Below the pieces are notes generated by a model. The model saw nothing but the letters and a program-made list of their open reading frames with translations. It was not told where the DNA came from and did no database searches. From Henricia sp. BOLD:AAB3569 (lineage: Eukaryota > Echinodermata > Asteroidea > Spinulosida > Echinasteridae), in contig JBBELK010000009.1 of assembly GCA_037783545.1 (NCBI GenBank), forward strand, positions 3,100,001 through 3,164,000: 64,000 nucleotides of DNA, in the 5' to 3' direction. The translations under genes were made by a program, and so were the position numbers. Positions 1 through 64,000 of the stretch are shown one piece after another. Positions within the stretch are counted from its first letter, which is position 1; each line of letters opens with the position of its first letter.

Positions 1-244
1 ACCTATACCTTTTTAATACTTTCCCACAATACTTTTGTAAAATGTCACTCGAGCGGTATTTGCGACTTATCGACTATACCAGCTTCGTCTGCATGACGCA
101 ACGTGTTTGATTGTTCAAGAAAATTCCTTGAATGTTTGAAACACAATGAGCATATAATGGAGGTGTGGGTGGCGTCGTTCTGTCACAATGTACCAGTGGA
201 AGCCCTGGAATGACGTTGTAAAATTCAAAATGTCTGCGCCGGTA

Positions 245-390
245 TAGACCCCTTGCACGGCGGCCATGACAGAGGAAAGGTTTTGATATATTTAAATGAT
301 GTGACAATAGATCCATAAAGTGCCTACTCGTGCATGAAGCACTGTGACAATGTGACTGCCCTCTGTCATGGTCGCCATGCAAGGGGTCTA
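245..390. mobile_element. MITE, 146 bp
   Basis: Terminal inverted repeats of about 30 bp: TAGACCCCTTGCACGGCGGC at the left, with its near-complement ending GCAAGGGGTCTA at the right. A related palindrome lies at 27970-28085. Confidence 0.7.
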
Positions 391-963
391 TTTGCGACGG
401 CGAACCAATGTTTAATTAGGAAATCAATAAAATATTGAATTAGGCCTAAAATTCCTCTCCTGAAACCTTTCAAAAAGCTCCTAAAGGGCTTTAGATTGTT
501 GCAGGAGAAAGCACTGTAGCAGGGCGTGTTTTCGGCACAACCCCACCCTTAACCAAAAGCCAGATCCTCCCTGAATTACAGGGGAGGGGCGGGGACTCAG
601 TGGAGGGTGCTCAGCGAGGGCATGAATAGGGGACGCACGTTTGGAGCGGAGGGAGCACTGGCCGATCGCTCAGAGTGTAATTCTCGTTTCTTTGTAACCG
701 TACATTAGGTCCGGCTGCCAGAGTGGTTTGACTTTACCGAGCCCACACTTTTTTTACTTGTCACTAATGTCAGCCTCCATGCAACAGTCAAAATAGTTCA
801 AAATGTCAAATGTCTAACCATCGATCGACCGAGTTGTATCATTTTACTGAAAAGTGCGAGTTTAATCGAATCTTGCACAATAAAATAAGATTAAAGTTTG
901 CACCAGGTAGCATCTGGCATACAGTCTGTTCATAATGGACTTGAACACGAGCACACTGCGATT

Positions 964-2949
964 CAATAAGCCAGTTGCGTGATAGATTTGCATAAATCCT
1001 AGAGTCCTGCCTCTGCGCTATGGCGCTCGCATAATAAGAGAGTACTGCACCAGACTACCAGGCCGTTGGCAACGGTTGCCAAGTGGCAAGGGGGTGCACG
1101 CTAGAACATGTTAGCCGGCGCGAAAGTCTGTACGGTACCTGGAATACCTCGCACAGTACTCTATGCATTTTGAAGCTGGACCATCCGAAATTACATGTTG
1201 AAATTGCATGTTAAAACATGTACTCGCCATGAAATTTCGTCAAAATAACGAGTTAGAACGTCTTGTTTGACTCGAAATAGACGTTAACTTTGAAAGCTGG
1301 ATCGTTCCCAATCTGTGCATGATAAATTCAAAAAAAAGAGTAACGATTTCGGGTTATAAGACTGGTTTGAAGCTGCCGATTTAACGTCACGAACCCGAAC
1401 GAAGGGAGACGTATACACTAGACACCAAATTTGACTTGAAATAGGGGAAATAAGATGACATGCAGATTGTAAATCTTGCCAATATGATAAAATTAATAGC
1501 GCCGTTGATTGTTTATCCATTTGACGGAACATCGTCAGAAATTGGCGAGTTTTACTGTTCCAAAACGCGCGTTCAACATAACAGCGAGCGACTCTCGTTT
1601 TGCGTACAAGACCGGCATACGATTTCAAATACACCTTCCGAATTTTTTGAAAAGAAAAGGTCATGCCTGTTTGTTTCCGCAAATGATCGACGTCTCGCAG
1701 CAACTTGGGTAAAATCAAAAGTAATTCAATTATGAATTAAAATGATTATCTAGCTACATACAAGTTACAACAGATTTTAGAAATACTTTGGCTGCAAAAA
1801 CTTGACCGAGCGGTTGTTGTGTTATACGTTGTTGAGTTTGTCTATCCGTGCGGAATACGGAATTCACCACTAAAAATTGAGATGGGAAAAAAGGGCAGGC
1901 TCTAATTTGTGGGCGACAAACAGCACCCGTAACACACTTCGATTAGAATAAAATTTTAAACAAAGACAAACAATTATATCTCCTAACAGTCCTCAGTTTC
2001 ACAAATCTGTCTAGCAAACACGAACCGGGATACGATCGACCTTTTTATTTTGGTATATTTAGTAGGCATCGCATAATTTTCGCATTTCCATTTTTCCCGG
2101 TCCACACACGCAAAATTCATGTTTCCTATTAAACCAAATCACGTTTCCTAACCAAATTTAAACTTTATGGGGGCATAATATCATGTAATATTAGAAAGAA
2201 TTAGTGGCGAGGGTGTACGGTATTTATATCTCCACTTAATTAAGTCGCGTACGTTGATGTATTTCTCGCGATTTTACTTGGGCTTCGGAATATGCCGGTC
2301 ATGTACGCAAAACGAGAGTCGCTCGCTGTCGCGTTGAACGGCGATCTGAAACAGCAAAACTCGCCAATTTCTGACGAAGTTCCGTCGAATGGATATTAAA
2401 CAATCAACGGCGATATTAATTTTTTATCATATTGTGGCAAGATTTACTAGCTGCATGTCATCTTATTTCCCCTATTTCAAGTCAAGTTTGCTGTAAAGTG
2501 TATACGTCTCCCTTCGTTCGGGTTCGACGTTCAATCGGCAACTTTGAACCGGTCTCATAACCCGAAATCGTTACTCTTTTCTTGAATTGATCATGCACAG
2601 ATTGGGAACAATCCAGCTTTCAAAGTTAACGTTCATTTCGAGTCAAACAAGACGTTCTAACTCGTTATTTTGACGAAACTTCATGGCGAGTACATGTTTT
2701 AACATGCAATTTCAACATGTAATTTCGGATGGTCCAGCTTCAAAATGCATAGAGTACTGTGCGAGGTATTCCAGGTACCGTACAGACTTTCGCGCCGGCT
2801 AACATGTTCTAGCGTGCACCCCCTTGCCACTTGGCAACCGTTGCCAACGGCCTGGTAGTCTGGTGCAGTACTCTCTTATTATGCGAGCGCCATAGCGCAG
2901 AGGCAGGACTCTAGGATTTATGCAAATCTATCACGCAACTGGCTTATTG
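964..2949. mobile_element. About 2-kb foldback element with arms near 660 bp
   Basis: Left arm 964-1620 and right arm 2291-2949 are near-perfect inverted copies, starting CAATAAGCCAGTT and ending AACTGGCTTATTG. The spacer of about 670 bp has no recognisable gene. The arms differ by scattered substitutions and small indels. Short frames in it (for example minus 1284-1718) match nothing I know. The terminal 12 bases are shared with the 168-bp element at 46456-46623, so both may use the same transposase. No clear target duplication is visible. Confidence 0.85.
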
Positions 2950-3075
2950 TAAACGGGGTGCATTTTAGTACGCCCAGTAGAATTGGGGCAGCGAATAAGA
3001 CTCTGATAATCAGCATATACTGTAGGCCTATACCCACTGAAGGCCCGTCTGAAGTCACAAGTCAAATGTTCTTAG

Positions 3076-3351
3076 TTAAAGGAGCGCGTCACAATGACCA
3101 GATTTAAATAAAAATCTCCGGCCAATTTGGATGTGGAAGCAAAATGGTTGGTGTAAATCACTGCACTGCTTTATGTAACCGGATAAATTAATTACTAAAC
3201 TTCAATGGATTTTTGTCGATATCCCTGGAAATATATGGATTGAGAGCGCGGAATTTTAGAATGGTAATGAGAAAAATATGACACATGATATGGTATCAAA
3301 ATCTCAACACCCATGGGAGCGTCAAAAATGTGATCTGGTACGCTCCTTTAA
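3076..3351. mobile_element. MITE of the TTAAAGGAGCG family
   Basis: It starts TTAAAGGAGCGCGTCA and ends GGTACGCTCCTTTAA. Inside are the shared blocks GATGTGGAAGC, CACTGCACTGCTTTATG and ACACATGATATGGTATCA. Other copies are at 9103-9430, 23354-23655, 35368-36133 and 37808-38174, with a partial one near 61290-61560. Confidence 0.75.
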
Positions 3352-3569
3352 AGTTAAATGAACTTCCGTCAATTTGGTACGCCATTATAGTGAACTGTTT
3401 GCATCAAAACAGATTTTGGTGAGCCTTGCTTCCGAATAATTGTAACTTATCAGAGTCCTGTCCCTCTCAGTTAAACTTGATGAAAAATAATCAATATAAC
3501 CAGAACTTGAACTGGAGTCCTTCAACTGAGCTTTACCACAAGACTTTCGAACACCTCACCAAACCCTCT

Positions 3570-3980
3570 GGCTGCGTTCGGGCGTGCAGTTCTCGTTACT
3601 CGGGAGTAATGCGTGCGCATTGCACTCGGGTCACATCACGCAAAGAGCAAGTCCGCAGTCCGCGTGCGCGAATGGCAATCAGTGAAGATGGCCGTCTCTT
3701 GCCATCACTGCACAAAAAAGCCGTTTCACTACTCCCAAGAAACTGAGGAAATATACAGGCCGTAAGTCGTGAGAACCTCTGATGCCGTCTAAAACAAACC
3801 TTAGTGAGTTATTGTTTCAGTTATTGAGTTGACACGTTGGCCAAATTCACAAAAAATCCCAGGAGTAAGAGCACACTCCCCATTTGTCGGGGAGTAGTGA
3901 GAGCATACTCTCACTGATCTTGCCGTTCGCGCGCGCAGGAGTATACTCGTGTTAACACGAGTACACGCCCGAACGCAGCC
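3570..3980. mobile_element. Foldback element, GGCTGCGTTCG family
   Basis: Begins GGCTGCGTTCGGGCGTG and ends CACGCCCGAACGCAGCC. The right half carries ACTCGTGTTAACACGAGT and CTCACTGATCTTGCCG. The related copy at 44564-45407 is interrupted by another element. Confidence 0.72.
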
Positions 3981-4124
3981 TCTGACTTTCGTTCCCTTGG
4001 GCCAATTTCTTAATTTAAACAACTCCGAGAGAACGATATAAAGTATACGAATGTTGTTATATGGAATATACCGTATAGAAATCGATTAGCTGCTATCTCG
4101 AGAGACTAATTAAATAGGTCAATA

Positions 4125-4213
4125 ATACCAGCACAAAACATGCAACCATTATGTCTTCAAGGAACAAAGGCACTGCCCCAAAAGATGGCAGCTATAGATA
4201 CGGTCTATACACC
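4125..4213 (+). mobile_element. Fragment of the ATAGACCGTAT MITE family
   Basis: Only the right half is present, ending GATGGCAGCTATAGATACGG then TCTAT. Full copies are at 26541-26689, 28152-28292, 42249-42396 and 53220-53360. Confidence 0.6.
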
Positions 4214-5501
4214 TGCCACAAATAGACATGCGTGAAAGCATGATGCATATTATAATACCACGCAGTTGGCTGCAGTGCCATTTTCCAAATCAACAATTGT
4301 TTCAATGTCAATTTTGTTTTCTTCTAAAATTTGAATGGAATATGCAGGAAAATGTTACAAATAAAGATATCACGTTCAAAAGAAAGATTAACCTAATTTA
4401 TGGACAAGCCTTCTCCAGGGTTGAATATTTCTATAAATTATCTTGATGTCATCACGACCGTGTCAATATCTTGAAAGATCGCATCTTTGGGCATCGACAT
4501 AAAATTCTAAGCTTTCGCGTTTCAGATGCGAATAAGCATGGATAAGCCTTACGTAACCCCCCAAAATTCGGTTAATCTATCCCGGCCCGAGGTGAACATC
4601 TATTAATATATTAATTTTTCACATTTCCAATAATTGACATATGCCACTCACTAGCTACGATGCCGCCGGCGCGCCGCAATCAAAGGTAATTATGCCCGGA
4701 CATTCCAAAAAATGTCATTTTAAATATAGGACCTAAAACTTCCCGGCGGCCGTATACGCAATTCGAGCCAAAAGAAAATCGATCAAGATTAGCCTTTTTG
4801 CGTAACATTTCGCCCCGAAATCTTCACTTTCAAATGGAGGTGCAGTTAATAAATTCACATACTATGCTGTTGGTGCTACGTGGTGCACGCCACTGCGTAG
4901 CAACTAACAGTCTGGTTGCTTCATGCCATTCCTTCCTACGGTAAACACGGTATTGTTTCTGTACTTCACACCTGCCGCGTGCACCACATAGCAACACAAA
5001 ATTAGTCTGTTTAAGCTGATATTCGAACCACTCAGCCACAGTAACCTCCACAGCAAAGGGAACCCGAACACGCTCCATCATCTGCAAGAACGGAACTAGC
5101 GTCCTGGGGCATAAACAAGGACACATTTGTCCATGGCTTTCCGACCTTTAGACTATTAAGTTACTTTCAACTGCATGCGATGCAAACAAGAAAAGGCGAT
5201 GCACCTGTCCACGGCGTGGAGTTTTATGCCAACGGCTACTTGATATTTTGGCTACACTTTTGCTTTTGTGGAGAATTGAAAACATACGACTGACGCGTTC
5301 AGCAGGTTTGTGTGGCCGGTCAAACCGATACAAAGGGGACGAATTTCAAATCGTGATTTGGTAAAAGATCTTCGCTTCTTTCCGTGTCAAAAAAGTGTCC
5401 TACTTTTGTTCCTAAATAACTTTGTCATTTGCTAACAGATTTAAACCAAAATTGTAGACCATGTAAACGAGGCATGACAAATTTTATTGAGGAAGTTTCT
5501 T
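4214..5501. other. Gap without a recognisable gene
   Basis: No conserved coding sequence seen. About 4855-4996 is a dispersed repeat (GTGCTACGTGGTGCACGCCA, AACAGTCTGG) shared with 44338-44463 inside RAB28 intron 1. The minus-strand open frame over it is a repeat artefact. Confidence 0.5.
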
Positions 5502-5832
5502 AGGCTTTGTCCGAGAGGGCGATATTTAAAAGCCTTACGGAAAAAAACCCTCAATTCCAGAATCTGCCACTTTCGACTTGGCATCCTCCAATGTCGATAC
5601 ATCTCTAGAGACGGTGGCTCAAAGCGCGTGCTGCAGCCGAAAGCTTCTGAAAGAATGCAAGATCACTCCCAATGTCATTGCACACCTCCTTGACCGTATT
5701 TTTGTGTGCAACTCATCAAGAAATTAATGGACCACCGACATAGACGATTTCCTTGACATTGGAAGTGGCTGATTCTAAAATTGGGTTTTGTTTCGTATTG
5801 CTTTTAAAAATCTTACCCTCTCGGTCAAAGCC
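5502..5832. mobile_element. Degenerate foldback element
   Basis: GGCTTTGTCCGAGAGGGC at 5502 is inverted as ACCCTCTCGGTCAAAGCC ending at 5832, with an adjacent TTTAAAAGC/GCTTTTAAA pair. The interior is not recognised. Confidence 0.55.
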
Positions 5833-7016
5833 AATGCAAGTCGCTCAATAAACTGTTTAAACCCATTGGCAAAGACAAAGTTATTAAGGATTAAAAGTAA
5901 GACATGCTTTTTTTGACACGTAAGTACTTGCAACAGCCGGACAACCACCAGCCGGACTATACCACCAGCCGGACTACCACCAACCACCCCGAGGGCAACG
6001 GTCGATTGGAATGATTCAACGGCTCCATAGTTGTCACTGTACGCTGCCACGTGTTGAAAAGATAGTGATGTACAGTGGCAACGTGCTTATCCCTTTTCTG
6101 TTTTAGGGGCTTAATTCACACTTCCAATTAACCTCTTGCTGAAGTCAACAGACCACTGTGGTTTTTGGATAACAATCACGACGGCTGAGGAAGTGAAGCG
6201 GAAGGTTGACAAAGCCATGACAAAGGTGTACCTGTATAAGTGTAAGGGCAAAGCTGCTTGAATAATTGGAGGCTTTTAAGACGCTTGGTGTCACTAAACA
6301 AACCAGTCCTTTTCCATTGTCTACGCCATATTGAGCATGCGCACTTTAGATAAAACACTTTTTGATTGATGTTTGACTTTGAAGACTTTGTCCACACTAT
6401 CAGACGTTTAAATATTTGTTCAATCTTGGCTGCTTTCGAGCGCTCGTCCCTGGTGCTCCAGGGCGTTGGGAACGTTGCGTCACACACATGCGTACATGCG
6501 ATAGCATGTATGTACTGGGGCTTTAATAGAAGTACATGTATAACCCCGCAATATTACGTAAATTTCACACCAGTTTTTCGTCAACACTACCTCTGACAAA
6601 TTGTGACAAGTTAAGTAAAATATCCTGAAATATTTTGCTAATTATCTATTTAATGCTCTTTTGTAAAGGAAATTGAGAGCATATGCGTCGCCGAACGGTG
6701 GTGGCAGCAAACATATTTCATGTTTTTATGCCGCATTCAGTGTTTTAAAAAAGCCGAGTAGCCGCGCCCGAGTTCCTCCCGTTCGTTGCCTTGCCATATA
6801 TCATTTCTGGTTTGACAGCTGAATGTTGTTACACTCAAAACATCATCATGTGCACGTGTAAATGTTTGTGCAAAAGTTTGCACAAATTAAACAAAGTGCA
6901 TGGTTCCTTAATTGTCTCGAGTTTACTACACCCACTAAATCTATCACTTTTTATTTAACGAACCTTCATTTGTGTTCATGATTAATGTCAGTCGACCAAT
7001 TAGAGTCCACACGCAC
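5833..7016. other. Gap without a recognisable gene
   Basis: Contains a short CCAGCCGGACTA repeat at about 5937-5980. Nothing else identified. Confidence 0.45.
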
Positions 7017-7160
7017 TTAAAGGCTCTGTTTTTGAGCGATTCTGCGAATAAAACCATTATAAATCAAAAGAAAGACATCAACAATCTCATCCGAAGAAAT
7101 TTCAGATGTCAAATGTACCACGTTTAAAAAAAACCATGAAAATCCATATGAGTTTTCCTG

Positions 7161-7446
7161 GGGCGCGTTCATTAGCACAATACGTACGCCGGTATTGGGT
7201 ACTTTCCTAAAGCCCGCCGCACACCTTTGCGATTTACCGGATAATCGGATCATCGGATCACATACCGGAAAGGTGTGCGCTGAAACAATTCGGGCCGGTC
7301 TGACCGTACGCTATAGACCGGAGCAAATTAAACTTGTTTGATTTTTCCGGATCCGATGGTCCGGTGTCCGATGGGCCGGTAAATCGCAAAGGTGTGCGGC
7401 GGGCTTAAGTGTCGGTATGCATAAGTATTGCGCTATTGAACGCGCC
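7161..7446. mobile_element. Nested MITE, GGCGCGTTCA family
   Basis: Starts GGCGCGTTCATTAGCACAAT and ends ATTGCGCTATTGAACGCGCC. A second, uninterrupted relative occupies about 7454-7570. This copy contains a further insertion at 7210-7407. Confidence 0.7.
7210..7407. mobile_element. Foldback element inside the nested MITE
   Basis: Arms AAGCCCGCCGCACACCTTTG and CAAAGGTGTGCGGCGGGCTT are perfect inverted copies, continued by CGATTTACCGG/CCGGTAAATCG. It is the innermost layer of this nest. Confidence 0.78.
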
Positions 7447-8344
7447 CCAAAGGCGTGTTCAATAGCACAATACGTACGCCGGTATTGGGTATTTTCCTAT
7501 ACCTTCACCGTTGAAGGTATTGTCGGTATGCATACGTATTGCGCTATAGACCGTATTCCTGAACGCGTGAGGGCGCTCGAACAAGGTGATTTGATAGACT
7601 GCTGTAGAAAAGTGGGGGTACGTGCATACGTACATTGAGCTATATATATATAACTGGAGACGGCATCAGGCTGGAATCGCGTCCGCGCGTGCGTTTTCAA
7701 AGTAGGGTAAACAACAATCTTGTTCGTATGCATTGTACACGTACTGCAGCAAAGCACGCAAAGTGACGCGTTAATACCCTCCCTACGCGCCGCCATTGTT
7801 CGGCCGCGCATTTCTACACAAACACTCCCAGATGGCGTATCCAGTATATGTATGTAAATCAATGCATACGTACGTGGGGAAAAGTCGCGTACACGAAGCG
7901 CGCAGACCTGTATCGCGCGCACAGATTTCCATTCGTTTAGAAGGCGTGTGCGCGTAGCGCGTTTTGTGTTCGAACATAACGCACGATGGGCGCGGACCAG
8001 GCGCGGACCACTTGACAGCGCCCTCCACGTTCAGGAATACGGCTTATTGAACTCGCCTCTGGTCTTGGCGGGGTGTTTCAAATTATTCGTTCTCACTGTT
8101 GATTGGGTACTATATGTGGCTTGCGTCATGCACTCTGTGGCGCACATACTACGTGTGCGAGCGATCCATAAAAATGCATCGCGTTGGAACACGCACACGC
8201 AGTACACAGCGCCTATGCATTTTGGGCGGAAACCTTTCATTGGGTAGTTGCTATTAATTCAATCTATACTTTCAGAACTTTTCCCGTGTAAACTCGTCGA
8301 TTTCTTTTTGGGGTCATTGCAAGTGATCCACTGGGCCTTTAAAA

Positions 8345-9102
8345 TGCCCATACTCTTTAAAAAATCATCTTCGCCATGCATGTGGCACCCCTTTACACCC
8401 AAATCTTCAGAAATTATATGGATGTTTTGGAGGATTTTGAGTGATATATAGAACAGCCATTTTTTTCTTATGCATAACGGCGTCTCGTGGATTACTAAGT
8501 GATCCCGCATTTATATGCTTGGAGGATTGTGACGTCCGCGGTAAATGCGGGGATTTTATTTGGTTTGATATATTCCTTGACATTTCCAATGCCACTGGGA
8601 TACCACAAAGAGTGTAGGTGATCAAAGAAGTTCTGTGTAAAGACGTGCCTTGGGGTTTGTGTGCGATTTTGTCACGACTTTCCCAACATTAGGTAACATT
8701 TGTTAAGATTTTCTGAGACGGTCTATACAGTATTGGGTAATCTTAGCAAATCTGTCCTAATCGTGGGAATTCGTATAATAAATGTGCACAGTGGAGTTGG
8801 CTTAAAACGCTTAAAGCGGCCCTCCCACTGTGCGATTTTTGCCACGAATTTCCTACGAATTAGTACGATTACCAGAGGCACACTTTAATAAAGGCATATT
8901 ACCCGAAGAATGGGTGGTTTGGGCAGATACCATAAAAAAACTGAATGTACGATTCGAAAAGATGGTCCAAAAGTACATGTAGAATAGGGCGATTCACAAG
9001 AGTATTTCTTCAAAATGTATCATTCGGTTGTAAATATCCGCTAAATTATAATGTGCTGTTCTTTTATGCATAGTCTCAATACTTCTCACGACCGCTAAGC
9101 AA
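8345..9102. other. Gap without a recognisable gene
   Basis: Short AT-rich unique sequence; no exon, RNA gene or clear repeat was recognised. Confidence 0.4.
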
Positions 9103-9430
9103 TTTAAAGGAGTGTGTCCATATCACAATTTGAGATTTTGTCCAGTTGAGATTTTGATACCAATTGGCACATTTTTCTCATTACCATTCCAAAATTTCGC
9201 GTTACCAATCCGTATATTTTCAAGGATATCGTTAAAAAACTACCAATGTTTATCTCGTTCTATAAAGCAGTGCAGTAATCACATCAACCTAATTCCTAGT
9301 TACACATCCTAACTGGAGATTACAAATTTCCTGTTTTCTTCCCATGGATAGTATTTGGAGGTAGATTTTATATGATTCTCAGGTTAAAACGAACTAAATT
9401 TTCGGGAAAAATCTGAACACGCTCCTTTAA
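9103..9430. mobile_element. MITE of the TTAAAGGAGCG family
   Basis: TTTAAAGGAGTGTGTCCA at the left, ACACGCTCCTTTAA at the right, with the family's interior ACCAATTGGCACATTTTTCTC. Confidence 0.7.
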
Positions 9431-9838
9431 TCGGTGCTTTCACAAAATATGCCTAGTACCAAAAGCTTCTTGTTTTCTTCTATCGACAAAGCTGACAATT
9501 TAAATCCTCCCTTTTTTGTAAGTTCAAAATCCCTGCTCATGAGCAACATATCAGAATAACAAATACTGCCTATAGGAAGCAAAGACTGATAGATCGATAT
9601 ATCGTCTAAAGCCGGAAGTGAGAAGATCACGTATACAGCTTATACAGCAATAATTAAGCACCCAAGGGGTGAATCTTCAGTATTATGGGAAGCATCAGTC
9701 AGGTTTATAGATCACTAGGGAATGTGAGGTGTATCAGAACGCTTAAGGAAATAGACAAGATACAGCAAAGGGGGCGCAACGATCCTACCACGCTTGCACT
9801 GTTTTGTTGTCCAAATTTCATATCTTATACACGAACAA

Positions 9839-10370
9839 TAGTGCGTTCAGACGATGGTTGTTAACTTAAAGTTAGTCGTTGTTAGTGGGCACTCGTGAGT
9901 AAGCTCGTAAGTAGTGGCCGTGTGGACGCACTTTTATACTAGGGAGGTTTCGGTCGCATACGGTTAGGCAAAATGACGACTATTAGTGAATTTTACGTCA
10001 TCGATTTGTGCGTACTTGTGGCGTTTACACAAATATCCCAAGTGTTGTTTTGTTGTTTACACTGATAGCAACGCCTCTACACCTTAGTGAAAAACGGACA
10101 GCGAAAGGTAACGATTTTGAGGTTTGGCTAATCGTAGTCGTAATCACTAACCGTGCACACCGAAACCTTACTATTTACAAGTTAACAACGACGATTTAAC
10201 AACGAGAAATCTTATGAGTAGCGCGCTACTTATGAGCGCGCATCTTTGGTATATGGGCAGTGTGCATGCCTGCGCGTCGTTGTTAAATCACCGTGTGGAC
10301 ACGCGTCGTTGTTAGTGGGACTGTCGTTGTTAACTTTACCTTCGAAGGTAGTGCCCGTCTGAACATGCCT
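9839..10370. mobile_element. Foldback element rich in GTCGTTGTTA motifs
   Basis: The left end GTGCGTTCAGACG is inverted at the right as CGTCTGAACATGC. Inside, GTCGTTGTTA and GTGTGGAC recur in both orientations. No coding capacity. Confidence 0.6.
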
Positions 10371-10971
10371 CTTGTAAAAACGATTTCTGCATGAATCAGC
10401 TAGTACACGGTAAAACTTGTCGCATTTTCCGTCAATAAAGAAAATAATATAAATGTGCCCATATAAATCGATTTTATTTCAACCGTGCATGTGCCATTAT
10501 TCATGAGTTTACACTCACAGTCTGACTTCATTATGGATATCAAAACAATGAGAAGGCTGTTTGACATTTGTGGGGAAAGGGCAACAGTAGATGATGTGAC
10601 CCATAGACTTAGAGCACCTTATTCTGCAAACAAACTTTACATTTGACCAAGATGTACTCATGTACTCTTAATGATCAGATGTAATATCTTTTTGGGTTAG
10701 TAAGACAAAAAAAAAACTATGTTTAGTTTTAGCGCGCGTCACTTTCAACCCTGTGCGTCAAAGGTTTTTTAATTTCTTGTTTTTCCTTCAAAAAACATAA
10801 TGCACTTAGACACGCACCATCTTGTCAAGCTGCTGTTGACAGCAGTCTGGGCTCTAACTTCACGATGACATCAACATTGCCGTCTTTTCCCGGTACTTTT
10901 GGCGACAATGCCCCTGGATTTTCCGCAGTAAATTTTACTGTTGGCTTCATAACAACTTGACTTTATTGCTT

Positions 10972-10977
10972 AGAGTC
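10972..10977 (-). promoter_or_regulatory. Candidate polyadenylation signal of WDR91
   Basis: AATAAA on the minus strand about 460 nt after the WDR91 stop. It lies in a poorly defined inverted repeat (10711-11060 with AACTATGTTTAG arms), so assignment is weak. Confidence 0.3.
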
Positions 10978-11434
10978 CACTTACCAAAAAAAAAAAAAGG
11001 CTGCCTCACCGCATCATTTTCGGAGACTTCAACTTATGCTAAACATAGTTTTTTTTTTTGGCCTAATCTTTCCTATAATACAGATATTTAGCCTGTATTA
11101 TTTCAGACTATTTCGTCATTCTACGGGCCGTTTAATTGTTTCATTATATATTCTTCTGGTTTTTACAATTTCAATTAATTAATAACAGCATGTTAACATT
11201 AATTATTGTTCTGCTTTGGAAAAAAATATTATGATGTCAGCATAAAATGTCTTTTGCAGATTTAATACTCATGATGCATTAAATTCATATAAATTCACAA
11301 AATGACATTTTACATGATTGGCAAGAGTGGTCAACATCATTGGCTATAAATAGAGCCGTAACTTGTACGCGGCAGTCCATATCGGTGTTGACTGATGTAC
11401 ACCACTAGCGTCTGATGGCCATGAATGGTCAGCA

Positions 11435-14400
11435 TTACTGGCTAAGCAGTGTCGTGACTTGTACACGGCCGTCCATAGAACCTGTTAGGCACATACCGGT
11501 GTTGACCGATGTACACCAATCAACGCTGACCACTGGCGTCCGATGGCCCAGAATTGTAAGAAGCCGTACCATGCCTTGCTCTCGATGAAACTGAGATAAT
11601 AAATGGTAAAAAAACAAAGTTTGTTTCAAATTGAGAGGCACATGTCAGGATGAAACAAATGTTGCTGAAAAGGCGAAGTAACTATGACCCTAACACAAGT
11701 GTCCGTCCCGGTTACGAGCGTATATTGGAAATTTGTACACAGGGTTTTTAGAAAGGCATGTTGTCACACTATAACCCTTTTTAGGCCTAAGTTTCCTTCA
11801 GAACAACTTAAACATATTTCCTCGAAAATATGGTCGGTGTTGCCAAAACGCCCCCTTTACTGTAGAAAGACGCAAATAAAAAAAAACAAACAAACAAAAA
11901 AATGTAAAAAAACAAATCCAATACAGACAACATAAAACATAAGGTGCCATGCATCTCACAAAATGAAAAGAGACTGCACAAGAACAGATCGGTCGTTCAC
12001 CTTGTAAATGATGCCTCCATACGGGGCACACGTCAACACATGGGTGCCGCTGCTGTCAAATGCAAATAGCTTGGCTCGGGGAGCCAGCTGCTGTTTGTAT
12101 CCACCGAAGCCCGACATGACGAATGGTCCGGTGGCGCCCTCGTGGATGTTGAACTCTTGAAGCTTTTCACCAACTCGGTGGATGCTCCATTGAGTGAACT
12201 GTAATTAGGTTGAGTTAAAAGTACATTCGGCATACTGCATTCGTACAAAAGGAAAAAATACCATACATGTTCGCAAGTTGAGACTCCATGATCTGTCCAC
12301 GAAGCATGACAAAGAAATTTTTCACACAAAACCTGATTTTTTGCAGAGCGGGTTACATATATCACTACTGTAGGATCTCTTCTTTTGTCACATCTTCCCG
12401 GGATGGGGAGGGAGGGGAGGGAAGGGAGGGAGGGAAGGGAAGGGGGGGAGGGGGGGGGGGGGGGAGGGGGGGGGGGGGGGGGGGAGGTGGGGGGAGGGCG
12501 AAGGGGGAGAGAGGGCGAAGAGGAGGGGGTGGGGAAGGACGAGGAGCAATATACATGCGAGTCTTTCCATGGTAAAAAGGGTTACAAATAGTGTGACAAC
12601 ATGTCTTGCCAAAAACCCTGTGTACAAATTTCCAAATATACGCTGGTAACAGGGACGGCCTAAAATGTAACACAAGTGTCCGTCCCGGTAACGAGAGTAT
12701 ATTGGAAATTTGTACACAGGGTTTTTAGAAAGGCATGTTGTCACACTACATGTATTTGTAACCCTTTTTGGGCCTAAGTTATCTCTTCAGAACAACTGAA
12801 ACTTATTTCTTTTATTTTGAGACGAGACAAAGGTATTTCCTCGAAAAGATGGTCCGTGTTGCCAAAATTCCCCCTATTCTGTGGAAAGGCCCATATTGCT
12901 ACCTTTACACAGCAACAATAGAGATATACAAAATGGCCACCTAACTCAAGAAAGTCCCTCTGATCAAACCAAACCAATCAACATGATAAATCACAAACTA
13001 AGTTATTTTTTAATTTTTAAAAAAAATTGACAAGACAAGTCCCTTAAAGGTTTACCCTTTTAAAAAAGTAGGATGGATCGAGGCACAGCTTAATATGAGA
13101 GCCTAGTTTAACATCACATCAACCCAACACTTGTATTTTTCCAAATCAAAACAAATGGTGACCCCGCAAGGATCTAGGACATACAGACACATTTAAAAAA
13201 ATATATATTACCTTGCCACCCTAGAGGTGTAAAAGCTATTATGGGGGGAAATGATGGAATGTGTCTTGCAAAAGTGTGCAGCCACTAACCTACTTGTATG
13301 TCTACATTTTTGCTTTTGGCTATCATAAATCCACCTGGTTCCATGACTAATGACTAAATAGGTCATTCAATGAGGTTGGGTATATAAAAAAAACTGTGTC
13401 CATGTTCTTTTATTTAAAGACTGGAGAATTATTTATCTGGTGAAATATTTGTTGTACTGAATATGGCTAGGTGTCCCAATATAATCATGTTGTTTTCACT
13501 GACCAATCTCTCACAGATCATGAAATATTTGTCTTACCTACGCAACATGGACACCACATATGTTTAATACTAAGAGTAGATTTTGGAGGTCTGTAGTTTT
13601 GTTACAATGTGATGTAAATACTTCTATTTTAGTGTAACATGCGTTTCTTTATGAAATAAATATACTTACTAAAGTAGCTGGGCTGGAATGTCACTCATAT
13701 TTAAGATCTGGTATGTCACACTTTGTGTACCCAACCTCATGGAATGACCCCAATACAACCTAAATTCAAATGCTAGTCAACCCTGCTACTAAGGCAAACT
13801 TTATTTTTAAAAATGGCCACCTGCCTAAAGTGGCTATATTTGGTCAGTTTGTAGATAATCAAATGGAGGTAGAACCTTGATAGTAGGGCCTTTGTCTAAC
13901 GCGGCCAGGACACTAGGATCTCTGTGTGTACAATCCTATTGCAGTTGAACCTGGATAATCTGGCCACACAGTAAATTGCCTTAATGATACTGTGGGAAAT
14001 TTTATGAGAAGCTCCATAAATATTAAGGATATTTGTAAATGGGTCTGTCCACAGTAAAGGGTGCATTTTGACAACACATACCATATTTTCGAGGAAATAC
14101 CTTTGTCTGGTCTCAAAATAAAAGAAATAAGTTTCAGTTGTTCTGAAGAGATAACTTAGGCCCCAAAAAAGTTACAAATAGTGTGACAACATGCCTTTCT
14201 AAAAACAAATCTCCAATTATACGCTTGTAACCGGGACGGACACTTGTGTTACATTTTAGGCCGTCCCGGTTACGAGCGTATATTGGAAATTTGTACACAG
14301 GGTTTTGATAAAGGCATATTGTCACACTATTTGTAACCCTTTTTGGGCCTAAGTTATCTCTTCAGAACAACTGAAACTTATTTCTTTTATTTTGAGACAG

Positions 14401-17400
14401 ACAAAGGTATTTTCTGGAAAATATGGTATGTGTTGCCAAAATACCCCCTTTACCGTGGAAAGACTCATATCTATACATATGCCCGCTGAACCTCTATATA
14501 GTGGCCACCTGTTTATTCCGGCCACTTTTTGTCGGTCCCTTGGGTGGCCACTTTATCCCCTTCAATGCACATGTGTACATTTGTTAAAAGGGACTTCTTT
14601 TTCTGTCCAAATTCCTGTGACTTAATGGGATATACAAATTAGAAGAAACCTGTTTATACCAGCTTTCAAGAAACAGACCCACCACCATGTCCCACTAACC
14701 TTGCCATCTGAACCCATACTGAGGACAGACGTTTCATCGAGACTGAATTGTGCAGCGTAGGCCTGGCCGGAGTGAGCATGCCAACTCAGCAAGATCTCAG
14801 AACGCTGCATGTCTGGAAATAACGAGAGAGAAATCCAATTTACAGGCATCTTGCTGAGACTGAACTGTGCAGCGTAGTCCCCAAAATTGCCATAACTGTG
14901 CGGTGGCCGCACGGTAGAATATGCTAGCCGTGAGACGATCTCAAGGTTTTTGCTCGTCGCAGGGGCTTACGATTTGTATAACTTGACAAACTTTTTTTCG
15001 GAAATCACAAGGCCGTAGGCCGCAACCCCGCCGCATGTATCAAAGGACGACGACGCACGGAGACCTTGCGGCTGCCTCACAGCGTCCTTGCGGCGGCCGC
15101 AACAGGTGTATTTAAGATACGCACCAAACACCTGCCTGGCTTGCCCTAATTAACTCTGGGATATTAGTGGTAAATTTGTTTCTGATTGGAATCTTACCAA
15201 ACACACGAATCATGCCATCAGCTGCCCCCGTAACCAAGAGATGGCCGTTGTGGTTGAAAGCTGTACAGTTTACACAACCAGAATTGGCTGTCATTGCCAG
15301 CTCATTCTGAAAATGGTCAAAAGAAATGACAAATGATGATATAAGTGCGAAATTCCACGAATTTAGGCCTTAATGAGCGTAAATTAGAAGTTTTTTTTTT
15401 CCTTTCTTTTTTTAAAGAAAAAAAACAGCGTGGAGGAAATATGGTGGGAAAGGATACACTACAAAAAATAAAAACTGAATTACCTCGGATGGAGAGTTAG
15501 TTTGTAATTTTGTGACTTTTATTGCATCTGTTTCAATAAACCAAATTCTCCTTATGCAGCTTTTACTCAAAGCGACGCTCGTCAAATTTATGTGCATCAA
15601 ATTTACGCTCGTTTACGCGCAAAAAGGTTCAGTGTGAATTTAGCCTAAACTATGAGCCATTGAGGCTACAGCTCTGCGAAAATAACACTCAATACGTATC
15701 CTATTCCACAATGTGAATGGAAACCGCGAACGTACCGTGACTTTCATCTGTTTGATATCACAAACCAGCAGTCTGGACGAGACGGCCGTGGACGGGAGAC
15801 CGGACGGTTGATGGAATGATTGACTGGCGGCTGAGCAGATGAACGTTGAGCCGTTGGGGCTACAGCATAACGATACCGCCCTGCCAAGACAAACATAAGA
15901 CAAATCAAAGTAAACTAATGCGATCTTCTAAATTCAAGTGTGACATTCCGAAAATTTTATTTTAAAATGTACCAAGATTTTGCTCGTGTAATTTGAATTG
16001 ATATAGTACAGGTGCTACAGGGTACGTAGAACTAGCAGCTACCTTTTACAGAAAGGAACAGGGCCAATTTCATAAAGCTGTTTAGCAAAATAATTTGCTT
16101 AATCCCAAATTTGTTTGCTTTATAAAAATGGTCAAAATTATAAAAATAGTCAAAATTGTATATCAACTTGTGTTTTTAGCAAGAATAGCAGAACACCAGT
16201 CAATCATAATACACATCACATAAGATTTTGCTAAAAACCCATTTTTATGAAGCAAACAAATTTTGGATTAAGCAATTTTTTTTGCTAAACAGCTTTATGA
16301 AATTGGCCCCTGGTCAGCAAGACTTGAAATGTAATCGTAAGAGTTTGAAAATTACTCGGAGTCGCCCCTTTACATCACTAAACAATTTTCTTGATTATAT
16401 ATAATAAAAAAACTATGATACCAAAATATGCCTATTTGTTAATAATTATTTTAAATATTCTACATTATTTAGGAATTTTTGTGTTGTGTGATCCCAAGTG
16501 TACCAGTATTTAATAAAAAAAAAGCTTGACTGCAGTCCCAATTTCTGGGTGTCGCTAATTGCATGAAAATTAACAATTATCATAAACCAAAAGACAGAAG
16601 CAATACCGACCTTGGATGAGATGCGTCCGTCTCCAAATCACAAACTGGTTTCTTGGCTTCTGTGTCATATATCTTGACTAATCCATGCGAACTGCCAAGC
16701 AGGAGCTGGGAGATTAAAGATAATATACATAATTGGTAAACTGTTACATATAGTTTTACCCCCCTGTGTGATTGAAGATATGCATGATAAAAACCAACCT
16801 AAGCAAAAACCAGTTCCGTAAAAAAAAAAGGGTTTACAGTCATTTCGCCTCGAAACCACTTCGACCTGAACCACTTCGCCCTGAACTACGGCCTGTGCAT
16901 GAGGTTGTTTTGGGGTGAATTGGCTTTTGGGCGAAGTAGTGTTTGGACGAAGTGGTTTGGGGGCGAAATGGCACTTGGGCGAAGTGGTTCAGGACGAAGT
17001 GGTCCGGGGCGAAATGGTTTTGGTGCGAATTGAATTTACGTCTCGCGAGACGAAAAATAATTGTTTCGCTCATTTCTCAAAAACTATAGCACTTCAGTCA
17101 AAACCATTTTGGGGAAAGTTTTCTACTATCGTCATGTTTATATCGTGTAAGTTATGTGTAAATCTGTGAACATTTCCGATTCTTCGAGATACTAATCATG
17201 TGTACTGCCTTTAAAACTCAGGTAGGGTACATGTAGCTCAATGTTATGTAGTCCACAAGGTCATAGCAAAGGTCAAAAGGTCAATGTACCTTAAAATAAT
17301 GGCAGATTTGAAATTCATGTCAAATTCTCTTTTCAGCAATAACAGCAATGGCTCAGTAAAATTTGAGATTTGGTGCTGGTAGGATCCCAATCAATAAAGT

Positions 17401-20400
17401 ATACCAAGTTTCATCTAAATCTGAGATGGTCTGGTTTAACCCATTGGGTGATTTGACATGGAATGACCCAAGGGTATACAGACCACTCTGCAGCCTTCAA
17501 CACAAGTTCCACAGCGACGCCTGTCAAACCAAACCGGTCGAGAGGCTAGCTTCGCCCCTGTAAAATTTTCTATTTCAGCATTTATTTCATTTCGCAAGTG
17601 AGAAAACTATCTTAGCATCTATTTTTGGCATTGCTTACCAATCGATCTGATTTGGTGGCCCATTCTATGGAAAGCACAGGTGATTTAAACATGATGGTTG
17701 CCATGGTGATTGGGGAGGGTGCAAACTTCCACACTCTGCATGGAAGAATAAATGAATACAGTCGAAGTTCGATTCACAACTAGAGTTAACCTAGGGTCAA
17801 ACGTCATCCCAGCAACACACGTATGCACTGACATTCAAGTGCGAACGCCTTTGGTTAGTCAACTGGTTTTGCACAAAACACATCAACACAATACCTGATG
17901 GGTACCAGTGACCAGCGCAACCGTGCCCTGTGGGCTGGTTCCAAATGTGCTTCTACAAGGCAATGGTAAAGTTGTTTTTTTCTTTGCCCGAGTAGCAATA
18001 ATTTTTGAAAATAAAAGATAAATGATAAAAAGACAAAACAGAATCAGTGCACGTTTAAAATAGCCAGTTGGGAATAGTGCTCACTGTGGCAAAAACAAAA
18101 GAAAAGAACTGGCATACTTGCTGAAGTTGCTGCAACCACACATGGGTCTTTCTATAAATTAGGGGTCCAATTTTGGTGTCCCTGTTACATTTTACATCTT
18201 GTTTTTGTAAATTCAGGACACATTCTTTAAATACTTTCCATCTCAAAGAGTGAGTACATAAAGTACAATTCATAGGCCATTTTAATGATTTTTGTACAAA
18301 AAATAACACACATCGGGTGTAACATGGACACTAAATGTCACACTTTTGGACCTCTAATTCATAGAAAGACCCACATCTCAAAGGTCTCTTATTGGGGAGA
18401 GGTACATCAAACCACAGCCAAATGTTCAATCCTAATATCTTTGCTCAATTTATAAACTTTTTACTTACTTGACGACGCCGTCCACATCCAGACTTGCAAC
18501 AGTGGTAGCTGATGGATTAAACTTGCATGCTGCTATGGCTGAGTGGTGCTCTGTGTACTCGTCTTGGCTTAGGACTAAGAACGGTGCTGCATCTTCTAGC
18601 TCTGAAATACACAGAGAGACACAGACTTTATATGGGCTGGGTTTTAATTCACAATCCCTCTAATATATTTCTTATATTTTGTTACTTTTTCAGAAACAAT
18701 TGTATCATTTGCAATTACCCAAAATTTTACTTAGTTTTATGAAAAATCTTACTCAAACTGTTGATAGCAACGGTATAAATTGCATGAATTTGTTTCTGTC
18801 CAAGATGGTACGTATATGAAAATGAATAATCGTGTGTGGATGTGGAAGATTTGCTCGTTGAAGCAATAAAGACACCACAAAGAATTGCGCACTTACCTTG
18901 GTCTGACACTGATTGTTTGTTTTCAGCGGCCGCAGCAACAGGTACGGGCTCAGAAACAGTCTTCTGATTGGTCGGTTCCAGCTCCCTGTCCACTATCGGA
19001 TCTTGAAAATCCGGCTCCACGTTACTTGGCAACGAGCTAACTGTTGCGATCCTACTGGATGCCTTGCCGCTGCTTGGCATCTCATGCATACCGTACTCCT
19101 CGGCGCTGTGCTGCGACGAGAAGCGCTGCAAGTCTGGCGCCCTCCCTTTTGACAGGAGCTCTCGTCTCTGCTGAGCGAGGGCCTGTGTGGGACGCCCCTG
19201 TTTTTGTTGGGTTGATGGCGACTGCGGGAGTTGACTCATTTGGTTAAACCCCTGGAGAATAGAGTACAAATTGCTTGTTTATTCTGAGGGATGGGGCCAA
19301 TTTCATAAAACATCTTACGCTTAATCAAACATTTTGGATTGGGCATACCATGAAAATTCACTCAAGCAAGGGTGTAGGCCTATTTCTAACCACGCGAAGT
19401 GAATGTGCGCGCAACGCTGTCGTCTGTTTTGTTCAAACGCGTTCATCGTCTGCTTTGCTAATATCAACGTCAACATTACCATCATCTGTAATGTTTCCAT
19501 TTTAGGAGGATTATCATTACCACTGAACACCCTTGCCTGTCGCCGAGTGGAATATTTCAACAACAGCCGAAAGTTGTGTATCTGTTGGAATACGTGTCTC
19601 AAATTTTGCCGAGTATGGAAAAGAAAAAAAGACAGGTTAGCATGCTTAAACAGTTTTATAAAATGGAGAGAGTGTTGCTTAATCAGAAAATGAGTGCTAA
19701 CAGGATTTATGAAATTGTCTTATGGATATGAGTCACTCTTGAGTCACTCTTGAGTCAATGACTTGACTTGGACTTGAATGAAATCACTTGAGACAATATT
19801 TGAGACTTGATCTTGGACAAAAATTGTAACTTGAACTAAAAGACTTCAAGAACTAAAAGAAATTATAAGGATACTGGTCAAACAGTAACTTGTTATCCAA
19901 AAACAAACTTAATATTTTAATAAAAGTGCATTTCGTTTTTGGAAGAGTATTGCAGAATTAAACTACAAGTGCTAAATGTTAAACTTTGCTACAACGAACA
20001 TTGTGAAATCCTAAATTTTTACTACAGATTGTTACAGGTCTGTGTTGCAATTAATTGGGCCAGGTTTATTTGTGTACAGGCAAGTTGCAGACAGCAGCTT
20101 TCTGGCCAGATGTAAATGTTTATCGATTCGCTGTGAGCGGCGCGCTGTAGTTAAAGAATCAAAGGTATTACCATGGCGTTTGTTTTGGCAAATGCGAAAT
20201 TGGACTACGGCGCAATAATTCCTCGTTTTTTCTTCAATCCTCACCTGCACTGCGGCACCAGACGAGGGCGCCTGCGTGATTTCTGCCCTCTTTCCACTCC
20301 CAGTCTCCTTGCCGTTGCTGACTTGTCGCGTTACCTTATCACTAACGCTGCCTAGAATGGCTGTGACTGCCCTGCGAGCCGGGCCTGGCGTCCCAATGGC

Positions 20401-23400
20401 GCCGCTTCGACGAGGCGGTAACGGGGAACTTTTCTTCATGCTACCAATCTTTGAGGCTTTGAATTGAGCGTCTTTGATTTCGACATTTCTGAAAAAAAAG
20501 TATACTCTGTTTTTGCATGTTTCTACTAAAGTGCACCTTTAACAGTGTTAAGTGAATGGTAAAAATTTGTGTGCACAGACATTTTTAAAAAAACCACCTT
20601 CAGTTGCTAATTTCTTACCGAAAATACAATCTTGGGCAGAAATAGATTGATGTGTTTATTACCACACCATCAATACTTTAAGCTTTTTCTGTCAACTCAA
20701 CAAGTAAAATGTTGGTTCATTGATATAATGGTCACATGATATAATGGTCACATGATATAATGGCCTTTAAAGGATATCTTCAGTCAAATGGGTTATAGTT
20801 GGCATATGTCCCATAAAATCATATTTGCCTACCTATTCCATCCTCTTGCAACAGTGCCCCTTTAACGCACTCCCTAACTCCTGCGTACAGTGGCCCTGTT
20901 GAAAAAGGCCCCATTTCGCGGTGGGACTAGCGACAGAAATCTTGTCGCCTCGGCTGGACCAATCAGGACGCTTGGCAGTGCATTGCAGCATGATTGCAGG
21001 CATTCAAATGTAACGCGCGCAGATTGTAAACACCGTGCATGCATGTGATACATATACTCGGTAATGCTGGCTGTTGTCTGCGTCGGCGATTGGCTGCTAT
21101 TTAAAGCATACTGGGGAATCCGTTCCATTACATTCGTCAGCATGCATCCCCGTTATTAATTTGAAAAACTGCGGAGTAAATTAAGATCGTCGTTTGAAAG
21201 TTTGGTAGGAATGGGACAGTCATAAGAAACGGAACCCAATACAATTTCTGGAAAGTATAGAAATTGTTTTTTTTTCGGCATAACATGACCGAATTGATTA
21301 AATTACATCAACATGACTTGGGCGTGAGTTGGCTCAAGACAACAGCCGGCTCACTCCACAGATTTGCGTGTGTTTCCTCAGGGTATTGTTTCGTCGCTTT
21401 GCAGAGTGGAAATTCCCTGATATCCAGGATGACCTCTTCCCACTCAAATCAGAAGATGTAATTGCGCTGATCCTCTGTAAAAACGCAAAATAGTGCGCGT
21501 AAAAGCATCTCGTGGGCGCAATGGCCTATTTCGATCAACCAATCACATCGCACGTTAGTATTCACTTCGTAAAACTGATGATGTCACGTTGCGCAACTAA
21601 CCTGAATCACCAGCAAGCACAATGTCGAAATTTGCGGCTTCCGCATGTGCAAATAATTCTGGGCGTGCTCAATTACGGTAACAGGCTGAAACTTGTGATG
21701 AGAACAGGATGTTTAGCAATTATATGCGCCAAATGTTATGAAACAACCAGGAAATTTGAAGTCAAACTGCAGCTAAATTCTATGAAAAATTTTCACGGCC
21801 AAGTCAGCCATGCGCACTGTGATTCCATTCATGCGCACGCAATGCCACAGTGCATGGTGCGATGCCTCGAGTTCTCCTGCCGCGTGCAATGCGCGATTTG
21901 GCCCGCGCTCGGCTCGCACAACGCGCCCGTGCATGCAGGAAGTGGGAGCCTTAACCAAGTTGCGGAGTGTGACGTCATCTCCTACTGCAAAATGGCAGCT
22001 TCCATGGTAAGTTAAAAACACGCTCATTTCTTTTACTTAATTTTGATAGCTGAAAAGAGGTAAAAACAACCAATATTATTTCTTACGTGGGTATAGCAGC
22101 AAAGTCATCTTTGATTTCAGTCAGACCTCGAGATTCAATGGATGATCCCTTGTCCTTTTGGTCTTTCTCAAGAAGTGATAACTGGGAAGAAACAAAGTTA
22201 GCAGTGAAAGGTAGCCATATGTAAAATCCATCACATTCCACCTGATTCAAGAATATACAAGTTCCGAGTTTTAATTTTGCTGTATGTACATACAATGGCT
22301 TAGCACACATACTGACTTTTTTTACTTTACATATATTTGTTAAGCATACAAATCAAAATTCAGAAATAATGGTTAAACCTATATTCCTTTGGCTCTGTGT
22401 CATTAACAGCATCCAAGACTGGCCATGCAAACCTTTATTTCCTTTATAAAAGGACAAATTTTGACAAAGTTATTTTTCATACCTGTTTCATGAGGAGAGC
22501 ATTTTGATCTTGCAAATCATTCATCCGATGCTGTTCCGCGTCAAAATCTAGCAGCGCTGGAAGAGGTAGATGGAGCAAAGTCAAGGTAATATAGCAATCT
22601 GTTTTTCCCCCTAGTGTCCTTCACTGCTTTGTCCGTTTTCCCACAGGTGAGAAATGTTTTTAGACAAGTGGAAGATATTTTTACACTACTTGAAATCAAA
22701 ATATTTAAGTAGGAAAATGGAGGAAGATTTTCACAAAATGAGGAAAATTTTCACAAAATTAGGTATAGATTTTACAGGTAAGAAAAGTTGTCATATAGTT
22801 TTCACACACTGCGAAAAGTTTTCACATTTTGTGAAAGGAAAGGTATTGTCACAAAAGGGGAAGGTGTGAAAAAAATTTAAAAGTTTCACTTGACATATGT
22901 ACTGTACTTTACTACCAAGACAAAAATCCCAGTTGGTTTATCATTATGGTTTCTCCAGCTAAGATATTTCATCATGAAACTGCATCGGGACAGCACTGTG
23001 ATTAATCCCAACACTCCTCAATCCTCCAAAACCAATATGATTTTACATACACACTAGGGAATTAGGGTTAACAATGGAAAAGCCAAACTTGCTTATTCTG
23101 CATTTTCGCTGCAAACAATAATTCACAGCATCTTTAGTTTTATACTCTGATGACCAAATTATTTTAGCGAAGGATATGCATAGACTGGAAGATAATACTG
23201 AAGAAGTTATGCAGAGAGATGGTCAGTGTCTCTTGCCATTGTTTGCTGAAGTAGAGCTCAAAGGTCGCAGTCTGCTCTGGGTTCTTCAGGAATGGTAAGG
23301 CTGTGTGGAAAAACGGAGAGGACGGATTTGGAAATCACAAAACGATGTGATACATTTAAAGAAGTATGTCCAGATCTCATTTTTGAACTCCCCCCTCCCC

Positions 23401-26400
23401 ACCCCATTTTCCCCATGGTTTTGCGATTTTGATACCATATCATGTGTCATATTTTTCTCATGTTTAATAAACTAATTTAAATCCGGTTACATTAAAGCAG
23501 TGCAGTGATTACACCAATCTTTTTGCTTCAACATCCAAACTGGTGATTACAAATTTTCTTTCCATGGATAGTATTTTTGGGAGCTATTTTATATCATTGT
23601 TAAGGTGAAACAAAATCAATTTTCTAGAAAACTCTGAACACACTTCTTTCTTTAATCATAGAATAAACTGGTACAATTAGGGACACACTGATTTTCTATT
23701 TCTTAGAAAAAGACAAGGTCCCCTTTTTACAAATTGTGCATCTTGTCTGGGAGACCCGTGAACTCGGCAGTCGAGTGGTTACATCTGTCTGGCATGCAAG
23801 AGGTTATGGGTTCGAAACCCACCCAAGCTTACAATGAGCTTTTAGCATATGTTCTCAGGAATAGCACTTAGTTTAAAGTACATATAGATGGGTGGCGCCA
23901 TTGGCAGCCATCAGCCAGAGACACCAGGGAATCTCCTAACTCTTCATGAAAGAGTGCTCTGAGATATTTTAAGCGCGTTACACAACGGACTGGACCAACA
24001 GCTTTACATCCCTTCCGAAGGATGGAGCAAGTGTGTTTAAGTGCCTTGCTCAAGGGCACAGGTACCATTGCCACATCACACTTTAGAAGTCTACGTTAAC
24101 AAGGATTAAAACAAGGAAGTGTATTTACCAAACCATTCCTTCCACTCCGACTGGTTCTGTATCTCACCACACATCTTCTCAAAGAATTCTGTGACTTTGT
24201 CAGAGCGGTTGGTCTGGACTGCATTGACAATGTACAACCTGGGAAACCAACAAACCAGTTTAGTAAATGTTACTGTCGGAACAACTTCTCTTTGTGTATA
24301 TGCACCTTCGAGTAATGTGCTCAGCATTCAGAGGTGTATATAGATAGACCTTTTAAACTGGTGGTCGAGTTAGGGGGAGGTTTTAAAAACGTTTATAACA
24401 ATGTATGGTACATTCAAACAGAACTAAAAATGGTCTAACTGGAAACGGTTTATCTCAGTTATGTCTGAAAGGTCTACATAGAATGGAAACAATCTAATTC
24501 TGGTCTATAGAAACTCCTCAAAAAAAGTTTGTAAAGTCAAGTTTGACTGACAATTTCTCTCTTGTTACTAAATCATTTCCCTTGAATTTGGTATCATTGG
24601 AAAGCCCCGTTATTCCTCTTTACAGTGATGTGTCATTTGTTATGATTAATCAATTGGGGGGATGTGCAGTATAGCGGAATACAGGGGTGGGTGGAAAGTG
24701 AAATGTCACAAAATTCACTGCTATTGTCATGCAGTGCATTCCCCTTTTGCTTGGAGGATGGGAATGTGTCAATGCACTTTTTGACAATAGCAATGCATTT
24801 TGTGACATTTCACTTTACACCCGCCCCCGTATTCAGCTGTGCTGCACATCCCCCGATTGCTTAATCATAACAAATGACACATCATCGTAAAGAGGAATAA
24901 CAGGGCTTTCCAATGATATAAAATTCAAGGAAAATTATTTTGCAACAAGAGATAAATCGTCAGTCAAACTTGACTTTCCGAACTTTTTTGAGGAGTTTAG
25001 AAGGTTGTAGTCAAGTCTATCACAAGTCCAGAGCCGATAAAACTCACAAGTCCGCCACAAGTCCAGTAACAAGAAGCAAAGGATAAACACGCACAAAAGA
25101 ATGCCTTTGTTGGAGTTCATTTGAATAGCTTGCGACTTGAATTAAGACTCAGGGACTTGTGAAGGCTTGTGATGGACTCGACTACAACCCCGCTATATAG
25201 ACCATTGAGGAGAGACATAAACCGTGTTTCGTTGAACTCAAGTTGGACCCTCTAGTACGGTGTTTTGAGAGTTTTGAGAGACTAAGTCGTCAGTAATCCA
25301 TACTGTACATTAAGGACTCATTCAACCATGCAAAAGCGCAGAGGGAGTAGCTGGTTCACTTTTTTTGTTCAACAAAAGCTTAATGCGTCAATTTGTAAAT
25401 TTATTGGTGAAGTCAGGATGCAGCTTTTTAGTTTAAAGGCAGTATACATGATTGGTATCTCGAAAATCAGAAATGTTCACAGATTTATGCCTAACTTACA
25501 CAATATAAACATGATGACCGTAGAAAACTTCCCCTGAAGTGCTATAGTCTTTGAGAAATGAGTAAAACAATTAGTTTTCGTCTCATGAGACGAAAATTCA
25601 ATTCGCCCCAAAACCATTTCACCCAAGTGCCACTTCGCTCCCAAACCACTTCGCCCGAGTGCCATTTCGCCCCAAATCACTTCGTCTAAACACTACATCG
25701 CCCAAATGCTACTTCTCCCCAAAATCACTTCGTGCACAGGCCGTGGTTCAGGGCGAAATGGTTCAGGGCGAAGTGGTTTTGGGGCGAAATGACTGCAAAC
25801 CCTTTTTTGAATGTTTTCTCAAAAGTTAGACGAAGTACGGAGCTGGTTTTTGCTCAGGTTGGTTTTAATCATACATATCTTCAATCACACAGGGGGATAA
25901 AACTATTTGTAACAGTTTACCAATCATGTATACTATCTTTAAACGCTCAGTTTTGCAGTTAGGAAAAGTCCCCCGCAGTGACCACAGAATGATAGACTTT
26001 TTTCAAGTACTGTCTGGACATAGCAGTAGTCTGATAACATGAAGAGGACAAATTTCCCAACCTTAGGATGCTGACTTCCAGCTTCCGAACATTGGAAATT
26101 TGGTTGTACTCCAGACGAGAGAATATCCTTTTGTCTAGATGGTCCATGTAGCTGCGTAGTCCCGCCAAGTCGTAACTCCATACTGAGCTTAGCAGTTGTT
26201 CCAATACCTTGTCAACCTGGGGAGCAAAAGATTTTGAAAATTGGGTTCAATATAAGGAAGACCTGAGGAAGTATACCACTGTGCCTTATAGCTCAGCTGG
26301 TAGAGCATCTGCCCAACGAGTCAGAGGTCTCGGGTTCGAATCCCGATAAGGCCCTTACAATTTTTCTCTCATCTCAAGTTTCATTAATTTCAACATTTTA

Positions 26401-29400
26401 TTTATTTATAAGAAATGTGAGATTTGTTCTTCCAGTGCACATCTATAATCATTCAAACAAAAATAACACAGTACAGTACAATAATTTAAAAAAAGTCGCC
26501 CATCACCACTAAAACCACACCACACGAATGGCAAGAAAATTATAGACCGTATTTAATAGCTGCCATCTTGTAGGACAAGTATTGATATTTAAATTGGTCA
26601 ACAATGGAAGCACAAAATGTGCAACCATGCTGGTCTTCACGGAACAAAGAAACTGCACTACAAGATGGCAGCTATTTGATACGGTCTATTACCTGACTAC
26701 CATTACCACAGATACATACCATTTTCTCTGTCTAACCCGGCCCCTTGGGGGTCACTCTCTACTGAACTATAAGCCATGTGCATTCTCACTAAAAAAGGGG
26801 CCCCCTATTGCAGACAAATACAAAATATCCAACCCTTATTGCAGGCACGAGTGCCTGCTTTTGAAGGCAAAAAAACACCCCCAACCTGCAAAATTTGAAC
26901 GCGCAGCCCGCTTACAAAAACGGTGCGTGGTAACTTTTCACAGAATATCGTCAAAGCAGTTCCGATTCCGAAAGTGGTGCCCGGAGTCTCATTCGCCACA
27001 ATATTTACACGATAGCTCTTTATTTAGAAATGAAAACAGGAGAGGGTCTATTGCGGAAGCGTATATTGATTCTGAAGAGTAACCTATTTGCTCCTTCGCA
27101 GATCCTCGCAGGCCTGCTTTTGAAGGCAAAAAAAAAAATCCTATCACATGAAATTTGGAATGCACATGGATTCATACTGGCATACAGAGTGACAACACCG
27201 GCCCCCGGGACCTGGTCCTGTCTGAAAAAAATTACAAATTTGTTGGTCTCCGTAGTACTGTAGATTGTCCGAACATAGCCGAAATTACAGTTATAAAAAA
27301 CTGGGAGAAGCTATGCCAAACAAAATAACTGACAGTCTGACACCGACTCACACAATTCAATCTTATAAAATTTTAGGTCGTGTTGTGTTCAATAATAACA
27401 TATCTTAATGTTAGTACACAGTACATATATATACATATCACAAAGTCAGTTGTACTCGATACAAGATGTACCCACGTGTATCAAAGGTGTAATAGACAGC
27501 CAAAGTGTGACGTGCGTTGCCATGGTAATTGGCTCTAAACATCATGGCCGTCGGTTCAGTGATTTTTAGTTTAGAGCAAATTGCCTAGGTAACTAACAAA
27601 ACATGACGTATTCACTTTGGCAGTCTATAGGGTACGGTACATACATGTAGCTTGCATATTCCTAAAAAAAACTCAGGAAAGTAGTTTAATCGCTGCGTTA
27701 AAAAAAATTCATGAAAAATCAAGAGCAAAAGTGCAGATGATAATGTCACTAAAATCAGCATGTACAGAAAAAGTGAAAATCTGACACAATCTGGTCTGAA
27801 ATGCAGTGTGGCAGAAAAAAAGTTGTAAATTGCACACTGTAGTACAAGGTGAAAAGATAGAGCGCCCTGACATCAACAAATAACTTATTTACATATTTAC
27901 AGATTATTTTGGCCAAAAATACACTCAAGTAACATGGCCTTGGCATAACCTTTGATCAATTTCTGACCAATAGACCTTTTGCACAAGCGGCCATGACAGG
28001 AAGCAGGTTTAAATGTGACACAAGTGCGTACTCGTGCATGATGCACGGTGACAATGTGACTGTCCCCCGTCATGGCCGCCTGTGCGTTATGCATCATATT
28101 TCTTGTATTTAACCTTATACCAATTTTGCGAATATCTTCTTACATTTATGGTATAGACCGTATCCAATAGCTGCCATCTTGTAGGGCAGTTTCGTTGTTC
28201 AGTGAGGACATGCATGGTTGAACATTTTGTGCTTACATTGTAGACCAATTTAAGGTTGCCCTACAAGATGGCAGTTATTCAATACGATCTATAAAATACC
28301 AGGAGCTTCAAGGCAGAAGGCATTTTTGAAGCCCATTGATAGCAGAGTCTTTCCACGGTAAAGGGGGCATTTTGGCAACACAGACCATATTTTCCGAAAA
28401 AATACCTTTGTCTAGTCTCAAAAAAAAAGAAATAAGTTTCAGTTGTTCTGAAGAGATAACTTAGGCCCAAAAAGGGTTACAAATAGTGTGACAACATGCC
28501 TTCCTAAAAACCATTTGAACAAATTTCCAATATACGCTCGTAACAGGGACGGACACTTGTGTTACTTTTTAGGCTGTCCCGGTTACGAGCGTACCGGTAT
28601 ATTGGTAATGGGGTGTTATGGCCGAGCGGTCTAGTGCGTCGAACTCAAGTTCCTGTGCCAAGTACTAGAATGTGGGTTCAATTCTGGGCCGTGTGGCACT
28701 TGTGTTCTTGAGCAAGGCACTTAATCACACTTGCTCCGTCCTTCGGAAGGGATGTAAAGCCGTTGGTCCAGTGTGTTAGGTTTCGGTAACGCACTTTAAA
28801 GATCCCAGAGCATTCTTTCGTAAAGAGCAAGGGGAGGGATTCCCCGGTGTCTCTGGCCATTTCTAATTCAACTTAGAAGTTGATAGTTATTCAAATATCT
28901 GTGTTAATTGATCCAATTCCTGTAATTGGCTGTCCTTCCACTGTTGGATGTGGTGAATAAATAAACCCTTTTTGGGCCCAAGTTATCTCTTCAAAACAAC
29001 TGAAACTTAGTTCTTTTATTTTGAGACCAGACAAAGGTATTTTCTGGAAAATATGGTCTGTGTTGCCAAAATGCCCCCTTTACTGTGGAAAGACTCACGT
29101 ACATGTATGGTTCAGTGGTTTGCAACAATTTGTAACTCATAGTGTCGGATATACTGTATGATACTTTTACACGATACAGTCACTCGCAAAGTAGTCTGCA
29201 GGCAGGTTTTCTGTGGAAATAACCGCTTTCTGGATATATGGGGAAACTTTCGCGTGGCACTGGCGCTCATAACGTGCGACATACAGTTTCTGATCAATGC
29301 TGTCCCAATTAGTGATAAGGTCCGGGTGTTTTTTCAGGAAAACCATGACAGGCTTTGATCGCGGAATTTTGACGAGTAGCACTTTGCCGAAACTGGTCAT

Positions 29401-32400
29401 CGTTGCAATAGCTGCCTTGAATTCAGATTTGTCAAGTTTTCGGTGTTTCCTCGGTCCGGATGAGATAAAACTTCGGAATGTCATCAGTTTGCCTGGGAAT
29501 AGCGCGATCGCTTGCATCAATTCACATGGGGAAGATTGGTCTTCGAGCTTCACTGGAAGAGTGACATCCACGACCTGAATAACAGACAGTGAAAGTTAGT
29601 ATATCGTCGCCATTATCTGTGTAAAATACACGTACATCATTAGCTATAACCCCAAAATGTTTCCATTTCTGAAAATGACAGCAGAGAAGGCTATATGTGA
29701 CGGGCTCTAGGAAAATGAGTCACAAGTCGCGCTGGCTAGTATTCTTTTTGCGACCATAAAAAGAAATCTGTGGCATTTCTACGCTCATTAAAATACCTAA
29801 ACACAAAAGAAATTCCAGGCGTAACACAGACATTCCAGGGGGAACACGGACATTCCAGGCGGTATCTGGGCACCGCCAGGAATTTCCATTGTGTTTTGGT
29901 ATTTTATTGAGCGTGGATTTGCCGCGGATTTCTTTTGATGGTAGCAAAAAGAATACTAGCCAGCGCGACTTGTGACTCATTTTCCTAGAGCCCGTCACAT
30001 ATATGGTACAATTGACCTTTATCATGATCAGACAAGATCATGTGTGGTCTAGTGGGTATACAGCCGTGCTCGTGATCAATGGGCTATAAGTTCGAGCCCC
30101 ACTTGTGCCAAAGTGTTGTGTCCGTGGGCAAGACACAATCTTAATTGCCTCTCAACCCAAGCAATATATGGAGAGCCGTTAGTGGGAAATGCCACAATCT
30201 AACTGCTGATTGTGCGCCGTGGCCACCTAGTTGAAGCCAAATGGTTCTGGTGATTTCCTGATGGCAGGGGTAATAATGGCAACAGCACCAGGTGTACCCC
30301 CGCAGGGACAGACATGTGCGCTATATAAGTATCCACCATTATTAGCACGATCAGCGCGTGGAATTTTTTGTTGTTTTTGAAAGAATCACTGTCTGCGCTG
30401 CACATTTTCTTGGTCACACCACGTGTGTGTCATTGTGATACATACATGTACAATGAACAATTTCAACACGGGACCAAACTATTTTTTTCTGCAAGCCTCG
30501 CTTTAGTTACGTTCATTTGAATAGGGAACGAGTTCAGATAAGCCGTGTCCGCAATGGACTTGTTTTTTGGAAGGTTTTACCGAGACGATGGTAAAATGAA
30601 AAATGGCTAAATTTTACTGCTGTCCGCATTTGGACTTTTTGACACAGTAAAATTTTACCGGGACCTTGGGAGAGCATGCGCAGTGTCCCTTCGCAGTTTG
30701 ACCTTCACGGCCCGGACGTACGCTTCCAGAGTGCTTTTACCGGCTCGCTGTGTCTGCATTGGACTTTTCGTCTCAGGAAAAGTTCCCTGGTAAATTTTCT
30801 TAGGCAGAAGTTGGCCAGGAAAAGTAACCGCTGGACTCAGGAAAAGTTACTGAGATGAAAGCATCCTAGGCTGTCCGCATTGGACTTAAAATGGGAAAAG
30901 TACCCATCGTCTCACTCTCGGTAAGTTTTCCCAAAAAAAGTCCAATGCGGACAGGCGTATAGCCGCGCCGTGATAAAGGTCTATGAAATGATACGAACAT
31001 TGCCAAAGTAATCCGTTGGAAGATTTTCCTTGGAAATAATCGCTGCCTGGATAGCTTGGGAGACTTTCAAGTTGCACTGTTGACTGAAACGTGCCGCATA
31101 CAGTTTTCTGTCAATGCTGTCCCAATTAGTGATAGTATCTGGGTGCTTTTTCAGGAAAACTCTGACAGACGTTGCTCGCGGAACTTTGACGCGTAGCACT
31201 TTGCCAAAGTCAGCCATTTTGGCAATCGTTGCCCAGAACACGGAGCAGTTTATTTTTCGGTGTTTTCTCGGTCCAGATGAAATGAAACGTCTGAACGTCA
31301 CCAGTTTACCTGCGAATAGCGCGATCGCTTGTAGCAATTCACATGCGGAAGGTTGGACTTCAACTTTTACAGGATTGCTATCCGGAACCTGCTGAGTACA
31401 GAAAAGAAAAGAGAGATGCAAGTTTACTTGTAATGAACATGGGGACCCTAAAACCCTTTTTGAGGCCAAATGGGGTAGATGACAGGGAGAAAAACACCCA
31501 GAGAAAAATTGTGTTCTTAGGGAAAACCTAAAAAGTATACAACTGTGCTTCATAGCTCAGCTGTAGAGCATCTGCCCATTGTGTCAGAGGTCTTGGGGAA
31601 ACCCAAGGGAGTATACCACTGTGCCTCTAAGTTTAGCTGGTAGAGAATCTGCCCGGTGAGTCACAGGTTTGGGGGAAAACCTGAGAGAGTATACCACTGT
31701 GCCTCTTAGTTCAGCTGGTAGAGAATCTGCTCAGTGAGTCAGAGGTCTTGGTGGAAACCTGAGGGAGTATACCACTGTGCCTCTTAGTTCAGCTGGTAGA
31801 GAATCTGCCCAGTGAGTCAGAGGTCTTGGGGAAACCCAAGGGAGTATACCACTGTGCCTCTAAGTTTAGCTGGTAGAGGATCTGCCCAGTGTGTCAGAGG
31901 TCTTGGGGAAACCCAAGGGAGTATACCACTGTGCCTCTAAGTTTAGCTGGTAGAGGATCTGCCCGGTGTGTCAGAGGTCTTCAGGAAAACCTGAGGGAGT
32001 ATATGGGTACCACTGTTCCTCATAGCTCAGCTGGTAAAGCATCTGCCCGGTGAGTCACATGTTTGGGGGAAAACCTGAGGAGATTATACCACTGTGCCTC
32101 TTAGTTCAGCTGGTAGAGAATCTGCCCAGTGAGTCAGAGGTCTTGGGGGAAACCTGAGGGATATACCATTTTGCCTCACAGCTCAGCTGCTAGAGCATCT
32201 ACCCAGTGCGTTAAAAGTCTTGGAATTTGTAGCGAAAACCCAAGGGAGTACACAGTAACAGCACTGTGCCTCATAGCTCAGCTGGTAGAGCATCTGCCCA
32301 TTGTGTCAGAGGTCTTGGGGAAACCCAAGGGATTATGTGGCTTATAGCTCAGCTGGCAGAGCGTCTGCCCGCGCTGAGTCAGAAGTGTCGGATTGAAATT

Positions 32401-35220
32401 CCCATAAGGCATGGGTTATGCAGAATTAAAGAAAATTCTAATTTAATATTTTTGACTCTAAATACATGTATGATGCTCTCAAATAATACATACCGGAACA
32501 TGTACATGTACACTGTCGAAGTAGTCATCGGGCAAGTTTTCTTCAGGAGGAATCGCTGCAAGGGTACCTCGGGAGATTTTCTTGTGGCACTGTTTATCAA
32601 AACGTGCGACGTACAGTTTTCTGTCTACGGTTCCCCAATTAGTGATGGTGTCCGGGTGTTTTTTGAGGAAAACGGTGACAGGCCTCACTCTTGGTACCCT
32701 GATGCATAGCACTTTGCCAAAGTCGGTCATCTGTTCAGTAGCCGTCTGGTATTCGGAGCAAGTTACACTTCGATGTTTCCTCGGCCCAGACGACGTGAAG
32801 CTTCGGAATGTCACAAGTTTACCGGGGAATAACGCGATCGCTTGCATCAACTCGCATGTGGGACTGGACGGTTGGAGGCGCTCTTCAAATTCCATAGAAA
32901 GCACGCCATCTACAACCTGCAGTGGAAGGGAACAACAATACATAGTGTACATTTATTTTTAATGAACATGAGAGGAAATATAATAAAACAGTAGTGCTGT
33001 AATATTTCAAGCACTATTTTAAGTGTCCAGTCCTTCATAAAACAATCGATTTTGTAATGCAGTCATTATCACAGACAGATACCTGTACATTTATTGTACA
33101 CTTAGGTCTACCTAAACCGAGATGTAAATCGAGATTAAATCAGTGATTTAACCTAGATGAAATAAGAGATTTAAAACTAAATATGATTTACATGTGTACG
33201 GGTTTGTACATGTAGTAGCACCATGTGAAAAGTATGTGTGGTTCTGAACAGAACCGGCAAGTGTGAACTCAACGTTTCAAACGGTGCGCTACCATATGTT
33301 CATGTTCAGGAGAAGGGCCGGACTTGTGATGTGTCAGAGATTTTGGGGCAATGTGATTGAAATCATGATTTAAACATGCAAAATAAACTAAGGTGATTTT
33401 AAATCAAACAACCTTGTGTAAAGTGAAATTAAGGTTTCTCAACCTTAAAAAAAAAAAAAAAATGTTTAATCACAATATTTTAATAGAGATGAGAGAACAT
33501 ATCGACACAAAACACGATTAATGAGGCCAGTACAATTCTGCCATGTCACCACATTTTTGGCATCTATAAACTCGACATGGACTCTCTAAAACTAAAATAA
33601 TTAATACCATACACTTCATAACAATGTGACATTTGATGCCACTGGAAAATAATGTTTGTTACCGCAACTTACTGACCCCTTATACTGTGTTTTGTGTCAT
33701 AAGATGTTGAGAAAACATGCAGGGATACTGTTAGGCCACGAGAAAAAAAAAAATCCAGTTTACCGTCCAAGGGGTTTAACGTTTTGAAAAATGATGAGGC
33801 TTTTTTTCATTTTTCATTATTCAGGCTGATGCACAGTCAACTTTAGACAAGTGAAGCAGAAGCTCGGCCTATTATTCCTAGATAGATGCAAGTCCAAGAA
33901 ATGAATCACTTTAATAGTCCTGACTCCTGTCATCTAGTTGTCCCTCTTCAAATATCTTCTATATTGGCTGCTCTGTACAGCGGGCACACTGTGGGTAGTA
34001 GTCTTCATGCTGAGCGTCCGCATCCACATATTCCCCATTTTGACGCACTGGGCATGATATGGCATATAAACTTCCGAAGCCCAACTTGTCAAAACACATT
34101 GCTATTTTAGGCTAAGTACACTCGTGCTTGGTCTATCTTTCAGTGGGGTAGTATTTTTCCAAATAATTATTTTTATTTTTAAATAATGAATTTTTTGGGC
34201 GGGGGCCACGACAGCATGCGGGCGGTGGACGGTAAACCGGATTTTTCATTCTGTCGGCCTTTTTTTACAAAAGACCAGTCTCTAGTCTGTAAAGTACGGC
34301 AGTTTATATGTTTTTAAAAAAATAGGCCTACTGCACATGTACCTGTGTGACAGCCTTTCAGGCCTCATAGTGTGTAATATGCGAGTATGGCTTCGAGACT
34401 ACCGTTGTCCATTTTGGCTGGAGCTGGGTTATTTTCATCTTGGCCATCCAAAACGAGTAGCAAGCGTACACAAACACATGGATCATATTCATACAGGCGC
34501 GATTCGCACAATAAAAATAAAACTGTGAATGTTGGAGAAACAAAACAGCCGCGCCGAAAAAATACAATAGGGCCTATAATTTCCTCTTCTGGCGTGTCGT
34601 ATTTTCAGTACATGTCCGTTTCCCATTCTGACAAAGTGAATTGGTGGGCAATGATAACCAAGGTGTATAAAGTGACGAATGGTACATTTCCTGTACATGT
34701 ACCCCAATGAAAGTCGATTGTTTCCTCCAACACTGCTCGACACAAAACACAGTAAAGGACACATTATAACTTAGGTATGAATTCCGTTCACTGGTCGCCA
34801 CTGATGTGCCGTGTGGAAAGTCTATGGGACATGACAGAATCGTATTTTCGAGGAAAATGTTGAATGTTTCATTCCTAATACACGCGCTACGCTCAACGGT
34901 AAAGTTGACTCGACTTTGAAGTAGAGTTGGTCGACGGACGAGTTGGTTCGACGGACGAGTTGGTAAACGGTCGAGTTGACTTAAAGTGTAAGCCAGGCCT
35001 ACGTACACAAACTTGGCTCGATGTCCGGAAACTGGGCAGCCTTTCCTTCCCAAAACTCCACTCCCTGCTTTCGTCAAACCACCTCTTTCACACTTACCCG
35101 GAACTTCTTATCCTTGTCTAATTTGACCTCTGCATCGAACGTCTTCAGCGTATTCGTAAAGCCTCGAAAAAGAAGATAATCTCGAACCAGTTCGTCCGTC
35201 CTTTCCACCGTGTCAGCCAT
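11435..35220 (-). CDS. WDR91: WD repeat-containing protein 91 (WDR91), complete, 16 coding exons
   Basis: Coding exons in transcript order are 35098-35220, 26062-26216, 24129-24238, 23178-23300, 22483-22565, 22087-22181, 20245-20488, 18897-19251, 18469-18601, 17639-17735, 16611-16705, 15736-15880, 15198-15306, 14700-14812, 12001-12198 and 11435-11590. They sum to 2334 nt (777 residues plus stop), with all phases consistent; human WDR91 is 747 residues. The start ATG opens [20 protein letters not shown], a near match to the LisH-like N-terminus. Residues about 171-230 are coiled-coil-like, a low-complexity linker follows, and WD40 repeats run from about residue 430 to the end (for example [23 protein letters not shown]). 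In animals WDR91 acts with WDR81 on endosomes, binds Rab7 and restrains the Beclin-1/PI3K complex during early-to-late endosome conversion. One intron is AT-AC U12-type. Intron 1 (8.9 kb) hosts three unrelated paralogous exons and most of the repeats. The exon model is from reading only, but identity is secure. Confidence 0.96.
11700..11880. mobile_element. Repeat of the CGTCCCGGTTACGAGCG family
   Basis: CGTCCCGGTTACGAGCGTAT followed by TTGTACACAGGGTTTTTAG and a tail with AAAATATGGTC. Other copies are at about 12570-12890, 14050-14465 and 28320-29095. It falls in the last WDR91 intron. Confidence 0.65.
12402..12545 (+). repeat. Purine-only G-rich low-complexity tract
   Basis: Almost uninterrupted G and A with runs of up to about 14 Gs, for example around 12465-12485. 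It lies in a WDR91 intron between 12198 and 14700; on the transcribed strand of WDR91 it is C/T. Glycine-rich and proline-rich open frames here are artefacts. Confidence 0.9.
12570..12890. mobile_element. Repeat of the CGTCCCGGTTACGAGCG family
   Basis: CGTCCCGGTAACGAGAGTAT at about 12681, TTGTACACAGGGTTTTTAG, then the TTATCTCTTCAGAACAACTG block shared with 14050-14465 and 28945-29095. An inverted partial copy precedes it at 12565-12660. Confidence 0.65.
14050..14465. mobile_element. Palindromic element, complete copy of the CGTCCCGG family
   Basis: Two inverted halves meet at about 14240: GGGACGGACACTTGTGTTAC / CGTCCCGGTTACGAGCG. Each half carries the AACTTATTTCTTTTATTTTG and AATATGGT blocks. 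This copy shows what the element at 28320-29095 looked like before a SINE entered it. Confidence 0.72.
16070..16310. mobile_element. MITE, GGGCCAATTTCAT family
   Basis: Left GGGCCAATTTCATAAAGCTG, right its inverse ending ATGAAATTGGCCCC. Further family members are at 48461-48700 (complete), 19292-19720 (degenerate) and 36147-36340 (one-sided). Confidence 0.8.
16712..17216. mobile_element. Dispersed repeat with internal GGCGAAGTGG minisatellite
   Basis: The outer blocks (TTTTACCCCCCTGTGTGATT and ATATCGTGTAAGTTATGTG) are shared with 25435-25955 and 58361-58840. The middle holds many variant units of GGCGAAGTGGTTCAG / GGCGAAATGG in both orientations. The short peptides it encodes are artefacts. 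It is in a WDR91 intron. Confidence 0.8.
18142..18373. mobile_element. MITE, GGGTCTTTCTATAAATT family
   Basis: Starts GGGTCTTTCTATAAATTAGG and ends CTAATTCATAGAAAGACCC. Related to 61605-61862. WDR91 intron. Confidence 0.75.
19292..19720. mobile_element. Degenerate GGGCCAATTTCAT element
   Basis: GGGGCCAATTTCATAAAACA at the left and AGGATTTATGAAATTGTC at the right, with TTACGCTTAATCAAA inside. WDR91 intron. Confidence 0.5.
22566..23177 (-). other. WDR91: U12-type AT-AC intron of WDR91
   Basis: The exon ending at 23178 reads ...CAG TCT ATG C and is followed on the minus strand by ATATCCTTC, nearly the full U12 AT-AC donor consensus. The 3' end has a U12 branch-site match CCTTGAC, about 15 nt before the terminal TCTAC at 22566. 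Splicing AT to AC gives [15 protein letters not shown], colinear with the human protein at this point. No GT-AG pair keeps both the conserved residues and the frame. Intron length is 612 nt. Confidence 0.93.
23354..23655. mobile_element. MITE of the TTAAAGGAGCG family
   Basis: Left TTTAAAGAAGTATGTCCAGA, right CTGAACACACTTCTTTCTTT. Interior GATACCATATCATGTGTCAT is shared with 3076-3351. It begins 53 nt upstream of the WDR91 exon 23178-23300. Confidence 0.65.
23757..24085. mobile_element. tRNA-like fragment and reversed SINE body
   Basis: At 23757-23835 on the plus strand there is a tRNA-like block with a box B, GGGTTCGAAACCC. At 23880-24085 the minus strand carries the conserved SINE body motif TTGAGCAAGGCACTTAA followed by CCTTCGGAAGGGATGTAAAG. 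The same body is on the plus strand at 28690-28860. No functional tRNA can be folded. Confidence 0.65.
24511..24998. mobile_element. 488-bp foldback element
   Basis: Arms of about 200 bp: AAACTCCTCAAAAAAAGTTT at the left and its inverse ending GAACTTTTTTGAGGAGTTT at the right, continued by GTCAAGTTTGACTGAC and ACAAATGACACATCA. WDR91 intron. Confidence 0.85.
25435..25955. mobile_element. Second copy of the GGCGAAGTGG-minisatellite repeat
   Basis: Same outer blocks as 16712-17216 in inverse orientation. Interior units such as CACTTCGCCC and GGCGAAATGG are present. Confidence 0.8.
26266..26357 (+). mobile_element. Pseudo-tRNA (tRNA-derived SINE head)
   Basis: GCCTTATAGCTCAGCTGGTA starts a tRNA-like fold with a perfect 7-bp acceptor stem (GCCTTAT/ATAAGGC), a 4-bp D stem (GCTC/GAGC) and a perfect T arm (TCGGG TTCGAAT CCCGA). 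The anticodon arm does not form a 5-bp stem with a 7-base loop, so I do not call a functional tRNA. It matches the unit of the array at 31541-32410 and may be close to its founder. Confidence 0.7.
26541..26689. mobile_element. MITE, ATAGACCGTAT family
   Basis: TATAGACCGTATTTAATAGC at the left and its inverse ending GATACGGTCTAT at the right; the interior has AATGGAAGCACAA and CTTCACGGAACAAAG. Confidence 0.8.
27491..27629. mobile_element. MITE, ATAGACAGCCAAAGTGTGACG family
   Basis: AATAGACAGCCAAAGTGTGA at the left, TTCACTTTGGCAGTCTAT at the right. Interior GCCATGGTAATTGGCTCTAA. Copies also at 37522-37676 and 56069-56237. Confidence 0.8.
27970..28085. mobile_element. MITE related to 245-390
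   Basis: TAGACCTTTTGCACAAGCGG at the left and CATGGCCGCCTGTGCG at the right form inverted ends. The interior ACTCGTGCATGA and GTGACAATGTGACTG also occur in the 245-390 element. It sits in WDR91 intron 1. Confidence 0.6.
28152..28292. mobile_element. MITE, ATAGACCGTAT family
   Basis: TATAGACCGTATCCAATAGC at the left and GCAGTTATTCAATACGATCT at the right. Confidence 0.78.
28320..29095. mobile_element. CGTCCCGG palindrome split by a tRNA-Leu-like SINE
   Basis: The flanks 28320-28605 and about 28962-29095 are the two halves of the palindrome seen intact at 14050-14465. The middle, 28610-28960, is a SINE: a head with GGTGTTATGGCCGAGCGGTC (box A of a type II tRNA) and GTGGGTTCAATTCTGG (box B), then TTGAGCAAGGCACTTAAT and CCTTCGGAAGGGATGTAAAG. 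Confidence 0.78.
29167..29574 (-). CDS. Paralogous exon copy 1 of the same domain, terminal-exon-like
   Basis: A 136-codon open exon after the acceptor TTATTCAG, phase 0, beginning [13 protein letters not shown] and ending DYFASDCIV and TAA. It shares [51 protein letters not shown] and ENLPADYF with the two upstream copies. The natural stop and the lack of a good donor suggest a 3' terminal exon. An AATAAA on the minus strand lies about 150 nt downstream (near 29016) but inside a repeat. The three copies are ordered 3-2-1 along transcription, each with an acceptor in phase 0, as expected for tandem exon duplication. Confidence 0.57.
   Translation of the reverse strand, partial: VVDVTLPVKLEDQSSPCELMQAIALFPGKLMTFRSFISSGPRKHRKLDKSEFKAAIATMTSFGKVLLVKIPRSKPVMVFLKKHPDLITNWDSIDQKLYVARYERQCHAKVSPYIQKAVISTENLPADYFASDCIV
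29692..30003. mobile_element. Foldback element, 312 bp
   Basis: TATATGTGACGGGCTCTAGG is inverted at the other end as CCTAGAGCCCGTCACATATA. The arms continue for about 100 bp (AAATGAGTCACAAGTCGCG). The interior repeats GACATTCCAGG. Confidence 0.85.
30013..30983. mobile_element. GACCTTTATCA element with two later insertions, next to exon copy 2
   Basis: Left end GACCTTTATCATGATC, right end CCGTGATAAAGGTCTA. Inside are a tRNA-derived SINE (30035-30340, with ATAAGTTCGAGCCCCAC as box B) and a GTCCGCAATGGACTT foldback (about 30545-30955). The simple 271-bp relative is at 54204-54474, and 30343-30526 matches its interior inversely. Confidence 0.7.
30981..31388 (-). CDS. Paralogous exon copy 2 of the same domain, stop at a transposon end
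   Basis: A 136-codon open exon after a tandem NAGNAG acceptor (TCAGCAG), starting in phase 0 with [13 protein letters not shown]. It shares [36 protein letters not shown] and ENLPTDYF with the neighbouring copies. After DYF it reads GNVRIIS and then a TAG at 30981-30983. That TAG lies in the terminal sequence TAGACCTTTATCA of a mobile element whose other end is at about 30013 and whose shorter relative is at 54204-54474. The stop may therefore come from the insertion, not from the original exon. Function is unknown; it may be a live terminal exon or a damaged one. Confidence 0.55.
   Translation of the reverse strand, partial: VPDSNPVKVEVQPSACELLQAIALFAGKLVTFRRFISSGPRKHRKINCSVFWATIAKMADFGKVLRVKVPRATSVRVFLKKHPDTITNWDSIDRKLYAARFSQQCNLKVSQAIQAAIISKENLPTDYFGNVRIIS
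31541..32410 (+). repeat. Tandem array of 11 tRNA-like units of about 78 bp
   Basis: Each unit reads GTGCCTC..AGCTCAGCTGGTA, GAGCATCTGCCCAGTGAGTC, AGAGGTCTTGGGG, AAACCCAAGGGAGTAT. Most are 77-79 bp; units 7, 9 and 10 are longer. The D-arm (box A-like AGCTCAGCTGGTAGAGC) is kept. The box B position has become TCTTGGGGAAACC, so the units are not tRNA genes. The last unit ends ATAAGGC, like the single copy at 26266-26357. Confidence 0.88.
32494..32916 (-). CDS. Paralogous exon copy 3 of an unrecognised domain, in WDR91 intron 1
   Basis: A 141-codon open exon preceded by a good acceptor (CACTGCAG) and followed by a GTATGT donor at 32493, phase 0 at both ends. It opens [10 protein letters not shown] and carries motifs shared with two further copies downstream on the same strand: [45 protein letters not shown] and ENLPDDYF. 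I do not recognise the family. The run of a beta-like GKVLxxxVPR segment followed by VFLKKHP loosely recalls a winged-helix fold of the Egalitarian/EXD1 kind, but this is only a guess. It may belong to a separate gene nested in the intron, or be spliced to WDR91 exon 1, whose donor is also phase 0. No start codon or upstream exon could be fixed. Strong amino-acid conservation between copies suggests coding selection. Confidence 0.6.
33756..34240. mobile_element. Element with CCAGTTTACCGTCC terminal repeats
   Basis: CCAGTTTACCGTCCAAGG at the left and GGTGGACGGTAAACCGG at the right. No transposase seen in the roughly 450 bp between. WDR91 intron 1. Confidence 0.6.
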
Positions 35221-35367
35221 GATGATGATCTATAGCGCGCGAACAAACGCCGACTAGTCTGGTGCCAATTTGAACTTGTTCATAACGGTAATCCTTGTAT
35301 GATACCCAGACTACCACAGATCAGCTGATGGGCACGTGACAGCTGCATTTGCGCGCTTGTGCTAAAC

Positions 35368-36133
35368 TTTAAAGGAGCGTGACCAGATCACATTTTTTTG
35401 GGTTCCCATGGGTGTCGTATTTTTCTCAATACCATTCTGAAAGTACGCGATCCCAATCCATATATTACCAAGGATATCGTCACAAACCACCGATGTATAA
35501 CCTATATTTTCTTCAAGCAAACTTGAATCCGTGGTTTTGATTGGTGGATCCATGGCAACCAACAGCTAGTGTGATAATGTTTTATAATGCTCTTTCGATA
35601 CTCATATTGCACTCTGCGTAATGCGCCATGGTATTCCAAAATAACTGCGTCCCTACGCATATGCGTAGTACTCTAATCTCGCGCAGAGTGCGCGTGTTAT
35701 TAGTGCGTCAAGTTTGCTTGAAGATAAATTCGTTATCCCACTCGCGCTCGTGGAAATACGGCATAATGTAGTGCGTCTGCATATCCCACTCGGCCTTCGG
35801 CCTCGTGGGATATGGAACGCAGACGCACTACATAATGCCGTATTCCACTCGCGCTCGTGGGATAACTAATAATGTATCGTCAGAACCCCTAAATCCACGC
35901 GGTCCTATTTCTACGCACTCACCTTATGTTTGCCGGCCAATGCGCACGCGTGCATAAGCGTTAGGTGCGCAGATTATGGAGGATCGAGGATATACATTTG
36001 GTTACAAGCAGTGCACCAAGGGTGCACTGATACACTGACCTTTTTGATTTCACTTGCAAATTGCAATGGAAAGTATTTTGGGAAGGTATTTAATATGATT
36101 TTCTGGGGAGAAATCTAAACACGCTCCTTTAAA
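35368..36133. mobile_element. MITE of the TTAAAGGAGCG family with a palindrome inserted
   Basis: TTTAAAGGAGCGTGACCAGA at the left, AACACGCTCCTTTAAA at the right. A perfect foldback at 35732-35865 (GTTATCCCACTCGCG arms) lies inside. It begins about 150 nt upstream of the WDR91 start codon, so it is near the promoter. Confidence 0.72.
35732..35865. repeat. Near-perfect 134-bp palindrome
   Basis: GTTATCCCACTCGCGCTCGT and its exact inverse at the end, with GCATAATGTAGTGCGTCTGC also inverted; the centre is CTCGGCCTTCGGCCTCG. Confidence 0.9.
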
Positions 36134-37521
36134 ATAAAGCCTGGTCAATTTCATAGCACTACCAGCTGCTGAGCGCAAAATTTTGCTTAGCACACAACTT
36201 ATTTGCTTTATAAGAATCGGTTAGCAGCCAAAATTGTATGCAAAACTTGAATGCAAAATTGTTTTTACACATCACATACGATTTTGGCTGGCTCCCCATT
36301 TTTGCAAAATAAAGCAAATAAAATTATGTGCTAAGGAAATTTTTGTGGACACGCTGTACACAAAGACATCAAAAATGAAAACACTGACAGCAAGACATTA
36401 CAATAAATCAACTGTCCGGCTTTGTTAAATTTCCTTGTGACAACACAATTAAATGTGTTCAATTCAAAAACAAAGCATGCTTCAAGCAAAAATTTTGGCT
36501 TGATGGCAAATGGATAAGATTTACAAATTTTATGAACACATCACAAATAAATTACACAATTTAGTAAGTTGACAACTTAAAGATTAATGTACAATATTTG
36601 ATCTTAAAGGTACATCCTGCCTTGACATTTTTGTACCTTAAATTAATTTTTTAAATTTTGTTACATGCTCAACATTCAAAACACTGTGGAAAGGTTAAAA
36701 AATAAATAAATAAATGGCACATCTTTATGGCCGTCTTATATGCAGTTCAAGGTGCAAATACAATTGGTATTACGCTCCATTATTTCATCGATCCCAACTT
36801 AATCTCTGTGAATTTCTCACAAGTTAGAGCTGACCCAACTATTATTGGGACAGTCTTAACTTTTTGTAGTAAAGGTATTATCAAGTTTTGACTGTCACTA
36901 TTTTGGTATTTGGGGCGTAACAATATTAATGTAACTAGAACTTTAAAAACATACATGTACATTAAACTTGCAAAAAATAAAATGATGGATTTTTGTATAG
37001 GGGTCTAAAATGTTTGGTGTCCCAGTAATACGTACGACACTCTCTGCTTTAAAAATCACCACTTATGACCACAAATTCTTAGTAATGGACTGTGGCCTGT
37101 GATTATAGGGGGCAGCATCATTTTCTCCAATATTTTGTTTTCTGACTCCTGAAAAATATTAAAAACAAAAGACCATAAAGGCTTATAATTTGTTCCATGG
37201 TATTGAACATGAGTTTGGTGTCCCGGGTTACCTACTCCAATGAAAATTGGCCGAGTTTGCATTTACCTTGGTGCCATATCTACACACAAACATTAAATTT
37301 GAGTGGCATTTGTTTAAATAAAAATAATTATTTTCTACTGGGAAACCACTTTCACTTTTGGACCCCTAATTTTGGGAATTACCCATAGTGCATGTCTACC
37401 TTGCCATTACCAGAACCAATTTGCCTCAACTAGCTGGCTGCGCGGTCAAGGCGCTCAACCCTATCAACACTTAGACAAGTTAGACTAACAGCTCCTCAAA
37501 TATTGCTCGGGTCGACGATGC

Positions 37522-37676
37522 AATAGACTGCCGAAGTGAATACGTCATCTTTTGTCAGTTGCCTAGGCAATGGCTCTACACTAAACATCACTGAATGGTA
37601 CATGTACTTTTTTTGACGGCCATGATGTTTAGAGCCAATTACCATGGCAACCCACGTCACACTTTGGCTGTCTATT
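37522..37676. mobile_element. MITE, ATAGACAGCCAAAGTGTGACG family
   Basis: AATAGACTGCCGAAGTGAAT at the left; CACACTTTGGCTGTCTATT at the right. Confidence 0.78.
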
Positions 37677-37807
37677 GAGACCCACGGACTTAAACACATT
37701 GGCTCTAGTAAGGCTCAAATCCAAAAGCTTTCGATCATGAGCATAGTTTTGTATTATATCCACTTAGACCACAAGTGCTCTTAAATACAATCAACCGAAG
37801 TTTGGAC

Positions 37808-38174
37808 TTAAAGGAGCGTGACCAGAGTTTCTGGAAAATAGTTTTCGATGTAACTTACCAATATTATCAAGTAACTCCCATACACACCTCCCATGTCCCA
37901 AAAACCCAAAAACATTCGCAATTTCCAGTAAAAAATTGAACAAAACTATCGAGTCGGCTTTCAGCGAATAAACGTTGATACTGGAAAATTAGTTTACAAA
38001 TAATCGGTGGATTTTCGACGATATCCTCGGAAATATGCGGCCTAGAAGCGCGGGAGTTTTAGTTTCGTAATCAGAAAAATATAACGGATGTTATGATATA
38101 AAAATCTCATGACCCATAAGGTAAGTCCCGGGGAGTTATGGGTAAAAAAACGTGATCTGGTCACACTCCTTTAA
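37808..38174. mobile_element. MITE of the TTAAAGGAGCG family
   Basis: TTAAAGGAGCGTGACCAGAG at the left and GATCTGGTCACACTCCTTTA at the right. Confidence 0.78.
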
Positions 38175-38971
38175 CACCAAGCTGTTGAGATTGCACTCTA
38201 CTATGCATAAAGAAATTTGTTGACAACTTAAAAGCTAAAGATCATCTATCAGGCGAATATCGAAAATCTAGTCCCTGAAATGACATTACATGTATCTTTG
38301 TCATTCAATACACGACTTTCACATTAGCTAGTTCTGCGCACTTCCACATTGAAACCGAGGCTCTTCATGTCAAGTTGGCAATACGATACGTGTGCGCTAC
38401 AAGTACAGTATTGTATAGTGACCGAGTGTGTACGTGTGCTGTTCTGCGTGGCATTTAGGAGTGATTGCGCATTCACGTGCGTACATTAGTTCACTTCAGT
38501 TGCTTAACACAAAGAGCCTCGTTATCAAACCCGGAAGTGCGCAGACCGGTCTCAGATTGGTTAATTTGGGATTCGTTTATTATAGCCAAACACGGCATTT
38601 TGAAGTTATACTTGCATGGATCATGCAATACTTTTAAACATAACGTATCTTCCATTGTTTTCAGATGTGCCTTTACATTGCTCAAAAGTGTCTGTGCTTT
38701 AGCAGAATGTACGTTTAAGGAAATACTGAGTACTTGACTGTTTCATGTACATAAAAACCTTCGCTATGGTACATCTTTAAAACTCATACTATACACAAAT
38801 TTAGAACACAGCATTTTTAAATAGGTTCGATGAAATCACACAACAAAATGATACGTACAATGATTCTGAAAACCAAAGCTTGCACTTATCTCGGAAAATA
38901 AAATGTTGTAGGCACTTCATGTTATTTTCCAAGTGCAAATAAAATGGCACAGGATAATTTGGGTGATGTTA
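38175..38971. other. Intergenic gap between RAB28 and WDR91
   Basis: No coding exon, RNA gene or clear repeat recognised. The whole interval 35221-40980 carries no gene I can support. Confidence 0.45.
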
Positions 38972-39388
38972 GTAATCCATAGTTCCGATCTGTCTATCAA
39001 CCAAACCAGCCGACCAATCACAACAGAGCTAGCAGACAGCGCCCACATAGGTCAAAGTGCATTGCCTTACAAACCAACATCACGCGATATTCTGCCCATA
39101 CGTTGTACGCAGTGTTCCGGGTGAATTTTTGGTTTCAAGGGCGGGCGATTCGCTGTTCAAAGAAGAGAAAGCTAATTGTTATGAATATATGACATCTCTG
39201 TATCACTGGCCTTTTACTAAGTGCGTGCTACAGTAACTGTCGACCCTGAAACATGAATACCTTTGAGTTTTCCCAATGAATCTGTGCTTTGTGCGTAGTG
39301 TGTCGCCATTTTGACGATAGCGTGTGAGGCATAGCAACAATATCCAAGGGGGGCGGGGTTAATTGGGCAATCTCGGAACTATGCATTG
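38972..39388. mobile_element. Element with ATAGTTCCGA terminal repeats
   Basis: ATCCATAGTTCCGATCTGTC at the left and ATCTCGGAACTATGCATTG at the right. A second copy is at 60299-60725 with the shared interior ACAACAGAGCTAGCAGAC. Confidence 0.78.
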
Positions 39389-39837
39389 TAACTGTCTATG
39401 TAGTGTAAGGACATTTTCACGTTAACTGTTGTTACATGTAATGTCAGTCACCGTGACAATGCCCTTGTGACATTTGTACGGTAACTGATGTTACATGTAA
39501 TGTTACAAACCGTGAAAATGCCCATATATGTAGGTGAAAAAATCTACAATGTACTATTCACAAAATGTTGACTCTGTGGAAAAAAAAGTGTCTTGCACAT
39601 AAAAATGTCTTTACAATTTGTGAAACAAAAGTGAAATACAATGAAAGTGAAAATTATGCAAAAAGTCCTTTCCCGTGTTTACTTTTAGTGGCTATCCAAA
39701 GTTGCCAACATTTTCACAGGAAATCAGGGTTTCCTCACGCTTGTGACAGTGTAATGGGCACTTTAGAGGAATCCTTGGTATGAATACCAGAAAGAAATAA
39801 TAATAATAATTATAATATTAATATCTCTTAATGCTGC

Positions 39838-40116
39838 AAAGGGCGACCCACCGGTAAAACTTTGCCAGACGACCACCGATATTTCGGCTAAAAGACATCG
39901 ATTGGACACCAAATTTCTTTACCCAAAGGTTCCAAAAATGGTTCCACACCTAATAAAAATGCTTCTAGACCTAATAAAAATGGTTCTCGATTTTAAAAAG
40001 ATGGTCTTTGACTTCCAAAATATTGGGGCTACACCAAATTGTCGCCCTAACCCACCGGGTCGCCCTAATAGGGCTGTCTACACAGAAAGTGTCGCCCCAT
40101 TGGATAAAATAGAGAA
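39838..40116 (+). mobile_element. Dispersed repeat with GTCGCCCTAA motifs
   Basis: CGACCACCGATATTTCGGC, ACCTAATAAAAATGGTT and repeated GTCGCCCTAA. Shared with 63010-63245 inside the CK1-alpha intron. Confidence 0.65.
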
Positions 40117-40980
40117 ATAAGAAGAAGAATAAGAAGACGAACTACAAAGCGTAGGAAGGGGGAGAGAGGGGGTGGGTCGAGGGACGCGTACGACTTTACA
40201 AGCACTGTAAATTGTTGACATATTACGGTGGTGACAAAAATGTTGACAAGTAGTATTTTTGGGGAGGGAGGAGGGTCTTGAGTACTATGCTTTGTAGAAC
40301 CGTGAAAATGTTGACAACTTTGGACGGCCCCATAGTTACAAGGTTGTGTTTATGAATATCCATTCTATTTTAATATGTATGAATGTTCAATAAAGTGGTG
40401 TAAAAATACCGGTACACTCTTCAGAGTCGGGCATATTTATAAGATTTACACACACAGTCTTCCCCACCCCCTCCCCCCATACACTATGCCGACTTCTTTT
40501 TGTAAAAAATTTGGCCGAAAATCCTTCGTTACACAGCTTATCCTTTTATTTTAAATGCCCATTCCCCTTCCCTTATCCTTTTTAAAATGCTAAGACAACT
40601 CGTCTGCGAACCTGTGCAGGTCCACATGTCCACATGTCCGAATGTTCGCATAGTGTATGTCATGCTCGTACACCATGTTCAAATGCTGTCACTCATGTGT
40701 ACCAAGTAGATGTAAAAAATACAGGGACATCTTCAGTTAAACATTAATTTCAATATTTGAATATTTTACATCCCTGAAAACCGAATACAGTAACCCACTT
40801 GGAACTACCCTCCGAGGCATCGTTGTGCCGGTCACCAGTAGCAAACCTCTATAGAAAATGTCTGCAGAGTTCAGAGAGGGCACCAGTGATGACACATTTT
40901 CCATCCAGCAGCAGACAGACATGAAGTTAAACGAGCATGTGCAGATGGTGTGAAGTTGAATGAAGTTCACTGATTGGTCC

Positions 40981-43900
40981 TCACATAACGGAGCACATTG
41001 AACTCCTCGTCTGATTGGACGGTTTTCTTGGTAATGGGTCGTTGCCGTAGTTGACAACTTCGGCTTTTACCACTTTCTGAAAAACGTATAATGGTTAAGG
41101 AAAATCGGCATGTCAAGACTTATTAGAGCCATATAATTCGCCTTTTGCGTGTTTCACATGGTGTAGTGACGTGTTTTCCTTTACATCTCCAATGGTAGAT
41201 GCTAGGCGCACAGCTTGATCACTTTCCATATGTCGTGTTTGTTTAATCACAGATATGAATCAAGATCCAGAGTTGTTTTACAGCGCAGAAACAAACAAAA
41301 TTGCTCTAAACTAGAAGCAAGTTCGATCAAGCGACTATAGTTCACTATAGTCGACTAGAGTCCCTCGTACAACAGGTATTTTCCGTTAATTGAGAGACTC
41401 TAGTCGACTATAGTAAACTATAGTCACTTGATCGAACTTGATCCTTGATCTCAAATCACGTGAATTGAATATTATTTACCACATTTGTCAAATTTCTGTA
41501 CCAAATTTCATCCATGACATTCATCGTAAATAAACAGGCAGCTTAAATTTGTTTATATCGTGTGTTGCCTCTGAAAATTGAAACGACACGATTTACTGAC
41601 ACACAAAAATATTAGCGATGTTTATGTCGCCATTTTAGATCTAGCGCTGAACCACGTTGCAAGAAGGATCCCAGAATTAGAAATCTCAGTTCTCGATCAG
41701 GATCTGCGCTAAATGAACGAGTTCATCACAGATCTGCGCAGATCAGGAACCGGATCCGTCCAAAACAAATATGCCCATAGAGCTGCATAGAGTCTAATCG
41801 GACGGGGCCTAAGCCATGAAAAGGATACATTTGCTTGTTCCATTTCTGCCCTTGATAGTTTGATGCCCAGGATTTCAGCTGTGATCTTCTGGAAACACAA
41901 ATCAACCTGAGCATAGAAACAAAAAGAAATTAAAATGACGACATCCATTTCAATGCAATATATATTGCTCACAAAAAGATTTTTCTAAAATTTCTAAATT
42001 TTGTTAGTCGAGAATATTTTTCATGTTTTCTACAGTAATTAAAATAATAGAACATAATCTAATGAGCTCATGCCATCGCTCATGCCTTTTTATTATTATC
42101 TATTTTACTGCAGAAAAACACACAAAATTGGGGATTTAGGGAAAGTTCACCAATGGCCTCAGGCTCAGGCCGGCTACTGAATGCCAAATTGGCCCTAATG
42201 CCCCTTCAAGATATACACTCTCCGAGGCCAACTTGGCCAGCATGCCCTATAGACCGTATCGAATAGCCGCCATTTCGTGGGCCACCTTTTGTTACTTAAA
42301 CCGTTTAACAATGGAAGCACAATATGCACAACCATGCATGTCCTCAAGGAACAAAGAAACTGCCCCACGAAATGGCGGCTATTCGATACGGTCTATCCTC
42401 TTAATTTTCATGAAGCTTGTATGTACTAATAACCAATACATATTAAGAACAAAGTGGGCCTTGGACAAAATCAATGCCACAGTGACCTGCCCTTATTTCT
42501 TTGCACAGAGTGACTTACCGTGTCTCCCGTCCTAGCTGATACAAAGTGACTTGAGAAGCCGTGGTCTTGTACCATACGCTGATGTTTCTCTGCTTTTACT
42601 GCTCTCATGTGCTCCAGATCCACTGAGGAGAATTAAATCAGACGTAATTAGCAATCAAATTAATTCAAAAAGATGGTCAGTGCCAAATGCTGAATAGTTG
42701 TAACCTGACCATGCTAAATGAGTTGGCAGGGTTCTCCACGAGATGTTTTGCTAGGGCGTGCCGCCCTACCTAATTTTTGTGCCGCCTGCGCAAAATCTCG
42801 ACCGCCCGAGCAAAATCCCAAGAAAAACGAACTGATGTCGCCCTCTGTTGACTAAATCCGTCTAACATAGTCGGGTACTTTGTTTACGCGCAGTTAGTAC
42901 GGCTTTTCACGTAGGGAGTACAGGTGCCCCACTCGGTACCGATCACAACAAAAAGACATCAAAGAAGGTGAATGCCCGTCGCGCGTCACTTGCGTTTGTG
43001 GTTTTTTAAATCCTTTTTTGTTCAACCGGCCGGAAGAGACATCGTCATGAATTTAAAAAAGAAATTTTGGAGGTGGAAGTGAACGAGTAAGTGGTGGGAA
43101 AATTTAAAAAAAAAAAAAAAACGTTGAGGAAAAAACGAATAGTGACAGTTTGTGATCTAAATTCGGATCTGTGACGATAGAAACACGTCCTTTATTATCC
43201 CTTCTTGGCCCGTGGAAAGGGTCTATTCCCTTTGAACACTCCCCACTATCAAAAAAATGTAAACAGCATGTCAACTTACTCTTATTGGCAACCAGAGCTA
43301 TATGAGGAAACCGTTCTTGATCCTTGAAGACCTCCTTGATCTTGGAATACCAGTCCTCAATATTCTCAAAACTATTATAGTTTGTGATGTCATACACTAA
43401 AAGTACACCCTGCAAAATAAATAGAAAAATCTTTAAATCTGGCTGTTTCAGGGTAGGAATTTCGTCACTGAGGGGCACTGCCATTGTGGTGTTTAGAAAG
43501 GGCACTTCCATTTGAAAATCAATAAGTCAATGAGAGGAAGGGCACCAAGGCCAAGACCAGGGGCAGTGGAGGCAATGGCCTCCGTGGCCTCCATGAAATT
43601 CCCACACTGCTTTTTACTAAATTACATAGGGCCAATGATCATGGAAAATGAACAGAATTTATGGAATAAAATCTAGTATTTTTAAAACATGAAATGAGTT
43701 ACTTTCCCATTTACTTTCTCATGTTTGGGATAATTTTCGGACCATACTAAACGCTAACCTTTGCTCCATAGATGTAGTTCTCCAGCATTTTACCTCCGAG
43801 TGTTTGGCCCCCGATGTCCCAAACCTGCAGCGTGACATGTGTATCTTCTGGTTGTAGAAAAAAGAATTTAACAATCAAAATGTTTTTAGGAAGCTATTGT

Positions 43901-45509
43901 GCAAAAAGCTGACTTCGTGTATGTTTCTAGAAAAAAAATCAATTAAACAATTTTTTTTCCAGATACCACACCCAAAACGCATGGATAAAACATTTTTAAT
44001 GGACTTTTTGATACTTCTAAATTGCCACTTTTAAGTTGTGCATTTGGATTATGGCTGTGCACCATCATCTTGAAATAACTTTGATGAAATCAAAATGAGA
44101 AATACTGACCTCCGATGACAATTCTCTTGAGAAAGAAATCCAGACCAACTGTTTGTTGGTACTGCTTGCCAAACTGGTCCTGAGAATATCTCGTTACGAG
44201 GGACGTCTGAAAAAGAATGCATGAGAGATTATATTGACAAGATCTTATTTTCGTCAACCACGGATAGAGTTGGGAGAAATTTAAGATCTCTAAATCCGAA
44301 TAAGGTGCAGTTTAAAAAGTCAACATACATGTACAGTACTATGTTGTTGTTGCTATGTGGTGCACGCCAATGCATAGCAACCAACAGTCTGGTGCTTTAT
44401 GCCATTCTCTCTAACCGTGAACACAATATTGTACTTCACACCCGTGTGCACCCAGCCACATTACATTTTAAATACATGTAGTCTGGTCATCTGGGATACT
44501 ATTAGTGTGCACGTGAAAGGAAATACATCAAGACATCAGATGCCACTCAAGTGAAACACACAAAGGCTGCGTTCGAGCGTGTACTCGTCTTAACACAAGT
44601 ATACTCATGCGCGCGCAAACGGCAAGAATAACGACACTCGGGTCAGTGATAGTATGCTCTCTCTTCCCCCCGAGAAATGGGGAGTGTGCTCTTACTCCTG
44701 ATGAGTGCCACGTGATTTGTACGAAGATGGCAAAATATGGGTGGAATTTTGGGCAAATTTTCTCAAGATGTCAACTCGATAACTGAAGTAACATCTCACT
44801 AAGGTTCGTTCTAGACGGCATTAATGATTCCGCAAAGGTTCTCAAAATTGTACGCCTGTGTTTTCTTCAGTTTCTTGTGAGCTGTTAAACAGCGTTTTTG
44901 TGCAGTCATAGCAATAGATAGCCATCTTGACTGATTGCCATTCGTGCATGCAGACTGCAGACTTGCTGTTCGCGTAAAGTGACCGGTGTGAAGTTGGTTA
45001 CTTATTCGACGTTCGACATTCAATATTCAATAAGGAGCCGTTACTTATTCAACATTCAATAAGGAGCTGTTACTTATTCAACATTCAATAAGGAGCTGTT
45101 ACTTAAGTTATGCACCTAACAATTGGTCGCCCCCCCACCCTGACCCATCCCCTAGGTGGGGGTTTGGTCACGTTTTTCATGCCCCAGGGTGGGGAATTTG
45201 ACCCTTTGAAATAAAATTTTCTGTGCATTTGTATGTCGAATAAGTAACAGCTCCTTATTGAATGTTGAATAAGTAACAGCTCCTTATTAAATATTGAACG
45301 TCGAACATCGAATAAGTAACCAACTTCACACCGGTCGTAAACCGACCAAAGTGCAGTACATACGCATTACTCCAGAGTAACGAGAGTGGTACACTCGAAC
45401 GCGGCCAAAAGGTTAATTGTTCACGTACCTTCCCCGACGCACCATCTCCAATAATCACAATTTTCAGTTGTTTCTCCCGCTGTGGACCCTCGCCGTCCGA
45501 ATCGGACAT
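40981..45509 (-). CDS. RAB28: RAB28 small GTPase, complete, 7 coding exons
   Basis: Exons are 45429-45509, 44110-44206, 43759-43847, 43280-43409, 42519-42622, 41829-41906 and 40981-41076: 675 nt, 224 residues plus stop, all phases consistent. RAB28 is a divergent Rab-like GTPase of membrane and cilium traffic. The P-loop GDGASGKT is at residues 21-28, WDIGGQ at 69-74 (the RAB28-typical DxGGQ switch II), ANKMD at 130-134 (G4, with Ala where human has Gly), and SARTGD at 161-166 (G5). The C-terminus ends SSMCSVM, a CaaX box expected to be prenylated as in human RAB28, which ends CAVQ. The start MSDSDGEG matches the human MSDSEEE opening. The last intron is U12-type. A nested palindromic element sits in intron 1. 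Length and motifs make identity secure. Confidence 0.96.
41077..41828 (-). other. RAB28: U12-type GT-AG intron of RAB28
   Basis: The donor after AAT at 41829 reads GTATCCTTT, the exact U12 GT-AG consensus. Near the 3' end TTTTCCTTAAC (41094-41104 on the opposite strand) is a perfect U12 branch-site consensus, followed by the acceptor TTTTTCAG at 41077. Splicing joins EMEQAN to [10 protein letters not shown], matching human RAB28. Intron length is 752 nt. The branch-to-acceptor distance is about 18 nt, a little long for U12 introns. Confidence 0.93.
41318..41440. repeat. Foldback of CAAGTTCGATCAAG and GACTATAGT motifs
   Basis: Perfect inverted ends CAAGTTCGATCAAG/CTTGATCGAACTTG with ACTATAGTCGACTAGAGTC in both arms. 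It lies in the RAB28 U12 intron. Confidence 0.85.
42249..42396. mobile_element. MITE, ATAGACCGTAT family (best-preserved copy)
   Basis: ATAGACCGTATCGAATAGCC is exactly inverted at the right end as GGCTATTCGATACGGTCTAT. RAB28 intron between 41906 and 42519. Confidence 0.88.
44564..45407. mobile_element. GGCTGCGTTCG foldback split by another foldback, in RAB28 intron 1
   Basis: Outer ends GGCTGCGTTCGAGCGTGTAC and GTACACTCGAACGCGGCC match the uninterrupted copy at 3570-3980. Inside at 44981-45336 is a second palindrome (GACCGGTGTGAAGTTGGTTA and its inverse) whose arms carry tandem TTACTTATTCAACATTCAAT units. Confidence 0.82.
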
Positions 45510-46033
45510 TTTCCCGAGTTGGTTAGTTTTACAGCACTGAACACATTCAATACCAATGTATGCAGACACGTTAATGTATCACCGCATTCTTACTTCAACA
45601 TGTTCAAAGAGAGTACAACAGTTTCAAACACTTGCAGAAATCGGTTGCATTGGCCGAGTTACTCACATAATGAAATATGATTCCAGAATAGGGACGAACT
45701 GTTTACGTGTACGTACTTGTAAAAATCTCTAAAAAGTACAAAAATGCTTGGCCTGCATATGTTGCGAATTAAATATCAGATCTGTCATGCTTTGCGTATT
45801 AATATTGGTGTACTGTTCGATGGTACTGTTGAACATCATTTATCACATCCGGGGAGATACCGTGTGTGTAAAATAATCTTGCTGCCGGTCCATTGCAAAC
45901 CTGAAAAGATAAAAAAATTGATAACAAAATTTAGGTACGAATGCATAAATGTTGGTCTATTAATTTGATGAAATATGTATAGGAGTCGTCTAAAGTTGTC
46001 AGCAACATTTTTGTTCACATAAATGTTATTGTT

Positions 46034-46272
46034 GGCATGGTCGCCAGGTTCGTGACATGGACGTTGGTAAAACGCGGAATGGTGGAACGGAACGGTGGAA
46101 CAGAAGGGTGGAGGGGTGGAACAGAATGCGGAACATGGTACAGTGGAACGGAACGGTTCCGCGTTCCGTTCCGCGTTCCGCGTTTTACCAACATCCCGTG
46201 ACATCGCCACCCTATTGATGAACAATGGCTGATGAATAAGGTGGCAAGGTCCCGGACCTGGCGACCATGCCA
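46034..46272. repeat. Foldback with GGAAC simple-repeat core
   Basis: GGCATGGTCGCCAGGT is inverted as ACCTGGCGACCATGCC at the far end, and GTTGGTAAAACGCGGAA is inverted nearer the middle. The core is made of repeated GGAAC/GTTCC. Confidence 0.8.
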
Positions 46273-46455
46273 TTTTTATTTTTACCAATCTTCAATGGGA
46301 CTAAATTGTTAAACCAACGCTAGACAGTTACACAGTACTGCGCATGCGCGTTGCATTTGACTTGTGCCATTGAAAAAAATCCCAACGCGTTAATTTCGAA
46401 AACACGTTGAGGAATTTTGACAACTCGTTGTGATTTTTTCGCAACGCGTTGCCGC

Positions 46456-46623
46456 AATAAGCCAGTTCGGAGTCTCGACTGCGCATGCGTCTCCCGACTT
46501 TGGTTTGAGATAAACAAAGCGGTATGCATTGTGTTTATCTCAAATGACCTGTGTTTATCTCAAATGACCTTAACACAATCCCATAGACGTTCATTGCGCG
46601 CGCGAGATTCCGAACTGGCTTAT
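46456..46623. mobile_element. 168-bp MITE sharing termini with the 2-kb foldback element
   Basis: The ends AATAAGCCAGTTCGGAGTCT and its near-complement ATTCCGAACTGGCTTAT form terminal inverted repeats. Inside, GTTTATCTCAAATGACC is repeated in tandem twice. Confidence 0.7.
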
Positions 46624-46670
46624 ACGTTATGACACTTTTGGCTTGCCATACGAGTAGGCTAAAGACGGTC

Positions 46671-46738
46671 TCGGTCAGGGGGCGACTCGGTCAGGGGGCG
46701 AGTCGGCCAGGGGGCGAGTCGGCCAGGGGGCGAGTTGG
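46671..46738 (+). repeat. 17-bp tandem repeat, about 4 copies
   Basis: Unit TCGGCCAGGGGGCGAG with small variants (TCGGTCAGGGGGCGACTC). Confidence 0.9.
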
Positions 46739-48020
46739 GACCTGATTCTAGACGCGACCGACTGCAAAAATTCCGAGTGTTTTCTTAGAAAATCTTTCAT
46801 TTTTCCCACTTCTAAATTTAGGTTTTCTATCAAATCTGCACTTACCGAAAATTTAATAAATCATTTTAATGAAAAACATTCATGACAAACTTTTCAATTC
46901 TTCTCAAAAAAGATACCAACCTTTGAAAAACCAGAGACGTGAAAACACAAGCGCATATCAGCCTACATTATTGGGCTACTTTTCTAGCCAAACATAAAAG
47001 CCCAACTGCAATGTGCTAATGATACAAGTTTCAGGCCATACAAGCCACATTGGGCTCCATTACCAGCCCAATTCGTCGAGGTTGTTTATCTTGTGGTCAT
47101 GTCAACATTTTTCGGCAGGCGCCAGTCCGCCAGCCAAACATAAGAAATTCCTTTTCCCATTTATTTACATGCGCACAATTCTGTGGGAGTCTCGGGGTAC
47201 CAGACGGGTAGGGTCATATAGGTCATAGAAAAGCACGCATGTGCAAATAGGATATCACTGGATGAACAACGAGGTCTAAAATTGAAGCCCCCGTCCGCCA
47301 TTGTATCCCACCAAATAAAATGCCTTGCCTAGACTGGTCATACAGTCTTCACTAGTCTACATCATGGTCTACATGTGTTAAGTGGCATGCAAGCGATCGC
47401 ATGGACCGGGGAGCAGTCTAAGCCAAGCATTGTTCGTGGGGTACAATGGCGGCTTGCGCGTGGCTTCAATTCTCGATAGTCAACTGCTATTGCATGGGCC
47501 AACTTCATTCAGTGTATATAATATCGATGATGTAGACAAACCATGATGACGTCATTATATTTGTTAAACATTAACCCAAATATGAATTTCCACGTATGGG
47601 GAATTCCCCATCGAGGGCGGCTATGAGCAATTAACTCACGGGTCAATAGGCCTAGCCTATTTATTGTAACAAAATCATCGGTCGTGCATGGTCTCAGTGG
47701 ACTAGCCGCAGGAACAGTAGGCCTAGCTATTGCAACTTCAGCTTCGCTTGATTTTAGTAAGTTTTAATTAATTTCAATTGCGCTTGAGTGCATGCATGTC
47801 GTGGCCTAATTCGCTGGCGACGCTCGAGAGTGTGGTGAGGTTTTTTTTTGCTCTCTATGCGGTATATATACACATATAGAGAAAACAAGAAACGAGTCTC
47901 GGTCACTCGATCACAGACCCTTTCCACCGGCAGCCATGAAAGGGGGCAGGTTTTCACATGTTCGGTTTTACTTTAGTCTCCGACCGGACCCCGGCCTGCT
48001 CAGTGGATATGCTCGCACAT
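46739..48020. other. Gap without a recognisable gene
   Basis: No exon, RNA gene or clear repeat recognised. The stretch contains short AT- and GC-mixed unique sequence upstream of the methyltransferase-like gene. Confidence 0.4.
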
Positions 48021-48167
48021 CTGGGCTGCGTTCCACATACGCAAACGTTGCCAACGTTCGCCACTGGTTACAATGCTTTTGTGCACTCGTCTATGGAAAG
48101 CCGGGTACCGGTTGTTGGCGAACGTTGCAAACGTTTGCAAAGTTCGCGTGTTTGGAACGCAGCCCAG
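48021..48167. mobile_element. Foldback element, CTGGGCTGCGTTCC family
   Basis: CTGGGCTGCGTTCCACATAC is inverted as GTTTGGAACGCAGCCCAG. Interior CAAACGTTGCCAACGTTCGC is also inverted. Confidence 0.82.
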
Positions 48168-48460
48168 GTCTGGGGAATCACGATGAGAGCTCGTCACTGA
48201 TTGGTTAAGGCCTGCACTGAATTTCGGTGCGGGATACCGGGACCCCTGCGAAGCTTTTTGAATTATCATAAGCACCGCGGGTAAGGCTCAGACCCCAAAT
48301 GGTCTTTACAAGAAACATGACACGTACCTTCTTCGCCCACATTACAGGTTCCTATTTAGTAGCTGGCACTTCCGACGTTGTCCTCGTCAAACACGAAGAA
48401 TTCCCTCCCAATCTCGGTCAAATTCAATCACAACAGGTTAGTACCGCATAGCACTGACCA

Positions 48461-48700
48461 GGGGCCAATTTCATGGCGTTGCTTAGCACAAAAATTTGCT
48501 TAGCACAGGATTTGTTTGCTTTATTTTGCAAAAATGGATTGCCAGCCAAAATCGTAAGTGATGTGTATTGAAAGGTATTCTTCTACTCTTGCGAACAACA
48601 CAAGTTGGTGTATAATTTTGGCTTGTAATCCATTTTATAAAGCAAATAAATCCTGTGCTTAGCAAATTTTCGTGCTAAGCAACGCCATGAAATTGGCCCC
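48461..48700. mobile_element. MITE, GGGCCAATTTCAT family (complete)
   Basis: GGGGCCAATTTCATGGCGTT and its exact inverse at 48681-48700. Inside are GCTTAGCACA and TGTGCTTAGC. Confidence 0.88.
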
Positions 48701-49469
48701 AGCAGTGCACGTGCTATCAACGACGGCTCGCGAATGTAATGGCGTTTAACCTATCATGCGACGGATGAGCTTTCACCGTGATTCCCTAGACCTGATGTGC
48801 GAGCATCCACAGCAGGTCGGGGTACGAGACTATAGGTTTACCTTTTGAAACCGTCGTGGTGCCCACCCAACGAGTTCAACTTTGCATCCCACAGTGTCTT
48901 TGGCTCTATCTCTCACAGTCTGCAGGCCCCTGTCACACATTATCGGTTTTACGTCCCGGTTGGCCCCATTTTACGTCCCGGTGTATACTTGCATGCTACG
49001 GTCGACCACGGTTTTGGCTCCAAACCGGGATGAATTTCTGATCTCACGATAATACCAATTAAGGAATGCCGGGAAGTCTAAGGGCAAGTCCCGACAATGA
49101 GCAACAGCAGTGTCGTGGTTTCAATCGGATTGCACAAGAAGGCGGCACTAGCATGCACCCCTCGATCGTTTCAGCCTCGTTTCAGATGCTGAACCATTTC
49201 TTCACAAAAAGAGAGCACTAGTAGGGTCCTGCTAGATTTTACTACGATTTCAATTTCTTCCTGATTGAACCGGCCCGGCAAAATATTGCACGCAAACTTG
49301 AACTCCACCGAGACACGTTGCCGATTGAAGACGGTTGGTGAGGATGGACTACGGGTCACTAAGTTTGAGTTGGGTCTGACTAGGATTAACTACAAAGACC
49401 AATGGTAGCGCCAACGGGGCGCAAATCCGGGAATGTGTGACTTTAGCCTTACATTTTTAATGTAAAAAG

Positions 49470-49582
49470 TCACAAAATTCGTGCCACGAAATACGCAGCT
49501 CCACAGCAAAGGCATGGAGCTGCGTAATTCGCCGCACGAATTTGGCGCGCGCGCATTGCTGACGAGCCTGTGCCTTTTTTGA
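49470..49582. mobile_element. MITE, GGAGCTGCGTATTTCG family
   Basis: ATTCGTGCCACGAAATACGC / GCACGAATTTGGCGCGC with GCCTGTGCCTTTT at the right end. The complete copy is at 53806-53940. It lies about 150 nt upstream of the start codon of the intronless gene. Confidence 0.7.
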
Positions 49583-49738
49583 AGTTCTTTGATGAATGTG
49601 TGGCAGTCGGTTACCGGACCTCAAACCGTTTCCCTTCTTTTTCCCAGTAGCCCTACGCTGATGATCATCCTGTATAAAACGTATACCTTTTATTCCAAAT
49701 GTTATCATGTTTGATCACGCAGGAGTTCAACTATCAAC

Positions 49739-50776
49739 ATGGCAAGACGCGTTCCCGGAGATTTCAACAAAACCCGAGCAATTGCCGTTTGCAACCCAAT
49801 GGCGCCTCCTATGGCAGCGCGGTTACTGCTGAATGCACTTCCTTCACTTTTGGACAAAATACCGGACCACGATGGAGAACTAGACCAAATATTGTCCAGG
49901 GAGGAGCGGATCGTAGAAGCCGTCAACAGCATGTCCACGGCATACCAAAACCTGGGTATGGCACACCTCATTATCCAGCCAGATTTCACAGACCCTGCGT
50001 TCCACCTGGCGTATCTGTATCAATGTCTCATCAAACATTGTCATCTGATCTATCAAACGCTGTGGCTGTATCTGCCGCTGAATGTGGCCGAAAGCTGGCT
50101 TGCGAGACCTGGCATCAATATCTGCTCCATCGGTGGGGGACCCGGCACCGATATGATCGGCGTGATTGTCTACCTCCAGTCCCTTCGGTCGTACCTAGGT
50201 CGCCCCGGTGGCGAGCACATCGTCTGCCACGTCTTGGATAAATTTGCCGGGGCGTGGAAAGATGCGTGGGCGACTCTCTGGGATACCAACTCGGAGCTGA
50301 GAGAAAATAGGATATACAGCTCATTCATTGATTGCGACCTCCTGGACGAGCTTTCAGGCGAGGCTACGCAGCAAGCGATCCGGCAAGCCGATCTGGTCAC
50401 CATGGTCAAGGTTTTCTCGGCGTTCGTCGCTTTCATGCGAGACGGTCGAGACATTCGCCAGTGCGCGGTCGCCAAACTTCTGAGGCAGTTAAAGCGAGGT
50501 GCTATTGTGGTCTTTATCGATAATAAAGACAAAGAATACGTCAGTGGAGGGGTGTCTTCCCGGCCCAGGAGGAGCCAGAATGTTTCATTTCTGGAGGAGA
50601 TTGCAAGGCCGGCCGGTTTGAGAGTTTTGGGCGAGTGGCATGGTGATACGTACACGTCGCTTCTACGGGCTCACCATAACGAGTTGAGGACGTACATGAC
50701 GCGGTTTAGATTGGACAGACGCAATCCCGGGATTCGGAAATGCGCCGTCAGCGTGTTCCTTCTCCAGAAACAGTAA
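49739..50776 (+). CDS. Intronless methyltransferase-like protein, 345 residues, family unassigned
   Basis: A single open frame starts at an ATG in good context (caacATGG), with an in-frame TGA 27 nt upstream, and ends with TAA at 50776. Residues 129-138 read CSIGGGPGTD, a strong glycine-rich motif I of Rossmann-type SAM-dependent methyltransferases. The acidic residue in CHVLDK (Asp167), the DLVTMVKVFSAF strand-helix at about 218-229, and the hydrophobic strand GAIVVFIDN at 254-262 fit motifs II to V of that fold. The first 115 residues are mostly helical and may form a lid or substrate domain. No signal peptide or membrane segment is visible. Substrate is unknown. The lack of introns suggests a retrogene or horizontally acquired origin, but a 5' untranslated exon is possible (cacgcag just upstream). 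Base composition is more GC-rich than its surroundings, as expected for coding sequence. Confidence 0.8.
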   Translation: MARRVPGDFNKTRAIAVCNPMAPPMAARLLLNALPSLLDKIPDHDGELDQILSREERIVEAVNSMSTAYQNLGMAHLIIQPDFTDPAFHLAYLYQCLIKHCHLIYQTLWLYLPLNVAESWLARPGINICSIGGGPGTDMIGVIVYLQSLRSYLGRPGGEHIVCHVLDKFAGAWKDAWATLWDTNSELRENRIYSSFIDCDLLDELSGEATQQAIRQADLVTMVKVFSAFVAFMRDGRDIRQCAVAKLLRQLKRGAIVVFIDNKDKEYVSGGVSSRPRRSQNVSFLEEIARPAGLRVLGEWHGDTYTSLLRAHHNELRTYMTRFRLDRRNPGIRKCAVSVFLLQKQ

Positions 50777-51689
50777 CATGCAGATGGTCTCAACTCAAGT
50801 ATAGAACAACACGGCCGCAAAACTATCTGCAGTGCTTCCTCTTAATTGTGATGGTGTGTTGATGACAGTTATCTCTTTTTATTAGTGTGGAGATATGGGC
50901 TCTTTTGAAATTGGACTTTTGTTTTCGATTTTATTTTTTGTTTCCATTTTTGTAATTGTTTTCTTTAATTTCATGTTTACGTTTTTGGTTTACATTTTCT
51001 CATTTGTTTTTTCGTTTTCGTATTTTCCATTTTTAGATTTTCACTTTCGACCCCGACAAAACCCAACGTTCCTTAATCAGAACTAATAATTTGAAAGGAA
51101 TGCACATCAGGGACCAAAATATAACATGCGACAGAATGTACATTTATAAAAGTTAAAACGTCGAAAAATTAATTCAGTGCCTTACATCTCTCCATCATTT
51201 TACAGATCACTCCCATAAGCATTTTAAAGTTTGTATGAATAGTTGTGTTGTCTTTTTACTGACCCGATTTAAACTGGAAATCAAGTTGTTGTTTTTCTAA
51301 TTAGATTTTAAAGTTTGTTTACGATTCGCTTTTGTGTATACTTAAGATAATTTTTAGTCGTAAATTCTTTGTATCATAAAAGAATGTTGCAATATAATGC
51401 AGTTGCATTGCAGAGGTTAATCAGGTAATCAATCGTCCATCTTGTTACAATGTTTTTAAACATTTTACATCACAAATAACATCATAACGTGTTTTAGCTG
51501 CACATAGTTTATAATAAGTATTCATGTTATTCAGGTATAGAGTAGTCGGCAAGAATGTATTCTTGTGTATCTAAACCTTTTTTTTTCGAATTAAACATAC
51601 ATGTAACTCAAACCGAAAGCCTTGACCAGCTCTTCCTTTGTGTGAAGCATCGAATTAATGCAAATGCCCGTTCGTTTTTAAAGAATAAA
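50777..51689. other. 3' flank of the methyltransferase-like gene
   Basis: AT-rich sequence with long T runs. The first AATAAA seen on the plus strand is at 51684-51689, at the edge of the LINE remnant, so the true 3' end is unknown. Confidence 0.4.
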
Positions 51690-52193
51690 ATAATTATCTC
51701 TAAGTATGGAGCAGAAAGCTGGACAATCAAGAAAGCAGACAAGCGACGCATCGATGCTTTTGAGATGTGGTGCTGGCGCCGTATGCTGAGAATTCCGTGG
51801 ACCGAAAGAATGTCCAACCGCACGGTTCTGCATCTGGCGAAACCCTCGCTTCCTTTGGAAGCCCTGGTTGTCAAGTCCCAGCTACTCTACTTTGGACATT
51901 GCATGCATCACAATGGCAGTTTAGAGAAATCATTCATATTAGGAAGGACCGTAGGGACGAGAAGAAGGGGGCGACAAAGAACCAGATGGATGTCAGTAAT
52001 AACTGATTCAACTAACTTAACTCTATCAGAACTGGTCAGGACTGCAGAAGATCATGCGGCATGGAGGGAGCTTGTCCACAGAGTCGTCAGGAGTCGTATA
52101 CGCGACTCGATGGCACCCTTTGATGATGAAGAAAGAACATATAAGAAGACCACGAAGACCACCACGCAAATTATGCGGCGCATTGGGCAGTGG
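51690..52193 (+). mobile_element. 5'-truncated RTE-type LINE remnant (reverse transcriptase C-terminus)
   Basis: The open frame ending with TGA at about 52194 reads YGAESWTIKKADKRRIDAFE, then MWCWRRMLRIPW, LLYFGHCMH, LEKSFILGR, RRRGRQRTRWM and AAWRELVHRV. This order is typical of the C-terminal part of the RTE/BovB class of non-LTR retrotransposon polyproteins. The endonuclease and catalytic RT motifs are absent, so it is a dead 5'-truncated copy. The open frame extends upstream to 51555 but that part does not look like LINE protein. It lies about 0.9 kb downstream of the intronless methyltransferase-like gene. Confidence 0.8.
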
Positions 52194-52679
52194 TGACTGA
52201 TCGACAAACGTAGGCTACGCAGTGCGACACATCACGACTGCCACGGATAGAATGTCTGACGACTACACACGGTTCGACATCTCTGGAAAACTGGAATTGT
52301 GTGGCAAACGTCATATGGTAAGTTTGGTTCCCTAAAAGGTATTCCGAAGACGGATATTATTGTCCGGCTGAAAAAAGGGGGGTCGGATAACAACACATTT
52401 GACAAGCTGGCCAATTATGGAGAAGAGAAATAATTTCAGATATTAATTACAATAACAAACTGAATATTTACCAATCAGAAATACCAGTTTATGAAATTGC
52501 AAATCGTCCGACAAAAGATTGCAGATTATGTCCAACAACAAATTCGTCCTACCTGAAATCCAAGTTAAATGGAAAAGTGTAATGTCCGACAAAATCTTCG
52601 CAGATAACAATGTACGTTTGAAAAAATGTGACAATGCCCGGCAACGGCACCCGATCCGAAAGGGATAGAAGTTAGGAAC

Positions 52680-52857
52680 TAGCCAATGAGACCTGGTCAA
52701 ACAGATTTCGCGAGTTACTCCGAATGTGTCAACTAGCCACCGAGAACTGGTCAAACAGATTTCTCGATTTAGTCCAAAAGTGTCAACTAGCCACTGAGAA
52801 CTGGTCAAACAGGTTTCTCGAGTTAGTCCAAAAGTGTCAACTAACCACTGAGACTGG
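52680..52857. repeat. 54-bp minisatellite, about 3 copies
   Basis: Units share GTGTCAACTAGCCACTGAGA, ACTGGTCAAACAGATTTCTCG and AGTCCAAAA. The minus frame is open through them and would give repeated WLVDTFGLTREICLTSSQ, but there is no sign of a real gene. Confidence 0.85.
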
Positions 52858-53219
52858 GTTGTAACGAGTCTCCCTCTGCTCGAGTCCCAAGCCAAGTCAA
52901 GTCATGTCAAACTGCCTTCGAGTCCCAAGTCAAGTCAGTGAAAATCGGGACTCTAGTCTACTTGCGGCGTCCCGAGTCTCAAGTCTGACTCTTTACAACA
53001 CTGATATTTCGAGGAGAAAATAAAGATATCGGATACAAAGATTTCCCATGCCTGCATATATTTTCTCCATAGGAGACTAAAATAGAAAAAAAAGTGACCA
53101 TGATGACAAAGTTTAATAAATTAATAAATAATTGGTGTCCATGTAATCACATCCTCTTGTGCACTCCCAGCATGGAGGATTTTGGAGGGTGTGGCCTGCA
53201 TTGAACTACAACAAACATG

Positions 53220-53360
53220 GACCGTATCGAATAGCTACCATATTGTAGGGCATTTCCTTTGTACGTGAGGACATGCATGGTTGCACATTTTGCGCTTACA
53301 TTGTTTAAATTTAAATAACAAATGTTGCCCTACAAGATGGCGGCTATTCAATATGGTTGA
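53220..53360. mobile_element. MITE, ATAGACCGTAT family
   Basis: ACCGTATCGAATAGCTACCA at the left, GGCGGCTATTCAATATGGTT at the right. Confidence 0.75.
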
Positions 53361-53748
53361 TACAACCAGTAGTGACCTATTTTATAATGTACAGTATAAA
53401 TGCATTAAACTAATCATTTTTATACAGAAATTAATACTCTACACTTACACTTCGAGAACACCAGTTTTGCACAGACGTGAATAATGTGTACAAACTCTTT
53501 GGTAAGGAAGGAAGTATATTAAATTTCGGTAAGGTTAAAAAGTTTACAGGTTTTTACAGTTTCCTTGACTAAGGGCATAAGGTATCTAGATAAGAATGTT
53601 AATAAACTAGCTTGCAGACATTTTCAGCTACATGTACATAGATGCGTCGATGTCTCGGAAAACCAGTCAAATCCATGCATGATTTTGAAAGAGAATGGTA
53701 AAAAATGTGTGCACATACCATCGTAATTGGACATAAATTAATTAATGT

Positions 53749-54003
53749 GATGTTTGTTACCAATGCTATCAACACTTTGAGTAAGTTGTATCTTGTCAAC
53801 TCATTAAAGGCACAGGCGCGTCAGCAACGCGCGCCAAATTCGTGCCACGAAATACGCAGCTCCATGCCTTTGCTATGGAGCTGCGTATTTCGTGGCACGA
53901 ATTTGGCGGGCGCGCATTGCTTACCAGCCTGTGCCTTTTACTTCGCAAGTTGACAAGAAAAACCTGACTAATAGTGTTGATAACAATGGTAACAAACACC
54001 ACA
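53749..54003. mobile_element. Palindromic element with a MITE inserted at its centre
   Basis: Outer arms 53749-53795 and 53950-54003 are inverse copies (GTTTGTTACCAATGCTATCA). Between them 53806-53940 is a second hairpin with GGCACAGGCG ends and GAAATACGCAGCTCCATGCC arms. Confidence 0.8.
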
Positions 54004-54203
54004 TGATTTTTCCCATGTTACCTTTCTTTGGTACCTATATGGGAGAAATTGCTAACTGAAGGTGCTTGTAAAAACAAATCATCTGCAGACAATGTTTTTA
54101 CCATTCATTTAACACAAAAACCATGCATGGATTTTTCAGGTTTTCTTAATTATTACTGCATCTATGTGGCTGAAATTTCTACAACACAGTTTATTAACAC
54201 TAT

Positions 54204-54474
54204 TGACCTTTATCACGGTTCGGCCATCTTCCCCTTTTCTCCTATTAAAATGAACGTAACCAAAGCGAGGCTTGCAGAAAAAAAGTTAGGTCCCATTTTG
54301 AAATTGTTGATTGTGTGCATCACAATGGCACAGACATTGTGCGATCAAGAGAGCGTGCAGCGTGGAAGTGATTCTTAACGGGAGATACACGCGATATCGT
54401 GCAGACGCACTGATCGTACCAAACACGTACTATGGCGAACAAGACAAAAATTGATGCACTGTGATAAAGGTCTA
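54204..54474. mobile_element. GACCTTTATCA element, simple copy
   Basis: GACCTTTATCACGG at the left and GTGATAAAGGTC at the right, flanked on both sides by TATT as a possible target duplication. The interior is shared, inverted, with 30343-30526. Confidence 0.72.
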
Positions 54475-55293
54475 TTCTTTAGTTATGTAATGCTGCTGTT
54501 TACGTTTTTAAAAGTCTTTAATTGAACACCCCCATCCCCCCTTCCTCGGAAAACATGAATTTTATGGTATTTTTTTCGTATACATTGAACAAAGATTTTA
54601 AGGAAATTACCTCCTGGAATCAACACAATGTAATTTTAAGATATACTTCCCACTTGCACTTTTGTCACAAATGTTGCTTTTCTGTAGAAAAATCACGTTT
54701 TCTTCTTCAAAAATTGCCTTCAGTTAGTGCAGCGCCCTCTGTTGTCGCGCTTACGCACAGACCGCTCGCCACGTCATTCTGTGCATTACTTTATGCAGTA
54801 ATTTTATCATTTATTTATCTCAGAAATGCAACATTTGCGACGGAAGTGTCAGTGGGAAGTATATCTTAGAATTGAATAAGCTATCGATTTCAATATATAA
54901 ATTCACCCAAATCAGTGTTCAATGTATATGAAAAATTTTATATAACAGACATGAATCAAGTGTTATTTTTTTTCTTTTTGGCCACACAAAAACAATAATT
55001 AAACGTAACAAATTATGAAAATACCTACCCTACTTTTTACCCTCATCAAAACAAAACGACAACTCTACATTCACGTATAAAGCACAATTTTGCATATTAC
55101 AAATGGTACAGTATTCCGTTACACTAAGGCTTCTTATGTAGTCATACAAAGGTACATGTATGCCCGATTTTTGTTCTTCAAAATTTGTATTTGAAAGAGC
55201 TCTGGGTCATTACTACATGTACTGTAGAAATATGTAATATTACACTACTCAGAATAAGTGAGGGATATTGTGGGGTGTACACAGATATTTTTA
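54475..55293. other. Gap without a recognisable gene
   Basis: AT-rich unique sequence; no exon or RNA gene seen. Confidence 0.4.
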
Positions 55294-55806
55294 AAGGCCC
55301 AGTGTATCATTTGCAATGACCCCAAAAAGTAATTGACGAGTTTACAGGGGAAAAGTTCTGAAAGTAAAGATTGAATTAATAGCAACTACCCAATGAAAGG
55401 TTTCCGCTCAAAATGATATAATTTACCAGAAAATAATCCGTAAAGATGAAATTATTTAGATCGTTTGCAAACGATTTACTTATTTTTGGTTCGCATCTAT
55501 GCGGTCCAAAATGCATGGGCGCTGTGTACTGCGTGTGCGTGTTCCAACGCGATGCATTTTTATGGATTGCGCGCACACGCAGTTCATGACGCAAGCCACA
55601 TAGTACCAGATCAACTGAGAACAAATTTTTGAAACACCCCGCCAAGACCAGGAAAACGCATTTGGATTTTCATGGTTTTTTTAAACGTGGTACATTTGAC
55701 AAAGCTGAAATTTCTTCGGATGAGTTTGTTGATGTCTTTCTTTTGGATTATAATGGTTTTATTCGCAGAATCGCTCAAAAACAGATCATCTACAGGGCCT
55801 TTAAGG
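55294..55806. mobile_element. TTAAAGGCCC-family element, uninterrupted copy
   Basis: Begins TTAAAGGCCCAGTGTATCA and ends CTACAGGGCCTTTAA. It is the empty-site counterpart of 7017-8344. Confidence 0.82.
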
Positions 55807-56068
55807 GTATGCATTCAGCTTGAATGATTTTGTATATGATTATACAACTGTATCTCCACGACAGACGCACCTTGTCACAGGAATAGGTGAAAACAGTCAT
55901 TTAGGAAAAACAAAATCCAAAAATGAACCACACCAATATCCCTTACTTATTGTGAGGAGTGTATGAAGCCCAGTACACAATTAGAAATAAACAAATTCCT
56001 AGCCTTGGAAACCAGTTGAAAAGCGGGATTTCTTGGCTCAAAATTTTAAAAAGCCAGCATTTTAAGTA

Positions 56069-56237
56069 ATAGACTACTAAGGTGTGACGTCAGTTGCCAT
56101 GGTAACTGGGTCTAAACACTCGCTGGTAATCTGAAACGTCCATTGACAAAGCGCAGGGAAACAGTTCACTGGTTTTCGTTTAGACCCAGTAACCTTGGAA
56201 ACACAAAAAAGGTTACGTTTCACCTTAGTACTCTATT
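56069..56237. mobile_element. MITE, related to the ATAGACAGCCAAAGTGTGACG family
   Basis: AATAGACTACTAAGGTGTGA at the left and CACCTTAGTACTCTATT at the right; AACTGGGTCTAAACA is inverted inside. Confidence 0.75.
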
Positions 56238-56299
56238 GCCAGAAAACAGGCATCCATGGAAAGAAATCGCACTCTAGCATTGACTGTTTGGCTAAATAA

Positions 56300-56340
56300 G
56301 TATCATGGCCGAGTGGTCTAGCGAATCAAACTTAAAACCT
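56300..56340 (+). mobile_element. Truncated tRNA-Leu-like SINE head
   Basis: TATCATGGCCGAGTGGTCTA resembles the box A end of the SINE at 28610. Box B is missing. Confidence 0.4.
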
Positions 56341-57446
56341 TGCTTAAACACGTTCTGGCAATGTATAGTCACAGGGGCAGTTGACGAGTTAAAATGTCAG
56401 CTTTACCGCTGTCTTCCACGGTTGACATGTAAACACGTCCATTGTCCACCATTCATTCGTACACACCATGTTTTAACCTTGAAGGCTGTGGACGGCCCGT
56501 CAGTGTAGCAAATCTCACTCCGTGGCGGCCGCCTCGGAGTGTTGTAAAGTATGATCTTTTGGTGAGAAGATTCATACAATGAATGTAGAAATGACTCTCA
56601 AGAGTCAGTATTTGTGGTGCTTGACCTGGTCTTAACTGAACCTTTGGCCAATCATTTTTTCCTTTAAAAAAAAAAAATGTATTTTTGCCCAAAATAATCC
56701 CGGCATAAACTGGTTAATTCATGCATTTGAATTCAGGCCTGACTACGTCCATGGTGCGTGTGTCCTTGGGGCAAGGCATTTAGGCAATGGAAAGTCCACG
56801 TGGTACCTGGAAATTCCAGACAATATCACAATACCGCCAGGAATTTCTATTATCATGTTGGTATTTTAAACATCCTTGGACCGCAAATAATTTTTAGTTA
56901 TGCTCAAAAAACAATTGGCTCATGCTGTGCAATATTTGAGTCATTTCAACATACAAATGTGGATTCTGTATTGAGGCTAGCCCTTCAATGGCTTGGACAA
57001 GTAAATTATAGCATAAAAATACTTGCGTTTGACAATTTGTTGGCATTAGTGCTTCCAAAGTTTTACACATACATCATCGATCATTCTCGTTTGTCGTTTT
57101 AAAAATGTTGGCCAATTCTCAGCTTGTCTAGTGCATAATAATTTACAGTATTCACAAAACAGAGTACAGATTGCGTACAAGTACAGCTCTTGAATATGTG
57201 CATACAGGGTTGGGCAGGATACACGGTAATTCTGTACAGAGTCACTTTTTGTCACTTTTGTAAAAACTTCTATTGTTTGTGTCTCGAAGTTCCAGTGGAA
57301 ATTTGCAGTTACTCCACAAAAAGTTTGTATACTGTAGAAATCGAGCACCAGTCTTCTCAAATGACAAATCTGAGCAGCCTTTCGCCAAATTGTGTTGACA
57401 TGTCACCTTCAAATGTCGTGTTGATCGACCAATGAGACGTCGTCGT

Positions 57447-60400
57447 TCAGCGCCTGCTCATGTTACGACTTTCGCTATGTCTGGTGCCCTGAGCCGTCAT
57501 GTGATGAGCGGTGCTGGGATGGGACGGGGGCGCTGCGGCTTTCTGCTTGAGCAGGGTCCAGTCGAACGTGAAGTCGTATTGGTGGTTTAGGGTACGGAAC
57601 AGGATGCGGAACAGTTGACGCAGGTACATGTAGTCTGGTGCCTCCTCAAAGCGCAGGCCTCGGACGTAGTTGAGGTACATGGCAAACTCGGCGGGAAAGC
57701 CCTGTTTGGACATTTTAAGAAGATGACAAATGACTCCGTTTACATTAGACAAATTGCTTTATTTGACAAAGATTGGTTAATCAGCGTTATGTAATTAATC
57801 TTGCGTGCACATTTAACGAAAATCAAATGAAGAGCAGTATTGTTTACATTAGGAAACCGCCAACGGAGATAAGATAAGAGTGTGGGATGCTATGGTGGCC
57901 TGGAGACACATGCCTGTCAGGCATCAAGCATCGAGCATCCAACGCCTTTTTTTGAAAATAATTTGGAATAAACCAGAGGAATGCAAGTTGAAAAGTGCTT
58001 TAGCCTGCCTTGATCATTACTTAATTCAAATTTTTGATTTAGTCGTACCAAAACAAAGCTATTTGTATAAACCCACCTTACAGAGCACTTCAACTGGCGT
58101 GGACATTTTCTTCTCGCTGATTTTTTCATATTTTTGTCTCTTGGTGGCAGCTTTCAGACCTTGCCATGGTAGACTGGTTCTGTTGAAGTACATCAGCACG
58201 TAGCCGAGGGATTCCATATCGTCACGGCGACTGCAAGAAACATTTAGTAAAACAGTTACAATTTAATTGTTTTATATTACTGTTTTTCTGCGAACTTTCT
58301 AAACAAAATCCACTAACTGTCCTTTCAGACAGAGCCAAAAACATGGTTGGTACATCTTTAAAGGCAGTATACACGATTGGTATCTCGAAAATCAGAAATG
58401 TTCACAGATTTACGCCTAACAAACACAATATAAACATGATGACCGTAGAAAACTTCCCCTGAAATGGTTTTGTCTAAAGTGCTATAGTCTTTAAGAAATG
58501 AGTAAAACAATTAGTTTTCGTCTCATCAGACAAATTTAATTCGCCCCAAAACCATTTCGCCCAAATGCTACTTCGCCCCCAAACCACTTCGTGCACAGGC
58601 CGTGGTTCAGGGCGAAATGGTTCAGGGCGAAGTGGTTCAGGGCAAAGTGGTTCAGGGCGAAGTGGTTTTGGGGTGAAATGACTGCAAACCCTTTTTTGAC
58701 TGTTTTCTCAAAAGTTAGACGAAGTACGGAGCTGGTTTTTGCTCAGGTTGGTTTTAATCATGCATATCTTCAATCACACAGGGGGATAAAACTATTTGTA
58801 ACAGTTTACCAATCATGTATACTATCTTTAAACACAAGATACATTGTGTTGTTTTTACCTCTGTTCAGCACCTGCGTGTGCATTAATGCTGGCGTATCTG
58901 GCTGTACCCGTTAAGTTCTTGTCCTCTCGGTACGGGATGTGCGCCTTCGTCCTGCTGTCACGATACTTCTTGGCGAGTCCGAAATCAATGATGAACAGCT
59001 TTGACAATGAAAGGAAAAAAAAAGTCCAATTGAAACTGTTTGGGGAAAAGTAGTACAACAAACACACGTGCAATGTGCTACATGTATGTTCACATAGGTT
59101 AAAGTGTGGTAAATATCATTTCAACACATGCTTTTCTTTATACCCATGTGGAGTTTTGATTGTGACTGGGTACAAATGACTGTACCCAGTGCCCTGTCCC
59201 CAGTGGTTCAGCAATTGTGACCCTTAACAGTGAAATGAGCGTAGAGTCGGACTCCGCTATTTCCTATAACAACAGTTCAAAGTCAAAATTGAGGTCAATT
59301 TTAGGGTTTTGTAATATTTGGAAAGAGTAACTCTTATTCTGTTTGATTCCAAATTTTTAGCATCATCCAACAATTAAAAAACATAATTTTCAGACCTATT
59401 TTGAAGACAGCTTTCGTCGTGCCTGGTAAGAAATTTTGCTTGAAGATTTGAAAGATTGTTTGAACACTACCACTTCTCCAAGCTGTGTTGCATTGAGGGA
59501 ATAGTTTTACCTTATGTGTTATATACGTACCATTGGAAAGCTCTTTTTCTGCTGAATTTTAAAAAATACCAATATTAAATTTTTGAAAATTCTGACTTTC
59601 AGCTCATTTTGTGGGGACAGGTCACAATTAGTATAATCATTGCCCTGCTTTACCATGTTTACATTCCGCATATATTGGTTTACCAAACATGGGTGGTTTT
59701 TCCCCGATGCCCTTGATACAATGCAAAAATTCAGAATGGTAAAAATATGAATCGATATGAACAAAAATCAATACCTATGAAGTCAATTTTAACAACTTCT
59801 ATTATACAGCGTACAAAATGAATGGGAGTTGGCTAGAGGCACAGAATTCCCAGGGTCGGCATGACTAGTGAGTGAACTCGACAATAATTGTGAGTACACA
59901 AGCCCCAACAGGTGGTGTCAACTCAGGAATAGGTCCAAAGATGTTTTAAAGAAATTACCAAAAAATGTGACTTCTGAAAACACTCATCGTCCGAAAGCAC
60001 CCCACGGTACTTTGGAGAGTTAAACGTACTGACCTGATTGCAGTGTTTTCCAATACCCATAAGGAAATTATCTGGCTTGATGTCTCGGTGGATGAAGTTC
60101 TTGCCATGTACGTATTCAATACGACTCAGCATCTGGGTAGCAAAGAATTCCAAATAATAGGAAAATGAATAAAATACAATTTTTTCCCTTTTTTCAATTT
60201 TTGGATTTTTGTTTGCATGCTTGACGCTCTATATAAGTAATAACCCCTTGTAAATATCACATTTTGTTTAAAAGTTACAACTGTTTGAATGCTACGCTAA
60301 TGCACAGTTCCGACCTGTCAATCAAGCCGAACCCGCCGACCTATCACAACAGAGCTAGCAGACGGCGCCCACATAGGTCAAAGTGATGCAATCATCACAC

Positions 60401-63400
60401 AATCACGCAATTTTCTGCCCATACAGTTTGTATGTTGTATGAATTTTGGTTTCAATGTCGGGCAATTCGCTGTTCAAAGGTAGGAAAGCGCATTTTTATG
60501 AATATATGTCATCCCTGCATTACTAGCCCTTCGCTCAGTGTGTGCTACGGTAACTGTCGACCCTAAAACATAAATACCTTTGAGTTTTCTCCAATGAATC
60601 TGTGCTTTCCATGCAGAGTCCCGTTGCTTTGTACGTGGTGTCGTCATTTTTTTGCGATGGCTTGTGAGCACATAGCAACAATATCTAAGGGGCGGGGTTA
60701 ACTGGGCAATCTCGGAACTATGCATTACAGGCTTCTTTTGAAAATAGTTTAAGGTTTTTGACAATCACCAAAGCCTGACGGGCTTAATGTGTCTGCTTCA
60801 CATGCACAATCTTACAAAGATGTGCAACTTGTTTGAAGTAATAACAAAATGTAACAGCTTAGGCCCGTTTCAAACGTCGTGCTTGTGCCGTGTCAAATTA
60901 GATTCAATTTAGCATGACGGTAGCACGGCGTAAGCACGGCAGTGGTTTAAACGTCAAACTTATTTGCAAACTCCCAGTTGAATTTTAAATAAACGCATGT
61001 CTTTAAATAAACATTATTATTATTATTAGGAGTCCCTAGCTTTTGGATTGGTGCATAATGTACAATCTAGTGCATGGATTACAGCATTACCTGGTCGGCT
61101 AGCATGAGGACTGTTTTCATGGTGAATCGGCGACTGCAGAAGTTGAAGAGGTCTTCCAGACTTGGTCCCAGTAGATCCATGACGAGGACGTTGTAGTCCT
61201 TTTCACTGCCATACCAACTAAATAAAAAAACAAAGTACTTGAAGGTGCTTGCTTAGAATTTTTCCAGAAAATGGATTTTGCTCTAACAATCACATAAAAT
61301 ATCTCCCCAAAATACTATCCATTAGAGACAAAAAAACCAGGAAATTTGCAATCTCCAATTTGGATGTGGAAGCAAGAAGGGTGGTGTAATCACTGCACTG
61401 CTTTATGGAATCTACTAAATTACATGTAGTTTACAAAACATCAGTGGTTTTTGATATCCTTGAAAATATACGGATTGAGATTTCAGAACATGAGAAAAAT
61501 ATATACCCCGGTATGACAAATGATATGGTATCAAAATCTCAACACTGTTTTCCTGTTTTCCCAGATGTCTTCCCCAAAATCCGGGAGGGTTGGCAGCTAT
61601 GGATATGGGTCATTCTATAAATTTGGGGTCCAACGTGTGACATTTTTCTGTCCCCGTTACACCTGACATACTGCTATATGCCATACAAGTATCATTAAAA
61701 ATGCCTTATTTTTATGAATTGTATTTTATGTACTGGTAATCACTCTTTGAAATAGAAGGCATTTAAAGAATATGTCCTGAATTTACAAAATACAAAATTT
61801 TACAAGATGTCAGATGTAACGGGGACAGAAAAAGTGGACCCCAAATTTATAGAATGACCCATACGTACATGTACATGTAGCTTGTACTGTACATGTAGAC
61901 ATCCATAATACATGTAATGTGTGTCATACAAACATGTACTGCATTTACTAATTCCAACACTTCATTTTTCTTTTTCTTTTTAAATTTTATTTATGATCGA
62001 TAAATGTAAAACATTTTTACTTGGGTCACAAATTTGACAAAACCCTGAGTACCACCTACATGTACACATACACTTGTATACATGTACGTCATAATACAAC
62101 AAACCCACGCCCTACCGGTACAGAAACCAGGTTGACTTCTATGGCTTTGTGTTATATCACAAAGTGTGAACGAACAATATAAAGCAAAGGGGTGAAAAGT
62201 CTACCAAGTACATTGTGTACACGTATGCCTCATATTCATAAAGGGGTTTCACAGAAAATGGAAAGCACACCCATGTTACATGTACATGTATGGTACATAC
62301 ACGTATACATGTTGGTGTATTAACAGATTCCATGTACCCGGTACATGTACGTGTACACAAGAGGCACAATTTGTTTGTTTTCAATGTTCTGGAGGTGAAG
62401 TATGTACATGTATTTTGATCTGTATGGTTAAAAGAAAATGTCAAGAAAAAGAGCAAGAATGTACCCCTAGAAAGCAGCACAAACATGAAAAACAATGGCG
62501 GATTCACACTGAGCCTTTTGGTGCGTAAATGCGAGGGAAGTTGGAGTGAAATGAAGCGCTGAAATTCACAGGATCCCAAAACACCTTCCTTCCAAGTTGA
62601 TTCTGTGGTTTTCAGTGCGTCGTTTCACACATACATGTACCTGTACATGTACGTAATTTCCTCCATGCGGCTTTTTTTTCTCATAATGACGAGCGTCAAA
62701 TTTACGTGCAAAAAGAATCACCCTTATATAATGTCCCATTCTTTCATACCATGTAATCCCCCAAAGGATTCCGATGTACCACTCATAACAGACAAATGGT
62801 AGTACATGTACCGTTGCTCTGCCGGCAACATTTTAGGCCTGTACATGTACTGTACATGTACATGTAGTGTACATGTACCGGTACATGTAGGTTTAGCCTA
62901 AATGCCTACTGGCCGCACACATCTTATGAGTGACGGCCAGAGTGGTAAACCTTCCGCAGCGGCCGGACGTTTTTGGGTGCGCGACATTGGGCACGCTAGC
63001 GCAAATGCAAGACCACCGAAATTTCGGCAAGAATCACTCAACATAACACCTTATTTTTTCCCCCAAAGCTTCCTAAAATGGTTCCAGACCAAAGAGAAAC
63101 AGCTCTAGTCCTAATAAAAATGGTTTTTGACCTTTAAAAAAATTGTTTTTGACCTAAACAAATGATTTAAAAAAATAAAATATTAGGGCAACACCAAAAT
63201 GTCGCCCTATTGAGCATGTCGCCCTAATATAGCTTTTTTACACACAAAATGTCGCCCTATCCTACCATTCATAGTTTTTGTAAAGCGCACATATCCACCC
63301 TGCAGGGTGCTCAAGGCGCTGTAAACAACAACAAGTAATTAATTCTTGAAAATTTGCAACATCAAGTAAGTCTTTACAAGTGGTGGAGGAATGATATTTC

Positions 63401-63783
63401 TGGAACTTGCAGAACGATTGCAGAACGATTGCAGAACGATTGTCACTTCTTGGCCAGATGGATGATGATTTCTGGATAAGGGAACCGTTTTGGAAAAGGT
63501 ATAAGTTCCTCTATGTGTAGGTATCCTAACTTTGGAAATATATCTCTGTCCTGGGTGAGAGGAAAAACTCGCTCAAAGTATGTAGCAAATTTGCTACAGA
63601 AAAGTCTACCACTCTGGCCATCATACATAAGATGTGTACGGCCAGAGGCATTCGGGCTTATGTAGGTTATACTTGCCATATTTTGGGGATGCCCACTCCC
63701 CCTTGTAGTATCTTATACAGTTTGCTTTCATATAGGAGCTGTGGATGTCTTGCTTTGTGTGATTCCAACTTCACTGCAACTTC
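57447..63783 (-). CDS. CSNK1A1: Casein kinase I alpha, partial (first coding exon beyond the window)
   Basis: Exons are 63677-63783, 61091-61217, 60034-60132, 58859-58998, 58077-58230 and 57447-57701, giving 293 residues and a stop. The first starts in phase 0 at EVAVKLES, so the ATP-binding glycine loop (about 45 residues) is upstream of the window. Present are the catalytic lysine (VAVK), the [12 protein letters not shown] segment, [20 protein letters not shown], the catalytic loop [12 protein letters not shown], and the CK1 signature [14 protein letters not shown]1-alpha is a constitutive Ser/Thr kinase that primes beta-catenin and Ci/Gli proteins in the Wnt and Hedgehog pathways. The tail after the kinase domain ([15 protein letters not shown]...) is short and ends NMSRR. 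The donor at 63676 is GC, giving Cys where the human protein has Arg before WYG. Kinase identity is very strong, and the alpha subtype rests on the close match along the whole domain. Confidence 0.95.
58361..58840. mobile_element. Third copy of the GGCGAAGTGG-minisatellite repeat
   Basis: Nearly identical to 25435-25955 outside the minisatellite. It ends 19 nt before the donor side of CK1-alpha exon 58859-58998. Confidence 0.82.
60299..60725. mobile_element. Element with ATAGTTCCGA terminal repeats, second copy
   Basis: AATGCACAGTTCCGACCTGT at the left and TCTCGGAACTATGCATT at the right. CK1-alpha intron. Confidence 0.75.
61290..61560. mobile_element. Partial TTAAAGGAGCG-family element
   Basis: Carries the interior GATGTGGAAGCAAGAAGG, CACTGCACTGCTTTATG and TGATATGGTATCAAAATCTC, but the family termini are missing. 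Confidence 0.6.
61605..61862. mobile_element. MITE, GGGTCATTCTATAAATTTGG family
   Basis: ATGGGTCATTCTATAAATTT is inverted exactly at the right end; GTAACGGGGACAGAAAAA is inverted inside. CK1-alpha intron. Confidence 0.85.
62275..62900. repeat. Clusters of TACATG/CATGTA simple repeat
   Basis: Runs such as TACATGTACATGTA near 62276-62290, 62630-62655 and 62838-62890. The same hexamer is scattered all over the window. Confidence 0.8.
62893..63661. mobile_element. Element with inverted ends beside the CK1-alpha GC donor
   Basis: The left end (AAATGCCTACTGGCCGCACA, CGGCCAGAGTGGTA) and the right end (TACCACTCTGGCC ... GGCCAGAGGCATT) are inverse copies of about 55 bp. The interior includes the GTCGCCCTAA repeat at 63010-63245. 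A minus-strand open frame at 63443-63679 is within it and is not recognised. Confidence 0.65.
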
Positions 63784-64000
63784 CTGTAGAGGAAGAAGTA
63801 AAAAGCAAAAACATTTTTAATCAATTGTACGGTATGATGTTCTCCGGCACCCAAAGAATGTGTGTCATGTCCCTCTAAATCATGAAGGGGTGTATTACAT
63901 GTACATGTACCGGTAAGTAAAATTTAGGTGTGTGATACTATAATGCAGAAAGCGCATTGAGAGATCCGTCGGATCTGAAATACGCTTTATAAGAACTGCC

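Follow-up and report, generated by a model that had tools for sequence, protein, structure and literature searches.

In the host-transposase fusion genes of Cosby et al. 2021, according to a passage of a review (PMC8290160), a foreign gene within a host intron supplies a splice site, and a host exon is joined to its domain. Intron 1 of WDR91 in the sea star Henricia sp. BOLD:AAB3569 appears to hold a similar arrangement, a foreign gene with a splice site of its own whose domain could be joined to a host exon. Unlike in those fusion genes, the candidate captured piece here derives from a DUF3987-ATPase gene, whose last exon it forms, rather than from a transposase; it is triplicated, and the fusion is a prediction.

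DUF3987 (PF13148) is an AAA+ ATPase domain for which passages of one paper (PMC5862659) predict a role as replication helicase in bacterial and archaeal mobile elements. All of the DUF3987 literature that we found, judged by title, concerns bacteria, archaea or phages. Fuller relatives in the sea star genome carry the ATPase at a score over the Pfam cut-off. The three exons described here, E1–E3, differ from such ATPases in that they encode a separate C-terminal domain unmatched by the Pfam model, and the ATPase part that lies near them is broken.

The obscura group of Drosophila carries tandem truncated P-element repressor genes. E1–E3 resemble these in being tandem and truncated, in stemming from a gene that handles DNA, and in keeping a probable binding domain. 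They differ in deriving from another gene and in lying inside a host intron, and repression by E1–E3 is hypothetical.

Three terminal exons inside WDR91 intron 1

We analysed a window of 64,000 nucleotides, by which we mean the whole stretch of DNA under study, on contig C9, and searched the genome assembly of 740.7 Mb in 2104 contigs. All positions below are those of the window unless another contig is named. WDR91 intron 1 lies on the minus strand, bounded by the exon 1 donor at 35098 and the exon 2 acceptor at 26216. Its boundaries and the exons within it are as follows.

35098 to 35220, minus strand: WDR91 exon 1, LisH-like, 41 codons, with donor CGG/GTAAGT in phase 0
32479 to 32916, minus strand: E1, terminal-exon copy 1, 438 nt or 146 codons (145 aa plus stop), with a phase-0 acceptor
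30981 to 31388, minus strand: E2, terminal-exon copy 2, 408 nt or 136 codons (135 aa plus stop)
29167 to 29574, minus strand: E3, terminal-exon copy 3, 408 nt or 136 codons (135 aa plus stop), with a phase-0 acceptor
26120 to 26216, minus strand: start of WDR91 exon 2, which begins [12 protein letters not shown] and closes intron 1; the low-coordinate end is approximate

Similarity searches support the identity of the host gene. All three PDB matches of the open frame at 14625–14966 with E ≤ 0.01 are WDR91, and exon 1 matched the Pfam family ARMC9_LisH at E 1.4e-5 with 25.6 bits, under the cut-off of 27.3. LisH is a dimerisation motif. Exon 1 matches the whole genome once, and we accordingly rejected the idea that the LisH exon had been copied next to other family members.

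Several further features lie in or near the intron. Next to the start of WDR91 exon 2, positions 26281–26355 of the plus strand hold a tRNA gene or tRNA-like sequence, with an Rfam tRNA score of 45.2 bits and no anticodon given by ARAGORN. A minisatellite in which a 77-bp unit, resembling a tRNA head by eye, recurs about 10 times spans 31534–32336; beside it, 32338–32412 matches the Rfam tRNA model below threshold (25.6 bits vs 29). Minus-strand exons at 43107–43526, 45258–45578 and 59926–60228 share their strand with WDR91, and from the list of open reading frames we take them to resemble RAB28 and a casein kinase I.

E1, E2 and E3 are related exons that begin and end alike. A sequence-only reading of the window had described three related open segments on the WDR91 strand, and all three indeed lie on the minus strand, with pairwise protein identities of 59–69% by tblastn (E1 vs E2 61.6%, E1 vs E3 59.3%). 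Among the motifs that it listed as shared, [14 protein letters not shown] and ENLPxDYF recur in all three copies; DFGKVL is present in just two, with SFGKVL in its place in E3. The last few codons, past DYF, align poorly between copies. The length of exactly 136 codons that it gave for two segments fits E2 and E3 when the stop is counted, E1 having 146. Each exon starts after an AG in phase 0, as that reading had it, matching the phase of the exon 1 donor, and each closes with an in-frame stop. The E2 acceptor reads CAGCAG; its first exonic base is 31391 or 31388, and the phase is unchanged between the two choices.

Homology among the copies is confined to the exon. Apart from the tRNA-like minisatellite, similarity around the copies stops at or inside the exon edges, and no upstream exon was therefore copied along with them. 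With a generic acceptor matrix, the intron has 477 AGs to rank, and the acceptors of E1, E2 and E3 come first, fourth and fifth. Second place goes to an AG at 33443, which lies in no recognised exon, and third to the other AG of the E2 CAGCAG. E3 scores 5.80, and the true WDR91 exon 2 acceptor scores slightly lower, at 5.74.

Signals at the 3' ends are less telling. ATTAAA lies 32 nt past the E1 stop and AATAAA 147 nt past the E3 stop; neither hexamer was found in the 1,072 nt downstream of the E2 stop. One or the other occurs within 150 nt of 23% of intron positions, which makes the E1 and E3 hexamers weak evidence. A GTATGT near the end of E1 raised the idea of an internal exon, which we rejected by eye as coincidental.

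The terminal domain belongs to no curated family that we could recognise by sequence, in agreement with the sequence-only reading, which had been unable to name one. No credible match to E1–E3 emerged from Pfam (best E 0.13), from PDB sequences (best E 0.42) or from PHROGs (best E 0.18), and an NCBIfam match of E3 (E 0.0032, 17.6 bits vs a cut-off of 90) was not credible. The isoelectric points of the domain in E1, E2 and E3 are 8.65, 10.25 and 9.43. An AlphaFold2 model built with three sequences has a mean pLDDT of 40.8, at which the order of elements is only suggestive; that the fold may be winged-helix-like is a guess from this model.

A DUF3987-ATPase gene family across the genome

Homologues of the terminal exon are spread over the genome. 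In a search with the E3 peptide, 19 contigs yielded 147 matches: after itself the best is E2 (68%), followed by E1 (61%), and the best elsewhere reaches 53%. We rejected chance open frames as the source of E1–E3 because of these matches, the best of which outside the window has E 5.2e-38.

On most of these contigs a relative of the terminal exon stands downstream of an ATPase exon. Six stretches have readable flanks (C1018, C521, C1433, C54, C475 and C615), and in these a second conserved exon terminates some 0.4 to 1 kb upstream; three of the contigs could represent a single locus as haplotigs. Genome-wide, the first part of the ATPase-exon protein has 23 matches on 15 contigs, all within the 19 matched by the E3 peptide. 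Read from the match tables, all 15 carry an ATPase match upstream of a terminal-exon match and on the same strand. The distance between them is mostly 1 to 2 kb, with about 8 kb on C175, about 12 kb on C6 and about 37 kb on C54. Despite its 37-kb match, C54 also carries a later portion of an ATPase exon 1 kb upstream of the terminal exon.

The upstream exon identifies the family. Pfam DUF3987 matches the exon part on C54 at E 0.0063, below the cut-off, and the exon part on C1433 has no match in Pfam. A search of the genome with the DUF3987 family found 14 places, the best at E 1.1e-14 and over the Pfam cut-off. On C1018 and C54 the intact upstream exon ends ATGCAG/GT in phase 0, and the family is therefore a gene whose ATPase exon is joined in phase 0 to the terminal exon. 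The terminal-exon acceptor is CAG in 13 of 13 rows listed, drawn from the window and eight other stretches. Several other family copies carry stops.

E1–E3 share with this family a homologous terminal exon that has a phase-0 acceptor and a stop. Upstream of them on the same strand there is only a broken DUF3987 remnant, and no intact exon. On these sequence grounds the locus is a descendant of the DUF3987 family and not a working full member. That E1–E3 are terminal exons had been one suggestion of the earlier reading, and it can be sustained; their origin can be traced to the last exon of the DUF3987-ATPase family.

Searches in viral sequence yielded no relatives. A tblastn search of phages with the C1018 peptide gave no match, and scanning viral contigs with alignment A1 turned up 38 pattern matches, of which none was confirmed. 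Reverse-transcriptase sequence (RVT_1 in L050:136-1539, with similarity in L046:1028-1423 and in L045) lies upstream of a DUF3987 exon in the same orientation, which may be chance in a repeat-rich genome.

The terminal exon also occurs in arrays. Contig C8 carries a tandem array of about 70 kb (C8:40965-111143, loci L032–L039) with 98 anchored copies of the terminal exon plus flank. Its spacing is 654–656 bases in 83 of 97 intervals, and the frame is open to a common stop in 70 of 89 regular units. Coding constraint in this array was not significant, 20 of 70 coding variants being synonymous vs an expected share of 0.227 (p 0.15); the array is a satellite derived from a coding exon. A second array, on C6 (C6:1813099-1832151, L041–L043), has a longer spacing and five of eight copies split between frames. 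It sits between two stop-bearing ATPase-exon matches, one of which is downstream of the array. A further smaller array lies near 1.0 Mb of C8. In the parts covered by our scan around the C8, C842 and C6 arrays, no ATPase remnant stood out from background. Judging from the arrays, the terminal exon has multiplied alone more than once. The old copies tested for constraint were those in the WDR91 intron only.

Repetition of another kind appears on contig C955, which holds mitochondrial COX1 three times at a spacing of 16,221 bases; C2104 is one 16,221-base unit. This suggests that C955 is the mitochondrial genome assembled head-to-tail. In a 700-base piece of this COX1, open under several genetic codes, AAA stands at sites where COX1 has asparagine and AGA at sites where it has serine, in keeping with the echinoderm code; flatworms also read AAA as asparagine. 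The gene may resemble that of a sea star.

Constraint on the terminal exons and decay of the ATPase exon

Comparisons among the copies point to purifying selection. By counting, dN/dS for the three pairs of exons is 0.305 (95% 0.18–0.48), 0.366 (0.22–0.58) and 0.353 (0.22–0.58), and none of 2000 bootstraps for any pair gave a value of 1 or more. Maximum likelihood gave 0.34, 0.31 and 0.47, and YN00 gave 0.42 and 0.43 for two pairs. The sequence-only reading had proposed this comparison and would have been undermined by values near 1, which we did not see: measured between paralogues, the candidate captured domain has a dN/dS of 0.31–0.47, well under 1. When neutral branches of 0.33 or 0.43 changes per site were simulated, the frame stayed open in 104 to 218 of 5000 runs.

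The three copies are old relative to one another and closer to each other than to the rest of the family. Synonymous divergence among them is 0.52–0.88, so the proposal that they are recently duplicated cassettes does not fit. Against other readable in-frame copies, in a comparison that leaves out all C6a pairs, dS is 1.8 or more, or saturated. E1–E3 fall together in a tree of 10 sequences with support 89/92 and in a smaller tree of 6 sequences with support 76/81.

This relatedness bears on whether E1–E3 arrived as three separate insertions of the 3' part of a mobile element, in which case their low dN/dS would reflect selection on parent elements elsewhere. Such an origin would suit a multi-locus family and a domain predicted, in passages of the paper cited above (PMC5862659), to be a mobile-element replication helicase in bacteria and archaea. 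Yet E1–E3 share one orientation, E3 matches E2 and E1 better than any other copy, the trio groups in the tree, and its internal dS is smaller than that to other in-frame copies. Nor were element ends found. The lone apparent boundary, on C1433, runs into a different high-copy repeat. We regard three insertions as very improbable. The C1433/C1018 boundary does not support mobility: the C1433 flank, with at least 47 matches, is itself repetitive, and the two contigs may therefore be haplotigs of one locus.

Upstream of E1 lies what we read as the remains of the ATPase exon.

34343 to 34524, minus strand: DUF3987 ATPase-exon remnant, about 57 codons from the end of the exon, interrupted by frame breaks and a TGA; upstream of E1

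When the C1018 exon end was aligned, allowing for frame breaks, with the 2.2-kb interval that separates E1 from WDR91 exon 1, the score was 85; 60 shuffles averaged 31.9 (sd 3.4) and reached no more than 40. With the same query, 12 other regions scored at most 38, among them two control stretches and the intervals that separate E1, E2 and E3. The C54 query scored 50 at the same end point as C1018, which is modest against its shuffle maximum of 44. The C615 query did not detect the remnant, scoring 26 elsewhere, at background. Strict scoring confines the match to 34524–34377, where it contains two frame breaks. When frame breaks are made cheaper it extends to 34349, with an extra break near 34375 and a TGA, and 29 of 57 residues are identical. 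Directly after the remnant stands a donor-like CAG/GTACAT, its GT at 34342. The larger, earlier part of the ATPase exon scored 41 in the interval between exon 1 and E1, which is background, and the ATPase-exon protein had no match on contig C9 at E ≤ 1e-3. The alignments thus give good support to the view that the ATPase exon of a DUF3987 gene decayed inside WDR91 intron 1.

Decay of the one exon contrasts with the integrity of the other. The remnant carries two lesions (strict) to four (lenient) in 148–176 bases, vs none in 1,245 coding bases of E1–E3. Were lesions evenly spread, the probability that all would fall in the remnant is 0.011 for two (strict), 1.9e-3 for three and 2.4e-4 for four (lenient), a comparison that hinges on the alignment of a short remnant. 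From this contrast, it appears that the terminal exons were retained once the ATPase exon had died.

The contrast addresses a period on which dN/dS alone says nothing, since constraint measured between copies may predate the death of the ATPase exon. E1–E3 could be the tandem alternative last exons of a DUF3987 gene that was under selection and was recently killed by loss of its ATPase exon, leaving them unused and as yet unbroken. A between-copy dN/dS that integrates time before the loss would agree with this, as would a remnant still identical to a relative at 29 of 57 residues, a family in which several copies hold stops, and a strict-alignment contrast of only p 0.011. It sits poorly with an ATPase exon that is mostly unrecognisable, with lesions that crowd into what is left of it and spare E1–E3, and with acceptors intact in three of three copies. 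We think such a dying relic unlikely.

Proposed use of the exons

E1–E3 are probably tandem duplicates of the final exon of a DUF3987-ATPase gene and have retained constraint, and a current function for them is likely. We propose that a DUF3987-ATPase gene once stood in WDR91 intron 1 in the same orientation as WDR91. Its ATPase exon would have decayed to a fragment, and its terminal exon would have risen to three copies that stayed intact under purifying selection. E1–E3 would still be in use, most likely as alternative last exons whose phase-0 acceptors are joined to the phase-0 donor of WDR91 exon 1.

Short proteins joining LisH to the terminal domain are our leading mechanism because WDR91 exon 1, on the same strand, is the nearest intact upstream coding donor recognised for E1–E3 and its phase-0 donor at 35098 matches their acceptors. 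We put forward the use of this donor tentatively, at somewhat less than an even chance. The resulting proteins would consist of 41 residues with LisH and a basic domain of 135–145 residues, perhaps nucleic-acid binding. Such isoforms would compete with full-length WDR91; they could also pair with it or carry a nucleic-acid-binding domain to it.

E1–E3 might instead be the last exons of a small nested gene that does not depend on WDR91 and whose own promoter and one or more first exons lie on the same strand, in intron 1 or upstream of WDR91. The ancestral gene owned an upstream exon whose donor-like CAG/GTACAT survives, and 2.2 kb of intron lie upstream of E1. Against this, the sole upstream coding exon recognised within the intron is broken, the contig holds no match to the ATPase-exon protein at the threshold used, and the sharp exon edges of the copies indicate that an upstream exon was not co-duplicated. 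On balance we hold a nested gene to be somewhat unlikely, and favour splicing from WDR91 exon 1.

Splicing from WDR91 exon 1 also admits a more ambitious role, which we consider rather improbable. The host may have captured a DUF3987 DNA-binding tail as last exons of WDR91, giving three LisH-tailed proteins that would pair through LisH and regulate, or dominant-negatively inhibit, full-length DUF3987 proteins encoded elsewhere.

The proposal makes sharp predictions, in that the splice junctions expected into E1–E3 are few and exact. It also points to an animal family of DUF3987 genes with a C-terminal domain absent from every library searched. If it is true, the WDR91 intron would represent exon capture caught with its parts still visible: a dead ATPase exon, a multiplied terminal exon and a host donor in the right phase.
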